Part shown: one piece after another, positions 1 to 64,000 of the stretch
How positions within the stretch are numbered: the first letter of the stretch is position 1
Layout of the letters: each line of letters begins with the position of its first letter
IMG/VR virus record: IMGVR_UViG_3300035704_000008
Span: 1 to 64,000 of that record
DNA from: a virus
Direction: 5' to 3' (one strand)
DNA: 64,000 nt
Translations under genes and position numbers: made by a program
Notes under the pieces: generated by a model
What the model was told of the DNA's origin: nothing
What the model saw: only the letters and a program-made list of their open reading frames with translations
The model's database searches: none

Positions 1-1676
1 GTGATGACCGGGAACCGGATCTCGTCGACGGACCCGACGTTGAGCAGCCAGTTCGCGATGCCCGCGACCTGGGAGTCGGCGGCGGCGGACACGGACCGCT
101 GGTAGTTGTACCCGTTCCCGATGCCGCCGGGCGGGTTGAGGATGCTCATCGACCCGACCGTCAGGATGGCCTGCTGGGTGTACCCGGTGTAGTTGGTGAC
201 GGTGACGTTGTTCCTGGTCAGGGAGTCATCGAACGAGGGCGTGAGGGTGTCGTCCAGCCGTGCCGTCGTGTAGGAGATAGCCGCGGCGGCCGACTGGTTC
301 GCCATGCTGGCGAGGGCGCGGTAGCCGAGCCCGAACTGGGTGCGGGACTCGAACAGCAGCCCCATGTCGACGTCCTCAACCGTCTGGAGGACGTTGGTGA
401 GGGTGTCGTCGAACTGGGGGCCCATCGCCGCTGTCGCCGAGGCGGTGCCGATCGTCTCGGCCGCGATGCCCATCTCGCCGCAGATCCTCGTGAACCGGTC
501 CATCGCGAACTCGCCGATGTACCCGTTCAGCGCGTTCGCCGCGGGGACCATCAGCGGCACAGCGCCGTAGGTCACGGTCAGGCCCCCGACGGCGGTGTCC
601 ATCAGGACGTTGGCCCGGCCGAACACGACCGTGGAGACCGCGCCGACGGACGCGCTGGTCACGGTCCCGGTCAGCGACTCGGTGATCCCGGCCGCGCCGG
701 GCGTGATGATCCTGAACGCGAACGCGACGTTGCCGCCGGACGGGGTGAGCTCGCACGACGCGAGGACCGGCTTGCCCTTGACGTTGGTGGTCGTGGTCCC
801 GGACGCGACCACGGTCCCGCCGGAGTTGCGGAGCTGCACCAGCAGCGTCCCGGCCGCGTTCAGGTACACCTCGAACTTCGCGATGGTGCCCGCGCTGTCG
901 ACCTCGGCGAGGTTCCAGTTGGTGGTGCCGCTGGCGGAGTCTCCCGCCGCGGGCACCGAGATCAGGAACCGGGTGCAGTTGTTCGTCGCGGTGCCGCCGG
1001 CCGGGACGGTCGCGGTGATCTTCGCGGCGTTGAGCTGCGGGATCCCGTCGGAGCCCTTGAAGTCCGTGCACGCGGCGAGGGACAGGCCCGCCTGCCCGGT
1101 GGTGAACGACTGGACCGCGTTGGCGGTCCCCGCGGTCGAGTCGAACGAGACGAGCTGGCCGGAGCCGGTGCCGTCTTCCATCGGCCAGTAGGCGCGGGGC
1201 TGGCTGGTCCCGGTCAGGGTGATCGAGTTGTACCGGGTGAACGCGGAGCCGAGGGTGGTGGCCAGCTGCGACATGCGCCGCCATATGCCGCTCGCGGTGA
1301 TGTCACAGTGGACCTCACGCCCGGACGCGTCCCACTGCGGCGGCCACTCGCTGACTTCGCCGAAAAAGCGGAACCCGGAGTAGGCCACGGACGTCACCGA
1401 CGTCGCGTTCACCGAGACGCGGATCTGTACATTTCTGGTGATATACGGGAAGTAGGCGCCGGCGGCGAGTTTGGGGGTGAACCGGCCGTCATTGCGCAAG
1501 CTCAGCGTCAGGGTGGCGGCCTGCAGCGTGGAGGTCCAGTCCGCCCGGCCCATCCCGGTGATCTGCACATCGTTCCGCATCAGCACATATGGCGTGATGT
1601 CGGTCCACACACTGTTCAGCAGAAGCTCGACCTTGACGCCGAGCGAGTTAGAGCCGGCCCCGGGGAACGTGGCCAC
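1..1676 (-). CDS. Minor tail protein, 3' end outside window
   Basis: The frame is open from a GTG at 1676 to the window edge (558 codons). A GAGGAGG ribosome site lies about 11 bases upstream and an in-frame TAA directly precedes the GTG. The N-terminus (VELLLNSVWTDITPYV, then a strand-rich segment with RADW, LRNDGRF and GFRFFGEVSEWPPQWD) has the layout of the actinophage minor tail protein that follows the tape measure. From about residue 160 (AYWPMED) it looks like a LamG/concanavalin-type domain, fitting receptor or carbohydrate binding at the tail tip. It should directly follow the tape-measure gene but is separated from it by an opposite-strand cassette. Confidence 0.85.
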   Translation of the reverse strand, partial: MATFPGAGSNSLGVKVELLLNSVWTDITPYVLMRNDVQITGMGRADWTSTLQAATLTLSLRNDGRFTPKLAAGAYFPYITRNVQIRVSVNATSVTSVAYSGFRFFGEVSEWPPQWDASGREVHCDITASGIWRRMSQLATTLGSAFTRYNSITLTGTSQPRAYWPMEDGTGSGQLVSFDSTAGTANAVQSFTTGQAGLSLAACTDFKGSDGIPQLNAAKITATVPAGGTATNNCTRFLISVPAAGDSASGTTNWNLAEVDSAGTIAKFEVYLNAAGTLLVQLRNSGGTVVASGTTTTNVKGKPVLASCELTPSGGNVAFAFRIITPGAAGITESLTGTVTSASVGAVSTVVFGRANVLMDTAVGGLTVTYGAVPLMVPAANALNGYIGEFAMDRFTRICGEMGIAAETIGTASATAAMGPQFDDTLTNVLQTVEDVDMGLLFESRTQFGLGYRALASMANQSAAAAISYTTARLDDTLTPSFDDSLTRNNVTVTNYTGYTQQAILTVGSMSILNPPGGIGNGYNYQRSVSAAADSQVAGIANWLLNVGSVDEIRFPVI

Positions 1677-1727
1677 TTAGTGCGCCACCTCCTCAGCAAC
1701 GGTTTCTGGGGTTGTACCATTGAGGAC

Positions 1728-2294
1728 ATGAGGCAGATGCGGGGATCCGTCCAGGCGGGCCAGCGATTCGGCCGCCTGGTGGTTATCGACCCAGACCATT
1801 TCGCGCCGCCGAACCCGTCGCAGATAGCGCGCGGAGCCAAAAAGGGTCATCGTAAGCCTCTGTGTCGCTGCGATTGCGGTACGGAGCTTCAGGTAAAACA
1901 AGCCCTGCTGCGCACGGGAGATACGACCTCGTGCGGCTGCCGGCGGCGTGAGGTGGCGAGCGCGCGGGCGAGCGCCCGGAACTACAAGCACGGCCTGAAA
2001 CAGCACCTCCTGTTCGGGACGTGGTACCAGATGATCCGCCGGTGCGAGAATCCCCGGTTCAAGCAGTGGAAGGACTACGGCGGACGCGGCATTAGCGTGT
2101 GCGAGCGATGGCATGACGTGCGGCTGTTCATCACGGACATCGAACGGGATCTCGGCCCGCGCCCGGACGGCTGCACACTAGACCGGATCGACGTGAACGG
2201 GAACTACGAGCCGGGCAAGGTGCGCTGGGCAACCTGGAAGCAGCAGGCGGCCAATCGGCGCACAAGCATGAACATCTCGAGAGGGACAACCTGA
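1728..2294 (+). CDS. Homing-nuclease-like DNA-binding protein (AP2/HNH-type), mobile cargo
   Basis: 188 residues. The N-terminal half has a cysteine cluster (CRCDCG ... SCGC) typical of a zinc-binding fold. The C-terminal half has the YGGRGI, CERW, TLDRID and NYEPG ... RWAT signature of a phage family related to AP2/HNH homing-endonuclease DNA-binding domains. It sits in reverse orientation between tape measure and minor tail protein, as free-standing homing genes often do. Start at 1728 fits codon use; ATG 1737 is an alternative with better ribosome-site spacing. Nuclease activity is inferred, since no complete catalytic HNH is obvious. Confidence 0.7.
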   Translation: MRQMRGSVQAGQRFGRLVVIDPDHFAPPNPSQIARGAKKGHRKPLCRCDCGTELQVKQALLRTGDTTSCGCRRREVASARASARNYKHGLKQHLLFGTWYQMIRRCENPRFKQWKDYGGRGISVCERWHDVRLFITDIERDLGPRPDGCTLDRIDVNGNYEPGKVRWATWKQQAANRRTSMNISRGTT

Positions 2295-2479
2295 TGGCCA
2301 AGCCCTGGATCGTCCGCCACCGGGACGGGTGGTGTGCCCTGCCTCCCGGCGACGAACTTGACCCGGACGCCTGCAACGACCCGACGCTATGCGGCTATGT
2401 GGTCACGATGCGCGGGGGCAGTAAGCGCGGTATCCCCGACTGCCCGGAGTGCGTGGCCCGGTTGAACCAATCCGCTTAA
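2294..2479 (+). CDS. Small cysteine-containing protein
   Basis: 61 residues, start codon overlapping the previous stop by one base (TGATG), so probably translationally coupled. Tryptophan-rich N-terminus, and Cys residues in CALP, DACND, LCGY and CPEC that could bind a metal. No family recognised. It completes the two-gene plus-strand insertion; its stop is 11 bases from the convergent tape-measure stop. Confidence 0.6.
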   Translation: MAKPWIVRHRDGWCALPPGDELDPDACNDPTLCGYVVTMRGGSKRGIPDCPECVARLNQSA

Positions 2480-2490
2480 TACCCTGCAGG

Positions 2491-5400
2491 TCACCGCGAC
2501 CCGAACGCTGTCTGCACGTTGCCGCCGCCCTTGACCTTCACGTTCTTCTTCATCCAGGCGAGCATGAACGCGTCGAAGGCGCTCCCGGAGGAGGCCACCT
2601 CGAACCGGATGGTCGCGGCGCCGCCCTGGGCGGGCACGAGGTGCTCGGGCCGGCCGGTGCCGTTCCACACCGGGTTGAACCCGGGCCGCAGCGTGCCGCC
2701 CCGGTCGAATACCATCCCGCCGCGGGCAGCACCCGTGAACGGGCCGAGCGCCGACGCCAGGACCGTGCCCAGGTTGTTGGCGACGTCGCCGCCGTAGGTG
2801 TGGGTCGCCTGCACGCCCGTGGCCGGGGGCGCAGGCTTCACCGGCGGCTTGTGGGCGGCCAGGTACGCGTTGGAGTAGCCGAGCATCTTGCTGATCGCGG
2901 TGACGGTGGCCTTGTCGCGGCCCAGCTGCGCCTTCCAGTCTTTGACCGGCCCGGCGAGGGACTTGAGGTTCCCCGCCGCGCGGATCTCCTTGTCGAGGCC
3001 GAGCTCGTTCAGGCCGAGCTGGGTGCGCCAGGCCCGTTCGGTGGTCAGCTCCTTGCCGTACGTGGCCAGCAGCCGGGACTCGCTCGCCGCCGTGTTCGCC
3101 CAGAACCGGTGCTGCCCGGCGGACAGGCCGCCCGCCCTGGATAGTGTCCGGGCCCGGCCGGCTGCGGCGGACATCGCGGCGATCTGCTGGTTCAGGACCG
3201 TCGGCCCGATGGCCAGCCCGTACGGGCCGCCGTGCCGGGACTGCCACGCCTTGAGGTAGGCGGCGCCCTGCCCGGCGACCCCGCCGGACGCGTACCCGGG
3301 GACCAGGCCGCCGAGCGCGTAGCCGTGGCCGGAGCCGATGCCGCCGTACTGGTTGCCCAGCTGCGGCCCGTACACGTGCCGGGCGTAGTTGATCGCCGCG
3401 GCGATGTTCGCCAGCGGATCATAGATGTTGCTGCTGGTGCCGGGCCAGTGGTAGGCGCGGAACGTGGACCCGATGACCTGCATGAGGCCGCGGGACGGGT
3501 CGCCGCGCTGCGCGTTGATGTCGGTCAGGTTGATCGCGTTCGGGTTGCCGCCGGACTCGGTCTGCATCTGGTACAGGACCCGGGAGTCGAACGCGGTGGA
3601 CAGCCCCTCCATGCGGAGCGCCTGGTCGACGGTTCCTTTCCACCGGGCCACCCCGGAGCCGACATTGGGGACCTTCGAGGAAGTGATCGCGGCGGCCTTG
3701 GCCTTAGCCGCGGCGGCCACTGCCTTCTTCAGGTTCGCGAACTCGGCGCGCAGCAGGGCGGCTTCCGCGGCCTGGCCGAAGTTGTATTCGGCGTTCGCGG
3801 CGAACGGGGTCAGCCCGGCGATGCCGCCGCCCGCGAACCCGGGGATCCGGCCGCGGAGGTTGTCGGCGGCACCCGCCTTCACCATGTGCGCGGGCACGAC
3901 CAGCTCGCCCCGGCTGAGCATGGCGGGCACGTCGTCAGCAGTGGGGCCAGTGCCCTGCCTGATAATGCCGCCGCTGGCCAGGGACTTCAGCGAGAAGCCG
4001 CCCGAGCTGATGGAGGCGGCGACCTTCTGGGTGAACGTCATCCCGCCGGACCCGGACGCGTGCACGCCGACGTTGACGGTCTTGCCGTGCATCGCGTTGA
4101 TCGACCGCTGCAGCCCCTGGATGCCGCCGGAGACCCGGCCGACCTCGCCGAGCAGCGGGGACAGGTTCTGGGTGCGGACCGCATCCGACTTCGCCCCGGC
4201 CGCCCGCAGTGCGCTCAGCATGGTGCCCTGGATGGTGCCGGCCAGCCCCTGGATGCCGCCGGAGACCCGGCCGACCTCTCCCTGCAGCGGGACCAGGTTC
4301 TTCGTGCGCAGGGCGTCGGCGGAATCCCCCGCATGACCGAACGCGACGGCGGCCGCGTGCCCGATGCTGGAGAAGAACCCGCCGACACTGCTAGCGAAAC
4401 CCTGAGCCCACAGTTTCGCGCCGGACCCGACGTTGTTCAGCGCGCCGCCGACCGGCTGGCCGATCTTCGTGGTGAGCCAGGCTTCCAGGCCGCCGAACGT
4501 GAACGAGTGCAGCAGCGACGTCGACCACAGGTGCCCGTCGGCCTGGAACTGCGCGTTGAGCCGCCCGGCGAACGTCCCGGCCGGGGACAGCGTGTCCCCG
4601 ACCCCGCGGATAAGAGCCCCGACGATGACGCCGGCCGCAGCCGGGCCGAGCGCGGCCCGGAACGCGGCGAGGAAACCGCCGCCCGCAGCCTTGCCGGCCA
4701 CGGCACCGGACCCGGCCGCCCCGGCCAGCCCGCCGCCCCCGGCCGCGACGCCTCCGCCGGCCATCGCCGCGCGGATCTCCGCCGCCGCCGCAGCGCCGCC
4801 GGACGCGAACGCCGCCCGGATCTCCGCCCCCACGGCGGCACCGCCGCCGATGTTGATCACGCCGCCCGACAGCCACTTCAGCGCCGGGCCCGCGATCTTG
4901 ATGCCGACCTTCAGGACACCCGTCTTCTGCAGCAGCAGAAGCGCCCCCGCCACCTCGGTCAGCGGCTTCGCGACGGCCTTCGGGGTCCGCGCCAGGAAAC
5001 CCAGGAAATCAGTGACCAGCCGCAGCTCGAGGGTGCCCGCGCCCGACAGTCCCGGCGCGAACGCCGCCAGGACACCGCCGAGGTTCTTCAGCAGATCCTT
5101 GGTGACCGGCCCGTTGGCGCGGATCCAGTCCAGGAACACGGTCACGTCATGCCGGGCCGCCGCCGACTGGGACCAGCGCAGGAACGCGCCGCCCCACTGG
5201 TCCAGGTACACGCTGAACGCGCCGAAATCCACGTTATGCCCGGCCAGGTCACGGCCGAGATTGAGAACAGCCTTCCCGATATCGGTGAAGAACACCCCGA
5301 GAGCGCTGAGCTGATCCGCGGAGAACGCGCCGAACGCCACGGCGAGGCGCCGTATCTCCGCGGATCCCGCGCTGGAGGAGAAGTACCGGCTGACGGCCTC

Positions 5401-6252
5401 GCCCCAGGACTTGAACTGGTCCGCGACGGGCTGGACCAGCGGCCGGATGAACGCTATCCCCTTGCTGACCGCACTCAGCCACGGCACCAGCACCGGCGAT
5501 GCGATCTGGGCGCTGACCACCTTCCACTTGGTGCCGATCTCCTTGGACAGGTCCAGGACGTGGTTGTACGCCGCGCCTTCGGACCGGATGGCCGCGATGG
5601 TGTCCTGGGCCGCCGCGATCTGGTTGTCCGCTGAGGTCCGCTGGGCCTTGGTGGTGGCCTGCGAGCGTGCGATCTGCGCGGCCGCGAGCTGCTTCTGCGC
5701 CGTCTGGAGCTTCTGGTTGTCCTTGGAGACGTTGGAGAAGACTGACCTGGCCAGCGCGCCGAACAGGCCGGCGCCGACGGCTGCGGCGCCGAACGAGACG
5801 CCGATCGCGCCGACTCCGGCGGCGATCCCTCCTGTCAGCGGGATCAGCGCGGGGGTCAGCGCCGCCAGGGTGCCCTTCAGCGACGGGCCGCCGGCTTTCT
5901 CGGCTATCTTGCCGAACGAGTCGGCCAGGGTCCTGTTCGCCGCCGCTGCTTCCAGCGCGTTCCGGGCGTCGTCCTGCATCGCGTCGTCGAGGCGGCGGAT
6001 CGCGGCGTCCGCGGCGACCGCTTTCGCCGTTACCCGGTCCTCCGCGTCGCCGGTCAGCCGCAGGGCCTTCGCCAGCGTCGCCGATTCGGCGGCGGTGCGG
6101 TCCTCTTTCTTCCCCAGCGTGTCGATGGCGTCCGCGAGAACCTTCGCGCCCCGCGCGGCCAGGGCCGTGTTGTCCCCGACTTTGCGGATGTCGCCCTGGA
6201 GCTGCCCGGCGCCCCGGGACAGGAAGTCGAAGGTGATCGACTGGCCGGCCAC
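2491..6252 (-). CDS. Tape measure protein with lytic transglycosylase domain
   Basis: 1253 residues, the longest gene of the window. It sets tail length and is threaded through the tail tube. The N-terminus is alpha-helical and Ala-rich, with hydrophobic stretches around residues 120-170 and Ala/Gly-rich segments near 450-560. Two near-identical GRVSGGIQGL repeats occur mid-protein. Residues about 868-982 form an SLT-type transglycosylase domain (TESGGNPNAIN with the catalytic Glu, then SRGLMQV and YDPLANI), expected to cut peptidoglycan during DNA injection. It lies downstream of the tail chaperones as usual, but a plus-strand three-gene cassette separates them. Confidence 0.93.
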   Translation of the reverse strand: MAGQSITFDFLSRGAGQLQGDIRKVGDNTALAARGAKVLADAIDTLGKKEDRTAAESATLAKALRLTGDAEDRVTAKAVAADAAIRRLDDAMQDDARNALEAAAANRTLADSFGKIAEKAGGPSLKGTLAALTPALIPLTGGIAAGVGAIGVSFGAAAVGAGLFGALARSVFSNVSKDNQKLQTAQKQLAAAQIARSQATTKAQRTSADNQIAAAQDTIAAIRSEGAAYNHVLDLSKEIGTKWKVVSAQIASPVLVPWLSAVSKGIAFIRPLVQPVADQFKSWGEAVSRYFSSSAGSAEIRRLAVAFGAFSADQLSALGVFFTDIGKAVLNLGRDLAGHNVDFGAFSVYLDQWGGAFLRWSQSAAARHDVTVFLDWIRANGPVTKDLLKNLGGVLAAFAPGLSGAGTLELRLVTDFLGFLARTPKAVAKPLTEVAGALLLLQKTGVLKVGIKIAGPALKWLSGGVINIGGGAAVGAEIRAAFASGGAAAAAEIRAAMAGGGVAAGGGGLAGAAGSGAVAGKAAGGGFLAAFRAALGPAAAGVIVGALIRGVGDTLSPAGTFAGRLNAQFQADGHLWSTSLLHSFTFGGLEAWLTTKIGQPVGGALNNVGSGAKLWAQGFASSVGGFFSSIGHAAAVAFGHAGDSADALRTKNLVPLQGEVGRVSGGIQGLAGTIQGTMLSALRAAGAKSDAVRTQNLSPLLGEVGRVSGGIQGLQRSINAMHGKTVNVGVHASGSGGMTFTQKVAASISSGGFSLKSLASGGIIRQGTGPTADDVPAMLSRGELVVPAHMVKAGAADNLRGRIPGFAGGGIAGLTPFAANAEYNFGQAAEAALLRAEFANLKKAVAAAAKAKAAAITSSKVPNVGSGVARWKGTVDQALRMEGLSTAFDSRVLYQMQTESGGNPNAINLTDINAQRGDPSRGLMQVIGSTFRAYHWPGTSSNIYDPLANIAAAINYARHVYGPQLGNQYGGIGSGHGYALGGLVPGYASGGVAGQGAAYLKAWQSRHGGPYGLAIGPTVLNQQIAAMSAAAGRARTLSRAGGLSAGQHRFWANTAASESRLLATYGKELTTERAWRTQLGLNELGLDKEIRAAGNLKSLAGPVKDWKAQLGRDKATVTAISKMLGYSNAYLAAHKPPVKPAPPATGVQATHTYGGDVANNLGTVLASALGPFTGAARGGMVFDRGGTLRPGFNPVWNGTGRPEHLVPAQGGAATIRFEVASSGSAFDAFMLAWMKKNVKVKGGGNVQTAFGSR

Positions 6253-6274
6253 AGGTCACCCGCCTTCCGTCCGC

Positions 6275-6320
6275 TTGCGTTCCTGGTACCAACCTGGTAC
6301 CGTCTGGGTATCACTTAGAG
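6275..6320 (+). promoter_or_regulatory. Possible promoter/operator with repeated GGTACC
   Basis: The gap before the plus-strand cassette contains CTGGTACC twice (11-bp period) and a third partial copy (CTGGGTATC), followed by a GAGAAGGAG ribosome site. GGTACC is self-complementary, so this could be an operator for the cassette's ribbon-helix-helix protein. No convincing -35/-10 pair is seen; this is inference from the repeats. Confidence 0.3.
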
Positions 6321-6332
6321 AAGGAGCGCGAC

Positions 6333-6581
6333 ATGAATCCGGTGATAATCCACGCGGACGGCACCGACTGTCGCCACGAAGGCAACCCGCAGGCGACCAT
6401 GCGCGATGATGGCGGCCCGCTCTGCCCGGCCGGCCAGCCGGTGACGCACATCCGGCTCAACGGCCATGTGCTCACCATCGAGCAGGCGGGCGCGGCATTC
6501 AGGCAAATGACCGATGCCTTCGCTAAGGCCGTCAAGCCGCTACGCGCTTTCTTTAGCGGGCTAGGCCAGGGTGCCCGGTGA
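6333..6581 (+). CDS. Hypothetical cargo protein
   Basis: 82 residues, ATG with a strong GAGAAGGAG ribosome site 6 bases upstream. First gene of a three-gene plus-strand operon inserted in the minus-strand tail module. The N-terminal part has Cys/His (DCRHEG, LCPAG) and the C-terminal part is helical. No family recognised. Confidence 0.7.
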   Translation: MNPVIIHADGTDCRHEGNPQATMRDDGGPLCPAGQPVTHIRLNGHVLTIEQAGAAFRQMTDAFAKAVKPLRAFFSGLGQGAR

Positions 6582-6715
6582 CCTACACGACCAACATCCG
6601 CCTCGACGACGACCTCGCCGAAGCCGTCAAAACCTACGCCAAGGCTAGCGGCGGCATCAGCATCGCCGACGCCATCCGCCTCCTGATCACCAAGGGACTG
6701 ACACAGAAGCCATGA
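6578..6715 (+). CDS. Ribbon-helix-helix DNA-binding protein
   Basis: 45 residues from a GTG overlapping the previous stop (GTGA). The pattern is a short beta strand (TTNIRLDDDLAEAV), helix, turn, then a second helix (SIADAIRLLITKGL), the canonical RHH/CopG fold that dimerises and binds operators. It probably autoregulates its own cassette or represses the late operon around it. It could also be an antitoxin, but no partner toxin is recognisable. Confidence 0.75.
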   Translation: MTYTTNIRLDDDLAEAVKTYAKASGGISIADAIRLLITKGLTQKP

Positions 6716-6897
6716 CCGCAATCGTGATCGTGTACCTGCTCGCATGGGTGCCCCTCGTCTTCGCCGGGCGCAGGCTCGGGAGGCGCCGGGGCAATCCCGA
6801 CGCGGGGTTCTGGCTGCCCGCCCTGCTCGGCGCGCTCGGCTTCGCGATGTTCACCGCGATCACCGTCGCCGACGGCGCGGCCCCGCGCAGGGGCTAA
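6712..6897 (+). CDS. Small membrane protein
   Basis: 61 residues, ATGA overlap with the RHH gene. Two hydrophobic segments (IVIVYLLAWVPLVFA; LPALLGALGFAMFTAITV) joined by a strongly basic loop (GRRLGRRRG) give a hairpin membrane protein. It could be a superinfection-exclusion or toxin-like moron product; function unknown. Its 3' end overlaps the frameshifted end of the convergent tail chaperone by four bases. Confidence 0.7.
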   Translation: MTAIVIVYLLAWVPLVFAGRRLGRRRGNPDAGFWLPALLGALGFAMFTAITVADGAAPRRG

Positions 6898-7375
6898 CGG
6901 CCGTCGCTCATCATCTCCTCGGCCGCGTCGATCAGCGCTTCGAAGTCCGCGATTTCGAGGAGGGGGATTTCCCACGGGCGGATGTGGAATTCGCGGGTGA
7001 AGATGACGATATACCGGTGCCGGTCGTATGTGTGCCATCCGGGTCCGGGCTGCCGGCGGGGATCGTAGGGCCCGCGCTGCCCTCCTCGCCCGCGGCCTGG
7101 ACGGCGGCAGCGGCGGATTCCAGCACCGACTGGATCATCTCGTGCAGGTCCAGCGGCACCGTGTCATCCAGGATGCCGGCCAGGTCGACGTCGCGGCCCG
7201 CCTGCCGCCAGATGAGCCACGCCAGCGTGCACATCGCCTTCGCGCCGCCGGAGGAGAGGTCGTCCTGCCATTCGACGTACCGGCGGCCGTAGGCTTCCTC
7301 GATGACGAGGGCCTCGGAGACCTTCGGCTTGGTTCCGTCGTACTCGAATACCTCGCCGTTCAGGGTTATCTTCAC
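6894..7375 (-). CDS. Tail assembly chaperone, -1 frameshift (GT-type) product
   Basis: A -1 slip at the heptamer 7067-7073 joins the first 103 codons to a 57-codon extension ending in TAG at 6894-6896, giving 160 residues. The extension reads as a natural domain (WHTYDRHRYIVIF, REFHIRPWEIPLLE, DFEALIDAAEE), with the PWE..LL motif seen in the T part of such chaperones. The fusion is expected to bind the tape measure during tail assembly. Confidence 0.8.
6932..7375 (-). CDS. Tail assembly chaperone, in-frame (G-type) product
   Basis: 147 residues when read in frame 0. The folded part (residues 1-100: ITLNGEVFEYDG, SEALVIEEAYG, LAWLIWRQAG) resembles tail chaperones encoded just upstream of tape measures. 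The C-terminal 45 residues are low-complexity Ser/Pro/Arg text, as expected if this frame is only the terminated product and the real tail lies in the -1 frame. Confidence 0.8.
   Translation of the reverse strand: MKITLNGEVFEYDGTKPKVSEALVIEEAYGRRYVEWQDDLSSGGAKAMCTLAWLIWRQAGRDVDLAGILDDTVPLDLHEMIQSVLESAAAAVQAAGEEGSAGPTIPAGSPDPDGTHTTGTGISSSSPANSTSARGKSPSSKSRTSKR
7067..7073 (-). promoter_or_regulatory. Slippery heptamer GGGCCCT for -1 frameshifting
   Basis: On the minus strand the heptamer G-GGC-CCT fits the X-XXY-YYZ rule in the zero frame (GCG GGC CCT), allowing both tRNAs to re-pair as GGG CCC. It lies at codons 101-103, exactly where coherent sequence moves from one frame to the other. Confidence 0.8.
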
Positions 7376-7840
7376 CTAGGCTCCTTCTGCTTTCGCGGCG
7401 ACGTCGCGCAGTGCCTGCTCGATCCCCGCGCGGACCCGCGGCCCGGCCGCCTCGGCGGGGCCGGTGAAGAACCCGGGCTGCACCGACGGCTCCTCCTGCG
7501 TGTACCAGTGCTCACGCGACCCGAACAGGGGGTGGGTGAGCCGGCCCGCGTCCAGGTTGCGGAGCTTGCGGCCCCCGGCCCGGGACTGCCCGGTGATGGC
7601 CACGCCCGGGTCGCGTTCGTTCGTGCGGACGTTGACGCCGAGCCGCAGGTCCGCGTCGAGGGCCGCCGCGTACCGGTCCGGCAGGTCCGGCCGGAGCCCG
7701 GCCCGGATCTCGTCCTGCACCGGGACGACGGCGTCGCGCATCGCCTTGGTGACCTCCCGGAGCAGGTCGCCGTCACCCGCGCGGCGCAGCCGGAACGCGA
7801 GCGCCTCCAGCTCCGCCGCGGCGTCAGCGAGCCCGGCCAT
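7376..7840 (-). CDS. HK97 gp10-like tail/connector protein
   Basis: 154 residues, ATG overlapping the upstream stop by one base. Helical N-terminus (AELEALAFRLRRAG, REVTKAMRDAVVPVQDEIRAGL) then a strand-rich part with FGSREHWYTQ and FFTGPAEA, and a C-terminal helix. This layout is typical of the gp10 family that completes the head-tail joint or tail tube. It lies after the major tail protein rather than before it, slightly unusual. Confidence 0.65.
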   Translation of the reverse strand: MAGLADAAAELEALAFRLRRAGDGDLLREVTKAMRDAVVPVQDEIRAGLRPDLPDRYAAALDADLRLGVNVRTNERDPGVAITGQSRAGGRKLRNLDAGRLTHPLFGSREHWYTQEEPSVQPGFFTGPAEAAGPRVRAGIEQALRDVAAKAEGA

Positions 7841-8265
7841 CAGGTGTTCAGGCCGCCGGTGACCGGGTTGTACCGCTGGATCTTGCTGGCCGCGTTCCAC
7901 GTGGTCTTCGTGTTGACCGGGCCGCCGACAGCCCCGTCCATCTCGAAGTCCGGGAGCACCGTGCCGAAGAAGTAGACGAGAGGGTCCGAACTAATGTTCG
8001 GGTAGAGGTACATGTTGCGGGGCAGCCCGTCGGTCGCCGCGAGGTACGTCTGACCTGTGGCGTCGTCCCAGAACCCGCTAAAGTCCCCACTTGAGTCGGG
8101 CAGCCCGGCGACGTAGATCTTGTTCGAGTCGCCGAACGCGGTGACGTCCTGCTTGTCGACGGTCATGCTCATCGTCCACGACGCCTGGAACGTGACGGGC
8201 GACGCGGCGGCGCCGTTGGTCACGCCCAGGTACACCGAGCCGTTGCGCCCATGGGATCGAGCCAT
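7840..8265 (-). CDS. Major tail protein, copy 1
   Basis: 141 residues. Beta-rich with SVYLGVTNGAAASPV, a DVTAFGDSNK segment, YVAGLPDSSGDFSGFWDD and GLPRNMYLYP. These blocks recur in the same order in the gene at 9614-10048, so the two are paralogues. The DVTAFGD..K and LPD..G.FSG..D pattern matches actinophage tail-tube subunits. This copy lies nearest the chaperones and tape measure, so it is the likelier main tube protein. Confidence 0.8.
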   Translation of the reverse strand: MARSHGRNGSVYLGVTNGAAASPVTFQASWTMSMTVDKQDVTAFGDSNKIYVAGLPDSSGDFSGFWDDATGQTYLAATDGLPRNMYLYPNISSDPLVYFFGTVLPDFEMDGAVGGPVNTKTTWNAASKIQRYNPVTGGLNT

Positions 8266-8269
8266 CTCT

Positions 8270-9316
8270 TTACCCCTTGCTGATCATGCGCAGTAGCGCC
8301 GTGGCGTTGTTGGTGAAGGTGCGGCCCTTGATGGCTGCACGGGCCTTTGCTGCGGCGTCCTGCCGCTGTTCCGGGTGTGCGACGGCCCACCGGATCTGGT
8401 CCCCGGCTTCTTCCGGCGTGGCGTAGGCCGGGAGCATGGGAAACAGCCCGTCGCCTTCGGGTCGCGGGTCCCTGGTGAACCAGGTGCCGCACGCGGCGAG
8501 CTCAACTTCGCGGGGGCCGACGGCCCAGCCTTCGCCTTCGTGCTCGTCTTCGGCTTCGCGGCGGTAGAAGTTGATGCCGGTCCGGGACTGCCGGTAGATC
8601 TCGGCGGTCTGCTGGTTGTCGACGCAGTTGTCGGGGTCGGTGGCGGTCCAGTCCCGCAGCGGCGAGTCTTCGGGGAGGTCGAGCCAGGGGCCGGCGAGGT
8701 GGACGTCGAGGCCGGCGAGGTCCATCTGCTCGAAGAACCGGACGCGGGAGGGGAACCCGGTGCCGATGAATGACAGGTCCCACTTCTTCCCGGCTGCCGG
8801 GTCGGCCGGGTAGTGGACGGTCTCCCTGTAGGCGTGGGGCATGTAGGCGGCGGGGACGCCGAGGGCCTGGTAGGCGGCGATGTTGACCGGGTCGTTGAGC
8901 AGGTTGACGTCGGCGTGGCCGGCCCGCTCGAGCTGCTCCCCGTCCTGGTAGGGCGATTCCGTGTGGAGCAGCACCACCTTCATGCCGCGGCCGCGCATCA
9001 CGTCGAGCAGGTAGGGCGGGTACCAGAACGCGGAGACGAGCAGGACCACGTCGGGCCAGCAGAGGAACGCGCCGCGGAGGATGTCGTGTGCGGCCATGGT
9101 GAGCGCCGTCTGACGGTCCCATGCTTTGCGCATCGCGTCCTGGCCGTTCTCGTCGGTGATCCCGGCCGGGACGTGGGCGGTCTCGAAAAAGCTGATCCGG
9201 TCGCCGAGGTTGAACGTGTAGACGTCCTCGCCGAGCCCGCGGAGCGCCTCGGTCCAGCCCTCGTACAGGTCGTGAACTGAGAAGTGAGGGCCAGGATGGC
9301 CGATCAGCCAGCGCAT
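8270..9316 (-). CDS. CgeB-like glycosyltransferase
   Basis: 348 residues, two-domain GT-B-like protein. The N-terminal domain has the LLHTESPYQDGEQLERA and NDPVNIAAYQALGVPAAYMPHAY blocks. The C-terminal domain has LSFIGTGFPSRVRFFEQM, HLAGPW, GINFYRR and REVELAACGTWF, characteristic of the CgeB/DUF3880 group. It would transfer a sugar from a nucleotide-sugar donor in the host cytoplasm. Its place between two major tail genes suggests that the tail tube is the acceptor; virion glycosylation by capsid- or tail-linked transferases is known in actinophages. Confidence 0.8.
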   Translation of the reverse strand: MRWLIGHPGPHFSVHDLYEGWTEALRGLGEDVYTFNLGDRISFFETAHVPAGITDENGQDAMRKAWDRQTALTMAAHDILRGAFLCWPDVVLLVSAFWYPPYLLDVMRGRGMKVVLLHTESPYQDGEQLERAGHADVNLLNDPVNIAAYQALGVPAAYMPHAYRETVHYPADPAAGKKWDLSFIGTGFPSRVRFFEQMDLAGLDVHLAGPWLDLPEDSPLRDWTATDPDNCVDNQQTAEIYRQSRTGINFYRREAEDEHEGEGWAVGPREVELAACGTWFTRDPRPEGDGLFPMLPAYATPEEAGDQIRWAVAHPEQRQDAAAKARAAIKGRTFTNNATALLRMISKG

Positions 9317-9329
9317 TACACTCCCCGGT

Positions 9330-9620
9330 ATGACGATGGATGATGAGCGGATCCGGGACTACGTGGCCGGGCTGCCTGAAGTCAGCGGCACGTTCACCGG
9401 CACGTTCGACTCAGCTGAGGTGGACCTAGATGCCCTGCTCGGCCCGGTTCCTGACCTGATGCCCATCGAGGTCGATACCGGCGACCAGCCGAATCCGGCC
9501 GCAGGTTTCCTGACGGTGCTCACGTTCAAGATCGGCGAGGACGAGTGGACGCTGCCGGTTGACCATGTTGACCTGCTCGGCGGTAACCGGGCCCGGCTGT
9601 GGGTGCGCCGCCCTCAGTAG
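9330..9620 (+). CDS. Hypothetical plus-strand cargo protein
   Basis: 96 residues, acidic, starting 14 bases from the divergent glycosyltransferase start, and ending 7 bases inside the convergent tail-protein gene. C-terminal half strand-rich (LTVLTFKIGEDEWTLPVDHV). No ribosome site precedes ATG 9330 or 9336, so translation may be leaderless. No family recognised. Confidence 0.6.
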   Translation: MTMDDERIRDYVAGLPEVSGTFTGTFDSAEVDLDALLGPVPDLMPIEVDTGDQPNPAAGFLTVLTFKIGEDEWTLPVDHVDLLGGNRARLWVRRPQ

Positions 9621-10048
9621 GTTGCGGCGTAGGTTGCGGCGTAGACGCTGCTAGGCCCGGTCCTGGTGACCGGCCCGGCGGCTGCCCAGTTCACGCTGAT
9701 GGTCACCGCTGTGCCGGCGCCGCCGGTGACGGTCAGGTCGGGCAGTACCAGGCCGGAGATGTACTGGCTCATGTTCGCCGAGTCGGGGTAGAGGTACATC
9801 GACCTGGGGAGCCCGTCGGTGGCGGCGATGTAGGTCTGTGACGTCTGGTCGTCCCAGAAGCCGGTGAAGGTGCCGGATGCGTCGGGGAGTCCGGCGACGT
9901 AGACGCGCTGGGTGTCGGCGAGGGTGGTGATGTCGGTGACGTCGCGGGCCCAGCTGGCGGCCCAGGAGTTCAGGTAGGCGACCGGGCTGGCCGCGTCGCC
10001 GTTGTGGACGGACAGGTAGGCGAGGCCGTTGCGGCCGTGGAGTCGCAC
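9614..10048 (-). CDS. Major tail protein, copy 2 (paralogue)
   Basis: 144 residues from GTG 10048 with GAAGGG eight bases upstream. It shares with 7840-8265 the blocks GRNG.AYL.V.NGDAASPVAY, YVAGLPDASGTFTGFWDDQT.QTYIAATDGLPR and MYLYPD. The C-terminus differs and ends in a duplicated YAAT unit from a 12-bp tandem repeat at about 9617-9640. Either the tube is built from two subunits or this copy is decorated or specialised. Confidence 0.8.
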   Translation of the reverse strand: MRLHGRNGLAYLSVHNGDAASPVAYLNSWAASWARDVTDITTLADTQRVYVAGLPDASGTFTGFWDDQTSQTYIAATDGLPRSMYLYPDSANMSQYISGLVLPDLTVTGGAGTAVTISVNWAAAGPVTRTGPSSVYAATYAATY

Positions 10049-10071
10049 GCCTCACGCCCTTCTTGGCCAGG

Positions 10072-10545
10072 TCAGCCCCACGGGGCGGAGTAGGCGACCC
10101 GGTAGGCGCACATGACGACGGCGCCGCCGGCGGACTGCCGGTAGATGAACCGGCCGTCGCTCGACCCGTCGAACGTCAGGTGGGTGACCACGGCGGCGGT
10201 GGCGGCGTCCTCGGCGGCGGCGAGCAGCACCTTGACGCGGGCCCGGCGCCCGGCGAGGTCGGCGGGGTCGCCGGTCTGGGAGACGACCAGGCAGTTGACG
10301 GTGCCGCGTTCGTCCTGCCCGGTGGTGGTGTCGGCCCACAGCTGCTGGTAGGTGCCGGCGAGGGCGGTGGCTTCGAGGGTGCCGTCGGCGGCGATGGTGC
10401 CGTCGTGGCCGACGATCACGAAGTCGGTGTCGGCGGCGCCGGAGGGCTGGGCCCCGTCGTAGACGGGGACCCCGGCGAGGGCGGCCGCATTCTGGTAGGC
10501 GGCGAGCAGCGCTGTGATCGCGTCGGTGAACCGGGTGACGCTCAC
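10072..10545 (-). CDS. Putative tail terminator / tail completion protein
   Basis: 157 residues from a GTG that overlaps the connector stop (GTGA). An N-terminal helix (FTDAITALLAAYQNA) is followed by a beta-rich core (VPVYDG, FVIVGHDG, GTVNCLVVSQTGD) and a long helix (RRARVKVLLAAAEDA). Size, order after the gp6-like connector and fold pattern fit tail terminators of siphoviruses. The family assignment is by context. Confidence 0.6.
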   Translation of the reverse strand: MSVTRFTDAITALLAAYQNAAALAGVPVYDGAQPSGAADTDFVIVGHDGTIAADGTLEATALAGTYQQLWADTTTGQDERGTVNCLVVSQTGDPADLAGRRARVKVLLAAAEDAATAAVVTHLTFDGSSDGRFIYRQSAGGAVVMCAYRVAYSAPWG

Positions 10546-11426
10546 AGGAACGCCTCGCTGATGAACGGAACGCCGTTCTGGGAGCCGTTGAGGAGCTCGG
10601 CGGCCATGTTCGGGATCGCGAACCCGAATCCGGGCACGGTCACCATCTCGCCGCCGCCCATAGGGAGCGCAGCGGGACCGCGCTGACTCGTCCACAAATG
10701 GGCCAAAACGATCCGGGCGAAGCTGTTGAACGCGGCCGGGACGGTCGTGCCCCACCCGGCCACGTAGGTGGGATAGCAGACGGGCAACCAGGCGAAGAAC
10801 GGCCCGTAGAAGGGCAATCCCAGCTTCCTGCGGATGGTTCCGGCGTTGACGTCGAGGTCGAGGCCGCCGGAGATGTCGATGTTGCTGCCGCTGGCTGAGG
10901 CGATGCTGGTGACGGAAACGAGGGGCCGCTGCCGGACCAGGATCACGGTCTGGTTCGACATCATCTCGGCGCGTTCGGTCACCACCCGGTTGACCAGCGG
11001 CCCCCCGGTCGCCCGCTCGAGGCTGGACTCGATGGTGGCGATGTACGACTGGATCTCGGCGTCGGACGTGGTGGTGGCCTGCGGGATGTTGAGCGCGTCC
11101 TTGGCGTCCTGCAGCGGCAGGACCGACGTCTCGAAGGGGTCGAAGACGTCGAATTCGCCGAAGGAGACGCCCGCGCCGGTGCCGGTCGCCGTCCACGTGT
11201 ACTGGTAGTGACCGGTCGCGGTCAGGTCGGTGACCGGGATGTCCTGATGGTAGGTGCCGGTGGAATCATTGGCAGGGCTGGCGTAGGTGCCCGTGGTCGC
11301 TAGCGTGCCGTCAGCCTGCGCCAGCTTCACCAGCAGGGTCAGCGTGGTCGCGTCGACCAGGGCGCCGCTAGCGTCCCGGACGGTGGTCGACACACGTACT
11401 GGCTGGCCTTGCGGATAGCGCGCCAT
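10542..11426 (-). CDS. Head-tail connector (gp6-like) with N-terminal Ig-like domain
   Basis: 294 residues. Residues 1-100 form a beta-sandwich-like domain (MARYPQGQPVRVSTTV ... YQYTWTATGTG). Residues about 105-294 carry the gp6-type connector pattern (LPLQDAKDALNIPQATTTSD, EIQSYIATIESSLERATGG, then FARIVLAHLW). The connector ring joins portal to tail. The N-terminal segment is duplicated as a broken gene at 13261-13487, with a 51-bp identical DNA tract, so the domain appears to be a mobile module. Confidence 0.75.
   Translation of the reverse strand: MARYPQGQPVRVSTTVRDASGALVDATTLTLLVKLAQADGTLATTGTYASPANDSTGTYHQDIPVTDLTATGHYQYTWTATGTGAGVSFGEFDVFDPFETSVLPLQDAKDALNIPQATTTSDAEIQSYIATIESSLERATGGPLVNRVVTERAEMMSNQTVILVRQRPLVSVTSIASASGSNIDISGGLDLDVNAGTIRRKLGLPFYGPFFAWLPVCYPTYVAGWGTTVPAAFNSFARIVLAHLWTSQRGPAALPMGGGEMVTVPGFGFAIPNMAAELLNGSQNGVPFISEAFL
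11303..11353. repeat. 51-bp direct repeat, copy A
   Basis: Identical over 51 bases to 13347-13397. It encodes part of the Ig-like domain (TLLVKLAQADGT) in the connector gene, showing recent duplication or gene conversion. Confidence 0.85.
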
Positions 11427-13258
11427 CAGGACACCGCCGCCCAGAACAGGTTGGTCGCCGCCGTGCTGGAGCTGAGCGTCAGCGACGACGGCAGGGATGT
11501 GCCGCCGGAGCCGTTGACGGCAGTACGGAGAGAGGCGGCGGGCAGCGCGCCGTTGATCGACTGCGCCGTGGAGTTGGAGGCTTTGAGGAACTGCGGGGCG
11601 GTGGTGCCGTTCCACAGGAATCCCGCGTAGATGAACCCGGCCGGGCCGCCGCCGGGGACGCTGACCGGGCCGCCGGTGATCGCCATCGTCTTCGGGACGG
11701 TGCCCGCGGTGCCCCACGCGCTGGCCTGGTCGGCTGTAACGCCCAGCCGCGTGCCCGAGGAGCTGTACAGGCCGGCGAAGCACTGACCGGAGGTCAGGGT
11801 GCCGCCGCCCGCGACGACGGTAGCCACGACGTTCGTGACGGACTGGGTGAGCGGCCACGGGATCTTGCACAGGATGACCCCGCCCGCAGTGGGCAGCACG
11901 GTGCCGCCGCTGCCCATCGCCGGGTCGTAGGTCCACCCGAGATAGCCGTACTGCTGGGCCGCCTCGTTCACCGCGCTGAGCGGCATCCACGTGCCGGGTG
12001 TCCCGGCGGTTACGCATGTCCACAGCGTGCCGTCCTGGGCGGTGATGACATCCCCGGCCGAGAATGTCCCGGACGCGGGTGCGCCGGATGCCGTGGCCCC
12101 GGCGAGCCGGAATCCGGTCGTAGCGCCCGTGATCCCCCCGAAGAACACTGAGGAGAAGAAAAACGCTGAGCTGTTGACGCTGAGGCGGCCGGGAAGGTTC
12201 GCCTGCGCCAGGGTGCCGTCCCCGATGACCGGTCCCAGGTAGGTGAACTGGGTGGACAGGGTCGTGACGTTCGAGGTCGCGAACAGGAAGCCCGCGCCGA
12301 AGCTCATGTTCCCGGAGCAGTTGACGATCGTGTTGGAGGTGCTGCCGTAATTAACCGTCTGGAAGGTGTGCGCCAGGCCGCCGTCCGACTCGACGTTGAT
12401 GTCGATCTCGCACTGCGCCAGGCCGGAGTCCGACGCCGGGTGGCCGCCGGGCGCCGAGCCGGTGATCTTCAGTACGGCCTGGGTGAACGAGCTGGATGAT
12501 GAGGCATAGTTCCCGAACAGCCGCAGCCGGCCGCCGACGAGATAGGCGCCGTTCTGGAAGACGATGCTGTCGCCCGTGAACGTGGTGTGCTGGACGTAGA
12601 TGGTGAAGTCGCCGCGGTCGTAACTGCCTGCCGAGGTCGTGGCGCCGCCGCAGTCGAACACGACGTCCTGCGTGCAGTTGTTCGTCCAGATCGAGGCGAC
12701 GGCCTGCTCGGACCAGTAGACCTGGTTGTCGAAGTGGACGCCGGCGTCACCGGCCTTGCTGAAGTTCTGCGCGGCCACGTCGATGCGCAGGCCCAGGATG
12801 TCGCCGGCGTGGACCGCGCATGACCCGGCACCGTCGCCGGCGCCGTCGATGACCGGGCGCCCTATGATGCCCCCGCCTTGCTTCGTCCGGGTGGTGTAGG
12901 TGCTGGCGTCGGTGAACCGGAAGCAGCCGCCGGTACCGGTCCAGTTGATGACCACGCCGGGCGCGCAGATCACCCACTGGTTAGTGGTGAACGGGCCGGC
13001 CGTGCTGGCGAGCTTGTATGTTCCGGCGGGCAGGTAGATGAACCCGCCGGCTGCGGGGATCGCGGCTTGCGCGGCGTTGAATGCGGCTGCCGAGTCGCTG
13101 GTCCCGGCCGGGTCGGCGCCGCCTGCAAATGCCGCGTTGAGGACGTTGTACCCGGCGCCCATCGCGGTCACCGCGTCGACCACGGCGTTCATGTCGGCGG
13201 GGGGGTTGCCGGATCCTACGCTGCGGGTGTCGGGCGGGAGGGTGAACTGCGCGGGCAT
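11426..13258 (-). CDS. Tailspike-like beta-helix protein (pectate-lyase fold)
   Basis: 610 residues. The N-terminus (TLPPDTRSVGSGNPPADMN) is a short particle-binding region. Residues about 50-330 have the pectate-lyase-3 pattern (DSAAAFNAAQAAIPAAGGFIYLPAGTYKL) with repeated short strands of a right-handed beta-helix. The C-terminus is a compact beta domain that may trimerise the spike. Such proteins bind or cleave surface polysaccharide. It overlaps the connector start by one base and lies between capsid and connector genes, not after the tape measure where tail fibres usually lie. Confidence 0.75.
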   Translation of the reverse strand: MPAQFTLPPDTRSVGSGNPPADMNAVVDAVTAMGAGYNVLNAAFAGGADPAGTSDSAAAFNAAQAAIPAAGGFIYLPAGTYKLASTAGPFTTNQWVICAPGVVINWTGTGGCFRFTDASTYTTRTKQGGGIIGRPVIDGAGDGAGSCAVHAGDILGLRIDVAAQNFSKAGDAGVHFDNQVYWSEQAVASIWTNNCTQDVVFDCGGATTSAGSYDRGDFTIYVQHTTFTGDSIVFQNGAYLVGGRLRLFGNYASSSSSFTQAVLKITGSAPGGHPASDSGLAQCEIDINVESDGGLAHTFQTVNYGSTSNTIVNCSGNMSFGAGFLFATSNVTTLSTQFTYLGPVIGDGTLAQANLPGRLSVNSSAFFFSSVFFGGITGATTGFRLAGATASGAPASGTFSAGDVITAQDGTLWTCVTAGTPGTWMPLSAVNEAAQQYGYLGWTYDPAMGSGGTVLPTAGGVILCKIPWPLTQSVTNVVATVVAGGGTLTSGQCFAGLYSSSGTRLGVTADQASAWGTAGTVPKTMAITGGPVSVPGGGPAGFIYAGFLWNGTTAPQFLKASNSTAQSINGALPAASLRTAVNGSGGTSLPSSLTLSSSTAATNLFWAAVS

Positions 13259-13346
13259 CTCTAGTTCGGTCCTCCCGTCCTGGTGTCAGTAGCGGTCAGG
13301 GTGCCCTCCGGCGCCCCTGCGGGGTAGGCGGCCGGGGTGGTTGATT

Positions 13347-13397
13347 GCGTGCCGTCAGCCTGCGCCAGCTTCACCAGCAGGGTCAGCGTGGTCGCGT
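13347..13397. repeat. 51-bp direct repeat, copy B
   Basis: Second copy of the tract at 11303-11353, here inside the broken duplicate. Confidence 0.85.
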
Positions 13398-13427
13398 TGA
13401 CGAGGGTGCCGCGTTGACGAGGGTGCC
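13394..13427. repeat. 17-bp perfect tandem duplication
   Basis: GCGTTGACGAGGGTGCC occurs twice head to tail (13394-13410 and 13411-13427). Seventeen is not a multiple of three, so it disrupts the reading frame. Slipped-strand loss of one unit would repair it. Confidence 0.9.
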
Positions 13428-13526
13428 GGTGGTGTCGCGGACGGTGGTGCTGATGCGAACCGGCTGCCCTTGGGGGTACCTAGCCACTCGGTCCTCCTGT
13501 GCGCGCGTCGCCGTGACGGGCCGCTC

Positions 13527-16500
13527 TCACGATCCCCAGATTTCGACCCAGAGCACCGCCGCCCCGGCGGTCAGCGCCACCGACTGGGTCACCGAAACGG
13601 CAGCCCCCGCCTGGCAGATCTCCAGGCCGCTAGACCGGAACGCCCCGGCAGAAGATGCCCCGGCGAACAGGGCGAAGCTCCCGGCCGTCCCGTCCGGGAG
13701 GTTGAAAATCAGGCTGATCGCCCCGCCGGTTTCGGTGCTTGTCACGTGCTGGTTGGCGATGACGAGCATCCGGTGTTGCAAGCCGTCGTTCGGGGGTGTC
13801 CACGTGATGACCGTCCCGGTGCCGTTAATCAGGGTGTACCCGGCCACGGGGGTGGCGGCCTGCAAGGTAAGCCCGGCCTGCCAGGCTGGCAGTCCGGCCG
13901 ATATGCCGAGAACCTGGCTGGCGCTGCCGACCGCGAGCCGCCCGGCAGTGCCCGCTGATGATTCGATCTCGATGTCGCCCTTGGCGCTCATCGGGGACAG
14001 GGCGTTGTAAGCGGCGGCGGCCGATAGCTGCCCGGTGCCGCCCTGCGCCACGGGGAGGGCGGACGCCAGGTGCGTGGCCGTGACCGTGGGAGACGGATAG
14101 GAGCCGCCGAGATCGCCGCCGGCAGACCCGTTCGGGGGGAGGGCGGCCGGGATCTGCCCGAATGCCGCCGCGTCGGTGCTGGCGGTCCCGTTCGCCAGGC
14201 CGGTGATCTTCTGGCTGTTCAGGCCGACCGCCGCGCCGGGCGGCTGCAGCGCGGCGATCTGGTCCAGGGTGCCGGTTTCGACGGTCGGCGCGGACGAGGT
14301 ACCGCCGATGACGATCGAACCGTCCCCGGCGGTGACTGAGGTGACCGCGCTGCCCGGCCCGGCGGCCTGGACGACGACGTTGAGGACGTTGCCGGCAACA
14401 CCGGCGTTCCCGTTCGCTCCGGTGCCTGACGCCAGGCCCGCCGCACCTCCGGTCACGGCGGTGGTCCCGCTGTTCGCCCAGGGGGCGAGCGTGTAAATGA
14501 GGATCAGGCCGCCCCCGCCGCCGCCAGCGCCTCCGCAGTTACCAGTGGTAGGCGTGCCGCCGCCGCCGCCAACGGCTGAGAGTGTCCCGGTGTTCGTCAT
14601 CGCCCAGGCGGCGATCCCGATCACGCCGCCCCCGCTCCCGCCGCCGCCGCCCTTGTTGGTCCCGTCGCCCCCGCCGCCCGCGCCGCCGCAGCCGCCGCCG
14701 AGCTGACGGACACCACCGAAGGCCATGCACCCGGTGGCGAGAATCTGCGGCACCCGCAGCATCCAGGTCCCGCTGTTCTGCGAGAATGCGCCTACCCCGC
14801 CGGTTCCCGACGACCCGGCGCCTCCCGCGCCGCTGCTGCCGACCCCGACTGTCGTGGCGGTGCCGTTGCCGCCGGCCGTGCCGTTCCCGGTCTGCCCGGC
14901 TCCCCCCGCGACCCCTCCGGCCAGGGTGTCGGTGGCAGTGGCCACGCCTGCGGTGCCGTTCGCGGCGCCGTTGTTGCCGTCCGCGCGGATGGTGCCGTTG
15001 TTGGTGACCGTCCCCTGGCAGAGGATCCGGTTCCCGTTGACCAGCAGCGTGACGCCGCTGTTGACCGTCAGGCCGGTGAGCACGCAGTCCCTGGTCATCG
15101 TGTACAGCGACCCGGTTTTAGTCGCCCATGACACCGTCGCGGTGCCGTCCAGGGCGGCCAGCCCGTCGGAGCCGTCGCCGAACGCCCCGTCATAGTTCCC
15201 CGACGGCGGGCTGATCGCCTGCCATTTCCCGGTGGCGGAGTTCCAGGTCGGCACCGTCCCGTTGCCGGGAACCGTCATGCTGGCATCGGCCAGGGTGGTG
15301 AGGGTCTGCGTCAGCGTCGTCCCGTTCCACCTGGCCGAGTTCCCTGACCCGGTCAGCGTCAGCGAGTCCGGCGACAGGACCGCTGCGGCCGTGGTGTCCC
15401 CGGCCATCCGCACGTCGTTACGGGCCGCGCCGTTGACGGCCCGCATCACGTACCCGGCCGGGCCGATGTTCTGGGAGGTCAGCTGGACGACGTTCCCGGT
15501 CGCCCCGTCGAGCACCAGGGAGGCGCAGTTGTTCGGGTTCGCGGACTGGTTGACGCCGTTGCCGAGGGCAGTATTGATCTGGTAGACGGTCCCGGTGATC
15601 GAGTTGCCCGTGCAGTTCCGCAGGTAGAACCCGGACTGGCCGTTCTGCTGCGCGTCGCAGCCGGCCAGCGATATCTCGGAGGCCGTGCTGCCCTCGAGGT
15701 AGAACCCGCAGCCCCACCCCTCGGCTGACGCGGCGGTGATCTGCGCCCAGTTCGTGCTGTCGGACGACGGCGCCACCGTGTCGCCGGTGAGGGCGTTCTT
15801 CGCGATGTACAGGCTGCCGCTGTAGATGACGCCCTGGGCGGCTGCCCAGTTCTGCCCGGTGGTCCATACCGGGGCGGTGCCGTTGTTGTACGACTTGCAG
15901 CCGGTCAGCCGGTTCGACGAGTGCACCATGAAGAACCCGGCGAGCGCGGCGCTCTCGGCGTGACAGTCGGACAGTTCGGTGTCAGCGGCGGTGACGTACG
16001 CGTTGCCGCCGGTCGCCTCGGTCCACACGCCGATGAGCCGGTTCCCCGACCGGCCGTTGTGAAAATAGCCGTCCCCCGTGGTCAGCTTGATCCACACGTT
16101 GACGAGGATGTGGGTCGGGTCGAAGTCCGGGTCGCTGGACGCCGCGGAGCTGACCGGGTTGGTGGTGCAGTTGATCCCGTAATTGAACGTCCCCGGGGTC
16201 TGCTGGTTCCTGTTCCCGTGGATTTCGAGGTTCCACAGCCCGCAGAAGAACGCGTTCGGGTCGGTGGTGCCGTTGGTGCTCTTGTGGAACTGGAGGGTAT
16301 CGCAGTCGGAGTTGGGCAGCAGCTTGATCGCGCTGGTGAGCCAGCCGGCGCCGCGCAGGTGGACCTGGGTCTGCAGGATGATCGTCTTCGACGTCGCGAT
16401 CGTCCCCGGCGGCAGGATGATCGTGCCGCCGCCGTTGGCTGATACCTCGGTGATCAGGTTGTTCAGCGCGGTCGCGTTGTCGGTTACCGCGTCGCCGGCG

Positions 16501-16832
16501 ACGCCGTAGTCCGAGGCGTGCCACTCGTCCAGCGGCGACATGGAGACGTAGTTCGCGGCGGACACGAACGGCGGGTTCCCGGTGCCGGTGGTGAACGACC
16601 GGGTGATGAGCAGCCGGTTGCCCTTGTAGACGATGACGTCCCACGGGCTGTAGGCCGTGGTGGCGGCGACCGGGCCGCGGTAGTTGAACGAGGGGGCCGT
16701 CAGGGTGCCGACGGTGATCTTTTTTGTGGTTCCCGACCCCGCCTGGGTGGTGTCATGCACGTCCACGACGGGAAGCACGTCATCGGCCTGCGCCGCTGCG
16801 AGCGCGGTGAGCTCGCTGATCTTGCTGCTCAT
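13527..16832 (-). CDS. Large tail fibre/spike: beta-helix plus glycine-rich domains
   Basis: 1101 residues. The N-terminus (MSSKISELTALAAAQADDVLPVVDV) is the fibre-anchoring motif common in phage appendage proteins. Residues about 100-460 form a pectate-lyase-type beta-helix (DNATALNNLITEVSANGGGT). Residues about 570-800 are extremely glycine-rich (GGCGGAGGGG, GGGGSGGG) like collagen-like or snow-flea type shafts. The C-terminal 300 residues contain SLGG-type SYPSPTV and QGGTG motifs of fibre tips. Likely host-receptor binding, possibly depolymerising. It lies upstream of the second spike in the same operon. Confidence 0.8.
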   Translation of the reverse strand: MSSKISELTALAAAQADDVLPVVDVHDTTQAGSGTTKKITVGTLTAPSFNYRGPVAATTAYSPWDVIVYKGNRLLITRSFTTGTGNPPFVSAANYVSMSPLDEWHASDYGVAGDAVTDNATALNNLITEVSANGGGTIILPPGTIATSKTIILQTQVHLRGAGWLTSAIKLLPNSDCDTLQFHKSTNGTTDPNAFFCGLWNLEIHGNRNQQTPGTFNYGINCTTNPVSSAASSDPDFDPTHILVNVWIKLTTGDGYFHNGRSGNRLIGVWTEATGGNAYVTAADTELSDCHAESAALAGFFMVHSSNRLTGCKSYNNGTAPVWTTGQNWAAAQGVIYSGSLYIAKNALTGDTVAPSSDSTNWAQITAASAEGWGCGFYLEGSTASEISLAGCDAQQNGQSGFYLRNCTGNSITGTVYQINTALGNGVNQSANPNNCASLVLDGATGNVVQLTSQNIGPAGYVMRAVNGAARNDVRMAGDTTAAAVLSPDSLTLTGSGNSARWNGTTLTQTLTTLADASMTVPGNGTVPTWNSATGKWQAISPPSGNYDGAFGDGSDGLAALDGTATVSWATKTGSLYTMTRDCVLTGLTVNSGVTLLVNGNRILCQGTVTNNGTIRADGNNGAANGTAGVATATDTLAGGVAGGAGQTGNGTAGGNGTATTVGVGSSGAGGAGSSGTGGVGAFSQNSGTWMLRVPQILATGCMAFGGVRQLGGGCGGAGGGGDGTNKGGGGGSGGGVIGIAAWAMTNTGTLSAVGGGGGTPTTGNCGGAGGGGGGLILIYTLAPWANSGTTAVTGGAAGLASGTGANGNAGVAGNVLNVVVQAAGPGSAVTSVTAGDGSIVIGGTSSAPTVETGTLDQIAALQPPGAAVGLNSQKITGLANGTASTDAAAFGQIPAALPPNGSAGGDLGGSYPSPTVTATHLASALPVAQGGTGQLSAAAAYNALSPMSAKGDIEIESSAGTAGRLAVGSASQVLGISAGLPAWQAGLTLQAATPVAGYTLINGTGTVITWTPPNDGLQHRMLVIANQHVTSTETGGAISLIFNLPDGTAGSFALFAGASSAGAFRSSGLEICQAGAAVSVTQSVALTAGAAVLWVEIWGS

Positions 16833-16835
16833 GCA

Positions 16836-17006
16836 TCAGCTCCCGGCTTCGTCGAGGATCGTGCTGCCCCCCTCGTCGAGGAGCGAGTTGCCGCCCTCGT
16901 CGAGGAGGCCCGGGATAGCTGCCCCTGCTATCCCCGCGGCGGACGAGGCCGTCAGGATGCCGTAAGGCGCGGACGAGGCGGTCAGCGTCGCTAGCGGGAC
17001 CGTCAT
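16836..17006 (-). CDS. Small repeat protein, three LLDEGG-type units
   Basis: 56 residues, ATG 17006, ending three bases before the fibre start. The C-terminal half consists of three tandem units (LLDEGGNS, LLDEGGST, ILDEAGS), and the N-terminal half has two ASSAPYG/ASSAAG units. It resembles linker peptides carried by fibre genes, perhaps a chaperone or a detached fibre linker. Confidence 0.6.
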   Translation of the reverse strand: MTVPLATLTASSAPYGILTASSAAGIAGAAIPGLLDEGGNSLLDEGGSTILDEAGS

Positions 17007-17054
17007 CCCTGGTCCGGTTCCAGGTGCATCCCGGCCTCCTCGTCATCGCCGTCG

Positions 17055-17186
17055 TCATGTCCGCTGCCACCGCTGGCAGCCGCACAGCCCGCATCGCAGG
17101 TCACCCGGCACGGTGTAATGCTCGTGGGCCTCGCGGGGATGCCCGCACCGGCAGGGACGCGACCGGAAACGCCCCAGCAGGCGCAT
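17055..17186 (-). CDS. Small zinc-ribbon protein
   Basis: 43 residues from ATG 17186, four bases after the previous stop. The pattern CRCGHPREAHEHY ... CGLCGC gives paired cysteines plus histidines suitable for one zinc. Similar tiny zinc proteins are common in actinophages; function unknown. Confidence 0.65.
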   Translation of the reverse strand: MRLLGRFRSRPCRCGHPREAHEHYTVPGDLRCGLCGCQRWQRT

Positions 17187-17190
17187 CCGG

Positions 17191-17370
17191 TCAGCCCTTC
17201 TCGTCGCTGTCCGCCGCCGGCTCGTGGACGGGGCCGTTGACCTGGCCGCCGCTGAAATGCGACGCGTCCGTCCCGAACTTCGCCTGCGCCAGGAGCTTCC
17301 CCAGCCGGCCGGCGAGGTCCCGGTGATCGCCTTCGGGGGCGTCGCCCTCGGCCTGCACATGCCACCTCAT
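17191..17370 (-). CDS. Hypothetical small protein
   Basis: 59 residues from ATG 17370 with AGAAGG upstream. Hydrophilic, with HFSGGQVNGPVHEP near the C-terminus. It closes the gap between the zinc-ribbon gene and the GT2 glycosyltransferase and is co-transcribed with them. No family recognised. Confidence 0.6.
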   Translation of the reverse strand: MRWHVQAEGDAPEGDHRDLAGRLGKLLAQAKFGTDASHFSGGQVNGPVHEPAADSDEKG

Positions 17371-17397
17371 GGCGCCTTCTTTCCGTATGCCTGCGGG

Positions 17398-18003
17398 TCA
17401 GCGGTAGGTGCTCGGCCAGATGTCGACCGTGTCCGCGGCGACTGAGGTGTACCTCACCCCGGCGTCCAGCCACCGCGACACCAGGTCCCAGTCGATCGTC
17501 GGCTCGGACTGCTCCCACGTCGCGACGTCCAGCAGACCGCGGCGGTGCATGATCGCCGGGACGCCGATCTGCCCGTAGCCCGGCGGGTCGGTGCCGATCC
17601 GGCAGCTGCCGTGCTGCGTGTGCATGATCATCCGCGAGTACGCGAACGCGGCATCCGGGTGAGCGTCCAGCGCGGCGGCGAGCACCGAGACGTGTTCTGG
17701 CCGGTAGGCGTCGTCGTCGTCGAGATAGGTGATGTACTCGCCCTTGGCCACGTCGGTGCCGTGCAGCCGCGCCCAGTGGCCCCACCGTGCCGCCGGGTCG
17801 TGCTCCGGGAGTTCGGCGAACCGCACGCCCGGCAGCGCCAGGGCGCCGAGTTTCTCCCGCAGTTCCTCATCCGGCCCGTCGGATACGACGACATGCTCGA
17901 CGGCCGGGTAGTCCTGCGCCTGCACGGACGGGATGCACCGGCCGAACAGCAGCGGGTGCCGCTGCCACGTCGGGGTGACCACCGTAACGGTAGGGACGCT
18001 CAC
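17398..18003 (-). CDS. GT2-family glycosyltransferase
   Basis: 201 residues from GTG 18003 (GTGA overlap with the epimerase). GT-A fold signature: VTVVTPTWQRH at the N-terminus, VSDGPDE, and the metal-binding acidic cluster YLDDDDAYR (residues 94-101). A later W..SEPTIDWDLV block fits the catalytic region. It would add a sugar from a nucleotide-sugar. Neighbouring epimerase and methyltransferase point to synthesis and modification of one glycan. Confidence 0.85.
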   Translation of the reverse strand: MSVPTVTVVTPTWQRHPLLFGRCIPSVQAQDYPAVEHVVVSDGPDEELREKLGALALPGVRFAELPEHDPAARWGHWARLHGTDVAKGEYITYLDDDDAYRPEHVSVLAAALDAHPDAAFAYSRMIMHTQHGSCRIGTDPPGYGQIGVPAIMHRRGLLDVATWEQSEPTIDWDLVSRWLDAGVRYTSVAADTVDIWPSTYR

Positions 18004-18797
18004 CGGTACGACTCCACTGTCTCGGCGAACCTGGCCGGGTCGAACGCAGGCCGCCAGTCCAGCCGGTCCCATCCCTCGCCTTCCGCCGCTATCTTCGCCG
18101 GGACCTCACCCAGCCGCATCGGCAGGTACACGGTCCCGGCCCGCGACCCGGTGATGTCCAGGACCATCGACGCCACCTGGTTCACCGTCATCGCCTGCCC
18201 GGTCCCGCCGTCGATCGTCACGTCATCCCCGAACTGCACGGCGTCGGCGAGCAGATGCGCCAGGTCACCGGCGTGGATCAGGTCGACCGTCTGCTCGCCG
18301 TCACCCCACACCGGTATCGGCCGGCCGGCCCACGCCGCGGCCGCGAACGTGGGGACGATCTTCTGCGGGTGGCCGGGGCCGTGTGCCTGGCCGGGCCCGT
18401 AGGCGTTGAATGCCCGCACCCGCGAGACCGGCAGGCCAGCATGATGGAAGGCCCGCTCGAGTTCCCGTCCGGCGATCTTGCTGGCCGTGTAGACCGACGG
18501 GAACACCGCCGGCATGGTGATCCCGGTGTAGCCCGCGCCGGCGTCTGCCGCGGCGGCGAGGACGTTCGCGGTGCCGATCACGTTGACCGTCAGCGCCTCG
18601 GTCACCCGGGCGAACAGCTCCGACGTGCCGAGGATCCCGGCCAGGTGGATGACGTGCCCGGCGTCGCCGAGGTCGAGCGGGTGCCGGATGTCATGGCCGG
18701 GCAGGTCGTAGGGCACTGCCTCGATGCCCGAGGCGGCCAGGTGGCTGGTGACGGCGCGGCCGATGAACCCGGCGGCGCCGGTGACGGCGATTTTCAT
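18000..18797 (-). CDS. NAD-dependent sugar epimerase/dehydratase
   Basis: 265 residues from ATG 18797 (ATGA overlap). An extended short-chain dehydrogenase with the NAD-binding TGAAGFIG (residues 6-13) and catalytic YTASK (Tyr103, Lys107). A short N-terminal extension from 18812 is possible but lacks support. It probably interconverts or prepares a nucleotide-sugar (UDP-glucose epimerase type) for the adjacent transferases. Confidence 0.85.
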   Translation of the reverse strand: MKIAVTGAAGFIGRAVTSHLAASGIEAVPYDLPGHDIRHPLDLGDAGHVIHLAGILGTSELFARVTEALTVNVIGTANVLAAAADAGAGYTGITMPAVFPSVYTASKIAGRELERAFHHAGLPVSRVRAFNAYGPGQAHGPGHPQKIVPTFAAAAWAGRPIPVWGDGEQTVDLIHAGDLAHLLADAVQFGDDVTIDGGTGQAMTVNQVASMVLDITGSRAGTVYLPMRLGEVPAKIAAEGEGWDRLDWRPAFDPARFAETVESYR

Positions 18798-19441
18798 CCG
18801 GCGAGCCGCCATTCGTCCACCTGTGCGCTCATCGTCTCCAGCCCGTCATCCGGCAGCACCGGCAGCATGTTGTGCGCGTCCACCGGCCCGGACGCCCCGA
18901 TCCACCGTTCGGCCTCCCACCGGTCACCGTCGGCCAGCGGCGCGAGCCGCCGCAGGAAGGACAGGTTGGCCCACCAGAAGTTCCCGCCGAACCAGCACCG
19001 CCACGGCGGCACCGGGCACCCCCAGTACCGCTCCGCGGTCAGCCAGTGCGGCCCGGCGCAGTCATGCTCGTCGAGCGCCGCGACGGCCTGCTCCCATTTC
19101 CCGGCGCAGTAGTACGTCATCCGCCGCCGCCACAGGATGTTCCGCCGGGACGGGTCCGCCGCGCCCTTGGTGTGCGCGTAGAACGCCTTGCCGTCGAGCG
19201 CCGCGAACGCGTGCAGCTTGCGGAGGGTAACTTCCTCATGCCCGGCGGCGGCCGTGGCCGCGATCTGCCAGCCGCCGAGCTCGGCGATGGCCGCCTGGCA
19301 GTTCGCGGGCCGGCCGACGATCCCGGCGGCCTTGTAGTCCAGTGCCGCGCCGAGCCCGGAGGCCTTCAGGGCGGCCAGGTGCTCGGCCAGCGGGTCCTGC
19401 CACGCGCCGTCCGCCCAGACGTGGTAGAAGTGCGCCAGCAT
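18794..19441 (-). CDS. Putative glycosyltransferase-like protein
   Basis: 215 residues, ATG overlapping the methyltransferase stop by one base. It contains FYAHTKGA, WRRRMTYY, GPHWLT and WFGGNFWWAN, a pattern in glycan-cluster proteins of phages and bacteria that behave like glycosyltransferases of uncertain class. Context with epimerase, methyltransferase and GT2 enzyme supports a role in glycan assembly; the exact reaction is unknown. Confidence 0.6.
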   Translation of the reverse strand: MLAHFYHVWADGAWQDPLAEHLAALKASGLGAALDYKAAGIVGRPANCQAAIAELGGWQIAATAAAGHEEVTLRKLHAFAALDGKAFYAHTKGAADPSRRNILWRRRMTYYCAGKWEQAVAALDEHDCAGPHWLTAERYWGCPVPPWRCWFGGNFWWANLSFLRRLAPLADGDRWEAERWIGASGPVDAHNMLPVLPDDGLETMSAQVDEWRLAG

Positions 19442-20004
19442 CAGCGGGGCGGGCCGGGCTCGACGACGGCCAGGCCCTCCGCCATCCCCGCGCCGTCCCA
19501 CCCCTCCGGCTTGCGGGCCAGCAGGAACACGCCCGGCGACGCCGGATCCGGGTCATGCTCCAGCTGCAGCACGTCCAGCCCGCACGCCTCCGCGATCCCG
19601 TCCATGTGGTCCACGGTGAACCGCTGGAAGTCACCGGGGTGCGGATGGTACGGGAACCCCGGCCCGCGGGCCGTCAGCAGCAGCACGCCGCCCGGGGCGA
19701 GCACCCTGGCGATCCCGGCCACCGCGCCGCGCCAGTCCTCCGCGTGCTCGAGCATTTCGGTTGAGATCACCACGTCCGCGGTGGCCTCGCCGAGCACCTC
19801 GGGGAGCTTCTCCGCCGGGCACACCAGGTCGACGCCCGGCCCCGGCTGCGCGTCAGTGGCGGCGTACGACGCCGGGCCCATCGCCTCGTACACGCTGCGG
19901 ACGGACCCGTTGTAGTCGTACGCGCCCGCCTCGACGACCCGGCGGTCCCTGATGTCCGCCGGGGTCAGCGCCCGCGACGCCCAGATGTACGCGGTGGGGT
20001 GCAA
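19441..20004 (-). CDS. SAM-dependent methyltransferase (class I)
   Basis: 187 residues from TTG 20004, just after the preceding stop. Motif I region VVEAGAYDYNGSVR, acidic TDAQPGPGVDLV, then ADVVISTEMLEHAEDW and LAPGGVLLLTARG are the usual methyltransferase-11 blocks. Given its neighbours it probably methylates a sugar, perhaps capping a glycan. The TTG start is chosen because no better start precedes motif I. Confidence 0.8.
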   Translation of the reverse strand: MHPTAYIWASRALTPADIRDRRVVEAGAYDYNGSVRSVYEAMGPASYAATDAQPGPGVDLVCPAEKLPEVLGEATADVVISTEMLEHAEDWRGAVAGIARVLAPGGVLLLTARGPGFPYHPHPGDFQRFTVDHMDGIAEACGLDVLQLEHDPDPASPGVFLLARKPEGWDGAGMAEGLAVVEPGPPR

Positions 20005-20005
20005 G

Positions 20006-20278
20006 TCAGGGGCCCTGGTGGGGGAACGACACGTCGCTGTCCCAGTCGCCCGGGGTCGGGCCGCCCAGGCTGAAGCCTCCCTCGCCGGCGCCCTGCGGCG
20101 AGTCGGCCCACTGCGCCGCGCCCGCGTTCCACGCCTCGCCGGCCGACTGAGCCGCCGCGGCGGTCCCGGCCAGGTCCGGGAGGGCCGCCTGGATCTCCGG
20201 CGACGTCCCGGCGTCCTGCATCGACATGCGGTCTCCCGCGGGGGTCTCGCCCGCGGTCGGGGGGATCGGTGCGGTCAT
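20006..20278 (-). CDS. Hypothetical Ala/Gly/Pro-rich protein
   Basis: 90 residues, ATG 20278 with AGGAGG six bases upstream. Acidic, disordered-looking ends around an Ala-rich middle. Second of three small head-module genes between the glycosyltransferases; no family recognised. Confidence 0.6.
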   Translation of the reverse strand: MTAPIPPTAGETPAGDRMSMQDAGTSPEIQAALPDLAGTAAAAQSAGEAWNAGAAQWADSPQGAGEGGFSLGGPTPGDWDSDVSFPHQGP

Positions 20279-20287
20279 CGTGGCCTC

Positions 20288-20578
20288 CTAGCCGTTGTCG
20301 CCGATGCCGTGACCCTGCGGGTCAGCGGGCGGAACCCCGGGCAGCGTCTCCGGGTCGCCGCCGAGGATCGACGTGTCCCGGTCCGGTGGCAGCGGCATCG
20401 GCATCAGGTCCCCGATAGGGTCACCCGCCGCCAGGGTGTCCTGGGAGATCTCCAGGACGTGCGCCATCCCGGCCGCCTTCGCCGCGTCGATCGTCGCCGC
20501 GATCGTGTTAGCGGACCCCGCGTCCCGGTCCACGCCCGGCGGCGCCGAGGGCAGGTCGTCCGGGCCCGCGTCAGCCAT
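20288..20578 (-). CDS. Hypothetical Pro-rich protein
   Basis: 96 residues. A helical segment (TIAATIDAAKAAGMAHVLEIS) lies between proline-rich, acidic, probably disordered tails. It overlaps the upstream gene by eight bases. Function unknown. Confidence 0.6.
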   Translation of the reverse strand: MADAGPDDLPSAPPGVDRDAGSANTIAATIDAAKAAGMAHVLEISQDTLAAGDPIGDLMPMPLPPDRDTSILGGDPETLPGVPPADPQGHGIGDNG

Positions 20579-20777
20579 CGGACTTACCCGTGGCCGCGGA
20601 CTTCGCCTTCGCCACGGCCGCCTTCACGCCGCCCGGCGGGCTGTCCTCGGAGATCTTGTCGAAGATCCCCGGGATCGCCTTCACCGCGGGATGGTCGTCG
20701 GCGAACTTCTCGTTCCGCCGCACGTAGACGGCGTTGCCGTTCACGTCATACCAGCCGTTTTCCCTAGACAGGTACAC
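20571..20777 (-). CDS. Small structural-type protein
   Basis: 68 residues from GTG 20777. The N-terminus (YLSRENGWYDVNGNAVYVRRNE, shown in part) resembles small proteins of actinophage head modules. The C-terminus is Lys/Ala-rich (AAVAKAKSAATGK). It overlaps the end of the glycosyltransferase gene by 14 bases. Possibly a minor capsid or decoration protein. Confidence 0.6.
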   Translation of the reverse strand: MYLSRENGWYDVNGNAVYVRRNEKFADDHPAVKAIPGIFDKISEDSPPGGVKAAVAKAKSAATGKSDG

Positions 20778-21774
20778 GGTCCATCACTCCTTCGTAAGCC
20801 TGCTCCCAGGCGGTGTACCGCTGCTGGATAGTCCACGTGGCCGCCAGCTTCCTAGCCGCCGCGCCCATCTCCGCCCGCATCGCCTCGTCGTTCACCAGCA
20901 TGCGCAGGTACCGGCCCCACTCGTGGTCATAGCGGACCAGGAACCCGGTCACGCCGTGCTCGACGTAATGCCGGTACGGCTCGCTGTACGAGGCGATCAC
21001 GGGGATGCCGAGCGCCCCGTACTCCATCGCCTTCAATTGCGACTTGCCCCTGGCGAACGCGCTGGCCGGGTCCAGCGGCGCGATGCCGATGTCGAAATCG
21101 ACGCCGCGATAGTAGTCCCACACGTCCGGCGTCCACTGCGTGTGCCGCACCTGCCCTGGCGGGACCCTCCACTCCGCGATCGGCGAGTAATCCGCACCGG
21201 CGAAGTGGAAGTCCACTTGCGGATTCCTGGCCAGGAACTTCGAGATCATCGGCGCCACATACCTGAAATCCCGCAGGTGAGACGTACCGCCCGCCCAGCC
21301 GACGGTCATCCGCTCACGGCGGGGCCGCTCGATTTTCAGCAGGTCTTCATGAACGCAGTTCGGCAGGACGGCCACGTTGCTGTTGTACGGCTTCACCACG
21401 TCGGCCAGCGGCTCGGTCGAGACCGTCACCAGGTCGGAGATGGACAGCAGGTACGCGGCGATGTCCCGGCACTCCGGCATCTTGTGCCACAGCGAGCCCT
21501 CATGGTCGGAGCTGAACACGTCATCGTCGATGTCATAGACCAGGCGCGTCTTGCCCTGCCACGACTCCCACAGGCCCATGCCGCGCGGCCCGGTCAGGAG
21601 CTGCCCGGCGAACACGTCGATGTCGCCGGCGTTCAGCTCAGCGTCGGGCAGCCACACCATGCCCCGCTCCGGCAGCATCACGTTGTGACCACGGCGGCGC
21701 AGCTCGGCCAGCGGCTGGTAACAGCGGTAGTAGCCGCACCCGTCCGCGCCCACCGGCAGTCCGAAAACCTTCAC
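20764..21774 (-). CDS. GT4-like glycosyltransferase (GT-B fold)
   Basis: 336 residues, ATGA overlap with the preceding gene. The N-terminal domain starts MKVFGLPVGADGCGYYR and contains LVYDIDDDVF. The C-terminal domain has VGWAGGTSHLRDF, FHFAGADY, DIGIAPLDPASAF and the conserved LKAMEYGALGIPVIAS donor-binding block, followed by GVTGFLV. It is a retaining glycosyltransferase of the GT4 type, part of the virion-glycan island downstream of the capsid gene. Confidence 0.85.
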   Translation of the reverse strand: MKVFGLPVGADGCGYYRCYQPLAELRRRGHNVMLPERGMVWLPDAELNAGDIDVFAGQLLTGPRGMGLWESWQGKTRLVYDIDDDVFSSDHEGSLWHKMPECRDIAAYLLSISDLVTVSTEPLADVVKPYNSNVAVLPNCVHEDLLKIERPRRERMTVGWAGGTSHLRDFRYVAPMISKFLARNPQVDFHFAGADYSPIAEWRVPPGQVRHTQWTPDVWDYYRGVDFDIGIAPLDPASAFARGKSQLKAMEYGALGIPVIASYSEPYRHYVEHGVTGFLVRYDHEWGRYLRMLVNDEAMRAEMGAAARKLAATWTIQQRYTAWEQAYEGVMDRVPV

Positions 21775-21980
21775 CCGGCCGCCAGTTCATCTGCCCGGGC
21801 CATCCGCCGCTCCAGATCCTCCTGCCGGGCCATGATCAGCTTGCACTCCTCGAGCTTCGCGTCGAGCACGTCGGCGGCAGCGTCGTCTTCCATAAGGCAT
21901 GCAAGCTCGTGGGCGGCGATCTCCCACCGGAGCCGGAGCTCCTCGCGGACAAGCTCAAACGGGGTGTCCATAGCTCCCAT
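21771..21980 (-). CDS. Small coiled-coil protein
   Basis: 69 residues, start overlapping the previous stop by one base (TAATG) and its own stop overlapping the next start (ATGA). Highly charged, helix-forming (REELRLRWEIAAHELA, ARQEDLERRMARADEL). It sits between two glycosyltransferases and may be an adaptor; no family recognised. Confidence 0.65.
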   Translation of the reverse strand: MGAMDTPFELVREELRLRWEIAAHELACLMEDDAAADVLDAKLEECKLIMARQEDLERRMARADELAAG

Positions 21981-22618
21981 TAAATGAGCATCGTCGTCTT
22001 CATGTGGCCCGCCTTGACTCCCGTCGCCACGTGCACCGGGATGCCCGCAGCGCCGAGGCGCAGGCAGAACGTCAGATCCTCCCCGATCAGCGACTCGCCC
22101 ACCACCGACTCGCGGAACCACGGCGCCGCCGGGCACCCGCTCGACTTCCCCACGTGCTCCAGCGCGTCACGGTGAAGCAGCAGGCACGCCGCGCCCGTCG
22201 CCGTGACCCGCACCAGGCCGTCATCCGGCCAGGACTCGTGCCGGGCGAACACCAGCTGACCATCGGTCTCCACGAGCTCGTACATCGTCGGCAGCGGCTC
22301 CCCGCCCGGGTTCTCCGTGAAGCACAGACCCCCGACCACGGGCCGGTCCTGCGGGTCCGCAGCAGCGATCAGCCGGTCGATCGTGTCCCACGGCAGCCGC
22401 ATATCCGTGTCGCACATGAACAGCCACGGCGCGTCGTGGTCCTCGAGGAACCCGGTCACCACCATGTTCCGGCCACGGCTGATATTCGGGCCGGAGCCGA
22501 CCGCGATCACGTCGTCGACCGGGGTGACGCCCCGGCGGGTGATGGCCAGCAGCGACGCGAGGAACTCCGCGCGGACCGTCCCGCCGTGCACGTAGCCGAT
22601 GACGGCGTGTTCAGGCAA
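21980..22618 (-). CDS. GT2-like glycosyltransferase
   Basis: 212 residues from a TTG at 22618 that overlaps the endonuclease stop. It contains VIGYVHGGTVRAEF, SRGRNMVVTGFLE, LFMCDTDMRLP (DxD-type metal site) and TGAACLLLHRDAL, GEDLTFCLRLGAAGIPV. This pattern is the phage GT-A glycosyltransferase family often near capsid genes. It is the first gene of the glycan island after the endonuclease. Confidence 0.8.
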   Translation of the reverse strand: MPEHAVIGYVHGGTVRAEFLASLLAITRRGVTPVDDVIAVGSGPNISRGRNMVVTGFLEDHDAPWLFMCDTDMRLPWDTIDRLIAAADPQDRPVVGGLCFTENPGGEPLPTMYELVETDGQLVFARHESWPDDGLVRVTATGAACLLLHRDALEHVGKSSGCPAAPWFRESVVGESLIGEDLTFCLRLGAAGIPVHVATGVKAGHMKTTMLI

Positions 22619-23279
22619 GCGCGGGATCCTTCCTGGCTGCGGTGATATACCGTGCCGCGGCTTCGATGATCTCCGGGTCATCCATGAAGAACCCGACGCC
22701 CATGTTGCAGCGGTGACAGAGCAGGCCACGCACCCGGCCGGTCACGTGGTCGTGGTCAATGTGCCAGCGCTCGCCGCGGCCACCCGGCTTATCCGTCCGG
22801 CAGATGGCGCAGCGGTTCTCCTGGCGCTCGACCAGGCCGTCCCAGTCGGCCTGCGTCAGGCCGTACAGGCGCAGCGTCCGGGCACGTTCCCGCACCCGGG
22901 CGTCAGGCCGCGGGTCTTTCCGGCAGTCCGGGCACACCGGCTTGCCGACCGGTGTGTCCACCGCCGCGCCGCAGGCGCAGCGGCGCGGCCCGAGATCGGC
23001 GTTCCGCTGGATCTTCCGCAACTCAGCCGCTGCCAGGGTGCATTTACGCGAGCAGTAGATCCGCGGCTGGCCCGACGTACGTACGCGAGTAAACGTCACG
23101 CCGCAGTGCGGGCACACCATCTGCTCGGGTGCGTGCACCCGCGGCACGTACTGCGCTTTCACGAAATCCCGGTTGCAGGCCTTGCATTCAGCCCGCAGGC
23201 CGCCAGCGCCGGATATGGACCTGTGGAATTCGGACAGCGGCTTTACCTTGCCGCACCTTGTGCATTTCTTTTCGACCAT
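22611..23279 (-). CDS. Endonuclease VII-like HNH protein
   Basis: 222 residues. It has three cysteine clusters (CTRCGK ... CKAC; CPHCGV ... YCSRKC; RCACGA ... CPDC). The C-terminal recombination-endonuclease-VII domain reads LYGLTQADWDGLVERQ, CAICRTDK, WHIDHDHVTGRVRGLLCHRCNMGVG with the His-Asp-His metal site. Such genes act as homing endonucleases or Holliday-junction resolvases. It lies 98 bases after the capsid exon 2 stop and so sits beside, not inside, the capsid group I intron. Confidence 0.85.
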   Translation of the reverse strand: MVEKKCTRCGKVKPLSEFHRSISGAGGLRAECKACNRDFVKAQYVPRVHAPEQMVCPHCGVTFTRVRTSGQPRIYCSRKCTLAAAELRKIQRNADLGPRRCACGAAVDTPVGKPVCPDCRKDPRPDARVRERARTLRLYGLTQADWDGLVERQENRCAICRTDKPGGRGERWHIDHDHVTGRVRGLLCHRCNMGVGFFMDDPEIIEAAARYITAARKDPALA

Positions 23280-23310
23280 ACGTCCATACTAGCGGACGTT
23301 CCCTACTCTT

Positions 23311-23357
23311 CGTCCCGTACTGACAGGTCATATCCCCCCACCCGCCAGTACGGGACG
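23311..23357. promoter_or_regulatory. 12-bp perfect inverted repeat between capsid and endonuclease
   Basis: CGTCCCGTACTG (23311-23322) and CAGTACGGGACG (23346-23357) are perfect complements around a 23-nt loop. On the plus strand the second arm is followed by ATTTTTC, resembling a terminator; on the minus strand it lies between the capsid stop and the endonuclease ribosome site. It may separate expression of the two genes or be an endonuclease target. Confidence 0.55.
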
Positions 23358-23377
23358 ATTTTTCAGCCCTGAAGCGA

Positions 23378-23446
23378 TCAGGTCAGCAAAACCCTGAACG
23401 CCGAGGGCGTCGAGACGTTCGCGCCGACCCTCCAGTACATGAACCA
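23378..23446 (-). CDS. Major capsid protein, exon 2
   Basis: 22 codons (WFMYWRVGANVS ... AFRVLLT) ending in TGA at 23378-23380. This is the hydrophobic last strand of HK97-type capsids, which the uninterrupted upstream frame lacks. Joined after GGT at 23724 it gives PTGQSG-WFMYWRVGANV, in frame and typical of the family. Confidence 0.85.
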   Translation of the reverse strand, partial: WFMYWRVGANVSTPSAFRVLLT

Positions 23447-23723
23447 CGATTTGTTACCCGCGCCTCTTGGTGCGCGGGGCCAGGTCATTTCTGCCTGGCT
23501 CTGCACCTTTGCCATCGGTGCAGACCGGACTGTAACTTCACCTGCGGTCCATCGCCCCTATTGCACTCGGGGCGCGGCCCATGTCACAGGTGCCACACGC
23601 TCAGTCTCTACGGAACCCTGTAGTGCGAGGTTTCCACGGTATTCCCCACGATCTCGGAGGGGTTCACCGTTACGGTGCGGTTTTCACTGACCGATCACTC
23701 GGTCAGGCGGCCAGTTCAAATTG
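23447..23723 (-). ncRNA. Group I self-splicing intron in the capsid gene
   Basis: 277 nt between the capsid exons. The exon before it ends in U (GGU) and the intron ends in G, as in group I introns. The core reads GUAGAGACUG (minus strand of 23602-23611) and GGUGAAGUUACAGUCC (ending near 23527), matching the conserved R and S elements. GACUG (23606-23602) pairs with CAGUC (23532-23528) to form P7. Perfect hairpins include 8 bp at 23687-23706 (P2-like) and 7 bp at 23501-23523 (P9-like). The U at the 5' splice site pairs weakly in P1 (U-A rather than U-G as I fold it), so the exact P1 is uncertain. No ORF inside. Confidence 0.85.
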
Positions 23724-25076
23724 ACCGGACTGTCCTGTCGGGAGGTTGGCGCTGGCGCCCGTGCCGGTCACCATCGGCTCGTAGATGATGCTGACCCCCA
23801 CGCGATCCACGATGTAGTAGTTCGAGAAGTCCCCGAACACCATCGGCTTGTGGGTCGTGGTGAGCACCGGGTCGATGGAGCTGGACTCGTAGATGGGCTT
23901 GCCCATCAGCTGCTCCGGCTGGTCCTTGCCCAGGTTCGTCCAGAAGCTCGCGCCGCCAGCGGTGTCGAGCGCCCGGGTCCGGTTGATCTGCGCGACGTTG
24001 GCCACCCACGCGCAGTTCGGGGAGTTCCTGAACCGCGGGGGCAGCGCCGCGTGCAGGGTGTACACGTCGGCCAGGACGTACGCGCCCGTGGTGGCCGTCG
24101 TCTGGGTGGTGGTCGCGCCGACCACGACGCCGGTCGGCTGCGCCGTGCCGGTGCCCGTGGCGAACGCGGCCTCTTCGAGCCGGTCCTTGGCGTCCGCCAG
24201 CAGGCGCGGGAGCTGGGTGCCGAAGTCGGTGTCGGACAGGACCTCGAACGACCCGAACACCCAGGCAGCGGCCTTGAGCGGCGTGATGACGATGTTCCCG
24301 ACGGTCGGGGACGCGTCGGCGGTGGCGACGCCTTCAGCGAGCCACGCCGCGGTGACGCCGGCCGACGTGACGCCGTTCCACGTGTTCGACGTGGTCGTCT
24401 TCACGTTGGAGATCCGCCGGTACGGATTGGCGGACGCGTTGTTCGTCAGTACTATCGTTGGGTCCAGTACAAACGGAAGGAGGTATCCACCTGATGCGAC
24501 ACCCAGGTTCAGGGCGGCGCGGGCCGCCATGTCGTCGGGGTTCGCGATGTACTTCGCGAACGCGTCGTAGTATTCCGGCGACCCGGTCTCCAGGATGTGC
24601 CGGGCGATGTTGTTCTTGGAGAAGTAGCCGCCGTCCTGGACCTTCCTGGTGGCTTCCTCGGCGAAGTCGTGGACGACCATGCCCCGCTTGGCGACCTGCT
24701 CGATCGCGTCGAGGGCCCGCTCGCGGAGCTCGCCGGAGGGCATCATGCCGTCCCGGGCGCGCTGCAGCTCGGCGAACGGGTCGCGGTTGTTGCGGATGAC
24801 CAGGTCGGGGCCCTTGCCGCCGTTCCCGGCGCGGCTGGTGCCGTAGGGCCGTTCGAGGTTCGCCTCGTCCTCGGTGGCGGTGCGGGTGATGGACTTGATC
24901 TTTTCCATCCGCTCGATGATCGGCTTGGTGAGGCCGTCGAGCTGTTCCCACCGGGCGAGGAGGGTGTCGCGGAGGTCACCTTCGTTGTCCTCGGTGACGC
25001 TCTCGTCGTTCTCCATCCGCTGGAGTTCGTGCTTGATCCTCGCCATCTCGTCGAGGTATTCCTGCAGCGCGGCCAT
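23724..25076 (-). CDS. Major capsid protein (HK97 fold), exon 1
   Basis: 451 codons. Residues 1-110 are a charged helical scaffold-like delta domain (MARIKHELQRMENDESVTED). Then comes the HK97-type shell domain with SGGYLLPFVLDPT, NPYRRISNVKTTTSN, AAWLAEGVA, AWVFGSFEVLSDTDF, NCAWVANV and GKPIYESSSID. Unspliced, translation stops after six intron codons (to 23703), losing the C-terminal strand. The delta domain is normally removed by the protease encoded just upstream. Confidence 0.93.
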
Positions 25077-25097
25077 TCCGCGCTCCTTTCGGTCTGG

Positions 25098-26420
25098 TTA
25101 CCAGACCAGCCCGGCCTTCTTCCGTGCCTCCTCGGAGGTCATGCGGTAGAGGGCGTGCTGGTGATACCGGGCCGAGTGCTCGTCACCGTCGGTGCGGGTG
25201 AGCGGCTCACCGGCGGCGGCTTCCTCATCTGGGGGAAGTGCCTCGTCGTGCTCGTCCGGCTCCGGGTCGCCGAAGGCGCCGGGAGTGGACATGCGGACGC
25301 CGAGGATCTCGGCGCCGCTGTACGCCTCGAAAGGCGTCGGGCCGAACTCTTTGAGGCCCAGCTCGTGGCGGCGGACCGTGGTCAGCTGGCCGCCGCGGGG
25401 GTAGTGCTTGTCACCGCGGCGCAGCTGCGGGTCGGAGCGGACGATCCGGCCCGTGAAGGACTGGGCGGTGATCGACCCGTTCCGGATGTTCTCCAGCACC
25501 TCATCAGCGAACGGGGTGTCTGAGTACCGGGCCAGGGTCAGCAGCCCGCGGGCCTCGGGACGGATGTCCACCGGGGTGGCGATCGGCATCGACCCGCGCT
25601 CAGACGGGGTGCCGTGGATCGTCATGCCGTGGTTGTACATGACCTTGACCTTGCCGAACCCGGCCCGGGACCGGCCGATGTCGGCCAGCACCTTGTTGAA
25701 CGCGGCCGGGTCGATCTCCTCGATGTAGTGGCCCTCGAAGTCCTGGATCTCGGCGGGGGCGTTGAACGCCGTGGCGTACGCCTCGACGAGCCGGCCCGTA
25801 CTGTCGCCCTGCGCGGCGCGGACGATGTGGATGTCCTCGAGCTCGTAGGTGCGGAAGTACACCGCCTCGGCGCGGGACGCGCTGCTGCTGCTGCTGTTGT
25901 CTGCCACGTCGTGCCCGTGCTTGCCCATGGCTGCCTTGATCTTCCCCTTGATCGCCGATAGCTGCGCCGGCGTGTACTGGCCCGCGTTCTTGGCCTGGTT
26001 GATGTAGGACCAGGCGGCCGTCACCTTGTCCGCGGACAGGGGGTACCGCTTGACGCCGGGCTTGCCGGACTTGGACGCCTGGTTGCCGTCGGCGTCGAGG
26101 TAGCCGGGGTCGCCGTAGTCCACGCTGGTGCCATAGGGAGCCTTCGTGTCGGTCGCCATGGCCGCCCTTCCTGCCTTGTGTTCCATTGCCGCGTGGGTCG
26201 CCGGCCAGATGCCGAGCGCCGCGTGGTGGGCCTGCGCGCAGTAACCCTTGGGGTCTTTGATGAACTTGCCGAGGTGCATCACGCACCGGTCGAAGTCGCC
26301 GCCCTCGCCCCACCGGATTTTCGCGGCGCCCTCGCCGTGGACCCAGTACTCGTGGAGCCGTTCGGTGCCGCCCGGGTTGGTGACCTGCCCGCCGGCGCGG
26401 ACCGCGCCCGTCTCATCCAC
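25098..26420 (-). CDS. Prohead protease with N-terminal DUF6582-like region
   Basis: 440 residues from GTG 26420. Residues 1-90 (YWVHGEGAAKIRWGEGGDFDRCV, in part) match a small-protein motif common near phage proteases. Residues about 95-170 (GYLDADGNQ, KRYPLSADKVTAAWSYINQ) look like DUF6582. From about 185 onwards lies the HK97 prohead protease (FRTYELEDIHIVR, YATAFNAPAEIQ, YNHGMTIHG, NGSITAQSFTGR with the serine). It matures capsid in the prohead. A three-part fusion, longer than typical proteases of about 200-250 residues. Confidence 0.85.
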   Translation of the reverse strand: MDETGAVRAGGQVTNPGGTERLHEYWVHGEGAAKIRWGEGGDFDRCVMHLGKFIKDPKGYCAQAHHAALGIWPATHAAMEHKAGRAAMATDTKAPYGTSVDYGDPGYLDADGNQASKSGKPGVKRYPLSADKVTAAWSYINQAKNAGQYTPAQLSAIKGKIKAAMGKHGHDVADNSSSSSASRAEAVYFRTYELEDIHIVRAAQGDSTGRLVEAYATAFNAPAEIQDFEGHYIEEIDPAAFNKVLADIGRSRAGFGKVKVMYNHGMTIHGTPSERGSMPIATPVDIRPEARGLLTLARYSDTPFADEVLENIRNGSITAQSFTGRIVRSDPQLRRGDKHYPRGGQLTTVRRHELGLKEFGPTPFEAYSGAEILGVRMSTPGAFGDPEPDEHDEALPPDEEAAAGEPLTRTDGDEHSARYHQHALYRMTSEEARKKAGLVW

Positions 26421-26425
26421 CGCTG

Positions 26426-26959
26426 CTACCAGTCCAGCCCGGCCGCGGCGCGGAGTTCCCGCGAGCGGAGCAGGTAGTCGGCGTGCCCGGCCGCCGTGTC
26501 CGCCGAGTCGCGGTGAACCGGCTTCGGCGCAGGGGCCGGCTTCTTCGGCGCCGTGTGCACGGCGGGATGCGGGGCGGTGTGCGCCGGGGCGTGCTTCGCC
26601 GCCGGGTGCCTGGTCCGCAGCGCCGCCGTCGTCAGCGGGCCCACCAGCCCGTCGACCTTCAGGCCGTGCGACTTCTGGAACGCCCGCACCGCCGCGAGGG
26701 TCTTCGGCCCGAAGATCCCGTCAACCTTCAGGGGCGGCTTGAACCCCAGCGCGTTGAGGCGGGACTGCAGGTCCGAGACCCGCTTGCCGTGCTCGCCGGT
26801 GCCTACCGGGTGCTGGTTGGTCGGGGTGGGGCGGGCGTCCTTGCCCTTGGCGGCGCTGCTGCTGCCGGAGGCGGCGGCGAACTGGCCGCCGGCCGCGCTC
26901 CCGGCGGGCGCGTGGAACTTGTTGAACCGCTCCGCGTCGGACGACCATGTGTCAGGCAT
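26426..26959 (-). CDS. Peptidoglycan-binding-domain protein in the head module
   Basis: 177 residues from ATG 26959 (GAGGG ribosome site); ATG 26992 is an alternative. The N-terminus (ERFNKFHAPAGSAAGGQFAA) is the head-morphogenesis motif often fused to protease or scaffold genes. Residues about 60-125 form a PG-binding-1 domain (VSDLQSRLNALGF, VDGIFGPKTLAAVRAFQKSHGL). Next comes an Ala/Pro/His linker and an end (LRSRELRAAAGLDW) resembling the protease C-terminus. Possibly packaged in the head or linked to cell-wall binding. Confidence 0.75.
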   Translation of the reverse strand: MPDTWSSDAERFNKFHAPAGSAAGGQFAAASGSSSAAKGKDARPTPTNQHPVGTGEHGKRVSDLQSRLNALGFKPPLKVDGIFGPKTLAAVRAFQKSHGLKVDGLVGPLTTAALRTRHPAAKHAPAHTAPHPAVHTAPKKPAPAPKPVHRDSADTAAGHADYLLRSRELRAAAGLDW

Positions 26960-27063
26960 GGCGTGCCCTCGTCTCCACTTACCGGCTCCCATCGTCTCCG
27001 TACGTCTCCCGATGCCGGCTACGCTTACCCGTCATACGCATATTGCGGAAAGGAAGGTGCGTA

Positions 27064-27645
27064 GTGACAGGCAAGCAAGACGCCCAGGAGGTCAAGCTGG
27101 CAGGCTTGGCCGTCGAGGGCCTGAAGCTCCGGCTGGTCGGCACATCAGCGCTGATCGTCCACAAGTGGAGCGAGAAGGCCAAGAAGCAGATGCTCGACAA
27201 GCAGATGAAGCGGGCATCGCAGGGCAAGGCCGCCAAGGACCCGGAAGAGGACTACCGGGAGTCCCTGTACATCCGCAGCGACGGCTCCTACGGCTTCCCG
27301 GCCGTGGCGTTCAAGGCCGCGGCGGTGCGGGCGGGCACCTACTGCGACATGAAGATGGTGTTCCTGCGCGGCGCGTTCCACGTCGAGGGTGACCTGGTGC
27401 TCATCGAGGGCGAGCCGGAGCCGCGCGAGGATATGGTCCGCGTGGGCATGGGCACCGCCGACATCCGGTACCGGCCGCAGTTCCCGAAGTGGGCGACTGA
27501 GCTGGACATCACGTTCAACAACCGGGCGCTGACGGCTGAGCAGATCGTGAACCTCTTCGAGATCGCCGGGTTCGCGGTCGGGGTCGGCGAGTGGCGGCCG
27601 GAGAAGGACGGGCAGTTCGGCCGGTTCCAGGTGGAGACCCTCTGA
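27064..27645 (+). CDS. Uncharacterised phage protein, array-associated, RAMP-like pattern
   Basis: 193 residues from GTG 27064 with GGAAGG upstream. Basic N-terminal half (LIVHKWSEKAKKQMLDKQMKRA) and a conserved-looking core: YGFPAVAFKAAAVRAGT, GAFHVEGDLVLIEGEP, EDMVRVGMGTADIRYRPQFP, ending GFAVGVGEWRPEKDGQFGRF. The alternation of strands and the glycine-rich last block (GVGEWRP...G.FG.F) recall RAMP/Cas7-type nucleic-acid-binding folds, but this is a pattern impression only. First gene of a plus-strand cassette between protease and portal, directly upstream of a second gene and a 0.63-kb pentamer array. Confidence 0.75.
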   Translation: MTGKQDAQEVKLAGLAVEGLKLRLVGTSALIVHKWSEKAKKQMLDKQMKRASQGKAAKDPEEDYRESLYIRSDGSYGFPAVAFKAAAVRAGTYCDMKMVFLRGAFHVEGDLVLIEGEPEPREDMVRVGMGTADIRYRPQFPKWATELDITFNNRALTAEQIVNLFEIAGFAVGVGEWRPEKDGQFGRFQVETL

Positions 27646-28112
27646 TGGGCGCTTACCAGTTCAAGTCCGGCGCGCACATCCCGAAGTCCGTCACCCCGGA
27701 GGGCGTGATGGAGGAACGCGACCGGATCGAGCACGACTACGGCAAAGTCACCATCGAGCACGCCGTGGATGCGGTCCTCAAGCATCCGGAGAAGTACCCG
27801 AATCTCCGCGCGTTCGGCCCGGCCGACGAGGGTGCCGCGATGCGGCAGGGGATCACTGAAGGTATCCGGCGGGCGTTCCGGGCCGTGGTCATCGTCCGGG
27901 ACGACGAGCCGAAGCCGCAGGCTCAGGCACGGCAGATCCGGGTGCTCCACAACGTCCAGGATTCCGCCGGGGACCTGGTGTACCGGCCTATCACGGCGAT
28001 CCGGCAGTCACCGGATCAGCGGAAGTACCTGATCGGGCAGCTGCGGCGCGACGCGGCCCTGTTCGCCGACAAGATGCGTGACGTGCTGGCTGAGGTCGAG
28101 GAAATCACCTAG
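27645..28112 (+). CDS. Uncharacterised phage protein, array-associated
   Basis: 155 residues, ATG overlapping the previous stop by one base, so coupled to the first cassette gene. It starts YQFKSGAHIPKSVTPEGVMEE. An N-terminal helical half (KVTIEHAVDAVLKHPE) is followed by IRVLHNVQDSAGDLVYRPITAI and a long C-terminal helix (QLRRDAALFADKMRDVLAEVEE). I recall similar two-part proteins in other phages, without a known function. Its stop codon TAG provides the first G of the pentamer array. Confidence 0.75.
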   Translation: MGAYQFKSGAHIPKSVTPEGVMEERDRIEHDYGKVTIEHAVDAVLKHPEKYPNLRAFGPADEGAAMRQGITEGIRRAFRAVVIVRDDEPKPQAQARQIRVLHNVQDSAGDLVYRPITAIRQSPDQRKYLIGQLRRDAALFADKMRDVLAEVEEIT

Positions 28113-28744
28113 GCAGGCGAGGCGGCGCAAGGCACGGCACGGCTAGGCCGGGCGTGGCTAGGCAGTCGGGGCGCGGCGTGCCCTGGCAAGGCGAGTCGTG
28201 GTGAGGCTGGGCGTGGCGTGGCTAGGCAGGCGAGGCCAGGTGCGGCCTGGTAAGGCCCGGCGCGGCATGGCAGGCATGGCGAGGTCCGTCCCGGCGCGGC
28301 TGGGCTAGGCCGGGCGTGGCAGGCGGGGCGTGGCCCGGTGAGGCACGGCCTGGCTGGGCCGGGCTTGGCGTGGCAGTCAAGGCACGGCTTGTCGTGGCGT
28401 GGCGTGGCTTGGCACGGCCGGGCTGGGCGCGGCAGTCAAGGTATGGCTCGGCATGGCGTCGCGGGGCTAGGCGCGGCTAGGCAAGGCACGGCAGGCGCGG
28501 CGCGGCGGGTCCGGGTGAGGCGTGGTCGGGTTTGGCGCGGCATGGCAGTCAAGGCTCGGCTAGGCCCGGTCGGGCTGGGCGCGGCTTGGTCGGGTCAGGC
28601 AAGGCATGGCAGGCGTGGTCAGGCGCGGCGGGGTTAGGCACGGCCAGGCGAGGCGTGGTGCGGTATGGCGCGGCAGGCATGGCTGGGCGTGGCTCGGCAC
28701 GTCGTGGCGGGGCCTGGCCCGGTTGGGCGTGGCTCGGCAGGCGG
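28112..28744 (+). repeat. Degenerate GGCNN pentamer array in 11 units ended by GGCA
   Basis: After an initial GGCA (28112-28115), the sequence parses without gaps into 116 pentamers of form GGC+NN. At 11 places a four-base word GGCA breaks the phase. Units begin at 28116, 28165, 28229, 28273, 28322, 28376, 28435, 28494, 28548, 28612 and 28676, and the last ends before 28740, giving lengths 49, 64, 44, 49, 54, 59, 59, 54, 64, 64 and 64 (8-12 pentamers plus 4). 87 of 116 cores are exactly GGC; the others are single changes (17 GGT, 9 GTC, 2 CGC, 1 GCC). Fifteen of 16 dinucleotides occur in NN; AG never does. It is not coding (period five) and abuts the convergent portal stop. Confidence 0.95.
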
Positions 28745-30178
28745 TCACATGCGGCCGTTCAGCGTCAGCTCTTCCGCCCGCCGGGCGCTGGACGGCCGCG
28801 GCGTCGGCCTGCTCCCATCGCCGCCGCCACCCGGCGAGGTCGGACCCACGCCGAGCCGGGGCATCGTCGGCGGCAGCGGATCAGCAGTCGCCCCCGGCGG
28901 CGTCTGCGGCAACATGTGCTGCACCGGCTGACCAGGCACCTGCGGCGGCACCGCAGCCGCTTTCAGCTGCGTCAAATCCATCGAGTCAACCGCGCTGATC
29001 GCGCTCATCGGGTCATATCCAGCCTGGTGAAGCGCCAGCAGCGCCTGCGCCCTGACCAGCGCCGCCTGGCCGCGCTCAAGCTCGCCATCGGCCAAAGCAG
29101 CGATGTCGGACGTGTCGAACCACAGCCGGTTGCCCGCCGGGACGTCCACGATCTGCGACAGAGCCCCGCACACTGACCGCCACGCCGGACGCGCCCACAG
29201 GTTCGCAAGTTTTTGCATGCTTTCCTGGTAGCCGCGGCCGGCCCCGCGCAGGGGCTCGAGGCCGACCAGGACACCCGGCACCTCGCACGCCGCCAGGATC
29301 CGCTCCGTGCCCACCGCCGACACGCCGCTGAAGTCCATCTGCGACAGCGAGTTGCCGATGATCGTCGCGTCGGCGCCCTGGTCGAGGACGAGGGTCTTGA
29401 ACGCGTTGTCGGCGCCGCCGTACCGGGCCTGCATCCGCTCCCGGATCGCGTCCACGGTGCCCGACTGGAGCTTCTGCGCGTACTTGATCAGCAGGTTCGG
29501 GGAAGCATTATTGGTCAGGTACCGGATCTTGTACGTGGTCAGGCCGTCGTCCCCGGCGATGTCCCGGGTAATCGGCGTCAGCGGGGACATGCCGCGGAAG
29601 TCGGCCGCCGGGTCGGGGACCGGCGCCCAGTGGACGCACTCATCCGCCGGGACGAGGAACCCGTCACCCTGCTCCATCAGCGACTTCGGCGGCTCCCACC
29701 AGTAACCGACGACACGCCGGTACCGGCCGCCGCCGCCGACATGGACCTCCTCGGACACGATCGTCGTCCAGTCCGGCCGCAGCCTGACCAGCCGGTCCTC
29801 ACCGGGGGCGTCCCACACGTAGGCGTTCCCGGCCAGGAACTGGTCCTGCTCCATCCGCGCCAGCAGGTAGCCGGTCGTCGACGGGGGCCCGAACGGGACC
29901 TCCAGCTTGGCCAGGCTGGTGTTGCCGAACAGGTGCTTGTCGTCTTTGGCCTGGTACTGGAACGTCGCCTCGGAGAACAGGGCCATCCGGGCGAGGAGCG
30001 CGGCGAAGATGACCGCGTTGGACGAGCTGGCCTGCTGGGCGTACGCGGCCAGCTGCGGCAGTACCGGTTCCCGGTCAGGGCCGGCGTAGGAGGTGGTCAG
30101 GACGGACGCGCCGGACGCCTGGCCCTCCCAGAACGTGTCCCCGTAGCGGCGCAGCAGCCGGTCAACCAGCCGCGTCAC
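28745..30178 (-). CDS. Portal protein (HK97 family)
   Basis: 477 residues from GTG 30178 (GTGA overlap). It has the portal order: SNAVIFAALLARMALFSEA, FQYQ, LLARMEQDQFLAGNAYVW, DWTTIV, CVHWAPVPDPAADFRGMSPL, TNNASPNLLIKY, LDQGAD, GTERILAACEVPGVLVGL and LWARPAWRSVCGALSQIV. It forms the dodecameric ring at the packaging vertex. The last 90 residues are Pro-rich. The pentamer array begins right after its stop. Confidence 0.92.
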   Translation of the reverse strand: MTRLVDRLLRRYGDTFWEGQASGASVLTTSYAGPDREPVLPQLAAYAQQASSSNAVIFAALLARMALFSEATFQYQAKDDKHLFGNTSLAKLEVPFGPPSTTGYLLARMEQDQFLAGNAYVWDAPGEDRLVRLRPDWTTIVSEEVHVGGGGRYRRVVGYWWEPPKSLMEQGDGFLVPADECVHWAPVPDPAADFRGMSPLTPITRDIAGDDGLTTYKIRYLTNNASPNLLIKYAQKLQSGTVDAIRERMQARYGGADNAFKTLVLDQGADATIIGNSLSQMDFSGVSAVGTERILAACEVPGVLVGLEPLRGAGRGYQESMQKLANLWARPAWRSVCGALSQIVDVPAGNRLWFDTSDIAALADGELERGQAALVRAQALLALHQAGYDPMSAISAVDSMDLTQLKAAAVPPQVPGQPVQHMLPQTPPGATADPLPPTMPRLGVGPTSPGGGGDGSRPTPRPSSARRAEELTLNGRM

Positions 30179-30393
30179 CCGGCCCGCCTCGCCCGCTCGA
30201 GCACGTCATGCAGCGTCGGCACCCCGTGCACCTGCGGCTCCGCACGGCCGCCGTCGTCGCGTAGCAGCGCGTACACGCCCACCGCGACCGAATCCGCGAT
30301 GACCGCCAGGCCGAGCGCCCACGTGCCGATCAGGGCCGCGCCGCCCAGGATCCCGGCGAGAGACAGCAGCAGCAGGACCGCGGACAGCCTCAT
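30175..30393 (-). CDS. Small membrane protein
   Basis: 72 residues; ATG 30393 preceded by GGAGG at five bases. Two hydrophobic helices (LSAVLLLLSLAGILGGAALIG; WALGLAVIADSVAVGVYALL) then a basic tail. Located between terminase and portal; function unknown. Confidence 0.65.
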   Translation of the reverse strand: MRLSAVLLLLSLAGILGGAALIGTWALGLAVIADSVAVGVYALLRDDGGRAEPQVHGVPTLHDVLERARRAG

Positions 30394-30442
30394 CGGTCCT
30401 CCCACGCGGTAACAACGCCCGGATTAACTGTTAATTGGCTGC

Positions 30443-30949
30443 TCAGACGGCCCAGACGCCCGGCTGCGCGAGCTCCTCCCACCGGACGAACGCCCAGCAC
30501 GCACCCGTAGCCGCCACCAGCGGAGACTGATCAGTCGCCACCTTCGGATCCCACGCCTGCGCACCCGCCAGCGGCCTTTGCTCACCCGCCCGCACCGCAG
30601 CGGTAAGCGGCGGCTGGTCAAGATGAGCCATGCCCCCGCCATTGACGAGATCCAGGAATTCCCCGTGGCCGACCGCGACATCCTGCGCCGTCAGCAAGGT
30701 CACCAGGATCCCCGCCTCGGCCAGCGGCTTCACCAGCGTCCCGGACTGCGACTTCGGGTTCACCACGACCGCCACCGGGTCATGCTTCTCACTCAGGCCC
30801 GTCAGCCGGGCCACCGCGCCCCGCGGATGGTCATACCAGACCAGATCCACCACGATCCGCACGCCGCCCTGCTCACGGCCCGCCGCGACGATCGCGCAAT
30901 GCTTCCGGTCCTCGCTGATCGCCGCCCCGAACGCGACCTCGCCGCTCAC
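30443..30949 (-). CDS. Terminase large subunit, nuclease part
   Basis: 168 residues from a GTG that overlaps the stop of the ATPase gene (GTGA). It begins SGEVAFGAAISEDRKHCAI, the first strand of the RNase H-like terminase nuclease with the first acidic residue, followed by IVVDLVWYD, PVAVVVNPKSQSG and HLDQPPLTAAVRAG ... PLVAATGACWAF. In most phages this is the C-terminal half of one protein. Here the halves are separate but adjacent, probably coupled by termination-reinitiation. Confidence 0.8.
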   Translation of the reverse strand: MSGEVAFGAAISEDRKHCAIVAAGREQGGVRIVVDLVWYDHPRGAVARLTGLSEKHDPVAVVVNPKSQSGTLVKPLAEAGILVTLLTAQDVAVGHGEFLDLVNGGGMAHLDQPPLTAAVRAGEQRPLAGAQAWDPKVATDQSPLVAATGACWAFVRWEELAQPGVWAV

Positions 30950-31887
30950 AGCCGCACACCCGGCGCGGCCGCCGCCGACCACGCGTCCTCACCGACCACG
31001 CCCCACCCCGGCTTCGCCACATCCGGCCACTGGCACAGGTACGCCCGCCGGAACTCGGGAAGCTCCATCAGCTCGTAATCGGCGCGCACCGTTTCCTCGC
31101 TGACCGTGATCCCTAGCGCGGGCATCCGCCGCCGCCACGTCGCCGGGTCCGCCGGGTCCTCGTCGTCGGCCGCCGAATACCCGATATAGCAGCCGTTCTC
31201 CGTCACGCCCATCTCCGCGCGGGCCCGCCCGTCATCCACCTTGCCCCGGAAATACTCCGACTGCTCCGTGCCCGCCGCGGACACCACCCACAGCTGCGCG
31301 TCGCGGGTCATCATCGCCGGGCGCATCGCCTGCTCCAGGTGGTCGTCGCGCTGCGCCCACGCCTCGTCGATCACGCCCAGGTCGAGCACGTCGCCGTGAC
31401 CGGACGTCTGCGTGTTGGATACCAGGCCCAGCATGGAGCCGTTCTTGAAGATCAGCGCCTCCGACCCGGAGCCCCGGCGGATGTCGATGAACGGCGCGAG
31501 CTTGCTCCGGGCGATACGCGGCCACCACACGTCCAGGAGCCGGTGACGGGCGTCCAGCCGGGTCTGCGCCGTGTAGGCGATCTGCGTCCCCGGCCGCCGC
31601 AGGCCCCGCGCGATCATCATCGACAGCAGGTCCACCGTCTTGCCCTGCTGCCGCATCACCTCGATCACGACCTGCCGGTACGCGAACCGGCCGAGCGGGT
31701 CGAGTTCAGTCGTGATGCCGTTCGCCTCGTGCTGCCACGGCATCAGCCCAGGACCCAGCGACGTACGGAACTCAAGCAGCTCAGCGGTCTTGCTTATGCC
31801 AGCGGCCAGGTTCGGCCGGCTGGTCGCCGGGGTGCAGAACCTAGGCCTGCAGGGCGCCGAAAAGTCCCGTGAGATCGGCATCGGCAT
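30946..31887 (-). CDS. Terminase large subunit, ATPase part
   Basis: 313 residues. It has the adenine-binding region (MPWQHEANG), a Walker-A-like VMRQQGKT, GTQIAYTAQTRLDARHR, Walker B LGVIDEAWAQRD, and coupling motif VVSAAGTEQS. The frame ends with AWSAAAAPGVRL and TGA at 30946, where family members continue into the nuclease domain. It packages DNA into the prohead with portal. The start at ATG 31887 overlaps the small terminase by 47 bases. Confidence 0.88.
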   Translation of the reverse strand: MPMPISRDFSAPCRPRFCTPATSRPNLAAGISKTAELLEFRTSLGPGLMPWQHEANGITTELDPLGRFAYRQVVIEVMRQQGKTVDLLSMMIARGLRRPGTQIAYTAQTRLDARHRLLDVWWPRIARSKLAPFIDIRRGSGSEALIFKNGSMLGLVSNTQTSGHGDVLDLGVIDEAWAQRDDHLEQAMRPAMMTRDAQLWVVSAAGTEQSEYFRGKVDDGRARAEMGVTENGCYIGYSAADDEDPADPATWRRRMPALGITVSEETVRADYELMELPEFRRAYLCQWPDVAKPGWGVVGEDAWSAAAAPGVRL

Positions 31888-32143
31888 CCTGCTTGCCCTT
31901 CGGCATCAGCTCGAGCAGCGTCTTGCGCAGCTCCGCGCCCAGGATCGCGTTGCCCGGGTCGGCCCGGTGCGCCTCCGCCATCCGGGCGGCCAGCTGGCGC
32001 AGCTCGGCCCGGGCGTCGGTAACCTCGCCGACGGCGACGGGAGCGGCCAGTTTCAGCGCCGCGCAGTCACGGCGGCACAGGCGGTGGTCGCCAGATGCGT
32101 GGGCGCGCTTCCGGCGCGACCGCACCGCCTCGCTGTCAGCCAT
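31841..32143 (-). CDS. Terminase small subunit
   Basis: 100 residues. A Cys/His-containing N-terminus (HASGDHRLCRRDC) is followed by a helical middle (TDARAELRQLAARMAEAHRAD) and ELRKTLLELMPKGKQDAD ... LTGLFGALQA. Size and position between HNH endonuclease and large subunit match small terminases that recognise packaging sites. Confidence 0.75.
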   Translation of the reverse strand: MADSEAVRSRRKRAHASGDHRLCRRDCAALKLAAPVAVGEVTDARAELRQLAARMAEAHRADPGNAILGAELRKTLLELMPKGKQDADADLTGLFGALQA

Positions 32144-32944
32144 TTAAAACAACGCCGCCTGTTCTCCGCCGCCCCGGTTCATCCGGCCGCAGTTGCAGCC
32201 CAGGTGAGCGGCGCGCTTGTTCCCTGCCGTATCCTCGCCGCCCTCCGATATCGGCACGACGTGGTCAATGCTCGCCGACCTCGGATGAGGCCATCTGAAC
32301 GACTTCCCGATCCGCGTATGGCAGATGCCGCACCGCCAGCGGTCCCGTTCCATGATCTCGGCGTCGGTGACGCCATCCCAGGTCTCCGCACGACGCTGCC
32401 GCCGGATCCGGTCATGCTGCCTTTTTCGCGGCAGCCCGACGAGAGTGTGGCGATCGTACGGCGGCCGGGCACCGTTCTGCCACGCCCTCTTGCACGACTT
32501 CGAGCACCACCGCTGATCAGGCCGATCCCGCCGCGATGCCTGTTTCGGGACGTACGTGCATTCGCACAGGTCGCAGATGCGCGAAGCCGGGGCGCGTGGC
32601 GTCCTGCGCCTGCAATCCTGGCAGCGCCTGCGGCCGGGCGGTGCGGACGGTGCGGACGACCGGCTCACCTGGACGGTCTTCCCGCATTCCGCGCAAGTGC
32701 CGTGCCCCGCGCGGTCCGGGCTGCACAGGCTGTGATCCCCTGCTTTGTGGCGTGATAGCTCTTCTGGCGACCGGCCCGGCTTCTTTTCAGGGGCCTGCGC
32801 CCGCGACTGGGCCAGCAGGCACTTAGAGCACGTCGGCCTGCTCTTATAGGTTCTGCCGCCGCAGGATCCGCAGATCCCTCCGCGTTCCTTCGGGCCCGGC
32901 GGCGGCCGGGACATCGACCAGGCAAAAGCCCGCAGGTCGCGCAT
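32144..32944 (-). CDS. HNH endonuclease (terminase-linked)
   Basis: 266 residues with three zinc-type cysteine pairs (CGSCGG ... CSKC; CAECGK ... CQDC; CDLCEC ... WCSKSC). A C-terminal HNH domain reads RCGICHTRIG, SIDHVVPISEGGEDTAGNKRAAHLGCN. HNH proteins beside terminase genes are required for DNA end cleavage in several cos phages. Its start lies six bases from a structured leader that overlaps its ribosome-binding site. Stop TAA is adjacent to the small-terminase ATG. Confidence 0.88.
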   Translation of the reverse strand: MRDLRAFAWSMSRPPPGPKERGGICGSCGGRTYKSRPTCSKCLLAQSRAQAPEKKPGRSPEELSRHKAGDHSLCSPDRAGHGTCAECGKTVQVSRSSAPSAPPGRRRCQDCRRRTPRAPASRICDLCECTYVPKQASRRDRPDQRWCSKSCKRAWQNGARPPYDRHTLVGLPRKRQHDRIRRQRRAETWDGVTDAEIMERDRWRCGICHTRIGKSFRWPHPRSASIDHVVPISEGGEDTAGNKRAAHLGCNCGRMNRGGGEQAALF

Positions 32945-32949
32945 GAAAA

Positions 32950-32997
32950 CTCCCAGAGATTGCGGCAGCGCCCGCTCTCTGGGAGACGAGCGCTGCC
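32950..32997 (-). promoter_or_regulatory. Interlocked hairpins (pseudoknot) covering the HNH ribosome site
   Basis: Arms 32950-32959 and 32976-32985 are a perfect 10-bp inverted repeat. Arms 32964-32971 and 32990-32997 are a perfect 8-bp inverted repeat interleaved with it; all connecting loops are four bases. The order A-B-A'-B' is an H-type pseudoknot or two alternative hairpins. The GGGAG ribosome-site sequence of the HNH gene is within the 10-bp arm, so folding would hide it. Translational control is inferred. Confidence 0.75.
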
Positions 32998-33435
32998 TAA
33001 CCCTCAGTGATCAGCTGGGGGTTGACGCTGAGTAAATCATACCGCGCCACGTGGCGCGAGACTCTCCGTACACGCGGCAAGGCTGCGGCAGTCGGCTGGG
33101 TGTTCGAACCCAGCCGCCGATTCGAATGCCTTGCCAACTCGCAGTCCTGACCTGCGCTGTCACGGTCACCACCCTAGGGTGGTATCTGATGACCGGTCGA
33201 TGGTCACTGATGACCGGGCGGGTGGTCAGGGTGGTGGCCGCTGACCGTGGTCACTGTGGGTGGTGGCCGTGCGGGGTGGTTGGAGTCCCTCGCGGGTGGT
33301 CTGGTGGTCGCAGGTGGCAGGTGGTCAAGGCAAGCGACGGCCGGTCAGTCGATAGTCATCGCCTGTTGATCGTGTCCGTCTGTTCGCCTGCCGTATGCAG
33401 CCGTCATGTGCATAGTGCGGCCGTCATGTGCACGC
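32998..33435. other. Non-coding palindrome- and repeat-rich region, candidate cos/pac
   Basis: No credible gene in 438 bases. It contains a perfect 16-bp palindrome at 33043-33058 (CGCGCCACGTGGCGCG) and another at 33168-33183 (ACCACCCTAGGGTGGT). A nested hairpin has an 8-bp outer stem (33076-33083/33128-33135) and a 9-bp inner stem (33093-33101/33108-33116). CTGATGACCGG is repeated at 33186 and 33207, and GCCGTCATGTGCA at 33400 and 33420. Many GGTGGTC words lie at 33220-33330. Its place upstream of HNH and terminase genes fits a DNA packaging site. Confidence 0.6.
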
Positions 33436-33741
33436 CTACCACTGCCGTGCCTGTGCCCACGCCCGCACCCGTCCGCGCATCCGGTTGCCGCGCACCGCGC
33501 CGTCTGCCCTGTTGTGCCTGCGGCAGGACAGGCCGGGCAGGTAGCCGGTGCGGTCGGCTGTGTGCGGCAGGTCCAGGTAGCGGCGTGCCACGGACAGGGG
33601 CCAGTACGGGAGCGGCTCGCCGCCGTGGGCGCACAGGTCGCCGGGCCTGTACCTGGCTAGCCTGCGCTCACGCTCTGATTGGTGGACATGACCGTAGCCG
33701 CGAGATGTGGTCGATCCTGTCCACCGCACGCGCGCGGCCAC
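33436..33741 (-). CDS. HNH-like small protein
   Basis: 101 residues from GTG 33741. RRLARYRPGDLCAHGGEPL ... YLDLPHTADRTGYLPGLSCRRHNRADGA resembles the short HNH/restriction-like family in which CxxC..D-H..D..GY.G..H..CN forms the core, although the metal-site residues differ (DLPHT; SCRRHNR). It may be a degenerate or divergent nuclease. The start is uncertain. Confidence 0.6.
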   Translation of the reverse strand: MAARVRWTGSTTSRGYGHVHQSERERRLARYRPGDLCAHGGEPLPYWPLSVARRYLDLPHTADRTGYLPGLSCRRHNRADGAVRGNRMRGRVRAWAQARQW

Positions 33742-33745
33742 GGGC

Positions 33746-34036
33746 TTAGCCGGCGGGCGGTGCTGCTGGCGGCGCGATGGCGGCGACGCTGCTGACAGCG
33801 GTCTGCATCGAGGCGACGGCGGTGTCGAGGCCGGACAGGTCGAGCGACGGGTTGGCGTTCTTCAGCGCGGTGATCTCGTCCTCGATGCTGGTGGCCGCGG
33901 TGCCGAGGTCGGTGACGGCCTGCTGGATGGCCTGTACGTCGGTGTTGAGGTCGTCCTGCTGACTCATGATCACGTCCAGTTTCTTGTTGATGGTGTCGAG
34001 TTGGGCGAGGAGCTGCCGGTTGGTGACCATGGTCAC
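33746..34036 (-). CDS. Small coiled-coil protein
   Basis: 96 residues from GTG 34036 (GTGA overlap); ATG 34030 also possible. Heptad-like helices (LLAQLDTINKKLDVIMSQQDDL; VQAIQQAVTDLGTAATSIEDEITALK, in part) followed by Ala/Pro tail. Similar proteins occur in actinophage tail or lysis regions. Function unknown. Confidence 0.65.
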   Translation of the reverse strand: MTMVTNRQLLAQLDTINKKLDVIMSQQDDLNTDVQAIQQAVTDLGTAATSIEDEITALKNANPSLDLSGLDTAVASMQTAVSSVAAIAPPAAPPAG

Positions 34037-34269
34037 CTGGTGATGGTGTGGCCGGGGTGGTCGCGGGCTTCGCCCATGGCGTCGCGGATCCGGTCCTCAT
34101 CGGACGGATCGCGTACTGCGCGGTTGTGTTGCAGGGCGGCGGCCAGGGCGCGGCGGATGACCTCACGGTTATGCGCAGTAGCGGCGGAGGTGGGGAAGTA
34201 CTGGAGTCCTGGCGGCTCGAAGATGACGTCGGCCGCGCGGTCGACCATCTCGTCGGTGATCTCAGCCAT
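34033..34269 (-). CDS. Hypothetical protein
   Basis: 78 residues, ATG 34269. Helical and charged (ITDEMVDRAADVIFEPP, AHNREVIRRALAAAL). Overlaps the coiled-coil gene by four bases in the same operon. The pattern matches a family of short actinophage proteins without known function. Confidence 0.6.
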   Translation of the reverse strand: MAEITDEMVDRAADVIFEPPGLQYFPTSAATAHNREVIRRALAAALQHNRAVRDPSDEDRIRDAMGEARDHPGHTITR

Positions 34270-34279
34270 GGCCGTGATC

Positions 34280-34450
34280 CTAGGGGGCGCGGTGGCCGTA
34301 GTAGCCGGCGCGGTGCCAGCCCCACACGACCTCGGCGGAGACGGCGATGAGGCCGATGATGACCAGCCACGCGACAGTGTCAGCGTGCTGGTTGGTGAGC
34401 TTCAGGATGGCCGCGACGATGCCGCAGACGAACGCGATGACAGCGAACAT
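34280..34450 (-). CDS. Small two-helix membrane protein
   Basis: 56 residues from ATG 34450: MFAVIAFVCGIVAAIL, a short loop with NQHADT, VAWLVIIGLIAVSAEVVWGW and a polar end. A compact holin-like hairpin also seen in many actinophages as a short membrane protein. Lysis role is possible but unproven. Confidence 0.6.
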   Translation of the reverse strand: MFAVIAFVCGIVAAILKLTNQHADTVAWLVIIGLIAVSAEVVWGWHRAGYYGHRAP

Positions 34451-34507
34451 GGGCTAATTGGCCTCCGTCGCAGTGGGCGGTGCGGGGGATCGTGTAGCGC
34501 GGCATGG

Positions 34508-34651
34508 TCAGGGGACCGGCGGGCCGTCGATGCACACGTCGGCCGTGACGACACCATACTCGTCGGGGCAGAGCGCGACGATGGCGCCGTTGATGGTGGT
34601 GCCGCGGCGGATGCGGACCGCGAGCAGGTCGTAGCCGTCGTCCATGGCCAT
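34508..34651 (-). CDS. Hypothetical small protein
   Basis: 47 residues, ATG 34651 with GGAGGA five bases upstream, ending TGA 34508. Beta-rich (YDLLAVRIRRGTTINGAIV, YGVVTADVCIDGPPVP). A further possible 41-codon frame starts at 34505 but has weak support. Confidence 0.55.
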   Translation of the reverse strand: MAMDDGYDLLAVRIRRGTTINGAIVALCPDEYGVVTADVCIDGPPVP

Positions 34652-34672
34652 GGTTGTCCTCCGGGTGTGCGT

Positions 34673-34715
34673 CAGGCCCGGCACCGCCTCGGGGGCGGGG
34701 CATGTGCCGGGCCTG
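34673..34715. terminator. 12-bp stem-loop, leader hairpin or terminator
   Basis: CAGGCCCGGCAC (34673-34684) pairs perfectly with 34704-34715 around a 19-nt loop. No T-run follows on either strand, so factor-independent termination is uncertain. It lies in the leader between a possible promoter near 34822-34850 and the first small gene. Confidence 0.45.
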
Positions 34716-34821
34716 CTATAACGCGCCGGGCGCGGCCCGCAACGGGATGCTGGGGAGCGTGCGGGCCTGACCCGTGCGCACCGCCCACGGGGGGGATGTG
34801 GGCATGGTGCGCCAAGACCGT

Positions 34822-34850
34822 TGGTAACACCTAACCCATGGAGAAGTCAA
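34822..34850 (-). promoter_or_regulatory. Possible minus-strand promoter
   Basis: TTGACT (34850-34845) is followed after 17 bases by TTACCA (34827-34822). The -35 is good and the -10 poor. It would drive the small-gene operon 34651-33436 and perhaps the terminase/late operon beyond. Confidence 0.35.
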
Positions 34851-34859
34851 GAACTGACG

Positions 34860-35693
34860 TCATGTGTCGGCAGATAACGGCATACGCCGGTCGTACATGC
34901 CATACCGGTCACGGAGCACGGCGATGTGCTCGGCGTAATAGAGGTGATGGCGGCCATCCTGTCCGGCCGGGCTGATGAGGCCCCGGCGAGCCCAGCCGTA
35001 AATCCTGTGCGTCTTAACCCCGAAGCGCCTGGCGCCTTCGGGAACGGTGACCGTCTCATGAGAGACAAGCGGAGGCGGGGAGACGGCCGCGTGCTTCCAC
35101 TGGGCCTCCGGCGCGGAGACGGTCGCCCACGACGGATCAGGATCACCGTGCAGGCGGCGCAGCTGGCGGGCGTGCTCCAGGAGTTCCGGTGCGACACGGA
35201 AATATTCGCCCCGGCGTCTCAGGTGGCCGAACTGGCGGTGCCGCGCCTTCTCCAGGTCTTCCCCGCCGGGCTCGACGGCCAGTATCTTGTCGGGCATCAG
35301 GGCGCGGAAGCGGGTGGCTGGTTCTGTTGTGGTGCCGATCTTGACGACATCACCCCGGCGGACGTAGTAAACGACCGAACTGCTGTCGGCAACCATGAGG
35401 GTGATCTGCACGTAGGCAGGCTGGTTGCGGCGGCTCTGGCTCGCATCGAGCATTGCCCGCTGGTGACGGTGAGCGCCGAGTTTGGCCGCGATCTTGACCA
35501 CTGCCTCGTCGATTTCCACGTCGGCGTCTGCCATCTCGCGGAGGACGGCGATGACAGATGGCCATGCAGGGTCGGTCGTGTCGATGAGGCGCAGGAGCGC
35601 TTGATGGCTGGGACGCAGGCCGCTATCACCATCATTGATGCTGTTGGAGCGCCTGGTCTTCTGCGAGGTCCGGGCGTTGACGTAGAGTTCCAA
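34860..35693 (-). CDS. GIY-YIG nuclease fused to helix-turn-helix
   Basis: 277 residues from a TTG at 35693 (start uncertain). The central region VVYYVRRGDVVKIGTTTEPATRF ... EKARHRQFGHLRRRGEYFRV matches T5orf172/Mug113-type GIY-YIG domains, with the YY..R.G..KIG strand and E/H/R residues. The C-terminal VTVPEGARRFGVKTHRIYGWARRGLI is a MerR-like HTH. Probably a free-standing homing or defence nuclease, or a DNA-binding regulator with a GIY-YIG core. Confidence 0.75.
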   Translation of the reverse strand: MELYVNARTSQKTRRSNSINDGDSGLRPSHQALLRLIDTTDPAWPSVIAVLREMADADVEIDEAVVKIAAKLGAHRHQRAMLDASQSRRNQPAYVQITLMVADSSSVVYYVRRGDVVKIGTTTEPATRFRALMPDKILAVEPGGEDLEKARHRQFGHLRRRGEYFRVAPELLEHARQLRRLHGDPDPSWATVSAPEAQWKHAAVSPPPLVSHETVTVPEGARRFGVKTHRIYGWARRGLISPAGQDGRHHLYYAEHIAVLRDRYGMYDRRMPLSADT

Positions 35694-35725
35694 GTTGCCG
35701 TACCGCCTAGTTCGGTGTGGCCATG

Positions 35726-35758
35726 CCCCCGGCCTGTTAGCCCAGGTGCGGGGGTCTT
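35726..35758 (+). terminator. Stem-loop followed by TCTTTCT
   Basis: GC-rich stem (CCCCCGGCCTG with a near-complement ending CGGGGG at 35754) followed by TCTTTCT on the plus strand. It has the form of an intrinsic terminator for plus-strand transcription, though no plus gene is seen just upstream. On the minus strand it is the leader of the GIY-YIG gene. Confidence 0.45.
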
Positions 35759-35799
35759 TCTATGAACATTTTACCTTGCCGGGAGCTATCCGGAGATGA

Positions 35800-35832
35800 C
35801 TCAGCCCCGGCCTGCCGAAGACCGGGGCTGAG
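35800..35832 (-). terminator. 11-bp stem-loop after the secreted-protein gene
   Basis: CTCAGCCCCGG (35800-35810) pairs perfectly with 35822-35832 around an 11-nt loop, ten bases past the stop of the minus-strand secreted-protein gene. No T-run, but position and stability fit an actinomycete terminator. Confidence 0.6.
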
Positions 35833-35841
35833 CAGAAGCCA

Positions 35842-36654
35842 CTACGGGCAGAACGCGTATCCGGTGCTGAGCACGTCAGCAGGGTGAGTGCACCCCACGA
35901 CGGACCATTCCTCGTTCAGCTGGTCGTTCTCCGGGAACGCCAGGAGCGCGGAGCCGTCGCCGCCGCTGCCCTTGATGTCGAGGACGTACTGGGTGTTGCC
36001 CGAATGGAAGTTGCGGGACAGCGACTGGTTGACGAACAGCAGGCCGTTCGCGCCGGTCACGGGGGCCCACACCTGGTAGGCGTTGGCGTGGCCGGAGGTG
36101 ACGCTGTTCTCGTCGGCCGGGGTGGTGTTGCCGCCGATGTGGAAGGTTCCGTTGGTGTTGCAGTTCCGCAGCACCGTATTCCAGCGGAGCGCGCCGCGGG
36201 GGCCGTTGTTCTTCTGGACGACGGACAGGCACAGGTCGGAGCTGTTCGCGGTGAAGCTGGTGTTCGCGGCGGGCTGGACGGTGAAGCCGGGGATCTTGCC
36301 GTCGGGGGTGTACATGGCGACGTACTTGCCGAGGTTGCCGGGGCCGCCGGTGATGGCGCCGCCGACGGCGAAGACGGTGAAGTCCTCGCGGACGCTGGAC
36401 TGGGAGTCGAGGCGGACGCCGACGGGGCTGTTGAAGTAGTTTCCGGTGGCGGTGCCGGTGCCGAGGACGGCGAGGTCGAGGGTGCCGTGGCTGGCCAGGG
36501 CGGACTGGATGCCGCCGCACCCGATGGGGACGGTGGTGGCGCCAGCGGTGTGGGTGCAGGTGAGAGTGGTGGCGCTGGCCCAGGTGGCGCCGGCCAGGGC
36601 CATGGTGGCGGCGAGGATGACGCCCCCTGCGAGCGCTGTGATGCGTCTGATCAT
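35842..36654 (-). CDS. Secreted protein (moron)
   Basis: 270 residues from ATG 36654 with GGGAGA upstream. A clear signal peptide (MIRRITALAGGVILAATMALAG, shown in part, cut near ATWASA) is followed by a beta-rich secreted domain with six cysteines, Asn/Thr/Gly-rich repeats and NNGPRGALRWNT, ending VLSTGYAFCP. No enzyme motif seen. It is a monocistron with its own ribosome site and terminator, as expected for a lysogenic-conversion gene exported by the host. Confidence 0.75.
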   Translation of the reverse strand: MIRRITALAGGVILAATMALAGATWASATTLTCTHTAGATTVPIGCGGIQSALASHGTLDLAVLGTGTATGNYFNSPVGVRLDSQSSVREDFTVFAVGGAITGGPGNLGKYVAMYTPDGKIPGFTVQPAANTSFTANSSDLCLSVVQKNNGPRGALRWNTVLRNCNTNGTFHIGGNTTPADENSVTSGHANAYQVWAPVTGANGLLFVNQSLSRNFHSGNTQYVLDIKGSGGDGSALLAFPENDQLNEEWSVVGCTHPADVLSTGYAFCP

Positions 36655-36723
36655 GTTGGGCGTCTCCCGTTGTCGTCGGTTATGGTCAGTCAACCTATCG
36701 GACGCGCAGCCATGGCAGCCGGA

Positions 36724-36963
36724 TTACGTGCGGTCGTGTTGCTGCGTGGTGAGCCATGGTGCGAGGGCAGCGTGCAGGCGCTGCAGCTGGCCTATTTCGT
36801 ACAGGGACTGGCCGCGTCCGCCTTTGCGGCCTGATGTCGTCTCGCCTACGGGCTTGAGTTTCACGGCGCGGATGGCCATGCGGAACCGGGCCGGGTCGAC
36901 GGGCAGCCCGGCACGCTCGAACTCGGCGACGGCTTCGCTGATGGTCCAGCCATGGGCGGTCAT
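36724..36963 (-). CDS. Small helix-turn-helix-like protein
   Basis: 79 residues from ATG 36963. GWTISEAVAEFERAGLPVDPARFRMAIRAVKL then a glycine/arginine linker (TSGRKGGRG) and SLYEIGQLQRLHAAL. The pattern suggests a short winged or MerR-like DNA-binding domain. The function is unknown. Confidence 0.55.
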   Translation of the reverse strand: MTAHGWTISEAVAEFERAGLPVDPARFRMAIRAVKLKPVGETTSGRKGGRGQSLYEIGQLQRLHAALAPWLTTQQHDRT

Positions 36964-37032
36964 CTGGCGGCTCTCAGCGGGGGGTCGCCGCACGGGTCGC
37001 CGCGCATGCCGCGACGGCCGTAACCCCAGGTC

Positions 37033-37230
37033 TCAGTCCATGATGCGGGGGACGACACGCCGCCCGCCGCGGGTGAGGCACTCGACGGGATGGCGGGAGA
37101 CCTCCTCGCGGTTGTGGGGGCGGAGGATGACGAACCGGCGGTCGGCGTGGGCGGACTCGATGCCGGCGGCGCGGCCGGATATGGTGCGGCCGCAGTCGGG
37201 GCAGACGCCTTTCGCGTACTCCTGCGCCAT
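37033..37230 (-). CDS. Zinc-ribbon-like small protein
   Basis: 65 residues, ATG 37230. CPDCGRTISGR near the N-terminus and HADRRFVILRPHNREEV with later CLTRGGRRV give a CxxC...C arrangement. Common among actinophage small genes. Confidence 0.6.
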   Translation of the reverse strand: MAQEYAKGVCPDCGRTISGRAAGIESAHADRRFVILRPHNREEVSRHPVECLTRGGRRVVPRIMD

Positions 37231-37240
37231 GGCACCGCCT

Positions 37241-37897
37241 TCACCCGTCCAGGTCCACGTCAGCGTCGGGGACTAGTTCCCTCAGGCCGCCAGCCCATTC
37301 CAGGCAGGGCACCCCGCGCTCGTCAGTGCCCATGGTGGCGACCGGGCGGTAGCCGTTGTTGTCGGCGCAGTCCACCGCGTGGCACTTGGCCTGGCCGGAC
37401 GGACGGGCCGCCGCGTCAAGCAGGACCTTGATGGCGTAGCAGCCGCAGTACGGGCACGCTCGGCCCCGCACGTACCGCCATTGCTCCGCCTCGTCGATCG
37501 CGCGGACCTGACGGGCCTCATTCAGGCGCTGTTCCAGCTCGGATATGACCAGCCGGTACAGGTCGTCGTCGGCTACGTCGATCAGGCCGCAGATGGCGTC
37601 TAGTGCCTCGAGGGTGTTGGCGGCCGAGCCGCCGCGGACTGCGAGCGGGCCGGGACGGCGCGCGCCGGCGGCGTACTTCAGGACGCCTTCGAGCTGGCGG
37701 GCGGTGGCGTCGATGCCGGTCCTGGCGTAGAACGCCGGGGCGTTTCCCGGCAGGGGCGCGGCGGCGGCCCGGGCGTGCATGCCGGGCGCAGGCCCTTCAG
37801 CGGACGGCTCGGCGGTCTCGCGGGCCAGGCGCGGCAGGAGGGCGGCGAGCAGGTCGCAGGCTTCTTGCACGAGGTCCGCCGGATTGGTCACCGTCAC
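37241..37897 (-). CDS. Hypothetical protein with zinc knuckle
   Basis: 218 residues from GTG 37897. N-terminal helix (DLVQEACDLLAALLPRLA), central helical region, then RACPYCGCYAIKVLLDAAARP ... CHAVDCADNNGYRPVA, a CPYC...C..C zinc site. It belongs to a recurring actinophage type, often encoded near small DNA-associated genes. No enzyme motif recognised. Confidence 0.65.
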   Translation of the reverse strand: MTVTNPADLVQEACDLLAALLPRLARETAEPSAEGPAPGMHARAAAAPLPGNAPAFYARTGIDATARQLEGVLKYAAGARRPGPLAVRGGSAANTLEALDAICGLIDVADDDLYRLVISELEQRLNEARQVRAIDEAEQWRYVRGRACPYCGCYAIKVLLDAAARPSGQAKCHAVDCADNNGYRPVATMGTDERGVPCLEWAGGLRELVPDADVDLDG

Positions 37898-37966
37898 CTG
37901 CCCGTATCTGCCGGTATGAGGAGCTGTCCGGAGACCATGCTATTGGGGCTGGTGAGGTAGCGCGAG

Positions 37967-38152
37967 TTACGTGCGCGGAACGTCGGCCGTCGTCTCCCGG
38001 GGGGTACCTACGGCGACAAGCAAGAGTTTGCCGTCGGGGCCGTAGACGTGCTCGCCGGCCATAAGCAGGATCGGGATGCTATCTTCGCCCGCAGGCCCTG
38101 TGACCAGTCCCCCGGCGTGAATCTCCCGCTCGCCGTCGCTCTCGTCAGCCAT
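37967..38152 (-). CDS. Hypothetical small protein
   Basis: 61 residues, ATG 38152 overlapping the upstream gene by eight bases. Strand-rich middle (SIPILLMAGEHVYGPDGKLLLVAVG). Part of a run of small overlapping minus-strand genes (39322 to 37967). Confidence 0.55.
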   Translation of the reverse strand: MADESDGEREIHAGGLVTGPAGEDSIPILLMAGEHVYGPDGKLLLVAVGTPRETTADVPRT

Positions 38153-38321
38153 CGTTTTCCTCCGTCGTCTCCCGGGCGGTGCAGAACGCGTCGATCATCA
38201 GCGCGCCGAGCCGCACCAGCCGCACCTCATTCGCCGCCGTGATCCTCGCCGGGTGGCCCCGCAGCGCCAGCGCCACCGCCACGTCGACCACCAGCGCGGC
38301 GGCGTCGGCCTCCAGGACCAT
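38145..38321 (-). CDS. Hypothetical small protein
   Basis: 58 residues from ATG 38321 with CAGGAG eight bases upstream. Ala/Val/Leu-rich helices (ADAAALVVDVAVALALRG; NEVRLVRLGALMIDAF). Not a classical membrane segment. Function unknown. Confidence 0.55.
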   Translation of the reverse strand: MVLEADAAALVVDVAVALALRGHPARITAANEVRLVRLGALMIDAFCTARETTEENDG

Positions 38322-38404
38322 GCGGCGCTCCTGCGGGGACGGGCCGGGGGCAGCGCGGAAGACGCGCGCCAGGGCGGGATGGTGACCGAACGGTCAGCGT
38401 TATC

Positions 38405-38557
38405 TTAGCGGGGCGGCTGGTCATCGGCGGCCTGGCCGTCGAGGCGGTCGGCCAGCTCCCTCAGCAGCGTCCCGGCGAGCCGGTCAAGGTCACCGGGACG
38501 GCGGCGCAGCTCGAGACCGACCTCACGGGCACGGGCGGCGAGTTCCTGGTCGTTCAT
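38405..38557 (-). CDS. Hypothetical small protein
   Basis: 50 residues from ATG 38557 (ATGA overlap), ending TAA 38405. Charged helix (LAARAREVGLELRRRPGDL). Same operon as the next upstream gene. Confidence 0.55.
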   Translation of the reverse strand: MNDQELAARAREVGLELRRRPGDLDRLAGTLLRELADRLDGQAADDQPPR

Positions 38558-38904
38558 AGCGTCAGGTCTCCGTATTGCGAGCCGTACTGGAGGATCTTGC
38601 CGTCGTCGTCAATCCAGATCTCTGTGATGCAGATCTTCGCTCCTGTGCTGCGGTGGGTGAACGTGGCGCCGAGCTGAAGGTTTTCCCACCATCCCTGCCA
38701 GCGACCGTGGTGGTCCTGATAGGTGGGCGTCTCGAAGCGCTCGACGGTGAAGCGGTAGCGGTGCAGCGGCAGGCCCCACGGCTTGAGATCCTCGCGGAGC
38801 TGGGCCTCGATCCTGGCCCGCCTCGGCCCGCGCAAGAACTTGGCACGGGCAGGGGGGCGCGACGTGCCCATGCCGATTGTCACCACGCCAGACGTCCCGC
38901 TCAT
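38554..38904 (-). CDS. Hypothetical protein
   Basis: 116 residues from ATG 38904 (ATGA overlap). Basic N-terminus (RPPARAKFLRGPRRARIE) then a beta-rich domain (RYRFTVERFETPTYQ, KICITEIWIDDDGKILQYG). No recognised family. Confidence 0.6.
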   Translation of the reverse strand: MSGTSGVVTIGMGTSRPPARAKFLRGPRRARIEAQLREDLKPWGLPLHRYRFTVERFETPTYQDHHGRWQGWWENLQLGATFTHRSTGAKICITEIWIDDDGKILQYGSQYGDLTL

Positions 38905-39086
38905 GTCGTGCTCCCTGCGTCGTGCTCCTGGGTGGCCGAGCGCCGCGCCCGGTACTCGGCTAGGGCCTCGTCGAGCAGTTCCCGGACGGTGATCCCGCGC
39001 CGCTCGACCTCTGCCAGCACCCACGGCTTGAGCGAGGGGTCTACCGAGTGCCAGCCGATGAGGGGCGTGGCGTTCTTGCCGGTCAT
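38901..39086 (-). CDS. Ribbon-helix-helix-like small protein
   Basis: 61 residues. PLIGWHSVDPSLKPWVLAEVERRGITVRELLDEALAEYRARR has the strand-helix-helix outline of RHH proteins or ParD-type antitoxins. No obvious toxin partner among the adjacent genes, unless the 116-residue neighbour serves. Confidence 0.55.
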   Translation of the reverse strand: MTGKNATPLIGWHSVDPSLKPWVLAEVERRGITVRELLDEALAEYRARRSATQEHDAGSTT

Positions 39087-39322
39087 CAGGGCTCAACAGT
39101 GCGGACATTAACTGCTGCGCGGTAGTTCTTGTCGGTCCCGTCCGATGGGATCGTGCCGCTGACCTTGTAGTCGGGCACGATCTCAAGCTGGCGGCTGTCG
39201 CCGAAGAAGGCCCGCGCCTTGTCCAGTGCTGCCAGCTCGATCTCGTCGGCTGTATCGCCGAACACGACGACGTTGAGAATGCGGCCGGGCGACTGCTGTC
39301 GCTGGGTGATGTCCTCGTCCAT
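39086..39322 (-). CDS. Hypothetical small protein
   Basis: 78 residues, ATG 39322, stop overlapping the next start by one base. Central RILNVVVFGDTADEIELAALDKARAFFG suggests a small alpha/beta fold. First gene of the overlapping run. Confidence 0.55.
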   Translation of the reverse strand: MDEDITQRQQSPGRILNVVVFGDTADEIELAALDKARAFFGDSRQLEIVPDYKVSGTIPSDGTDKNYRAAVNVRTVEP

Positions 39323-39376
39323 GCCTGCTCCCTTGCTAGGTGGTAGTTACTACTCTAGCCGGGGTAGTAACTACCG

Positions 39377-40270
39377 TCAAGGAGTCTTCGCCGCGCTCTT
39401 GCCCTGGCGTCCCCGGCGGCGGTAGACGGTCCGCTCCGACACGCCATCGCGTGCCGCCTCCGCCTCGACGGACAGCCTGGGCTTGACGGTGACAGCCGTG
39501 TCGCGGACTGGCGGCGGGGGTGACAGTGGCGTGTCACCCCCGCTGTCACCCCCTGTCACCAGGGCGGGCGGGTATACCAGGGCGATGGCCCTCGCCGGGT
39601 TAACCTCACCGGCCCACGTCGCCGCCCGCATGACCCGGGCCGACCGGTACCCGTGCCACAGCCACCGCGTCGCCCCCAGCCGGACAGCATGCGGATCAAT
39701 GTCACCAGCGGCCATCAGCGCATCCCGCGACACCCGCCTCGAGTGCACCGACCACAGCCACGGAGACGACACCGACATCAGCCCGAACGTCACTGCCGCG
39801 AACGTCGGCCGCCACCCCGCCGCCATGTAATGGGAGTAGTTCATGACGCCGATGACCAGCGCGAACGAATAGGCGGCCAGCCGCAGCCGCAGCGCGCTGT
39901 CACCAGCCGTCAGCGCCAGGTGCGCCTGCCACGCCAGGTAGACAGCCACCGACTCCAGGGTGACAGCCACCAGCACCTGACCCTCCGCGGGCCACGGCAG
40001 GTGGACGCGGAGGAACGCCAGCTGGCCGGCGAACGCGACGGCGTTGACCAGGACGATGGGGACGGCGGCCAGCCAGCCGCGGTGCGAGGTGACAGCGTGG
40101 CGGGCGGACGCGACACGCTGCCAGCGTCCTGGGTCGTCCTGCTGCGGCCATGACGACACGGGGCCGCCCTGGCGGCCCTGCATGGCGGGCGCGATGGCGA
40201 GCGGGACCAGCTGGTGGCCGTTCGCGATGGCGCCGTCGATCGGGGGTGAATGGCGTCCCATGGTTGTCAT
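39377..40270 (-). CDS. DUF2637-like membrane protein (SpdB-like)
   Basis: 297 residues. Four hydrophobic segments lie between about residues 65 and 175 (LAAVPIVLVNAVAFAGQLAFL; VLVAVTLESVAVYLAW; LRLAAYSFALVIGVMNY; FAAVTFGLMSVSSPWLW), followed by VHSRRVSRDALMAAGDIDPHAVRLGATRWLW. This is the layout of DUF2637 proteins encoded with spread and transfer genes of actinomycete plasmids and integrative elements. A C-terminal SVEAEAARDGVSERTVYRRRG segment is HTH-like. With the FtsK-type ATPase upstream it suggests a conjugation-like or DNA-translocation module. Confidence 0.7.
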   Translation of the reverse strand: MTTMGRHSPPIDGAIANGHQLVPLAIAPAMQGRQGGPVSSWPQQDDPGRWQRVASARHAVTSHRGWLAAVPIVLVNAVAFAGQLAFLRVHLPWPAEGQVLVAVTLESVAVYLAWQAHLALTAGDSALRLRLAAYSFALVIGVMNYSHYMAAGWRPTFAAVTFGLMSVSSPWLWSVHSRRVSRDALMAAGDIDPHAVRLGATRWLWHGYRSARVMRAATWAGEVNPARAIALVYPPALVTGGDSGGDTPLSPPPPVRDTAVTVKPRLSVEAEAARDGVSERTVYRRRGRQGKSAAKTP

Positions 40271-40492
40271 GCTGGCTCCTGGTCGTGGCTGCCGCGGGGT
40301 AGTTGCGTGAACGTAACCGGCGAGGGCGGCCTAACTCGCCCGAGCGCAGGTAGATCATGATGATGACTATCGCGATGAGGCAGCAGGCAGCTCCTGCCAG
40401 CCTCTCAGCAGGAGGCATGCTGGCGAAGAAGTGGCAGGTAGCGCGCCCTGCTGCCGCGCCTGACCCTGAATATCGCGGGCACGCTCCCGTTT

Positions 40493-40660
40493 TCATCCGT
40501 TGCGGCGTGTCTTCTTGGCGCGGCGCCACGCGACCCGGCTGATGATCTTGCCGGTGCCGATCTGGCGAGGCGGGCCGCCGTGGGTCTTGCGTTGCGTGCA
40601 CTTGTCCCGCTTATTGCGGCCGGTGGACCGGTCAATGCGGCTGTACTTGGCTTTCCTCAT
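40493..40660 (-). CDS. Small basic protein
   Basis: 55 residues from ATG 40660 with AAGGGAAA upstream; nearly a third Lys/Arg (SRIDRSTGRNKRDKCTQRK, RRAKKTRRNG). Likely nucleic-acid binding. The 222-base gap between it and the DUF2637-like gene contains one hydrophobic frame (AGAACCLIAIVIIMIYL) that has no sensible stop. Confidence 0.6.
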   Translation of the reverse strand: MRKAKYSRIDRSTGRNKRDKCTQRKTHGGPPRQIGTGKIISRVAWRRAKKTRRNG

Positions 40661-40690
40661 GATCATTTCCCTTTCGGTTGAGGGCGCGTG

Positions 40691-41047
40691 TCAGCGCCCG
40701 AAGTACCGGCCGATCAGCCGGACGATCAGGATGGCCGCAGCGAGAACGCCGAGGCCGAGGAGGGTCAGCTCGAGGCCGCTGACGGGCCAGTTATGCAGCG
40801 GTACGTACCTGGTTACCTGCTGGGTAACGACGGAGGGCCGGGGCGCTGGCGTGCTGGCCGTGTGCGGCGCGAGGTACTTGCGGGCGTAGATGAAGGCGCC
40901 GAGGCCCGCGAGCAGGATTCCCAGTCCGGCTACGGGTGACCTGCGCGTGACGTAGACGGGCCCGGCTTCGCGAGGTCGGCGGGAGACGAGCAGCAGCACG
41001 GCGGCGGCGGCCAGCGCCACGACCAGGGCAGCATGATTATGAATCAT
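40691..41047 (-). CDS. Membrane protein, three predicted helices
   Basis: 118 residues, ATG 41047. Hydrophobic segments at AALVVALAAAAVLLLVS, SPVAGLGILLAGLGAFIYA and LELTLLGLGVLAAAILIVRLIG. Part of the transfer-like cluster; small membrane proteins of this kind accompany TraSA-type ATPases in actinomycete elements. Confidence 0.65.
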   Translation of the reverse strand: MIHNHAALVVALAAAAVLLLVSRRPREAGPVYVTRRSPVAGLGILLAGLGAFIYARKYLAPHTASTPAPRPSVVTQQVTRYVPLHNWPVSGLELTLLGLGVLAAAILIVRLIGRYFGR

Positions 41048-41223
41048 CAGCGGCCTCTATCGGAGGCGGTGAGGTTAGATCCCGCGTCTATACGGGGCAG
41101 CGCCCGGCAGGCGGACGGCCAGTGGAACTCACTGGTGCCGGCGACCTCACTTACCTCATTTCCGCAGGCCAGCGGCCAGGTGATGCCGCCGTGGCGCCCG
41201 GTGGGAAAAGTCACTGACCGCAT
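41047..41223 (-). CDS. Hypothetical small protein
   Basis: 58 residues from ATG 41223 with GAGG upstream, stop overlapping the next ATG (TGATG). Contains TFPTGRHGGITWPLACGNE and FHWPSACRALPRID. No family recognised. Confidence 0.5.
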   Translation of the reverse strand: MRSVTFPTGRHGGITWPLACGNEVSEVAGTSEFHWPSACRALPRIDAGSNLTASDRGR

Positions 41224-41230
41224 GGCGGCC

Positions 41231-43294
41231 TCACTCCTCGTCTAGATCCAGGGTCGACAGCCGCGCGATGGTGCCGCGCAGGTCTGCCGGGTCCAGGTAC
41301 GGCGTGCCGCTGGAGTTCACCGTCCGCACGCCGCGATCGGCCAGTTGCTCGCCGAGCTGCTTCGCCGTCATCTGCCGGTAGGCCCCCCACCCGGGTGCGA
41401 GCGCCCGCAGCAAGCCGACAGCGTCGCGGAGCTTGACCCGCTCATGGCCGAGAACCTCGTCGAGGTCGTCGAGCAGGTCCCTGGATTCGATCGCGCGGGG
41501 GCGGCTGCCGCTGCCGGGCACGCCGCGGCCCTGCCGGGCCATCTCGTCAAGGGACCGGCCGATCAGCGGCGTCACCTGGTCATTGCCGCGGGCCACCGGC
41601 AGGAAATGCACCTGCACGATCTCCGACCGCTGCCCGGAGAACCCCTTGACCAGCGCGGTCCCCCGGTCCGTGCCCGGGATGAGCTCCGTGGCCCGGTGGC
41701 CGCCCGCGTAGGCGCCCTGGCCGAGCAGGGCGTCATTAGCCACGTGGTCGCCGACCGCGAACGCGATGCCGTTGGAGCAGTTCCGGGTCACGTCCCGCGG
41801 CATGCTGTCCTTGGTGGGCGCCTGCGTCGAGACCATCAGGTGGATGCCGCGCTTGCGGTCCAGCTTCACGATGTCGCAGAGCAGGGCGCTGATGTCCTTG
41901 CCGTGCTTCTTGTGCTGGATCGCGACGTGGGCCTCTTCCAGCAGGACGAGCATCGGGTGCAGGCCGACCCCGGCGCTGGCCAGCTGGCGCGTCACCTCCG
42001 GCGCCTCGTGGTCGACGAGCCGCTGCCCGCGGGCCTGCACCTCGTCTTTCAGCTCCTCCAGCTCGCCGAGGATCTGCTCGATGTACTCGTCTTCGGCGCC
42101 CATGACGTACCGGGAGCAGCGCCGTTCCATGACCTCGAAGTCGAAGTTCGTATCGGGGATGAGGATCCGCAGCTCGGTCGTGATGTCGAGGGCGTAGCCG
42201 CACGCTATGACGCGGGCCGCGCTGGACTTGCCCTGCTCGGGCATCCCCCCGCAGATCGTGTTCCGGCCGGTCACCGGGACGCGGATCGGGTCGCCGCGCA
42301 GTACCTTCCCGAACGGCAGTCCCCTGAATACGTCGGTGAACCCGTCGCCGAGCAGCGGGTACGGCCCCGCGCCTTCCTCGAGCGCTCCCTTGTCAGCGAT
42401 CCACAGGTCGAGGATCCCTGCCTCATCGCCGGTGACGGGCCATACTTCCTTGGCTAGCCGGAACAGGCCGGTGGCCAGGTCGGCGCGGCGGCGGGCGATC
42501 CGCTCGGCGGGCACCCCGGCGGGGAGCCGGATGATGGCGTGGGTGCCGCGGCCGTCGCGGCGGCACGGGGTCAGGTACTGCATCGGCACCCCCTCTTTCA
42601 GGTAGCCGGTGATCTGCGGGATGCGGAGCGCGTCCAGCGCCCGGGTGATGGTGGTCTCGTCGATGGACACGTCAGTGTCCGGGCCGGCTGAGGTGGCCGC
42701 CCACTGCGGGGCCATCGCGGTGCCGGCTGCGGCGCGGCCCGCCCAGTACAGGGCGGCGGCCGCGACCCACGGCGCTGCGAGCAGGAACGGACCCCACGCG
42801 ACGGACACCGCGATCACGACCAGTTCGGCGAACCGGGCGGCGACCTCGACGGGGACGGCAGCCTTGGCCAGGTGCCCGGTCGCGATGGCCAGCAGCGTGC
42901 CGGTCCCGGCCAGGATCAGGAACACGCTGAACACCAGCTTCGGGAGCTGGAGCAGCAGCCGGGCCGGGACCTCGAACATGTCGACGCGGCGTTCGTGGCG
43001 GTCCTTGCGGAACGCGGCGAGACGGGATTCCCACTCGAGGGCGGCGTCGAGGTTCCCCGATGTCTCGGCGGCGCGGATCCACCGTTCGTACCGCCCGGCT
43101 GTGCGGGAATCCCATAGCCGTTTCGTGACGACGGCCGCGCCGAGCGGGATGTACATCAGGTTGCGCCCGGCGGCGCGAGTGCCCTCGTGGCGGGCGACGA
43201 CGCTGATGACGCGCAGCGGCGCGGACCGGGGCGGCTCGCTGACGACCTGCCCTTCCAGGACCGCCGGGTCACGCGGGGCGAGCTCAGCTTTCAC
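41231..43294 (-). CDS. FtsK/SpoIIIE-type DNA translocase (TraSA/TraB-like)
   Basis: 687 residues from GTG 43294; TTG 43345 is an alternative. A soluble N-terminal part is followed by two or three membrane segments (LLLQLPKLVFSVFLILAGTGTLLAIA in part; LVVIAVSVAWGPFLLAAPWVAAAALY in part). The motor domain has Walker A GGMPEQGKSSAARV, Walker B HPMLVLLEEAHV, HLMVSTQAPTKDS and an arginine-containing segment. The C-terminus resembles a gamma-like winged helix (TAKQLGEQLADRGVRTVNSSG). Such ATPases move double-stranded DNA between mycelial cells in actinomycete conjugative elements. Unusual in a virion-encoding genome. Confidence 0.85.
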   Translation of the reverse strand: MKAELAPRDPAVLEGQVVSEPPRSAPLRVISVVARHEGTRAAGRNLMYIPLGAAVVTKRLWDSRTAGRYERWIRAAETSGNLDAALEWESRLAAFRKDRHERRVDMFEVPARLLLQLPKLVFSVFLILAGTGTLLAIATGHLAKAAVPVEVAARFAELVVIAVSVAWGPFLLAAPWVAAAALYWAGRAAAGTAMAPQWAATSAGPDTDVSIDETTITRALDALRIPQITGYLKEGVPMQYLTPCRRDGRGTHAIIRLPAGVPAERIARRRADLATGLFRLAKEVWPVTGDEAGILDLWIADKGALEEGAGPYPLLGDGFTDVFRGLPFGKVLRGDPIRVPVTGRNTICGGMPEQGKSSAARVIACGYALDITTELRILIPDTNFDFEVMERRCSRYVMGAEDEYIEQILGELEELKDEVQARGQRLVDHEAPEVTRQLASAGVGLHPMLVLLEEAHVAIQHKKHGKDISALLCDIVKLDRKRGIHLMVSTQAPTKDSMPRDVTRNCSNGIAFAVGDHVANDALLGQGAYAGGHRATELIPGTDRGTALVKGFSGQRSEIVQVHFLPVARGNDQVTPLIGRSLDEMARQGRGVPGSGSRPRAIESRDLLDDLDEVLGHERVKLRDAVGLLRALAPGWGAYRQMTAKQLGEQLADRGVRTVNSSGTPYLDPADLRGTIARLSTLDLDEE

Positions 43295-43568
43295 TGCGGC
43301 GTACTGGCATCTTCGCGGGCTTCCATGCCCTCGCCGCTGGCTCAACCTTGCGGCCGCCGGCCTTCCTGCGCCGCCTGGCCCTGACCACCAGGAGCACGAA
43401 CACGATCATGATCAGCACGGGGAGCGCGTTGTGGCCGAAGTCGAAACCGGCCCGGGCCGCCGTGGCGTTCACCGGCTGGTGGTATCCGGCGTTCCACTTG
43501 CACTGCCACTGCTGCGCCCACGAGCCGGTGTTGCAGTGTGCCGCCATAGCGGCGAGATGGGTGATCAC
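43284..43568 (-). CDS. Small membrane protein
   Basis: 94 residues from GTG 43568. Two Cys near the N-terminus (HCNTGSWAQQWQCKW), one transmembrane helix (ALPVLIMIVFVLLVV), then a strongly basic cytoplasmic tail. It overlaps the translocase by 11 bases and may be its membrane partner. Confidence 0.65.
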   Translation of the reverse strand: MITHLAAMAAHCNTGSWAQQWQCKWNAGYHQPVNATAARAGFDFGHNALPVLIMIVFVLLVVRARRRRKAGGRKVEPAARAWKPAKMPVRRSES

Positions 43569-43578
43569 TGGTTTCCTC

Positions 43579-43773
43579 CTAGTGGAGACGCCCGCCGCTG
43601 ATCTGCGACAGGAGATGGCTGATGTCCGGGCCGATGATGGTGCCGGACAGGACGACGCCGAGGAGCACCGCCAGGAACAGCGCCCACGCGGGCGCCGCCC
43701 ATTTGGCCAGCGCCCACAGCACGAGGGCGATCACGGCGAGCGGGAGAAAAGCCGTCAGCGTCTGGGTGTTCAT
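43579..43773 (-). CDS. Small membrane protein
   Basis: 64 residues from ATG 43773. Two hydrophobic helices (LTAFLPLAVIALVLWALA; WALFLAVLLGVVLSGTIIG) and a short tail (ISHLLSQISGGRLH). Similar peptides occur next to translocase genes in actinomycete integrative elements. Confidence 0.65.
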   Translation of the reverse strand: MNTQTLTAFLPLAVIALVLWALAKWAAPAWALFLAVLLGVVLSGTIIGPDISHLLSQISGGRLH

Positions 43774-43792
43774 GGCAGGAAGTCCTTCCTTG

Positions 43793-44206
43793 TCAGCAGC
43801 GCCCGCGGTAGGCGCCGGTGTTGTAGGTGACCCACGGTGTCCAGTCGGAGCCGTCGCGGCTGATCCGGACGGCAGCGCGGGCGTTGGCGCGGGCGCCGAA
43901 CGCGGACAGGGAGCCGTGGACGGAGTTGACCTGCCAGTAGCCGCGGTCCGTCGTCCCGTTGGTGTTGTGCAGGGACGCGTACTGCCTGCCGCCGGATTCG
44001 GCCATGGCCACCGAGGCGGCCGTGGCGGCGGCCGCGGGTGACCCGCCGGCCTGCTCCCAGAGCCGTTCGAGGCCGGCGCAGCCGAGCGTCCCGCCCCGGA
44101 CATGCGCGGCTGTCGTGACCGCGGGCAGCCTGGGCAGATGATGGCCGTGGGTGACGTACAGGAACAGGCCGACGACCGCCACCGACGCGCCGAGCTTCGT
44201 GTTCAC
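43793..44206 (-). CDS. Lysozyme-like/transglycosylase protein with signal anchor
   Basis: 137 residues from GTG 44206 (GTGA overlap). An N-terminal hydrophobic anchor (LGASVAVVGLFLYV) leads to a transglycosylase-like domain: AASVAMAESGGRQYASLHNTNGTTDRGYWQVNS (catalytic Glu in AESGG; shown in part) and WVTYNTGAYRGRC. It would open the cell wall locally. Its position in the translocase cluster suggests help with DNA transfer rather than lysis. Confidence 0.75.
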   Translation of the reverse strand: MNTKLGASVAVVGLFLYVTHGHHLPRLPAVTTAAHVRGGTLGCAGLERLWEQAGGSPAAAATAASVAMAESGGRQYASLHNTNGTTDRGYWQVNSVHGSLSAFGARANARAAVRISRDGSDWTPWVTYNTGAYRGRC

Positions 44207-44301
44207 CGGCGCCGCCTGTTCCTGGCGGCCAGCAGCAGCGCCGCCGCAATGGCAAGCACGAGCAGGACGATGACGATCCAGCCGTCACGGTTGGCGGACA
44301 T
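44203..44301 (-). CDS. Tiny membrane protein
   Basis: 32 residues from ATG 44301 with AAGGGAAAG upstream. One helix (GWIVIVLLVLAIAAALLLAA) and a basic end (RNRRRR). Overlaps the transglycosylase start by four bases. Confidence 0.55.
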   Translation of the reverse strand: MSANRDGWIVIVLLVLAIAAALLLAARNRRRR

Positions 44302-44535
44302 AATTTCTTTCCCTTCAGCAGCCGGACGAACCAGCGCAGGATCCCCGCCACGGCGAGGATGACGATCACCCAGCCGGTCCAGGGAGCCGGATGGCGGCCC
44401 GCCGCGGTGGCGAGGACGGCCGCGGTGATCACGCCGGCCGCCTTTCCCCGGTGCCGCGCGGTGCCCCTGCGACCGCGCGGCCGTGCGCCGGGCGCGCGGG
44501 CGCCGGGGAAGGACCGCCCGCGCGCCCGGCCGGGC

Positions 44536-44688
44536 TCATGCGGCCAGCGGGTCCGGCGGCAGGCCGCGCAGGGCGGCCTCGAGCCTGACCGCCGCGTCGA
44601 CCTCGGCGCAGCGGCGGAAGTACGGGATGGTGCCCGGCTCGGCCAGCGGGCCGGCGGGATTGTCGGGGGGCTGGTGTACGGTGTTCAT
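44536..44688 (-). CDS. Hypothetical small protein
   Basis: 50 residues from ATG 44688 with GGAAGG about ten bases upstream. Proline-rich N-terminus (HQPPDNPAGPLAEPG) then a helix (AEVDAAVRLEAALRG). The gap 44302-44535 has only one frame with a membrane-like start at 44432 and no fitting stop. Confidence 0.5.
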   Translation of the reverse strand: MNTVHQPPDNPAGPLAEPGTIPYFRRCAEVDAAVRLEAALRGLPPDPLAA

Positions 44689-44730
44689 GGCTGTGAGGCC
44701 TTCCAAGGGGATTGGAACGATCGCTGAGGG

Positions 44731-44759
44731 CGAGTCCGGTGCTAGCGGCACCGGGCTCG
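44731..44759. terminator. 12-bp stem-loop
   Basis: CGAGTCCGGTGC pairs with GGCACCGGGCTCG (one G-T pair) with a tight loop at 44743-44747; on the plus strand CTTTCA follows. It separates the BldC-like gene from the transfer-like operon on the minus strand and may be an attenuator. Confidence 0.5.
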
Positions 44760-44778
44760 CTTTCATGTGCGGCGGGCA

Positions 44779-44973
44779 TCATGCCGCCGCCTCGGTGAGC
44801 GCGCGGATCTCGGATTCCGGGTAGCGGCGCTGGCCGCCCTTCGTGAGGTGGGCGGTGATCTTGCCCGCCCGGTGCCAGTGCGCCAGGGTGCAGACGGCGA
44901 CCCCGATCCTGCTGGCGGCCACGCAGGGCCTCAGCAGCACGAGTTCAGCGTCTTTCACGGTTTCCGGTTCCAC
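44779..44973 (-). CDS. BldC/MerR-like helix-turn-helix protein
   Basis: 64 residues from GTG 44973 with CAGGAGC directly upstream. LLRPCVAASRIGVAVCTLAHWHRAGKI and TKGGQRRYPESEIRAL (winged tip) are typical of BldC-like/excisionase HTH proteins. It heads the minus-strand transfer-like operon and faces the plus-strand regulators, so it may control this divergent region. Confidence 0.75.
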   Translation of the reverse strand: MEPETVKDAELVLLRPCVAASRIGVAVCTLAHWHRAGKITAHLTKGGQRRYPESEIRALTEAAA

Positions 44974-44980
44974 GCTCCTG

Positions 44981-45012
44981 AGTTAACCAAGCGTTAAACC
45001 TAGCGTCAACCC
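44981..45012. promoter_or_regulatory. Divergent control region with repeated AGCGTNAA
   Basis: On the minus strand TTGACG (45009-45004) and TTAACT (44986-44981) are separated by 17 bases. AGCGTTAAACC (44990-45000) and AGCGTCAACCC (45002-45012) form a direct repeat overlapping this promoter, suitable for a HTH repressor. Because the -10 lies very close to the GTG at 44973, the transcript would be almost leaderless. Confidence 0.45.
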
Positions 45013-45155
45013 TTCAAATGGTTTATTTTTGGATAGCAGGTAGACACTCAGGTCAAGTGCATGGTGCGGTCCGCTCACGTCACGGGCGGCTTGACCCTCC
45101 GGGGTCAGCGGCCCGATGCTGGTGTGGATAATCCATGGATAGGAAGGACCGCACC

Positions 45156-45893
45156 ATGCACCCACGGATGCTCGCCAGGCAGGATTGCAGCGGCGGCACC
45201 TGCCCGGCCGTCTACGACGACGACCCCGACCTGCAGCCCGAAGAACTCGCGATCGTCGGCAAGCAGGCGAGCGACGGACTACGCGCCCGACTCGCTGATC
45301 GCATCGCGCAGGACGAGGTAGTCGGGGTGATCCGCCGCGAGATCGTGGAAGCAGCCCTGATCGCGGATCTAGTCACCCGCCCGGCCTCAGAGCCCGTCAC
45401 CCTCGCCGAACTGCAGGCACAGTTCGAGACGTTCTCCTACTCGGCGTTCCGGCTAGAGCATCTCCAGCACTACGCCGGCACCGCCAGAGACGACCAGTGG
45501 GTCGCCCTGCTCAAGGCAAACCGCCGCTGGGGAAAGACCCACCAGCGCGTCCATGTCATCGCCGAGCCGCTCACCATCGCCATGCAGGAAGAACTCACCG
45601 ACGGGTACGCGCCGAACGTGACCGCCGGGGAAGACATCCGCATCATCCCCACCGGACCGCGTGAGTGGCCGGGCGGCATCCCCCACGCCGACTTCTGGCT
45701 GTTCGACTCCAGCAAGCTCTACATGATGCGCTACGACGAAACGGACGGTACGTGGATCGGCGCGAGCCGCGTCACGGACCCGGCCCTGATCGTGGAAGCC
45801 TGCCAGGCGCGCGACGCCGCCCTGCACCGCGCCACCCCGTGGGGTTCGTACATCACTTCCCGCCCCGACCTGCAGCGCCGACTGGCGCAGTGA
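45156..45893 (+). CDS. DUF6879-like regulatory protein
   Basis: 245 residues from ATG 45156 with AGGAAGG at eight bases; an upstream ATG at 45135 lacks a ribosome site. The C-terminal 170 residues (FRLEHLQHYAG, RVHVIAEPLTIAMQEEL, AGEDIRII, ADFWLFDSSKLYMMRYDE) match DUF6879, found in actinomycetes beside DUF397 and XRE-DUF5753 genes. The N-terminal part contains CSGGTCPAVYDDD, as in related small proteins. Probably part of a three-component regulatory set with the next gene. Confidence 0.75.
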   Translation: MHPRMLARQDCSGGTCPAVYDDDPDLQPEELAIVGKQASDGLRARLADRIAQDEVVGVIRREIVEAALIADLVTRPASEPVTLAELQAQFETFSYSAFRLEHLQHYAGTARDDQWVALLKANRRWGKTHQRVHVIAEPLTIAMQEELTDGYAPNVTAGEDIRIIPTGPREWPGGIPHADFWLFDSSKLYMMRYDETDGTWIGASRVTDPALIVEACQARDAALHRATPWGSYITSRPDLQRRLAQ

Positions 45894-45903
45894 GGAACCT
45901 GCC

Positions 45904-46767
45904 TTGACGATCCCGCCCTCCCAGCCCGGCCGCGCCGCTCGCGCAGCCCTCGCCACACGGCTGACCGGACTGCGGGCCGTGGCGGGGTTGTCAGGCAACG
46001 CACTAGCCAAGCGAATGGGTGTCGTCCAGTCCCGTGTCTGGAAGATCGAGCACGGCGACCTCCTGCCGGCCGACGAGGACATCAAGGCGTGGGCCGAGGC
46101 GACCGGGGCCGGGGCGGCAGCCGGGGAGCTGCTGGAAATGCTCGCCGAGGCGAAGTCCGAGCAGGCGTTCAGCACCGCGTTCGGGCGCAAGGGCGGCGCC
46201 GCCGCGTACGAGGACCGGGTGCGGGCCATCGAGGAGCAGTCCGCGCGGATAGGCGAGTTCGAGGTCGCCGTCGTCCCCGGCATCCTGCAGACCGCGGACT
46301 ACGCCCGCGAGGTTCTCAGCGTCTCGTCCGGACCCCGCGCATGGGGCTCCGATGATGCCGAGGTGGAAGACAAGATCGCCGGGCGGCTGCGACGGCAGGA
46401 GATCCTCTACGGCCGGGACAGGCGCGTGCAGGTGGTGCTGTCCGAGGCGGCACTGCGGGTCCTGGTGACCACGCCGGAGACCATGGCCGGGCAGCTTGAC
46501 AAGCTCCTGGCCGTCTCCCGGCTGCCAGCCGTCGAGCTCGGCGTGATCGGGTTCGGCCAGCGGATACCCGCCTACTCGATCGGCGGCTTCCGCGTCTACG
46601 ACGATGACCTGATCGTCGTGGAGTCGATCTCAGGGGAAGACGAGATCACCGATCCCGCCAAGGTGGCGGTGTACCTCGGGGCGTTCGGCGCGCTGAGGAA
46701 TGCCGCGGGCACCGGGGCCGACGCCGAGGCGCTCATCCAGCGGGCCCTGGAGGATGTCCGGCGGTGA
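45904..46767 (+). CDS. XRE-family regulator with DUF5753
   Basis: 287 residues from TTG 45904. N-terminal HTH (RLTGLRAVAGLSGNALAKRMGVVQSRVWKIEHG, in part). C-terminal DUF5753 (VPGILQTADYAREVL, RLRRQEILYGRDR, VLSEAALRVLV, IGFGQRIPAYSIGGFRVYDDD). This WhiJ-like family works with small DUF397 proteins in developmental and antibiotic control in streptomycetes. A DUF397 gene follows at 47230. Confidence 0.88.
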   Translation: MTIPPSQPGRAARAALATRLTGLRAVAGLSGNALAKRMGVVQSRVWKIEHGDLLPADEDIKAWAEATGAGAAAGELLEMLAEAKSEQAFSTAFGRKGGAAAYEDRVRAIEEQSARIGEFEVAVVPGILQTADYAREVLSVSSGPRAWGSDDAEVEDKIAGRLRRQEILYGRDRRVQVVLSEAALRVLVTTPETMAGQLDKLLAVSRLPAVELGVIGFGQRIPAYSIGGFRVYDDDLIVVESISGEDEITDPAKVAVYLGAFGALRNAAGTGADAEALIQRALEDVRR

Positions 46768-46949
46768 ACCGCAGCAGGGAATGGCAGCAGATCCAGCGGG
46801 ACGCGCAGCGCGAGCTCGGCAACCGGGCCGACGCGATCCGCCGTCAGCCGTGGCGCATCTGGCGTAACCGCCGGCTGCGCGCCGAGGTCCGGGCGATCAT
46901 GGCCGTGGTGGATCCGGAATGGAAGCCGGGCCGGCGTCCGCAGGACTAG
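46764..46949 (+). CDS. Small basic protein
   Basis: 61 residues from GTG 46764 (GTGA overlap). Arg/Trp-rich helices (REWQQIQRDAQRELGNRADAIRR, in part; WRNRRLRAEVRAIM). Co-transcribed with the regulator; function unknown. Confidence 0.6.
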   Translation: MNRSREWQQIQRDAQRELGNRADAIRRQPWRIWRNRRLRAEVRAIMAVVDPEWKPGRRPQD

Positions 46950-47151
46950 CCTCGCGCCGCGCCCGTTCCATCGCCCGTTCGCCCGCGCGCCGCTTGCGCC
47001 GACCGGCCGGGCTGGTGCCGTGGTCCATCTGCGCGGGGACCGGCTTGCGTGACGTCCGGGTGGTCTTGCGGGCCCGCCGCTCCTCGGCCGGGAGCGACAT
47101 GTCGGCGAGCCGGTTCGAGCCGCGGCGCCCGTAGCCCTTGCTGCTGGCCAT
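46897..47151 (-). CDS. Small basic protein, possible
   Basis: 84 residues from ATG 47151. SSKGYGRRGSNRLADMSLPAEERRARKTTRTSRK is polar and protein-like, but the last third is low complexity and overlaps the opposite gene by 53 bases. Listed as possible. Confidence 0.4.
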   Translation of the reverse strand: MASSKGYGRRGSNRLADMSLPAEERRARKTTRTSRKPVPAQMDHGTSPAGRRKRRAGERAMERARREASPADAGPASIPDPPRP

Positions 47152-47229
47152 GCTGAGACGGTACGCCACCGCCGGGCGCGTGACAAGCTAGTCACTGAAT
47201 GTTAGTGTCCGTGGGCGGAGGTGGTCACC

Positions 47230-47400
47230 GTGAACGGATGGCGCAAGAGCTCGCACAGCTTCGCGAACGGCAACTGCACGGAGGTCGCCAGTGACGGCGA
47301 GGGCGTCGCTGTGCGCGACTCGCAGGACCCGGACGGGACGGTGCTGGTGTTCGGGCCGGTGGTCTGGGTGGCGTTCCTGGCGGGTCTCAGGTCCGCCTGA
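47230..47400 (+). CDS. DUF397 protein
   Basis: 56 residues from GTG 47230 with GGAGGTGG upstream. NGWRKSSHSFANGNCTEVA, VAVRDSQDPDG, VLVFGPVVWVAFLAGLR is the full DUF397 pattern. DUF397 proteins act with XRE-DUF5753 regulators such as the one at 45904. Confidence 0.88.
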   Translation: MNGWRKSSHSFANGNCTEVASDGEGVAVRDSQDPDGTVLVFGPVVWVAFLAGLRSA

Positions 47401-47527
47401 ATACCCGGCGCGTGACAGGCCAGCTACAGCGTGCTATGTTGCGTTCAAGTGCGGTCTGCAATTGGCACGGCGGCCGCGCGGTGCATCTGAACAGCGCCCG
47501 CCCGGCTCACACCCCGGGCGGGCGCGG

Positions 47528-47600
47528 GCGCCGTTAGCTCAGCGGACAGAGCAGCCTCCCTCTCAGGGGCGGGTCCGGGGTTCGAGTCCCTGGCGGCGCG
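47528..47600 (+). tRNA. tRNA gene, Arg-like, anticodon loop atypical (TCT or CTC)
   Basis: Complete cloverleaf of 73 nt: acceptor GCGCCGT/GCGGCGC (last pair T-G), D-arm GCTC/GAGC with an AGCGGACA loop, anticodon stem GCCTC/GGGGC, T-arm CGGGG-TTCGAGT-CCCTG, discriminator G, no encoded CCA. The seven-base anticodon loop reads CCTCTCA, which gives TCT (Arg) at 34-36 but puts C, not U, at position 33 and C at 37. A one-base shift would read CTC with normal U33/A37 but costs stem pairs. Function therefore uncertain. Confidence 0.75.
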
Positions 47601-47717
47601 CGACCGCCGGCCGTCCGGGTAACACCGACGCCACGATGTCCCGCAGGACGGCCGGCGGGACATGCCCGTATCCGGAGATACTTGCCGTCCGTCTCCTGAT
47701 GTGCTTACGGTGCGCGC

Positions 47718-47900
47718 ATGGGGGAGAACGCGGTATCGGTCGGCGAGTTCCTGGAGCGCCACCCGGAGGTGTCCTGGCCGCCGTGCGCCGTCGACGGCGT
47801 CTGGCACGCGACGGTGAGCCTGGACTGCGGGTACGGCTACGCGAGCGGCCGCACCGAGGGCGAGCTGCTCGCCAAGCTGACCGAGGCGCTGGAAGGCTAG
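47718..47900 (+). CDS. Hypothetical small protein
   Basis: 60 residues, ATG 47718. SVGEFLERHPEVSWPPCAVDG, WHATVSLDCGYGYASGRTEGELLAKL. Acidic, two Cys. Convergent with the next gene (overlap of four bases). No family recognised. Confidence 0.55.
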   Translation: MGENAVSVGEFLERHPEVSWPPCAVDGVWHATVSLDCGYGYASGRTEGELLAKLTEALEG

Positions 47901-48262
47901 TGCGGGCCGGCGGCCAGGCCGCCGTCGATCACCCCGAGGCGGCACCGGGCGGCCTTGCAGTCGGCGACGCCCAGGGCGTAGGCCCGCTGCCGCTCGGCAG
48001 ACAGGACCGCCTCGTCGACCGCCCACCGGCGGGCGATCTCGACCGCGCGCTCGAAGGCCGCGCGGGTCAGCGCGGCCATCTCCAGGGCGGCGGGGCTGCC
48101 CGGGTCGCGGGCCAGCCCGGCCACGGCCAGGGCGGCCGCGGCGCTGTTCGTGATGATGAGATCCCGGACGTCGGCCCAGCCGGGTGAGAGAGCGTCGGAT
48201 TTCCGCGAGCCCCGTCCGGGCGGTCCCGGGTCAGGCTCGTCCGGGCGTGCAGGTTCGGCCAT
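47897..48262 (-). CDS. Hypothetical helical protein
   Basis: 121 residues, ATG 48262. Pro-rich N-terminus, then a long helical stretch (SAAAALAVAGLARDPGS, LTRAAFERAVEIARRWAVDEAVL) and ADCKAARCRLGV. Upstream lies an AT-richer leader of about 210 bases with a 10-bp palindrome TGCACGTGCA and a 7-bp hairpin (TAATCGC/GCGATTA). Confidence 0.55.
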   Translation of the reverse strand: MAEPARPDEPDPGPPGRGSRKSDALSPGWADVRDLIITNSAAAALAVAGLARDPGSPAALEMAALTRAAFERAVEIARRWAVDEAVLSAERQRAYALGVADCKAARCRLGVIDGGLAAGPH

Positions 48263-48476
48263 TGTCGTTTCCTCCCAGCGCCAGGCCGCACCCGGAGTCC
48301 CAGGCCGGTCCGCCTGCGGCTGGCGTCCGTAATCGCTCCGCGATTAGTTCCCTGCGTACCGTCATATTTGATGCACGTGCACATGCGCAAGCGGTACGGC
48401 GGGTTGTATTCAATAACCATGACGAGCGTACTGCGCTGGCGTCACACGCGCACCAGCACGTAACGTAGCTGCGGTC

Positions 48477-49061
48477 CTACGCACCGGTAACGCCCGTGCC
48501 GGAGTTGCCGTCGCGGCCGTCGGCGAGGCGGCGCAGGTCCGCGATGAACCACACCCGGTCGCGGACGGGCAGCCGGGCGCCGATGCCGTCCCACGCCTTC
48601 GCGTCGCCGGGGGCGTCGGGGAACACCTGGGCGCCGGACGGGTCGATGGTGCCGCTGTCGGCCAGGGCCAGCAGCCGCTCCATGATCTCCATGGCGTAGG
48701 GCGCGTCGGCGTCCCGCCGGGCCCTGTCGGCTATCGGCGGGTGCCAGCCGTCCGGGCCGGCCGTGAGGCGGTCCGGCTTAACCGCGATCAGCTCGTCGTC
48801 ATGCCCCAGGATGACCGCGACCATCGAGTCATAGGTGACGGCGTACGCCGCCGCGATCTCGCGCAGCGTCGGGGTGAGGAACGTGTTGGGCCGGTAGGCG
48901 TTCTCGATGTCGGTGACGAGGCGGATGTTGATGCCGTGCTCGCGGGTGAACGCGGGCCGCCGGCGGTAGCCCAGCTCGCCCCGGCGGAGCTGGAGGAGCT
49001 CGCCGAGCCGCTTCCAGGCGTCCTCGGGGCCGCGGATGACGGGCCGTCGGTCTGATTCCAT
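48477..49061 (-). CDS. XRE-like regulator, candidate lysogeny repressor
   Basis: 194 residues from ATG 49061 with AAAGGGGA upstream. N-terminal HTH (WKRLGELLQLRRGELGYRRR, HGINIRLVTDIENAYRPNTFLTPTLREIAAAY in parts), a linker, and a C-terminal helical domain (YAMEIMERLLALADSG, DRVWFIADLRRLAD). It is divergent from another XRE gene at 49277 with an inverted repeat between, the layout of a repressor/Cro pair. Confidence 0.7.
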   Translation of the reverse strand: MESDRRPVIRGPEDAWKRLGELLQLRRGELGYRRRPAFTREHGINIRLVTDIENAYRPNTFLTPTLREIAAAYAVTYDSMVAVILGHDDELIAVKPDRLTAGPDGWHPPIADRARRDADAPYAMEIMERLLALADSGTIDPSGAQVFPDAPGDAKAWDGIGARLPVRDRVWFIADLRRLADGRDGNSGTGVTGA

Positions 49062-49114
49062 GCTGTCCCCTTTGCGGGAAGTCCCGTCCCCCATGCATGA
49101 CTTTGACTGGTCAG

Positions 49115-49136
49115 GAGGTTGCCGTCAAGCAACCTC
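49115..49136. promoter_or_regulatory. Operator-like inverted repeat
   Basis: GAGGTTGC (49115-49122) and GCAACCTC (49129-49136) are perfect 8-bp arms around six bases. Just beyond are three AGCAGG(A) direct repeats (about 49143-49170). They lie between divergent XRE regulators, as expected of an operator. Confidence 0.55.
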
Positions 49137-49241
49137 AACGTTAGCAGGACAGAGCAGGAAGGAGCAGGTTAGCCGGCTTTTCGCGCGTTTCTGCGCGCCT
49201 CCTGGCTAGGTAAGTTTTCTGGCTTCTTCCGCATTTCTTAT

Positions 49242-49270
49242 TGACGCCGGCTCCTGTTCTCTCCTATCTT
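49242..49270 (+). promoter_or_regulatory. Promoter giving a leaderless transcript
   Basis: TTGACG (49242-49247), 17-base spacer, TATCTT (49265-49270). A start seven bases downstream coincides with ATG 49277, and there is no ribosome site, so the mRNA is probably leaderless, which is common in actinomycetes. Confidence 0.6.
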
Positions 49271-49276
49271 CGTCAC

Positions 49277-49519
49277 ATGCCCAAGCGCACAGGACGCCCG
49301 CCCGGATTCAAGACGGACGGCCCGAAGATCCGCAGCCTCCGCGTCGACCTCGGCCTCTCGGCCACTCAGGTGGGCGCCAAGGTCGGCTGCGACGCCCAGA
49401 CCGTCAGGCGGGCCGAGAGGGGCGGCCCCATCGACCCCGTGACCGCCAGCCGCATCGCCAGGGTCCTCGGCCTCGGCATCGCGGACATCGCCGCACCGCC
49501 CCAGGTCACGGCCGCCTAG
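49277..49519 (+). CDS. XRE-family HTH protein, Cro-like
   Basis: 80 residues from ATG 49277. SLRVDLGLSATQVGAKVGCDAQTVRRAERGGPIDPVTASRIARVLGL, read in parts, is a complete XRE domain preceded by a basic GRPPGF AT-hook-like motif. It starts the plus-strand early operon and probably opposes the repressor at 48477. Confidence 0.78.
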   Translation: MPKRTGRPPGFKTDGPKIRSLRVDLGLSATQVGAKVGCDAQTVRRAERGGPIDPVTASRIARVLGLGIADIAAPPQVTAA

Positions 49520-49523
49520 ACGC

Positions 49524-49557
49524 AAAAAACGGCCCGGCCGCCGAACACGACCGGGCC
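49524..49557 (-). terminator. Intrinsic terminator (minus-strand polarity)
   Basis: GGCCCGG (49531-49537) pairs with CCGGGCC (49551-49557). On the minus strand the stem is followed by GTTTTTTG (49530-49523). It would stop antisense transcription toward the regulator region; for plus-strand transcripts it has no T-run. Confidence 0.55.
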
Positions 49558-49611
49558 AACGAGCGGGATACGTCTCGCTCACAGAATAACAAATCGAAGG
49601 GATACGACTCA

Positions 49612-49899
49612 ATGACACACACGCCAGCCCTGGTGCTATCAGACCTGACGCTGAGCGCGGTCCAGGCCGAAGCCACCCGGGCGCACCTCAAACACGGGCC
49701 GAAAGGCCAGTCGATGCTCTGCAGCATCAGCGACGAGCGCAGGCTGGCGATCGCAGCCGAAGAGGTCGGAGAAGTGGCCAGGTGGCTGAATGAGCTGGCC
49801 CTGGGCAACGAGCCGGATCCCGACGAGTTCGAGATCGAGCTGATCCAGTGCACCGCGATGTTCGCTAGCTGGGTCGAGGCCAAGGGGCAGGGACTGTGA
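49612..49899 (+). CDS. MazG-like protein
   Basis: 95 residues. DERRLAIAAEEVGEVARWLNEL has the EExxE helix of the MazG nucleotide pyrophosphohydrolase fold, followed by FEIELIQCTAMFASWVEA. Phage MazG-like proteins hydrolyse nucleotides and affect host stress signals. First gene of the overlapping early operon; stop overlaps the next GTG. Confidence 0.65.
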   Translation: MTHTPALVLSDLTLSAVQAEATRAHLKHGPKGQSMLCSISDERRLAIAAEEVGEVARWLNELALGNEPDPDEFEIELIQCTAMFASWVEAKGQGL

Positions 49900-50312
49900 T
49901 CGGCTACGGCCCCGCCGCCGAGGCCATCCGCGCCGAACGCGGCCTGCCCTACGCCACCGGCGCCGACGACCCGCCCGGCTGGCACGACCACCCCGGCATG
50001 ACCGGGCCGGACGACCGCGCCCCCGGACGACCGCGCCCCCGGTCACCCCGGCGCGCAGCCGGAAACGAGGCCGGCAGCATGACGACGACGACCGACACCT
50101 GCTGGGCCGACCCGCTGAGCCGCATGGAGCGGAAAGAACTGCGGCTCAAGCTGGCCCGCTCATGCAAGCGCTCCTATGACGCCGCCCGCTTCGTCGTCGC
50201 CCGTGACCCGCAGCCGGCCGATATCGAGATGATGCGCGCGCTCACGATCATCTCCGCCGAGATGTCCGACCTCCACCTCGACGTGACCGAGCGCGCGGAG
50301 GTGGCGGCATGA
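49896..50312 (+). CDS. Hypothetical protein
   Basis: 138 residues from GTG 49896. A disordered Pro/Arg/Gly N-terminal half precedes a helical half (MERKELRLKLARSCKRSYDAARFVVARD, DIEMMRALTIISAEMSDLHL, in parts). An internal ATG at about 50079 could start the folded part separately. Confidence 0.6.
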   Translation: MIGYGPAAEAIRAERGLPYATGADDPPGWHDHPGMTGPDDRAPGRPRPRSPRRAAGNEAGSMTTTTDTCWADPLSRMERKELRLKLARSCKRSYDAARFVVARDPQPADIEMMRALTIISAEMSDLHLDVTERAEVAA

Positions 50313-51073
50313 ACCTCCCGTTCCGCCGCCGCAGCCGCCCCCGCGGCCATGCTCGCCTCGCCCTCACCGGCGACATCCCCGGCACCAGCGAAGCCGACAC
50401 CGACATCCTCGACCGCGTCCAGCCCGCCGACTACGACGGCACCACCATCACCTTCACCGGCGCGTCGGACATCGGCCTTCCCGAGACGAGCGACACCGAA
50501 CTCCGCGAGCGCATGCACGACGTCTACCCGGCCCCGGCCGCCGAGCCGGCCGCCCGGCTCCGCGCCCAGCCCCGCTACCAGCCCCCGCAGCCACCGCCCC
50601 CCGCCGGGTACGCCGCCACCACCGGGCCCATGCCCGCCATCGGCCGCCTCGCCCCCGCCATCGGCGACGCCCTCACCCACGACGAGACGTGGGGGCCGAA
50701 ACTCGCCCCCCTGCCGTGCGGGCACTGCGGCACGCCCCCGCCGGTCCCCGACGGGATACTCGAGCGGACCCGGATCATCGGGCACGTCAACTGGCTCGCC
50801 GCCCAGGCCGGGTGGAAATACGACACCGACATCATCCTCACCTGCCCGCCCTGCCAGCAGGACGCCGCGTGGAAAGCCCGGCAGGGACAGCTCGAGGTGC
50901 GGTGGCCCGACGGCGGGATCTGCATGCGGCACGACGACGGCACCGGCGACCGGTGCGACTGCCCCGGCACGGTCCTGGCCGTCGACGTCATGCTCACGTC
51001 CCACGACTACCTGAGGACCGGCCGCGCCATCAGCATCCAGATCCTCAAGGACACGCAGGCGGGTACGCGATGA
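50309..51073 (+). CDS. Hypothetical protein with zinc-binding cysteines
   Basis: 254 residues, ATGA overlap. Basic N-terminus, Pro-rich middle, then LPCGHCGTPPPVPDG, LTCPPCQQD, CMRHDDGTGDRCDCPG, which give several CxxC pairs. Similar arrangements occur in actinophage early proteins; no catalytic motif seen. Confidence 0.6.
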   Translation: MNLPFRRRSRPRGHARLALTGDIPGTSEADTDILDRVQPADYDGTTITFTGASDIGLPETSDTELRERMHDVYPAPAAEPAARLRAQPRYQPPQPPPPAGYAATTGPMPAIGRLAPAIGDALTHDETWGPKLAPLPCGHCGTPPPVPDGILERTRIIGHVNWLAAQAGWKYDTDIILTCPPCQQDAAWKARQGQLEVRWPDGGICMRHDDGTGDRCDCPGTVLAVDVMLTSHDYLRTGRAISIQILKDTQAGTR

Positions 51074-51336
51074 GCAACCTGGAAAGCACGCGCCCCGGCT
51101 GGATCGGCCGGGCCATCGGCATCGGCTTCATCCTGCTCGCCATCGGCCTGACCGTCTGGGACCTGCAGGCCCCTGGGGGGATCGTCTGGCTCAACGGCAT
51201 CACCTTCATAGCCGGGGTGGTCAACTTCCACATCGGCACGATCCGGATCCGCCGCGCACGCGAGCATCACGAGTTCATGGAACGGCACCGCCAGCTCATG
51301 GAGACGCACCGCGACCTACCCGGTGGTGCACGATGA
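51070..51336 (+). CDS. Small membrane protein
   Basis: 88 residues, ATGA overlap with previous stop. Two hydrophobic helices (AIGIGFILLAIGLTVWDL; GIVWLNGITFIAGVVNF) then a charged helix rich in His/Arg/Glu (REHHEFMERHRQLMETHR). Confidence 0.6.
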   Translation: MSNLESTRPGWIGRAIGIGFILLAIGLTVWDLQAPGGIVWLNGITFIAGVVNFHIGTIRIRRAREHHEFMERHRQLMETHRDLPGGAR

Positions 51337-51587
51337 CCGTCACAGACGAGGAGGCCGTGGCGCTGGCCCGGGACGAGCCCGCCGTGACACTCGCCCGGGA
51401 CACCATCGCCCTGCTCGCCGAGGCCGTCGCCCTGCTCCGCGACCTCGCCGCCCGGAACGAGGCCGCCGCCGAATGGGCCGCCGACAAGATCGCCGGCGGG
51501 ACAGCGCCGAAGCCCGTGGCGTACGGGCTGATGGACGCGACCCTGCAGACCGCCGCGTACGCCCGGGGACAGGCGGCGACGCCATGA
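51333..51587 (+). CDS. Hypothetical helical protein
   Basis: 84 residues, ATGA overlap. Mainly helix (VTLARDTIALLAEAVALLRDLAARNEAAAEWAADKI, in part), acidic. Function unknown. Confidence 0.6.
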   Translation: MTVTDEEAVALARDEPAVTLARDTIALLAEAVALLRDLAARNEAAAEWAADKIAGGTAPKPVAYGLMDATLQTAAYARGQAATP

Positions 51588-51853
51588 CCAGCCACGGCGG
51601 CGTATGCCGCGCAGTAAGCCAGCGCGGCAGCGCGGTGACCGCGTACATCGACGGGAGCGCCGTCCTGGCGATCCCGAAACGCGACGGCGACTTCATCTGC
51701 ACCCAGGACACCGGCCACGAGAAGAGTCACGCATCGTGCGACGGCCAGGGGCACATCCTGGCCCGGTGGCCCCGGTCGTCCGTCGAGCGGTACTGGCAGC
51801 CCGGCGACTGCGACGGCTGTGATCACGAACACCCGCCGGAGGTGACCCGGTGA
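51584..51853 (+). CDS. Hypothetical cysteine-containing protein
   Basis: 89 residues, ATGA overlap. VCRAVSQRGSAVTAYIDG, FICTQDTGHEKSHASCDGQG, CDGCDHEHPPE; Cys/His spacing suggests zinc binding. No family recognised. Confidence 0.6.
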   Translation: MTSHGGVCRAVSQRGSAVTAYIDGSAVLAIPKRDGDFICTQDTGHEKSHASCDGQGHILARWPRSSVERYWQPGDCDGCDHEHPPEVTR

Positions 51854-52122
51854 GCTGGCCCGACATGATGACGCCCTGGGACGCCGCGCCCGCCGCCCCC
51901 GACCCGCTGCGGGTCAGGATCCTCGGCGGCCTCGCCTACAGCGCCCTCGACCTCCGCGAGCGCATCGCCGGCGACTGCGCCGACTGCGGCCCGGAACTCT
52001 GCCCCGACCACGCCGAGGCCGCCGACCTCGCCGACCAGTTCGAGAACGCCTACATGCAGGTCGCGACCGGCACCCGCGAATGGTGCGACCTCGCGGTCAA
52101 GCTGATCTCGGAGATGAACTGA
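51850..52122 (+). CDS. Hypothetical protein
   Basis: 90 residues from GTG 51850. Contains DCADCGPELCPDHAEAADLADQFENAY, a CxxC...C.DH motif in a helical context. Directly upstream of the RecE-like nuclease (TGATG overlap). Confidence 0.6.
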   Translation: MSWPDMMTPWDAAPAAPDPLRVRILGGLAYSALDLRERIAGDCADCGPELCPDHAEAADLADQFENAYMQVATGTREWCDLAVKLISEMN

Positions 52123-52988
52123 TGACCGTCATCGAGGCCGGGGTCGTGGTCGGCGAGCCCGGCGTCTACGACGGCCTGGACGAGGCCGCCTACCACGCCG
52201 ACCCCGTGCCCGGCGGGTCACTGTCGGCATCAGGCGCTAAGCTCCTGCTGCCCCCGTCGTGTCCCGCCCTGTACCGCTACCGGCGCGACCACCCGAAGGT
52301 GTCGGCGGAGTTCGACTTCGGCACCGCCGCGCACAAGCTCGTCCTCGGCACCGGGCCACCGATCGACATCATCGACGCTAAGAACTGGCAGACCAAGGCC
52401 GCGCAGGACAAGCGGAAAGCAAGCCGCGCTGCCGGGCGCGTCCCGATGCTCACCGACGAGTTCTGCGAAGTGGTGGCGATGGAAGCCGCCATCCGCGAGC
52501 ATCCCGTCGCCGGGCAGCTGTTCGACCCGGCGCGCGGCACCGCCGAGCAATCCATGTTCTGGCAGGACGACGAGTTCGGGATCTGGCGCCGGGCACGGCT
52601 CGACTGGATCCTGAATCCGCGCAATATCGGCGGCCGCTTCCTCGTCGCCGACTACAAGACCACGACCGACGCCAGCCCGGCCGCGATCCGCAAGACGGTC
52701 GCGAACCTGAATTACCACATGCAGGCCGCCTGGTACATCGATGCGGTCGAGCAGTTCTACGACCTCGGTCCGGCGTTCCTGTTCGTGTTCCAGGAGAAGA
52801 CCGCGCCATACCTCATCACCATCGCCGAGCTCGACGACGACGCGATCCGCGCCGGCCGGGCCCGCAACCGGGACGCCTGCGAGATCTGGCGGGACTGCAC
52901 CCAGGCCGGCGTCTGGCCCGGCTACACCGACGACATCGAGCTGATCACGCTGCCGCCATGGGCGGCACGCACCGAGGGGGACTACTGA
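52122..52988 (+). CDS. RecE/exonuclease VIII-like PD-(D/E)XK nuclease
   Basis: 288 residues from ATG 52122. SLSASGAKLLLPPSCPALYRY and EFDFGTAAHKLVLG are the N-terminal blocks of this group. RRARLDWIL and FLVADYKTTTDASP supply the catalytic D...DxK motif, and YHMQAAWYIDAV the downstream helix. It should degrade 5' ends of linear DNA to expose single strands for the RecT-like protein encoded immediately after. Confidence 0.85.
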   Translation: MTVIEAGVVVGEPGVYDGLDEAAYHADPVPGGSLSASGAKLLLPPSCPALYRYRRDHPKVSAEFDFGTAAHKLVLGTGPPIDIIDAKNWQTKAAQDKRKASRAAGRVPMLTDEFCEVVAMEAAIREHPVAGQLFDPARGTAEQSMFWQDDEFGIWRRARLDWILNPRNIGGRFLVADYKTTTDASPAAIRKTVANLNYHMQAAWYIDAVEQFYDLGPAFLFVFQEKTAPYLITIAELDDDAIRAGRARNRDACEIWRDCTQAGVWPGYTDDIELITLPPWAARTEGDY

Positions 52989-52989
52989 A

Positions 52990-54126
52990 ATGACCAGCAC
53001 CGCACTAGACATCAACCACCACGGCGCGACCGCCACGGCGCTGGCGATCCAGCCCGGCCAGATCTCATGGGATCCCACGCAGCTCGCCGCCCTCGGGCAG
53101 CTCGGCCTGGCCGACGCGAGCGACGGCGACCGGTCCGTGTTCCTCCACGTCTCACAGCGCACCGGCCTCGACCCGTTCGCCCGGCAGATCTACATGATCC
53201 CGCGCCGGGAGAAGGTGCCCGGCACCCAGAACTGGCGCACGAAGTGGACGATCCAGACCGGCATCGAGGGCTGGCGCGTCATCCGCGACCGCGCCGAGCG
53301 CCGCTACGGCGTCCGGGGAACACTCAGCCGCGCTACCTGGTACGACGGCGACGGCAACGAGCACAAGGTGTGGGTACGGCCTGACCCGCCCGCCGCCTGC
53401 GAGCTCACCTACACCGTCAAGGACAGCGAAGGCACCGAGACGCCCTACACCTCCGTGCTCCAGTTCCGCGAGTACGCGCAGACAGGCAGCGACGGCGGCC
53501 TCATCGCCCAGTGGGCGGCCAAGAAGTCCCACATGCTCGAGAAGTGCACCGAGGCCGACGTGTACCGCAAGGCGTTCCCGCAGGACTTCAGCGGCATCTA
53601 CCTCGACGACACCATGCCCGCGCAGCAGGAGGACGCGCCGCTCGTCCCGCCCCGCGGCCGCGTCACCGCCGGCGAGATCATCAGCCGCGGACCTGCGGCG
53701 GAGGATGACACCCAGGCCGGCCCGGGGCGTGCGCTCGCCGGTGACGGGGGCCGGCCGGACAGGACGCAGAGCGACCCCAGGGCTGCCGGGGCTGCCTCTC
53801 CTCGGGGTGCGCAGCCGCCTCCGCCGCAGCCTGACGACGAGCCGCGGCCGCCGCCGCGCGCTACCAGCGGGCAGCTCAGCATGCTCGGCCAGCGGCTCGG
53901 CAAGCTCGGCGTCGGCGACGAGAACCGCCTCGGCACCCTGGAGAAGCTCTCCGGGCGCGACCTCGGCGAGCCGGGCCACCTCACCCAGGACGAGGCCGCG
54001 CGGATCAGGGGTCTGCTCGACCGGTGCACGGACGGCAAGGGCGCGCCCGACCGGGGCGCGCTCGTCGAGCTGCTCGCCACCGGCCAGCTGCCCGAAGCGG
54101 AGAAGGCGGCCGGCGGCGATGAGTGA
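52990..54126 (+). CDS. recT: RecT/Bet-family single-strand annealing protein
   Basis: 378 residues. The core (FLHVSQRTGLDPFARQIYMIPR, TIQTGIEGWRVIRDR, ACELTYTVKD, AAKKSHMLEKCTEADVYRKAFP in parts) matches the lambda Bet/RecT family. The C-terminal third is Pro-rich and disordered, then a small helical domain (LSMLGQRLGKLGVGDENRL). With the upstream nuclease it forms a RecE-RecT recombination pair used in replication and repair of phage DNA. Confidence 0.88.
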   Translation: MTSTALDINHHGATATALAIQPGQISWDPTQLAALGQLGLADASDGDRSVFLHVSQRTGLDPFARQIYMIPRREKVPGTQNWRTKWTIQTGIEGWRVIRDRAERRYGVRGTLSRATWYDGDGNEHKVWVRPDPPAACELTYTVKDSEGTETPYTSVLQFREYAQTGSDGGLIAQWAAKKSHMLEKCTEADVYRKAFPQDFSGIYLDDTMPAQQEDAPLVPPRGRVTAGEIISRGPAAEDDTQAGPGRALAGDGGRPDRTQSDPRAAGAASPRGAQPPPPQPDDEPRPPPRATSGQLSMLGQRLGKLGVGDENRLGTLEKLSGRDLGEPGHLTQDEAARIRGLLDRCTDGKGAPDRGALVELLATGQLPEAEKAAGGDE

Positions 54127-54355
54127 TCCGCATGTCCGCGAGATCGGCCGCCTGGAAGACGACCAGGGCCGCATCGTCATCGTCGGCGTCGACCACGGCG
54201 CGGTGACGCTGCGGACCCTGCGCACGCGCACCAGCGGCGCCGTCGAGCTCGGCTGCGTCCAGGCCGAGGAGTTCGGCCAACTGTACATCGCCGCCTGCTG
54301 GGCGGCAGCCAGGGACATCGAGCGGCTCGCCGTGGCGCTGGCGGCTGCGTCATGA
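54119..54355 (+). CDS. Hypothetical protein
   Basis: 78 residues, ATG 54119 overlapping the RecT gene by eight bases. Beta-rich first half (GRIVIVGVDHGAVTLRTLR) and a helical second half (EEFGQLYIAACWAAARDIERL). A frequent partner of recombination genes in actinophages; role unknown. Confidence 0.6.
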   Translation: MSDPHVREIGRLEDDQGRIVIVGVDHGAVTLRTLRTRTSGAVELGCVQAEEFGQLYIAACWAAARDIERLAVALAAAS

Positions 54356-54600
54356 CCGCCACCGCCTACACCGCCGTCGGCGTGATCCTCGCCGGATGCG
54401 GCGCCTACGCCTGGGACGTCCTGGACGGCCGCGGCCGCATCGCCACCGCCATCCTCCGCGTCAGGTGGGCCTGGCGCTGCCGCGGATGCCCCCCGCCCGG
54501 CAGCGAGGTCGACCCCCTCGACCGCGACGACATGCGCGCGTTCACCGCCGCCGTCCGGGCCTGGCGGCTGCCAGCCGCCCCGGAGAGGACCCGGACGTGA
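54352..54600 (+). CDS. Small membrane-associated protein
   Basis: 82 residues, ATGA overlap. N-terminal helix (YTAVGVILAGCGAYAWDVL), Cys pair CRGCPPPG, acidic C-terminal half. Function unknown. Confidence 0.55.
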   Translation: MTATAYTAVGVILAGCGAYAWDVLDGRGRIATAILRVRWAWRCRGCPPPGSEVDPLDRDDMRAFTAAVRAWRLPAAPERTRT

Positions 54601-54773
54601 AGGCGCTCGCCATCATCCTGTGGCTGCTCGCCTGGGCCGCCGCGAGCATCGCGGCCGGCGCCGGGTGGGCCGCGCTCAGGGGACGCTGCAGCCGGGCCAT
54701 GGCCGGGAGCCTGTCGCTGACGGCCCTGGCCGTGGCGGCGGTACTCGCCTGGGCCGGGACGGCGGCGTGGTGA
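54597..54773 (+). CDS. Small membrane protein
   Basis: 58 residues from GTG 54597. Two helices (ALAIILWLLAWAAASIAAGAG; SLSLTALAVAAVLAWAG). GTGA overlaps at both ends. Confidence 0.55.
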   Translation: MKALAIILWLLAWAAASIAAGAGWAALRGRCSRAMAGSLSLTALAVAAVLAWAGTAAW

Positions 54774-54988
54774 CGCGCGCCGAGCACCTGGCCTGGTGCA
54801 AAGAACGCGCCCTGGAGTACGCCGACATGGGCGACGTGGCCAACGCGATGGCGTCCCTCGGGTCGGACCTGAGCAAGCACCCCGAGACGAGAGGCCACAG
54901 CGGCATGGAGCTGATGATGATGCTCGCCATGGGCGGCCACCTCGACTCGCCAGCCGAGCTGCGGAAGTTCATCGAGGGGTTCAACTGA
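54770..54988 (+). CDS. Conserved actinophage small protein
   Basis: 72 residues from GTG 54770. RAEHLAWCKERALEYADMGD, MASLGSDLSKHPETRGHSG, HLDSPAELRKFIEGFN match a family frequently met in early regions of actinobacterial phages, function unknown. Confidence 0.7.
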   Translation: MTRAEHLAWCKERALEYADMGDVANAMASLGSDLSKHPETRGHSGMELMMMLAMGGHLDSPAELRKFIEGFN

Positions 54989-54989
54989 C

Positions 54990-55079
54990 ATGACTACACG
55001 GGGAGAGCGACCGGCCGGGGCCAGGGCTGAGCTCAGCACTGTCCCGGCCGGGTTCCACCTGCACGTGCCCATCCGCTAG
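54990..55079 (+). CDS. Possible 29-residue peptide
   Basis: ATG 54990, two bases after the previous stop, ending TAG 55079: TTRGERPAGARAELSTVP. No ribosome site of its own. Kept because it fills the gap and uses typical codons, but support is weak. Confidence 0.3.
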   Translation: MTTRGERPAGARAELSTVPAGFHLHVPIR

Positions 55080-55102
55080 CTGAGGAGACGGGGGACCGTT
55101 GA

Positions 55103-55549
55103 GTGACCATGCCACCCGAGCCGCCATCAGGGCTCATGGCGGTCGGCCCGCGCGAGTGGATGAACGTGTGGGCCCGGGTGATCGCGCCGCCCTCAGTGAA
55201 GCTCACCGGCGTTATGGCCGCGTATTTCGCGGACTATTCCACGGGTGCGGAAATACGCCCGGGAAACGAGATCCTGGCCGCCGTGTCCGGGCAGCTGGAC
55301 AAGCGGACGGTAATGAAGGCGCTGGCTCAGATAAGGGAATGGGGATTGATATGGCGGTATTCGGAGGGGCGTTTGCAGGGGCGGCGGGGAATGGCGGACG
55401 TGTACCGGCTGACGGTGCCGGCGGACGCTTTGGCGATGATCCCGATGCTTGACCCGGACTACCGCCACCCTGTGGATAACTTCAACGGATCAGGTGATCT
55501 CAGATCAGGTGATCTCAGATCAGGTGATCTGAATGCTCGGAACAGGTGA
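55103..55549 (+). CDS. Replication initiator-like winged-helix protein
   Basis: 148 residues from GTG 55103. VIAPPSVKLTGVMAAYFADYSTG, EIRPGNEILAAVSGQLDKRTVMKALAQIREWGL and ADVYRLTVP form a winged-helix domain like phage or plasmid initiators. The last 25 residues (NGSGDLRSGDLRSGDL) are encoded by the iteron repeats. The next gene looks like the usual C-terminal zinc domain in another frame. Confidence 0.7.
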   Translation: MTMPPEPPSGLMAVGPREWMNVWARVIAPPSVKLTGVMAAYFADYSTGAEIRPGNEILAAVSGQLDKRTVMKALAQIREWGLIWRYSEGRLQGRRGMADVYRLTVPADALAMIPMLDPDYRHPVDNFNGSGDLRSGDLRSGDLNARNR

Positions 55550-55574
55550 TCTCAGTGCACGGAACAGGTGATCT
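55491..55574. repeat. Iterons, five copies of CAGGTGATCT; candidate origin
   Basis: CAGGTGATCT at 55491, 55506, 55521, 55543 and 55565. The first spacings are 15 and 15, the later ones 22 and 22 bases. Each contains the GGTGATC half of a palindrome completed at the end of the array (GGTGATCTCAGATCACC, 55567-55583). Iterons within an initiator gene are a classic origin layout (as in lambda O). Confidence 0.8.
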
Positions 55575-55929
55575 CAGATCACCCCACCCATACCAGTACC
55601 TAAACCACCTACCCAAGCCACAACTCGAGGTTGCCGTCCGCACACCTGCACCTGGAAGGGGGGCAAAGTTGTCCACAGGCACGACGGAAAACCGGGATGG
55701 CGGCCAGCCCCCCGAATGGTGCGGGCAATGCGATAAACGAACCCGGCACCTGAATACACCCGGCGGTCCCGTTCGCTGCGCCTGCCACCCGGACGGCAAG
55801 CTCCTACGACAGCACCGCATTTGTCCTCGCTGCCGGTCGGTCATTCATAAATGGGACCGCAATAGATGCGAAAGCCATATCCCCGTCAGGAGCGCCGCGT
55901 TATGGACGCCGCGGAAAAGAATGCCGTAA
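55546..55929 (+). CDS. Zinc-finger protein, probably detached C-terminal part of initiator
   Basis: 127 residues from GTG 55546 (overlapping the previous stop). The first 60 codons cross the iterons and are Pro-rich. The rest (PPEWCGQCDKRTRHL, VRCACHPDG, ICPRCRSVIHKW) is a double CxxC zinc domain like those at the C-terminus of actinophage initiators. 22-bp repeat changes shift the frame, so the two genes may once have been one. Confidence 0.6.
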   Translation: MISVHGTGDLRSPHPYQYLNHLPKPQLEVAVRTPAPGRGAKLSTGTTENRDGGQPPEWCGQCDKRTRHLNTPGGPVRCACHPDGKLLRQHRICPRCRSVIHKWDRNRCESHIPVRSAALWTPRKRMP

Positions 55930-56183
55930 CCGCCGTGACCCGCCAGATCATCCCTCACCCGTACGCCTACGATGCCCACTCGCCTGAGCGGCGCCAGTTC
56001 AGCGTGCTGTGCTGGCGCGGCTGGTGCGACAACGACTACCGGGACCGGGAGATCGGGGCGATGGTCCAGATGGTGAGCGGCGTCGCCCGGGAACCGGCGA
56101 AGGGTCTCCCCGTCCGCCAGTGCCCGACACCGGACACGTGCGAGTGCGAGTGCCACGATGTCCCGGCCGGAGCCGCGTCGTGA
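55902..56183 (+). CDS. Hypothetical protein
   Basis: 93 residues from ATG 55902 with AGGAG upstream; ATG 55866 lacks one. Contains LCWRGWCDNDYRDREIGAMVQMV and a Cys-rich end (CPTPDTCECECHD). No family recognised. Confidence 0.55.
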   Translation: MDAAEKNAVTAVTRQIIPHPYAYDAHSPERRQFSVLCWRGWCDNDYRDREIGAMVQMVSGVAREPAKGLPVRQCPTPDTCECECHDVPAGAAS

Positions 56184-56386
56184 CCGCCGTCGCGGTGGCC
56201 CGCGGCGTCCTCTGGGCCGCGCTCGGGACCGTCCTGCTCCTGGCCTTCGTCGCGCCGGTGCTCTGGGCGTGGGCCGGGCCGCAGGGGTGGCCGATGCTGG
56301 CGTGGCTGCTGGCGGTGTGCGCGGTCGTGGTGGCCGCCGGGCTGTGCGCGTCCGCGCTGCAGCCGAAAGGAGACGAGGGGACATGA
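56180..56386 (+). CDS. Small membrane protein
   Basis: 68 residues from GTG 56180. Two helices (VLWAALGTVLLLAFVAPVLWAW; MLAWLLAVCAVVVAAGLCA). GTGA/ATGA overlaps with both neighbours. Confidence 0.6.
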   Translation: MTAVAVARGVLWAALGTVLLLAFVAPVLWAWAGPQGWPMLAWLLAVCAVVVAAGLCASALQPKGDEGT

Positions 56387-56622
56387 AAACTCAACTAGAC
56401 CCGGCGAAACTACGAGAGGCCGGCCGGGCGGCCCTGGCCGAGCTGGACACCAAGCACGAGGTGATCAGCAAGCTTCAGGACGTCATCGACGAGACGTGGC
56501 GTGAGGCGTACGCGATCGAGCACCGCATCAAGGCGATCCTGGTGCACCTCGGCGTGATCGCGCAGGACGAGCCTTTTGACGAGAACGCGGCGACGCTAGC
56601 GCTGGGGACCGGCGATGGGTGA
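56383..56622 (+). CDS. Hypothetical coiled-coil protein
   Basis: 79 residues, ATGA overlap. Charged helix (KLREAGRAALAELDTKHEVISKLQDVIDETWREAY, in part) then HRIKAILVHLGVIAQDEPFDE. Common type in actinophage early regions; function unknown. Confidence 0.6.
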   Translation: MKTQLDPAKLREAGRAALAELDTKHEVISKLQDVIDETWREAYAIEHRIKAILVHLGVIAQDEPFDENAATLALGTGDG

Positions 56623-56794
56623 CGCGCTGCTGAACGGCCGGCCCGCCGAGGACTTCGAGCTCGCCGCGGTCGAGCACGGCCGCCGGTGCGAGCAGGAGCG
56701 GGACGCGGAGATCGTCGCGGGCCTGCTGGCGGAGTACCCGCGTGAGCCGTCGCCGGTCCTCCGGCCGGTGACGGAACTGGCGGAGCTGCCGTGA
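56615..56794 (+). CDS. Hypothetical small protein
   Basis: 59 residues, ATG 56615 overlapping the upstream stop by eight bases. Acidic helices (EDFELAAVEHGRRCEQERDAEI). Function unknown. Confidence 0.55.
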   Translation: MGDALLNGRPAEDFELAAVEHGRRCEQERDAEIVAGLLAEYPREPSPVLRPVTELAELP

Positions 56795-57183
56795 CCGGGG
56801 ACTGCCTGTGCCTGAACCTGGGCATCGAATGCCTGTGCGCCCGCCCCGGGCGCCCCGTACGCGCGCCGCACGGCACCCTGGCCGCGGCCCGCCGCCACTA
56901 CCGGCGCGAAGGACCCGGGTGGGCGTGCCGGCCATGCAGGCAGGCTGAGGCGCGGCGGGAGCAGCGGCCGGCCGGGCTGGCCCGCGCCGGGCCCGGGTCC
57001 GGCCGGCGGATCCGCGAGATGCGGCACCAGGCGGGAATGACCCAGGCGGGGCTCGCCGCCGTGCTGGGCGTCGCGCAGAACACCCTGTCGTCGTGGGAGG
57101 CCGGCCGGTACCGTCCCGCTGCGGGGGTCCTGGCCCGGGTGGCGGCGGTGGCGCAGGCCGCGGAGGCGCCTCGTGCCGCCTGA
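56791..57183 (+). CDS. XRE HTH protein with N-terminal zinc motif
   Basis: 130 residues from GTG 56791. Cys-rich N-terminus (DCLCLNLGIECLCARPG; WACRPCRQAEARR) and a C-terminal XRE domain (REMRHQAGMTQAGLAAVLGVAQNTLSSWEAGRYRP, in part). Likely an early or late-switch regulator. Confidence 0.7.
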   Translation: MTGDCLCLNLGIECLCARPGRPVRAPHGTLAAARRHYRREGPGWACRPCRQAEARREQRPAGLARAGPGSGRRIREMRHQAGMTQAGLAAVLGVAQNTLSSWEAGRYRPAAGVLARVAAVAQAAEAPRAA

Positions 57184-57391
57184 GACGCTCGCCGCGTTCG
57201 GCGCCGCCCTGTACCGGCTGCGCGCGGCCCGGAGGTGGCCGCTGCGGCGTGCCGCGCGTGAGGCGGGGGTGTGCGTGTCGACGGTGATGCGGGCGGAGCA
57301 GGGGCGCAGCGTGGGGCTGGCGCAGGCGATGGGGCTGGCGGGCGCGTACGGCACGACCGTCGGCGCGCTGCTCGACGGGGACGACCAGTGA
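57173..57391 (+). CDS. XRE-type HTH protein
   Basis: 72 residues from GTG 57173. LYRLRAARRWPLRRAAREAGVCVSTVMRAEQGRSVGLAQAMGLAGAYG, read in parts, is a HTH domain. Two consecutive HTH genes precede the methyltransferases. Confidence 0.65.
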   Translation: MPPETLAAFGAALYRLRAARRWPLRRAAREAGVCVSTVMRAEQGRSVGLAQAMGLAGAYGTTVGALLDGDDQ

Positions 57392-58536
57392 CCGCCGTCG
57401 TGCTCCGCGGTGACGCCCGCCGCCTGCCGCTGCCGGACGGCTGCGTGGACCTCATCGTGACCAGCCCGCCCTACTTCGGCCTTCGCAGCTACACCGACGA
57501 CGGCGCGCACTATGACGGGCAGATCGGGTCGGAGGCGACCCCGGGGGAGTGGCTGGCGGCGCTGGTGGGGTGCACGGCGGAGTGGGTGCGGGTGCTGAAG
57601 CCGTCCGGGTCGATCTTCGTCAACCTCGGCGACAAGTACAACTCCCGCACGGTGCCCGATGCCGCCCCCAAGTCGCTGCTGGGGTTGCCGTGGCGGTACG
57701 CCCTGGCCTGCATGGACCAGCTCGGCCTGATCCTGCGCCGCGACATCATCTGGTCCAAGCCGAACGGCCTCCCCGAGTCCGTCACCGACCGGTGCCGCTC
57801 CTCCCACGAGTACCTGTTCCACCTGGTGCGGCAGCCGCGGTATTACGCCGCCGTCGACGAGATCCGCGAACCGCACACTGCGGACCCGCCGCATCGGCCC
57901 GGGCGCAACGCGATGCAGGCGCGGAACGTGAGCCTGCCCGGCGGCATGGCTCCATGGTCCGGCCCCAACCCGCTGGGGAAGCTGCCGGGCAGCGTGTGGG
58001 ACATCCCGTCGCAGCCTCTCACCGTCCCCGCGCGGCTGGGCGTGGATCATTTCGCGGCGTTTCCGATGGAGTTGCCGCGGCGGTGCGTGCTGGGGTGGTC
58101 GCCGCCGGGTGTGTGCACCGCCTGCGGCGAAGGCCGCCGCCCGGTCACGGACAAGAGCTACGCCCGGCGCCATGGCACGTCTGGCTTCAAGAAAGACGGC
58201 AACGAGCCGTTCGGGCGGCTGAACGGCACTGGCATGGCCGGAAAACCTGTGATGGACATGCAAGTCGCCATCACCGGCTATGCGTGCGCCTGCCCGGAGC
58301 CTGACGCGCCCGTCCGCCCGGCCCTAGTTGTAGATCCGTTCGGCGGGACCGGCTGCACGGCGCTCGTGGCGGCCGCGTACGGCCGCACGGGCGTCTCCGT
58401 GGACCTGTCCATGGATTATGCGCGGCTGGCGAAGTGGAGAACTAACGATCCAGCCGAGCGGGCGAAGGCGTTGCAGGTGCCGAAGCCGCCGCCCGTCCCG
58501 GACGGCCAGGGCTCGCTGTTCGATGAGGCGTCATGA
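57388..58536 (+). CDS. DNA methyltransferase (N4-cytosine/N6-adenine, beta class)
   Basis: 382 residues from GTG 57388. The catalytic TSPPYFGLRSY motif comes first and the SAM-binding DPFGGTGCTALVAAAYGR block is near the C-terminus, so it is a beta-class enzyme; SPPY favours N4-cytosine. WSPPGVCTACGEGRRP and ACACPEPD contribute a zinc site in the target-recognition region. Likely protects phage DNA from restriction. No cognate nuclease nearby. Confidence 0.88.
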   Translation: MTAVVLRGDARRLPLPDGCVDLIVTSPPYFGLRSYTDDGAHYDGQIGSEATPGEWLAALVGCTAEWVRVLKPSGSIFVNLGDKYNSRTVPDAAPKSLLGLPWRYALACMDQLGLILRRDIIWSKPNGLPESVTDRCRSSHEYLFHLVRQPRYYAAVDEIREPHTADPPHRPGRNAMQARNVSLPGGMAPWSGPNPLGKLPGSVWDIPSQPLTVPARLGVDHFAAFPMELPRRCVLGWSPPGVCTACGEGRRPVTDKSYARRHGTSGFKKDGNEPFGRLNGTGMAGKPVMDMQVAITGYACACPEPDAPVRPALVVDPFGGTGCTALVAAAYGRTGVSVDLSMDYARLAKWRTNDPAERAKALQVPKPPPVPDGQGSLFDEAS

Positions 58537-58556
58537 CCGCAACCGTGACAGCAACC
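58534..58556. repeat. Integrase arm-type site, copy 1
   Basis: The 23-bp sequence at 58534-58556 (TGACCGCAACCGTGAC + AGCAACC) recurs with one mismatch at 58754-58776, on the other side of the att core. Paired direct repeats flanking a core are typical arm-binding sites of tyrosine integrases. Confidence 0.65.
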
Positions 58557-58648
58557 CGCGCTGTGGACACCAGCGGACCACAGGGGACAAGGGTGCCCGT
58601 GACCAGGATTGACCGCGCTGGAGTCCACCGGTGTCCGCCGCCGCCCAG

Positions 58649-58695
58649 GACTACGGATCAGAAGGTTGGGGGTTCGAGTCCCTCCGAGCGCGCCA
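58649..58695 (+). other. attP core: 3' half of tRNA-Arg(ACG)
   Basis: The 47 bases correspond to a tRNA-Arg from the anticodon loop (CTACGGA), 3' anticodon strand (TCAGA), variable region, T-arm (GGGGG-TTCGAGT-CCCTC), acceptor 3' strand (CGAGCGC), discriminator G and CCA. No 5' half precedes it and phage genes lie on both sides, so it is attP rather than a tRNA gene. Integration would restore the host tRNA. The integrase is 0.9 kb away. Confidence 0.85.
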
Positions 58696-58753
58696 CGCTG
58701 ACCAGGGAAAACGCGCCGGGTTACAGGGGTGTAACTCTCAGAAGGTCGTTGCG

Positions 58754-58776
58754 TGACCGCAACCGTGACTGCAACC
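58754..58776. repeat. Integrase arm-type site, copy 2
   Basis: Second copy of the 23-bp repeat at 58534-58556 (22 of 23 identical), just before the cytosine methyltransferase start. The stretch between 58537 and 58789 holds no gene apart from the att core. Confidence 0.65.
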
Positions 58777-58789
58777 GGCGGCGGTCACC

Positions 58790-59452
58790 GTGACGCGGCC
58801 AAGATTGCTGGACCTGTTCTGCGGCGCTGGCGGCGCGGCCGAGGGCTACCACCGCGCCGGGTTCGATGTCGTCGGCATCGACATTAACCCGCAGCCGAAC
58901 TATCCCTTTGAGTTCATCCGGGCCGAGGGGAACTGGCACCGATCGTGGCTGGAGCCCTGGCAAGTGCGCGGCTACTCCGCCATTCACGCCTCGCCTCCGT
59001 GCCAGGCGTTCACCGCCTACCGCCGTCGCGGTGCCGGAGTCGGCGACAGCTACCCCGACCTGATCGGCGAGATGCGCCAGATCCTCATCAAGACCGGACT
59101 TCCCTGGGTGATGGAGAACGTGCCCGGCTCACCGGTCCAGCCGATGGTTCAGCTCTGCGGCTCATCGTTCGGGCTGGACGTGCGCCGCCATCGCTGGTTT
59201 GAGACGAACGTCCCGATGATGTCGCCGCCATGCGCGCACGGCCTCCAGCGGGTGCCACGGTTCGCTCACGCCACCAACCGGAAGAACCTCCGGCGCACCG
59301 TCGAGATCGGCGTGTGGCGCATCCCGCTCCCGGTCCAGCAGCAGGCCATGGGTATCGACTGGATGACGCTCGACGAACTCAGCGAGGCGATCCCGCCTGC
59401 GTACACCGAGTACATCGGCGAGCAGCTACTCGCGGCTGGACGCGCCCTATGA
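58790..59452 (+). CDS. C5-cytosine DNA methyltransferase
   Basis: 220 residues from GTG 58790. Motif I LLDLFCGAGGAAEGYHRAG, acidic GIDINPQ, catalytic ASPPCQAFT (motif IV), VMENVPGS (motif VI) and HRWFETN (motif VIII). At 220 residues it is shorter than the usual 300-400, with a very small target-recognition domain, as in other phage enzymes. It would protect phage DNA or imitate host methylation. Confidence 0.88.
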   Translation: MTRPRLLDLFCGAGGAAEGYHRAGFDVVGIDINPQPNYPFEFIRAEGNWHRSWLEPWQVRGYSAIHASPPCQAFTAYRRRGAGVGDSYPDLIGEMRQILIKTGLPWVMENVPGSPVQPMVQLCGSSFGLDVRRHRWFETNVPMMSPPCAHGLQRVPRFAHATNRKNLRRTVEIGVWRIPLPVQQQAMGIDWMTLDELSEAIPPAYTEYIGEQLLAAGRAL

Positions 59453-59583
59453 CTTCTGAGCCTGAGCCCGACTGGGAAACGATCCTCGAGATGCAGATCG
59501 AGGCCGAGCGGGATTTCTTCGGCTGGGATGAGAACTCTGATGCCGGAGAATCGGCCTGGAGCGAGGTCGAGCCGCCGTACTAG
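59449..59583 (+). CDS. Small acidic protein
   Basis: 44 residues, ATGA overlap with the methyltransferase. DWETILEMQIEAERDFFGWDENSD; very acidic. Ends convergently with the integrase (4-base overlap). Confidence 0.55.
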   Translation: MTSEPEPDWETILEMQIEAERDFFGWDENSDAGESAWSEVEPPY

Positions 59584-60854
59584 CGCTGGCGCAGCCCTTC
59601 GAGGACCCGGTCCATGACGTCCGCCCCGGCCCGCGGCACGTCCTCCAGCGCGTGCACGTACACCTGCGTCGTGGAGATCCGGGCGTGCCGGAGCATCCGC
59701 TGCACCGTCTTCAGGTCCGCGCCGCCGGCCAGCGCATAGGACGCGCACGCGTGCCGCAGGTCATGCAGCCGGGCCGGCCGTTCGATCCCGGCGCGGTCCC
59801 GGACCTTCTCCCACTGCCGGTTGATGTTCCGCGGCTCGACCGCCGTCCCCAGCCCGGTGGTGAACACGAGGCCGAGGTCGGCCCACGCGGGCGCGGCCAT
59901 CCGCTGGCGCCGCTGCTCGGTGCGCCACGCGGCCAGCGCCTCTACGGCGGCGTCGGGGAGCGCGACGGGCTCCCTGGAGGCGCGGGTCTTCAGGTCCCGG
60001 GCCACCAGCCGGCCCCGGCCGCGTTTCCCGGTGGCCGGGTCGGCGTCGCCGCGCTGGCGCTGCACCTGCAGCCCCGGCGTCCAGATCCGCCGCTCCAGGT
60101 CCAGGTCATCCCACCGCATGCCCAGCCCTTCGCCGCGGCGGAACCCGAGCAGGAACGCGACCAGCCAGTAGCACCACCACCGGTCTTCCGCCATCGCGGT
60201 CAGGAGCGCGGAGGCGTCGCCGGGCGCGAGGATGACGGGCGCGGCCGGGTCGGCCTTCGGCGGGGCTACGAGGTCGACCACGTTGCGGGTGAGCCCGGCG
60301 GTCTCGTCGCGGATCGCGTCGGCGATCATCTTGTGGAGGATCTCCCGGCAGTACGCGACGGTGCGCGGCGAGAGGGTTTTACGCGGTTCGTCACGCCGTT
60401 CGTCACGCGTTTTGCGCGGCTGGCGGCCGGACGGCTTGCGCGATAGGCGGTCCTGCCACTCCCGTACGGTGTCGGCGCGGAGCTCGGCGAGCCTGATATG
60501 GCCTATGCCGTCACGCGGGGACAGGATGTGCAGGCGGGCGTTATCACGGTAGGAGTCCATCGTGGAGGCGGCCAGGCGCCCGGCGCGGACGTACTGGGGG
60601 AGGGTGGTGCCGAGCCATCGGGTGAACGCGTCGGCGATGGTCTGGTGCGGGTCCTCCGGCAGGCCCTGCGCGAGCTTGGCCTCGAGGTCGGCGCGTTTGT
60701 CGATGGCGTCGCGGCGGGTTTTGCCGTAGACGTAGCGGGGGCGGGTGTCGATGCCGCCGCCGGGTGGGTAGGCGCGGGCTTGCCAGCGTCCGTCGGCGCG
60801 TTTCCAGGGTTTGCCTTCGCGGTTGGGCCGCGCCCCGGCCGGCTTACCGGTCAC
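59580..60854 (-). CDS. int: Tyrosine integrase
   Basis: 424 residues from GTG 60854 (GTGA overlap with the preceding gene). N-terminal arm-binding part (KPWKRADGRWQARAYPPGGG; YVYGKTRRDAIDKRADL), core-binding helices (IADAFTRWLGTTLPQYVRAG), then the catalytic domain with Arg in LLGFRRGEGLGMRW, LHDLRHACASYAL (His, Arg) and nucleophile Tyr in STTQVYVHALED. It recombines attP with the host tRNA-Arg gene. Confidence 0.93.
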   Translation of the reverse strand: MTGKPAGARPNREGKPWKRADGRWQARAYPPGGGIDTRPRYVYGKTRRDAIDKRADLEAKLAQGLPEDPHQTIADAFTRWLGTTLPQYVRAGRLAASTMDSYRDNARLHILSPRDGIGHIRLAELRADTVREWQDRLSRKPSGRQPRKTRDERRDEPRKTLSPRTVAYCREILHKMIADAIRDETAGLTRNVVDLVAPPKADPAAPVILAPGDASALLTAMAEDRWWCYWLVAFLLGFRRGEGLGMRWDDLDLERRIWTPGLQVQRQRGDADPATGKRGRGRLVARDLKTRASREPVALPDAAVEALAAWRTEQRRQRMAAPAWADLGLVFTTGLGTAVEPRNINRQWEKVRDRAGIERPARLHDLRHACASYALAGGADLKTVQRMLRHARISTTQVYVHALEDVPRAGADVMDRVLEGLRQR

Positions 60855-61072
60855 GGCGACGCCTGGGGGATCTCTGCTGCTTCGTCCCGGTCGACCCAGA
60901 AGGTGCGCGGCGCTTCCGCGAGCTCCACGTAACGGCGGACGTTCAGGGCGAGTTCCTTGGTGGCGAACGGGCCGAGGATCTTCTCGCCGCCACGGGCCAG
61001 GACATCCGTAGCGATCCACCAGTTTTGCGGGCTGTTCTCTACGGCCGGGCTGACCTTCTGTGTGTCTTCCAT
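60851..61072 (-). CDS. Hypothetical small protein upstream of integrase
   Basis: 73 residues, ATG 61072. NWWIATDVLARGGEKILGPFATKELALNVRRYVELAEAPRTFWV has the look of a small strand-helix protein; it is co-transcribed with the integrase. May modulate integration, not a classic excisionase. Confidence 0.6.
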   Translation of the reverse strand: MEDTQKVSPAVENSPQNWWIATDVLARGGEKILGPFATKELALNVRRYVELAEAPRTFWVDRDEAAEIPQASP

Positions 61073-61198
61073 GCTCTGACACTACCCAGGATGGACATGT
61101 CTGGTCTAGAGTGGACTCCGGATGTCTCCATTTACCGTCAGCCATGGCGGGAGAGCACGGGAGCCTGTCTCCAGGCCCCGGCAGGCGAAGGGATCACG

Positions 61199-61501
61199 AT
61201 GACCGACCGCCACCCAGGCGAGATCGACGTCGGCACCGCGGTGCTCGGGCTCATGACGACCAGGCGCGTCGCGGAGCTGCTCGACTTCTCGGAGCGGCAG
61301 GTCCGCCGCATGATCGCGTCGGGGGCGCTGGAGGCCGTCAAGGACGGCGGCAGCGTGCGGGTCCTGCCGGAGTCGATCATCGCGTACAAGCAGCGGCTCC
61401 GCGGCCCCCGCGGGGAGGACCCGTGCGGGACGTGCGGCGGGACGCCCCCGGCGGGGTTCATCTGCTCCGGGTGCGGGCAGACGGGCCGGGCCGCGTCATG
61501 A
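61199..61501 (+). CDS. Excisionase-like HTH protein with zinc ribbon
   Basis: 100 residues, ATG 61199, divergent from the integrase operon. LMTTRRVAELLDFSERQVRRMIASGALEAVKDGGSVRVLPESIIAY, read in parts, is a winged excisionase-type HTH. The C-terminus has CGTCGGTPPAGFICSGCG, a zinc ribbon. Candidate excisionase or directionality regulator. Confidence 0.72.
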   Translation: MTDRHPGEIDVGTAVLGLMTTRRVAELLDFSERQVRRMIASGALEAVKDGGSVRVLPESIIAYKQRLRGPRGEDPCGTCGGTPPAGFICSGCGQTGRAAS

Positions 61502-61716
61502 CCGCCCACGCCGACATGTCCGCGGCGGGCCTGCGGGTCCTGGACCTGCTCACCGTGCCGGAGGCCGCCGCCCGGATAGGCCGCTCGCCGGAGAAGGTGC
61601 GCAGCCTGATCGCCGGTGGCGTCCTGAAGCAGGAGCGGTTCGGCGCGCTGGTGCGGGTCACCCCGGAGTCGGTGGCGGCATACGAGCAGCGGCATCACGA
61701 TCAAACGGAGGACTGA
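61498..61716 (+). CDS. Excisionase-like HTH protein
   Basis: 72 residues, ATGA overlap. LLTVPEAAARIGRSPEKVRSLIAGGVLKQERFGALVRVTPESVAAYEQ, read in parts, is a MerR-type/excisionase HTH, similar to but shorter than the preceding one. The tandem pair probably arose by duplication. Confidence 0.72.
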   Translation: MTAHADMSAAGLRVLDLLTVPEAAARIGRSPEKVRSLIAGGVLKQERFGALVRVTPESVAAYEQRHHDQTED

Positions 61717-61717
61717 C

Positions 61718-61924
61718 ATGGACGAGTTCAAGACCGGCGACACCATCGAGCACCGCCTGATGCCCGGATTCACGATGCCCGTGCTGGAGACCCGCGACTG
61801 CGAGACCGACTCCGGCCGCCCCGAACCGCACCTCGCGTACAAGATCAGCGACCCGGACGGTAACGAGGACTGGCTGTGCGCGCACGACGTGCAGAAGCCC
61901 GGCCAGAACCTCGCGTGGCAATGA
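61718..61924 (+). CDS. Hypothetical small protein
   Basis: 68 residues, ATG right after the previous stop. GDTIEHRLMPGFTMPVLETRDCETD, AYKISDPDGNEDWLCAHDVQKPG: beta-rich, two Cys. Last plus gene before a terminator. Confidence 0.6.
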   Translation: MDEFKTGDTIEHRLMPGFTMPVLETRDCETDSGRPEPHLAYKISDPDGNEDWLCAHDVQKPGQNLAWQ

Positions 61925-62028
61925 CTTCCGGGCGGCGCCGGTTCGGAGAACAGCCGGTTCAGAACAGCTGCCTGCTCAAGGCCCGACCTTCGCCTGAAGG
62001 CAGGTAAGCCGCCGCCCGGAACACGAAA

Positions 62029-62062
62029 CAAGGCCCTCCGCACGTCTGTGCGGAGGGCCTTG
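62029..62062. terminator. Bidirectional intrinsic terminator
   Basis: A perfect 15-bp stem (62029-62043 with 62048-62062) closed by GTCT, followed by TTCTC on the plus strand and TTTCG on the minus strand. It separates the convergent excisionase operon and lysis cluster. Confidence 0.85.
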
Positions 62063-62096
62063 TTCTCACCCCGGGAGGGGTTAAGCGTATTACAGT

Positions 62097-62864
62097 TCAG
62101 TCGACCCAGAACCTGATGCCCTTGGGCAGCGGCGCGGACGCGGGCTTGGTCCCGGCGCTGACCGCGTTGAGCCAGGCCGCCAGCGGGTCACCGAAGCTCT
62201 TGTAGTGCACGGCCGTCATGCGCAGCAGCGTCGACGGCGGCACGCCCAGCTTGGCGGCGAGCCGCGCCAGGGAGTACTGCCCGGCGGTGACGTACTCGCC
62301 GTGACCGGTGAACCCGGCCGGCCGCACGGCCGGGTCCCCGGAAACCGCGTCGAGCCACGGCCGGCTGAACACCGACACGTCGTAGGTCCCGGCGTTGCGG
62401 TACTGCACGCCGATGATCGGGAACGGGCCGCCCGCATGCTGGACGAGGGCGGCGGCCTCGGCCTCGGTGAGGTTCCAGTTCGCGACCCACAGGCCCACGC
62501 CTTCGCTGATGCCGCCGTGGATGAGGGCGTTGACGACGGGCGTGACCATGGACAGGGACATGTAGATGGCGGGGTGCCGCTGCCCTGGCCGCTTGGCGGC
62601 TGCGACGTTCGCGGCGGCGGCCTCGGCCCAGCGGGCGGCGACGCCGACGGTGGCCGCGCCGGCCTCGACGTCGAGAACGTCGGCGGTCGAATCGGTGGCG
62701 CCGGGGTCCTGGCAGATGCGGACCGCGCCGGGATGGGCTTTCCATTCGGCCGCACCCCAGGGGACGATGCCGGTGCCGGTCGAGTACCCGGCGGCCTGCC
62801 CCTTGGGGAGGTGGCTGACGTTGGCTCGAATCGCATCACAGACGGTGACGGTGGCGATCGTCAT
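62097..62864 (-). CDS. Glycoside-hydrolase-like protein, candidate endolysin
   Basis: 255 residues from ATG 62864. It has the GH25/DUF1906-like barrel pattern seen in actinophages: GQAAGYSTGTG, VRICQDPGATDSTADVLDVEAGAAT, AIYMSLSMVTPVV, GVGLWVANWNLTEAEA, IIGVQY. The C-terminal 60 residues (YSLARLAAKLGVPPSTLLRMTA ... LPKGIRFWV, in parts) are LysM-like and could bind cell wall. The holin-like gene lies upstream in the same operon. Confidence 0.7.
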   Translation of the reverse strand: MTIATVTVCDAIRANVSHLPKGQAAGYSTGTGIVPWGAAEWKAHPGAVRICQDPGATDSTADVLDVEAGAATVGVAARWAEAAAANVAAAKRPGQRHPAIYMSLSMVTPVVNALIHGGISEGVGLWVANWNLTEAEAAALVQHAGGPFPIIGVQYRNAGTYDVSVFSRPWLDAVSGDPAVRPAGFTGHGEYVTAGQYSLARLAAKLGVPPSTLLRMTAVHYKSFGDPLAAWLNAVSAGTKPASAPLPKGIRFWVD

Positions 62865-63007
62865 GGGCCTCCTGACGGCTGCGGGTGTGCGTGGTATCCG
62901 AGGTCGGCGGCGGCGGGTGCGGAGGGCCGCCACGCGGCGCGGCAGGTGCCGCACATGGCGGCGGCGTCGAGGTCGGCGTACGTGCCGCACCGGTCGCAGT
63001 AGCCCAT
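62861..63007 (-). CDS. Small zinc-ribbon protein
   Basis: 48 residues from ATG 63007, ATGA overlap with the next gene. YCDRCGTYADLDAAAMCGTCRAAW is a CxxC-15-CxxC ribbon. Function unknown. Confidence 0.65.
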   Translation of the reverse strand: MGYCDRCGTYADLDAAAMCGTCRAAWRPSAPAAADLGYHAHPQPSGGP

Positions 63008-63081
63008 GGCGGTCCCTCAGTCGGCCAGGGCTGCCGGGGTCCGGGGCAGCGGGGATAGGTGATGGCTCCCGCCGCGGCGGG

Positions 63082-63387
63082 TCACTCCGGGGCGGCGGGA
63101 GGTACCAGGGTCTTCTCCGGCGGGACTACCGCAGGCGGGACGGCAGCGACGAGCGGCTGCCCGTTGCCGTCCTTCGGATCAGCCACCGGCGTCACCTTGA
63201 ACCGGGCGTACAGGAACGCGGCCGCACCGAGAGCGGCCACGATGACCTGCGGGTCGATCACGGCGTGGTGGTGTGTCGCGTTGACGATCATGACGATGGC
63301 CGCGTAGATCGCGGCGACAGCCGACCCGAGCCCGGTGGGGTTCGTCGCCGGGGCCAGTGCGCGTTTCAAGGTGGCCTCCCCCTTCAT
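63082..63387 (-). CDS. Holin-like membrane protein
   Basis: 101 residues from ATG 63387 (ATGA overlap). Two hydrophobic helices (LGSAVAAIYAAIVMIVNA; PQVIVAALGAAAFLYARF) separated by HHHAVID, then a Pro/Val-rich tail. This is the common actinophage holin layout (NPTGLGSAV start). Supports the lysis role of this cluster. Confidence 0.75.
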   Translation of the reverse strand: MKGEATLKRALAPATNPTGLGSAVAAIYAAIVMIVNATHHHAVIDPQVIVAALGAAAFLYARFKVTPVADPKDGNGQPLVAAVPPAVVPPEKTLVPPAAPE

Positions 63388-63758
63388 CCGTCGAAGTTCG
63401 CGGTGCAGTTCCGCGGCGCGAACACCTGCCGCACGTAGCCGAGGAGCTGCCGGACGAGCGCCAGCCGCCGCTGCTTCTGCGCGGGTGTCTCGTGCGGCGG
63501 CGGCGTGCTGATCTGCGCCAGGTGCGTCCACAGGGTGATCTGCTGGGCGCGGGAGTCGTTCCCGGCCTGGCACAGCTGCACGACGGACGCCCGGGAGCTG
63601 ATGCCGCCCTGGACCGCCCGGATGGAGATCCAGGCGCTTGCCCCGGCGAGCAGGAGCGTCAGGACGGACAGGAACACGAACGCCCGGGCGGCGCCGCGGC
63701 TGATCGGCCGGAACGGCATCCGCAGCCAGCCCGCCCATGAATGCGGCTGGTCACTCAC
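63384..63758 (-). CDS. Membrane-anchored lysis-cluster protein
   Basis: 124 residues from GTG 63758. One N-terminal helix (AFVFLSVLTLLLAGASAWISI), then a periplasmic-type helical domain (VQLCQAGNDSRAQQITLWTHLAQI, in part; QKQRRLALVRQLLGYVRQVF) with two Cys. Could be a spanin-like or holin-associated factor; unproven. Confidence 0.65.
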   Translation of the reverse strand: MSDQPHSWAGWLRMPFRPISRGAARAFVFLSVLTLLLAGASAWISIRAVQGGISSRASVVQLCQAGNDSRAQQITLWTHLAQISTPPPHETPAQKQRRLALVRQLLGYVRQVFAPRNCTANFDG

Positions 63759-64000
63759 TGGCCTCACCGGCCTCCTGTGGCGATCCAGATGATGACGAGG
63801 ACCCAGACGGCGGTGTAGATGGCGAGGAGTGCCCATCGCGCCCGCCGTTCCCACCGCCCAGGAGGACCCGGGCGTGGCCCGCCACGGACGGCACGGTGAG
63901 CGCCAGCCCGGTGACCAGCAGGATATCCGAGGGGGAGCGCGAGAACACCTGGCTCAGGATCAGGACCATGCCGGTACCGGTCAGCAGCACGTCTTTCGCT
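63751..64000 (-). CDS. Membrane protein, N-terminus outside window
   Basis: Open to the right edge (83 codons visible). DVLLTGTGMVLILSQVF and DILLVTGLALTVPSVAGHARVLL are membrane segments, followed by a Gly/Ser-rich tail. Such a gene usually lies at the end of the tail module before lysis genes, supporting continuation of tail genes beyond the edge. Confidence 0.65.
   Translation of the reverse strand, partial: AKDVLLTGTGMVLILSQVFSRSPSDILLVTGLALTVPSVAGHARVLLGGGNGGRDGHSSPSTPPSGSSSSSGSPQEAGEASE

Follow-up and report, generated by a model that had tools for sequence, protein, structure and literature searches.

A phage-borne VIPR system with a guide unit most likely directed against the portal of sister phages

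Organization of the cassette and its pentamer array

The window, by which we mean the whole stretch of DNA analysed here, covers 64.0 kb of a 64.9-kb virus record and belongs to a tailed phage whose gene content includes integrase, RecT, exonuclease VIII, portal, protease and capsid genes. Within it, gene 1 (vipr; 27064-27645, plus strand, GTG start at 27064) encodes a RAMP protein of 193 aa, a member of phrog_4652 and the putative RNA-binding subunit, and gene 2 (vap; 27645-28112, plus strand, ATG at 27645, TAG at 28110-28112) encodes an accessory protein of 155 aa. The vap ATG and the vipr stop codon overlap by one base, and the first GGCA (28112-28115) of a vrRNA array (28112-28744, plus strand) begins on the G of the vap TAG. 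These coordinates confirm the initial annotation, which described two coupled plus-strand genes running into an array that starts inside the second stop codon. Ahead of vipr, positions 27000-27063 (plus strand; CTTACCCG..CATATTGCGGAAAGG) are largely common to the four closest relatives (aligned: window, L002, L003 and L004) and probably hold a promoter and a ribosome-binding site.

The cassette is a single plus-strand block opposed to the minus-strand head operon. The array end at 28744 adjoins the stop codon (28745-28747) of the portal gene (28745-30178, minus strand; Pfam Phage_portal, 1.5e-25), which flanks the cassette. A PG_binding_1 protein gene (26426-26992, minus strand) lies directly upstream, and the head protease gene (25098-26420, minus strand) follows on its far side. 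The block and its orientation against the portal and the protease/head genes are therefore as first annotated, while the immediate upstream neighbour is the PG_binding_1 gene and only then the protease and head genes. Elsewhere the phage carries a tRNA-Glu (CTC) gene (47528-47601) and glycosyltransferase-like (8270-9316), FtsK/SpoIIIE-like (41231-43345) and N6/N4 DNA methylase (57271-58536) genes; 15- and 22-nt tandem repeats (GATCAGGTGATCTCA and related) occupy 55488-55578.

A GGY lattice spanning 8 successive pentamers with at most 2 mismatches was matched 56 times in the window and 0 times in 100 dinucleotide shuffles of it, so the array is not a product of chance. Among its 117 pentamers, position 1 is G in 98%, position 2 is G in 91% and position 3 is C or T in 100%; positions 4-5 (NN) include all 16 dinucleotides. 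The lattice is punctuated by 4-nt steps, always GGCA, at 28112, 28161, 28225, 28269, 28318, 28372, 28431, 28490, 28544, 28608, 28672 and 28736, a feature absent from the initial description of the array. Eleven GGYNN units result, each closed by GGCA, all on the plus strand and containing, in order, 9, 12, 8, 9, 10, 11, 11, 10, 12, 12 and 12 pentamers with as many NN dinucleotides: unit 1 (28116-28160; NN = GA GG AA AC AC TA CG GT TA), unit 2 (28165-28224), unit 3 (28229-28268), unit 4 (28273-28317), unit 5 (28322-28371), unit 6 (28376-28430), unit 7 (28435-28489), unit 8 (28494-28543), unit 9 (28548-28607), unit 10 (28612-28671; NN = GT CA GC GG TA AC CA GA GT GC AT GC) and unit 11 (28676-28735). 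In relatives, 245 units end with GGCA, mostly with a length of 8 to 12 pentamers. Unit 7 shares its first 9 NN with a unit of L002 (4566-4620) and differs in the last 2; the remaining units differ between both phages.

Vipr, Vap and their association with arrays

Gene 1 matched a single PHROG family, phrog_4652 (E 1.4e-32). A profile of 51 gene 1 relatives matched PDB 36pp, the Vipr of Escherichia phage SUSP1, with E 1.1e-13 over residues 16-193, which is nearly full length, and hhalign with SUSP1 agp039 gave E 3e-13. Vipr is the RAMP protein of VIPR (Viral Interference Programmable Repeat), which was presented in an April 2026 preprint as combining Vipr, a small accessory protein Vap and GGY/NN-repeat vrRNAs, and as recognizing DNA non-contiguously, under a 1-nt skip, in inter-phage conflict (PMC13142463). 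RNA binding, DNA binding and repression were shown there for the SUSP1 Vipr (PMC13142463). The AlphaFold (AF2) model of gene 1 (pLDDT 90.6) adopts the RAMP fold of Csm3/Cas7 chains (Z up to 11.7, rmsd 3.5 over 148 residues), and the conserved C-terminal end reads GF.VGVGEWRPEKDG..G.F, the G-loop. Gene 1 is thus a single-RRM RAMP protein with a G-loop, homologous to known Viprs. The RAMP-like character and glycine-rich last motif that had been read from its translation agree with the fold model and the match to 36pp, and the proposed comparison of a predicted structure with Cas7/RAMP and RecT folds came out on the side of Csm3/Cas7 and not of an unrelated fold. The idea of a nucleic-acid-binding filament protein gains support as well. 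These results show that phrog_4652, a family annotated as 'unknown function' with members in cultured Gordonia and Mycobacterium phages, is VIPR.

Partner genes of 150-175 aa are coupled to vipr in most vipr loci, as befits an accessory vap. The AF2 model of the window Vap has a pLDDT of 90.5; a fold search with it returned a best Z of 5.6, many of the listed chains being forkhead/winged-helix domains, and a Foldseek E of about 1. The N-terminal part of the model is at most weakly winged-helix-like. In hhalign, no similarity between the window Vap and SUSP1 vap1 was detectable. A profile match of Vap to SopD (E 0.02) was rejected as too weak. Pfam held no match for gene 1 or gene 2.

Filament proteins that bind nucleic acid exist both among annealing, RecT-like proteins and among RAMP proteins. 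This background is all that speaks for a single-strand annealing or copy-choice recombination system, a role that the initial annotation had entertained, and no computed result favours it. With phrog_4652 as its sole family match and with its Csm3/Cas7 fold, gene 1 was rejected as a RecT or annealing protein; the phage encodes RecT and exonuclease VIII elsewhere (52080-54126), and the target matches given below also disfavour the idea. Copy-choice recombination thus finds no support, and we regard such a system as exceedingly improbable.

A search with gene 1 yielded 80 viral loci and 14 loci from bacterial contigs, and 87 loci had enough flanking sequence for a strict array rule (GGY in 7/8 successive pentamers). 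By this rule, 58/87 vipr loci carry an array on the sense strand and 0/87 on the antisense strand, and 0/138 control stretches of the same contigs do so; most of the 29/87 loci without a strict array at this threshold score 6/8. These phages span 44-72% GC, and in most array-bearing loci the lag-5 signal either follows gene 1 at a distance of ~0.5-0.9 kb or immediately precedes it. Since arrays accompany gene 1 on the sense strand, never on the antisense strand and never in the controls, we conclude that the two form one unit and that the array works in its sense orientation, as expected of an RNA. This strand-specific co-occurrence (58/87 against 0/138) substantiates the functional coupling of the protein with a 5-nt array, and the expected pairing of homologues with lag-5 arrays was found where homologues generally lacking arrays would have spoken against it. 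Arrays of low complexity and variable length could also be pictured as a neutral, satellite-like repeat lying behind the two genes by coincidence. For the family as a whole this is refuted by arrays on one strand in 58/87 loci and 0/138 controls, and GGY is conserved while NN varies across phages of 44 to 72% GC; for the window, too, we give it next to no credence.

The bacterial-contig search revealed no actinobacterial genome carrying a window-type vipr, and the capsid relatives of the window phage include many Gordonia and Mycobacterium phages. Vipr homologues annotated as hypothetical occur in two cultured phages, with a GGCA-punctuated array downstream in Gordonia phage ODay (L255, 3622-3789) and upstream in Mycobacterium phage Brocalys (L256, 2602-2835). 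In Pseudomonas phage LESphi2 (L254, 2582-2906), three arrays lie upstream of the vipr homologue, and their units end in a 6-nt step (GGCAAG GGC), not in the 4-nt GGCA.

Decoding of the guides and their targets

The guide units of every locus were converted into NN strings, which were compared with the collected DNA, with arrays masked and at most 10% mismatch allowed. A 1-nt skip gave 25 matches, while skips of 0, 2, 3 and 4 gave 0, 1, 0 and 0, and 720 order-shuffled guides gave 1 match at the same threshold. The 1-nt-skip matches fall in a DNA methylase motif, in another phage ORF, in vap of other VIPR loci and, for a guide of the window, in portal; in the three target groups whose reading frame was checked, the skipped base is the wobble base. 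At the level of sequence, the published 1-nt-skip rule is therefore reproduced in another VIPR clade and from independent data. A codon-phase test of guide composition favoured positions 1-2 in 30/34 guides, was estimated to be no better than a uniform model, argues solely against guides reading the GC-rich third position and carries no weight as evidence. Apparent skip-3 matches proved to be unmasked arrays of L006 and L007. A skip-1 match between array-like runs of L045, L050 and L051 (about 8871-8886) and the same relative position in L044 and L054 was set aside because these runs may not be real arrays. One guide (L065:7170) matches vap of other VIPR loci (peptide GLIRSVVAIY) at 18-19/20, at L052:6894, L080:6861 and nine others. 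In the decoded pairs, the mismatched dinucleotide of the best match is always one of the 3' half (7 or 8 of 10, 9 of 12, 8 of 9) and never among the first six; from these few cases, a 5' seed in the guides is possible.

The initial annotation had proposed that the protein coats the array. An array that is a protein-coated structural or packaging element of DNA or RNA, without guiding anything, would be in keeping with a regular 5-nt lattice beside a RAMP-fold protein, and the two-G steps could form G-quadruplex-like structures. Against this, the order of the NN carries information that matches genes at the 1-nt skip only, and sister phages with the same head genes do without an array (0/27 among the first 27 capsid relatives). 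We therefore consider a structural element very unlikely; rather than being merely coated, the array appears to encode several guide RNAs, which recognize their DNA targets through the NN dinucleotides with a 1-nt skip.

Lineage DNA was gathered mainly through capsid and portal relatives (160 loci, 2.16 Mb). With the 1-nt skip, unit 10 matched it at 22/24 in 17 places, in the portal gene, and those listed all read VQAGYTHESAIA; its best score at other skips was 18, and the best of 1000 shuffles of unit 10 reached 21, none 22. A scan of 2.9 million viral contigs (viral_contigs) for the 22 matching bases, that is, unit 10 with any bases allowed at dinucleotide 9, a pattern chosen after the lineage matches had been seen, found 18 sites, all in portal genes and in frame 0, with the skipped base at the wobble position in 18/18. 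In 18/18 sites, neither base of dinucleotide 9 of unit 10 is matched, and an exact-pattern scan of viral_contigs with this dinucleotide fixed gave no match. The true target may thus be an uncollected variant, or the position may be tolerated. The other ten units gave nothing clearly above shuffles in the 2.16 Mb of lineage DNA, and an exact-pattern scan of viral_contigs with unit 7 (18 bases) gave no match; targets in competing elements, here the portals of sister phages, were accordingly found for 1/11 units.

The portal match fills unit 10 exactly and ends at the GGCA marks, and the flanking dinucleotides do not extend it, which supports GGCA as a guide boundary. The 4-nt GGCA step would then be a guide-boundary signal, one that the main text of the VIPR preprint does not describe (PMC13142463). 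At the homologous site of the phage's own portal (28994-29029, minus strand; HQAGYDPMSAIS), unit 10 matches 13/24.

Guides of close relatives could be decoded as well. The last guide of L003, which is cut by the contig end (TG GT CA GG GA GG GC GC), matches 16/16 at 52 places; 52/52 of these sites spell WVHGEGAA or WVHGDGAA of the head protease, and in 50/52 no other frame stays open for longer. The head protease of the window itself includes such a site (WVHGEGAA, 26322-26345, 16/16). A guide of L004 (at 2711) matches a near version of the capsid peptide ITPxKAAAWVFGS at 21/26, against a null maximum of 19, and probably targets the capsid gene. Together, the decoded guides of L003 and L004 suggest that the systems of close relatives also point at head genes of the lineage.

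Among the 125 lineage contigs with both genes, the gap between portal and protease ranges from 5 to 2804 nt, suggesting that this site takes variable cargo. It is occupied by VIPR in the window (2328 nt) and by another Vipr type in L207 (1988 nt), where a Vipr-like ORF (6215-6823, minus strand), a winged-helix-like ORF (5550-6062, minus strand) and AGY/NN arrays lie within 5448-6940. The L207 guides match portal genes at 19/20 with the 1-nt skip, and those of an AGY/NN array just behind the portal in L147 also reach 19/20 against portal genes; both scores come from sliding windows, with a control less strict than for unit 10. Lag-5 arrays in lineage contigs without a phrog_4652 gene were seen in L147 (3320-3484 and 3953-4101), L137 (7029-8909) and L249 (1-2122), and Vipr-like genes without a phrog_4652 gene in the same stretches of L137 and L249, in L149 (9280-9891) and in L218 (2233-2826). 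Guide windows of L137 match 20/20 at sites in lineage contigs. We propose, as an evenly balanced possibility, that VIPR systems of different types (phrog_4652 here and, in L207, AGY/NN) have repeatedly landed in the portal-protease gap and that their guides are aimed at sister-phage head genes, chiefly the adjacent portal, with the own portal escaping by divergence and GGCA serving as the guide-boundary signal.

Based on these findings, we consider it highly likely that genes 1 and 2 and the array form a phage-borne VIPR system in which unit 10 is aimed at the portal of sister phages. For the window phage we infer that a plus-strand transcript supplies Vipr, Vap and a GGYNN RNA, which would be cleaved into, or used as, about 11 guide RNAs, from GGCA to GGCA. 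Vipr subunits may align along a guide, the protein holding the GGY triplets and leaving the NN pairs exposed for base pairing. These would pair with double-stranded DNA, skipping every third base, and binding would block transcription of the target; a Vipr with its guide is reported to bind double-stranded DNA and block transcription (PMC13142463). Unit 10 would in this way silence the portal of a co-infecting or resident sister phage and prevent head completion, as superinfection exclusion or competition, and divergence of the own portal at the unit 10 site would provide self-avoidance. With unit 10 aimed at sister-phage portals, the system most likely benefits the phage by stopping related phages from completing heads in the same cell. 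An inter-phage or superinfection role, one of several first proposed, therefore stands as the best guess.

The system could instead control mainly the phage's own or host genes; the array is antisense towards portal and could regulate the own head operon. The cassette does converge on the portal gene, 10 guides are without a target in the sequences searched, and a published VIPR system can drive a lysis/lysogeny switch (PMC13142463). However, the sole decoded guide matches 22/24 in foreign portals against 13/24 in the own portal, and the guides decoded in close relatives likewise correspond to head genes of this lineage, so we find control of own or host genes unlikely. Exclusion of sister phages, the reading we prefer, gives names to natural targets, namely portal for the window phage and head protease and probably capsid for its relatives, and gives 'inter-phage warfare' a specific instance that can be tested, with a mechanism of self-avoidance.

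Comparison with known systems

The initial annotation regarded the cassette as a candidate new system; its class has already been described as VIPR (PMC13142463). It shares with TIGR-Tas (PMC12045711) a phage-borne short-repeat array and RNA-guided DNA recognition, but the effector protein is unrelated and the array layout different. Identity with TIGR-Tas was rejected, as gene 1 has a RAMP fold in place of a Tas/Nop domain and Pfam returned nothing for either gene. Class 1 CRISPR-Cas (type III Csm3/Cas7) is alike in its RAMP fold (Z 11.7) and in the logic of an oligomer on a guide. Unlike the window, it has a repeat-spacer array and cas genes: here a 5-nt lattice is the only repeat, no 25-40 nt repeats with spacers and no cas match for genes 1-2 were found, and the guide information is dispersed in NN pairs.

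VIPR arrays are described as tandem GGY/NN (YNNGG) repeats with hypervariable NN and 9-16 repeats per guide, in seven published types (PMC13142463). The window array fits this description with units of 8-12 pentamers, a single unit of 8 lying just below the range. No hammerhead ribozyme between guides reached the Rfam gathering score anywhere in the window, which sets it apart from the VIPR type whose array is interspersed with them. Compared by description only, its continuous multi-guide array fits the one-line account of VIPR with 'staggered arrays with overlapping vrRNAs' (PMC13142463).

The SUSP1 VIPR (type II) resembles the window system in its homologous Vipr, small second gene, sense-strand GGY/NN arrays, 1-nt skip and targets in competing phages. 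The same array scan found one GGY array upstream and three downstream of the SUSP1 vipr homologue, in agreement with the preprint (PMC13142463). The four vrRNAs of SUSP1 are separate and carry structured tails, whereas the window has one continuous, GGCA-closed array of 11 units, in which no such structured 3' tails were seen. Type II is marked by discrete vrRNAs of ~100 nt, a structured 3' tail and vap1, and the different array layout, together with a Vap unlike vap1, places the window outside characterised type II. The two systems also differ in their targets, with the SUSP1 VIPR directed at a satellite phage and unit 10 of the window matching the portal of a sister phage.

What the first reader, a model, noticed from the sequence alone, without database searches (positions are those of the whole stretch)
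28112..28744. Two-level pentamer array: 116 x GGCNN in 11 units separated by GGCA
The phase holds without exception across 630 bases: every step between cores is 5 bases, except 11 single 4-base steps, always at the word GGCA. Unit lengths are 49, 64, 44, 49, 54, 59, 59, 54, 64, 64, 64, all 4 more than a multiple of five. The core is kept (87/116 exact, the rest one change) while the two following bases vary freely. This is neither coding, a simple microsatellite nor CRISPR-like. It looks like a register of two-base words with punctuation, or a scaffold for a protein with a 5-nt footprint. Strong G bias on the plus strand would also favour R-loops or two-layer quadruplexes.
Basis: seen in the sequence. 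Interest (0 to 1): 0.97.

Follow-up and report, generated by a model that had tools for sequence, protein, structure and literature searches.

The report
Phage VIPR guide-RNA array against rival phages
The strange five-base array is a set of eleven RNA guides of the recently described VIPR system, an RNA-guided DNA-recognition system that phages use against each other; at least one of the guides spells out a site in the portal gene of closely related phages that lack the cassette.

Summary
The array is the guide-RNA part of a VIPR system (PMC13142463, 2026 preprint). The gene 0.5 kb upstream is Vipr: its family profile hits the solved "SUSP1 Vipr protein" (PDB 36pp, E=3.6e-13), and its predicted fold matches CRISPR Csm3/Cas7 RAMPs. 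A conserved accessory gene (vap) lies between.

GGCA-punctuated arrays accompany this Vipr family in 81 of 99 loci, always on the vipr strand. Reading the NN pairs with the published one-base skip yields real targets. Window unit 10 matches 22/24 bases of the portal gene of sister phages, in frame with the skipped base at the wobble position; the phage's own portal has 11 mismatches. The nearest relative's array matches 26/28 bases of the same portal region in a divergent phage. The unit-10 match stops at the unit borders, so GGCA delimits guides. Sister phages L117 and L122 lack the 1.8-kb cassette cleanly and carry the targeted site.

Known kind, new member. New here: the punctuation's role and targeting of relatives' packaging genes. 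RNA processing and repression in this phage are inferred.

The parts
27064..27645 (+). vipr gene, 193 aa, GTG start with GGAAGG ribosome site at 27052-27057; member of PHROG phrog_4652
   Evidence: profile hits PDB 36pp 'SUSP1 Vipr protein' E=3.6e-13; AlphaFold2 model pLDDT 87 matches Csm3/Cas7 RAMPs
27645..28112 (+). vap (accessory) gene, 155 aa, overlapping the vipr stop codon (ATGA)
   Evidence: weak but consistent homology to the gene after vipr in nearly all related loci; 29 of 33 aligned members match phrog_15946, unknown function; no PDB fold match
28112..28744 (+). vrRNA guide array: 11 units of 8-12 GGYNN pentamers separated by GGCA
28229..28268 (+). guide unit 3 (GA CA GC CT AA CC GC AT); 15/16 match to terminase large subunit of sister phages (suggestive only)
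28435..28489 (+). guide unit 7, the only unit shared with the closest relative L001; two dinucleotides differ at its 3' end
28612..28671 (+). guide unit 10 (GT CA GC GG TA AC CA GA GT GC AT GC); 22/24 match to the portal gene of sister phages
28672..28675 (+). GGCA punctuation word after unit 10; the others start at 28112, 28161, 28225, 28269, 28318, 28372, 28431, 28490, 28544, 28608 and 28736
   Evidence: the target match of unit 10 stops at these words
28994..29029 (-). own portal gene at the site that corresponds to the unit-10 target: 11 of 24 guide bases mismatch
31312..31335 (-). own terminase site that corresponds to the unit-3 target: 3 of 16 guide bases mismatch
26961..28774 (.). whole cassette as an insertion between portal and endolysin-like genes; absent from sister phages, empty site of 18-19 bp in L117 and L145

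Best explanation
This is a complete VIPR system (vipr, vap, vrRNA array) carried as a 1.8-kb cassette by an actinophage-like virus. The array would be transcribed from the + strand into guide RNAs. Vipr subunits, relatives of the Cas7/Csm3 backbone proteins, would coat the RNA with one subunit per GGYNN pentamer and leave the NN pairs free to pair with double-stranded DNA, skipping one target base between pairs. Each unit between two GGCA words is one guide; the 4-base word breaks the 5-base register, so a guide begins and ends there. Unit 10 reads a conserved stretch of the portal gene of sister phages and ignores the phage's own diverged portal. Binding would block transcription of the rival's portal gene and so its virion production. 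Shown here: the proteins, the array geometry, the one-skip decoding and the targets. Inferred from the published E. coli work: transcription, RNA binding, DNA binding and repression. Unknown: whether GGCA is cut.
For: Vipr family profile to PDB 36pp 'SUSP1 Vipr protein', E=3.6e-13. Predicted fold to Csm3/Cas7, best E=3.2e-6. 81 of 99 loci of this family carry + strand GGYNN arrays and none a - strand array. Decoding of 400 unique units against 4.1 Mb (both strands counted) not chosen by guide sequence: units with a match at E<0.03 number 12 with the one-base skip, against 0, 3 and 3 with skips of 0, 2 and 3, and 0, 2, 2 and 1 for four shuffles; the best hit of all is the window's unit 10 in the portal gene. 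Only 1 of 2500 order-shuffles of unit 10 does as well. Checked hits lie in a reading frame with the skipped base at codon position 3. L001 unit 4684 matches 26/28 of a divergent portal gene, 0 of 60 shuffles as good. Two units of the Rhizobium prophage array L081 hit the portal (20/22) and capsid (16/16) genes of one prophage. Clean absence of the cassette in L117 and L122, which carry the target.
Against: No RNA or binding data for this phage. Nine of the eleven window units have no target in the 1.5 Mb non-redundant sister-phage sequence at hand. Unit 10 has two mismatches, both in one dinucleotide. No sigma-70 promoter, terminator or Rfam family was found around the array. There is no obvious separate 3' tail per unit such as the preprint describes for SUSP1-type vrRNAs.
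Confidence: 0.93

Rival explanations
1. The array is a VIPR array, but its guides act mainly within its own virus or host (self-regulation) rather than against rival phages.
For: Some RNA-guided systems regulate their own genome; nine window units have no known target.
Against: Within the window the best skip-1 matches leave 3 or more mismatches for every unit; the own portal site has 11 of 24 mismatches while sister phages have 2; targets found for other arrays of the family lie in foreign prophages and in vap genes of other VIPR loci.
Confidence: 0.05
2. The array is a DNA-level element: a packaging, partition or recombination site, or a G-quadruplex/R-loop former that uses periodic GG steps.
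For: Strong G bias on one strand and strict 5-base phase.
Against: The constant companion of the array is a RAMP-fold protein gene; NN words decode to real sequences under one specific skip rule; 4-base punctuation has no role in such models.
Confidence: 0.01
3. The target matches are coincidences of conserved, GC-rich phage coding sequence, and the array's specificity lies elsewhere.
For: Unit 3's hit is individually weak (3 to 4 of 60 shuffles do as well), and codon-like composition helps chance matches.
Against: Order-shuffled guides keep that composition and rarely reach the same score; the excess occurs only at skip 1; two sister arrays hit the same portal region in different portal lineages; a 28-base guide matches 26 bases.
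Confidence: 0.03

Closest known systems
VIPR (Viral Interference Programmable Repeat) systems, PMC13142463
   Same: Phage-encoded; small RAMP-fold Vipr; accessory vap gene; non-coding array of GGY/NN pentamers, 8-12 per guide; targets read with a one-base skip that falls on the wobble position; some guides aim at other VIPR loci.
   Different: Guides are contiguous and separated only by GGCA, apparently without a separate tail each. Targets found are packaging and virion genes (portal, terminase, capsid) of sister phages rather than satellites or lysis-lysogeny regulators. The preprint's 'staggered arrays with overlapping vrRNAs' may be this layout, but its supplement could not be read here.
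SUSP1 Vipr (PDB 36pp)
   Same: Homologous across nearly the whole protein (profile positions 16-188, E=3.6e-13).
   Different: Distant relative; SUSP1's guides are about 100-nt RNAs with a folded 3' tail (PMC13142463).
Class 1 CRISPR-Cas (Csm3/Cas7 backbone)
   Same: Same RAMP fold by structure search; periodic protein subunits on a guide RNA; several guides in an array.
   Different: No cas operon or CRISPR repeats; gapped pairing every 3 target bases; no PAM in tested VIPRs (PMC13142463). A guide cannot be a copy of its target, because 5 guide bases stand for 3 target bases.

Membership tests
VIPR system | Vipr protein: small (~20 kDa) RAMP homologue | tested here: met
   193 aa; PDB 36pp profile hit; RAMP fold
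VIPR system | Guide RNA region of about 9-16 pentamers with conserved GGY and hypervariable NN | tested here: met
   11 units of 8-12 pentamers; all 16 NN words are used; same in 81 of 99 loci
VIPR system | vap gene next to vipr | tested here: met
   155-aa gene overlapping vipr, conserved at that place in the family; which of vap1-6 it is could not be told
VIPR system | Carried mostly by phages or prophages | tested here: met
   64.9-kb virus record, between portal and endolysin-like genes
VIPR system | Targets recognised with a one-base skip | tested here: met
   By sequence only: excess of matches at skip 1 and not at 0, 2 or 3
VIPR system | Targets lie in competing mobile elements | tested here: met
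   Sister-phage portal; prophage portal and capsid for a relative's array
VIPR system | vrRNAs transcribed and bound by Vipr | not testable with these tools
   Needs RNA sequencing and pull-down
VIPR system | Invariable folded 3' tail after the repeats (SUSP1-type) | tested here: inconclusive
   Nothing but GGCA lies between units; no Rfam family in 26800-29000; not stated to be required for all seven types in the main text
Class 1 CRISPR-Cas | CRISPR repeats alternating with spacers, plus cas operon | tested here: not met
   Pentamer array instead of repeat-spacer array; only vipr and vap next to it; no PADLOC family for either

The most novel reading that the evidence does not exclude
GGCA-punctuated, tail-less arrays are a distinct VIPR architecture in which one shortened pentamer serves as the border of adjacent guides, and whose guides are renewed quickly to follow the packaging genes (above all the portal) of the phage's closest relatives, so that a phage excludes its own siblings while sparing itself. 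Because a guide cannot be copied from its target, this implies an unknown way of making new guides.
Probability: 0.4. Interest if true: 0.9.

Novelty: new member of a known kind. Interest (0 to 1): 0.76.

Why it matters
It is an independent confirmation, from raw sequence, of a guide-RNA code published only in 2026, and it decodes guides of an actinophage-type member. It assigns a role to the GGCA punctuation (guide borders), links two PHROG families of unknown function to the system (phrog_4652 as Vipr, phrog_15946 as vap), points to isolated Gordonia and Mycobacterium phages that carry the same layout and can be tested in the laboratory, and shows that the targets include the portal and capsid genes of competing phages. 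It also makes an open question concrete: how guides are renewed when they cannot be copied from targets.

Tried and rejected
Exact scan of 2.9 million viral contigs with the first nine NN pairs of unit 7: no hit. Exact scan with a Donkeykong guide: seven hits, which I count as chance (low-GC contigs, flanking pairs not all matching); these loci were excluded from the clean test. A first guide-against-loci scan gave only a slight excess, and a second count was replaced because it included loci fetched by guide pattern and duplicated arrays; one search is the clean version. Pattern search over bacterial genomes needed a genome as centre, so it worked for Rhizobium but not for the unknown host of the window. 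The vap fold search gave no convincing match. Comparing similar units in different arrays for where they vary was uninformative because the pairs were chosen by NN similarity. Coding, microsatellite, CRISPR and G-quadruplex readings were considered and dropped.

Full report
Observation. The array at 28112-28744 is real and regular as described: 116 pentamers in 11 units, 87 cores exactly GGC and 29 with one change, register shifts only at the 4-base word GGCA. Shuffled sequence gives nothing like it. The first GGCA shares its first base with the stop codon of the gene before it.

What lies around it. The array follows two + strand genes in a block of - strand phage head genes: portal 28745-30178, endolysin-like 26426-26992, protease 25098-26420, capsid 23703-25076, terminase 30946-31887. 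The source is a 64.9-kb virus record. The first + gene (27064-27645, GTG start) belongs to PHROG phrog_4652, function unknown. A literature search for pentanucleotide repeats and phage led to the 2026 preprint on VIPR (PMC13142463): phage-encoded RAMP proteins (Vipr) with guide RNAs of alternating GGY/NN motifs that recognise DNA with one skipped base between dinucleotides.

Is the gene a Vipr? A profile from 30 relatives finds one significant entry in the whole PDB, 36pp 'SUSP1 Vipr protein' (E=3.6e-13). The AlphaFold2 model (mean pLDDT 87) is closest to Csm3 subunits of type III CRISPR complexes and other Cas7-like RAMPs. In the viral library one of three significant matches is annotated as a RAMP superfamily protein. 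The second gene is the counterpart of a gene found after vipr throughout the family; 29 of 33 aligned members match phrog_15946; its fold is unassigned.

Is the layout general? Relatives were fetched by Vipr similarity from viral contigs and bacterial genomes and from isolated Gordonia and Mycobacterium phages. Of 99 loci, 81 have a GGYNN array on the vipr strand and none on the other; steps are 5 bases 5366 times, 4 bases 614 times and 6 bases 15 times with equal penalties for 4 and 6; GGCA makes up 75% of the 4-base words although A is 32% of first N bases elsewhere; the commonest unit lengths are 8-12 pentamers. Whole units are the item of exchange. L001, whose Vipr is 97% identical, shares one unit of eleven with the window. 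Mycobacteriophages Donkeykong and Brocalys differ by the presence of complete units.

Decoding. For each unit the NN pairs were written with one free base between them and searched on both strands. In a clean test (400 unique units, targets fetched by protein homology and never by guide sequence, arrays masked), 12 units reached E<0.03 at skip 1, against 0, 3 and 3 at skips 0, 2 and 3, and 0, 2, 2 and 1 in four order-shuffled sets. The best hit of all was the window's unit 10, GT CA GC GG TA AC CA GA GT GC AT GC, which matches 22 of 24 bases in the portal gene of sister phages (for example GTG CAG GCC GGG TAC ACG CAC GAG TCG GCG ATC GCG, VQAGYTHESAIA); 16 sites have 2 mismatches or fewer, 8 after masking shared sequence. 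The skipped base is the wobble base. One of 2500 order-shuffles did as well. The phage's own portal at that place (28994-29029, HQAGYDPMSAIS) has 11 mismatches of 24. Unit 3 matches 15 of 16 bases of the terminase gene of sister phages (EQAVKPAM, own version EQAMRPAM with 3 mismatches), which is suggestive only.

Other arrays agree. The L001 unit at 4684 (14 pairs) matches 26 of 28 bases in L260, in the C-terminal part of a divergent portal gene, the same region that the window's unit 10 addresses. In the Rhizobium leucaenae prophage L081, one guide led to the portal gene of two other Rhizobium genomes with 20 of 22 bases; in one of those prophages a second guide of the same array then matched 16 of 16 bases in a capsid-like gene (gene context; the gene name rests on my reading of the sequence). 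That second match was not used to fetch the sequence. A guide of L058 matches 19 of 20 bases of the vap gene of other VIPR loci, and another matches 18 of 18 in a tail-protein-like gene. Two L003 guides give weaker hits in capsid and terminase-like genes.

Meaning of GGCA. The matches of unit 10 and of the L081 guide cover the whole unit and stop at its two GGCA words; the neighbouring pentamers read in the same register do not continue the match. So the 4-base word is the border of a guide: it breaks the 5-base register, and hence the row of Vipr subunits. Whether the RNA is cut there, or guides overlap at it (the preprint mentions staggered arrays with overlapping vrRNAs), cannot be told from sequence.

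The cassette. Aligning the window to sister phages shows that 26961-28774 is an insertion: in L117 and L145 only 18-19 bp separate the two flanks. L117 and L122 lack the cassette and carry the targeted portal site; L119, also a target carrier, has about 0.4 kb of other sequence there.

Mechanism, with status. Shown: protein identity, array geometry, decoding rule by sequence, targets, self-avoidance, absence in target-bearing relatives. Taken from the published experiments on other VIPRs: RNA-protein complex, double-stranded DNA binding, repression, phage inhibition. Inferred: blocking the portal gene of superinfecting or co-resident sister phages prevents their virion assembly. Open: promoter, RNA processing, role of vap, targets of nine units, and how new guides arise, since a guide (5 bases per 2 informative) cannot be copied from its target (3 bases per 2 informative).

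Verdict. A VIPR system, new member of a known kind, with probable new information on array punctuation and targets. The preprint's supplement was not readable here, so part of this may already be listed there.

Noticed in passing
window 30443-30982 and 30946-31887 (-): The terminase large subunit is split into two overlapping open frames (ATPase part and nuclease-like part); the ATPase frame is similarly short in sister phage L124 (288-1226), so this may be a conserved frameshift or two-gene arrangement rather than a sequencing error.
   Followed up: partly
window 55488-55578: Two neighbouring tandem repeats of 15 and 22 bases sharing CAGGTGATCTCA.
   Followed up: no
L098 2999-3344 and L099 3112-3344 (Mycobacterium phages Donkeykong and Brocalys): Isolated, laboratory-grown Cheoctovirus phages carry GGCA-punctuated VIPR arrays next to a vipr gene annotated as hypothetical; the two phages differ by complete units.
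   Followed up: partly
L058 5185 to L049 4894, L055 4867, L057 4849, L076: A guide of one VIPR locus matches 19/20 bases of the vap gene of other VIPR loci, i.e. VIPR against VIPR.
   Followed up: partly
window 28612-28671; L081 11355-11409: In both of these two-mismatch target hits the two mismatches fall within a single dinucleotide of the guide (GT against TC; TA against GG).
   Followed up: no
first dinucleotide after GGCA, all arrays: The first NN of a unit is AA, GA or AT in about half of all units, a bias that fades deeper in the unit.
   Followed up: no
L100 3097-3391 (Pseudomonas phage LESphi2): A distant Vipr homologue has several short GGYNN blocks upstream, separated by ordinary sequence, i.e. 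another array layout.
   Followed up: no
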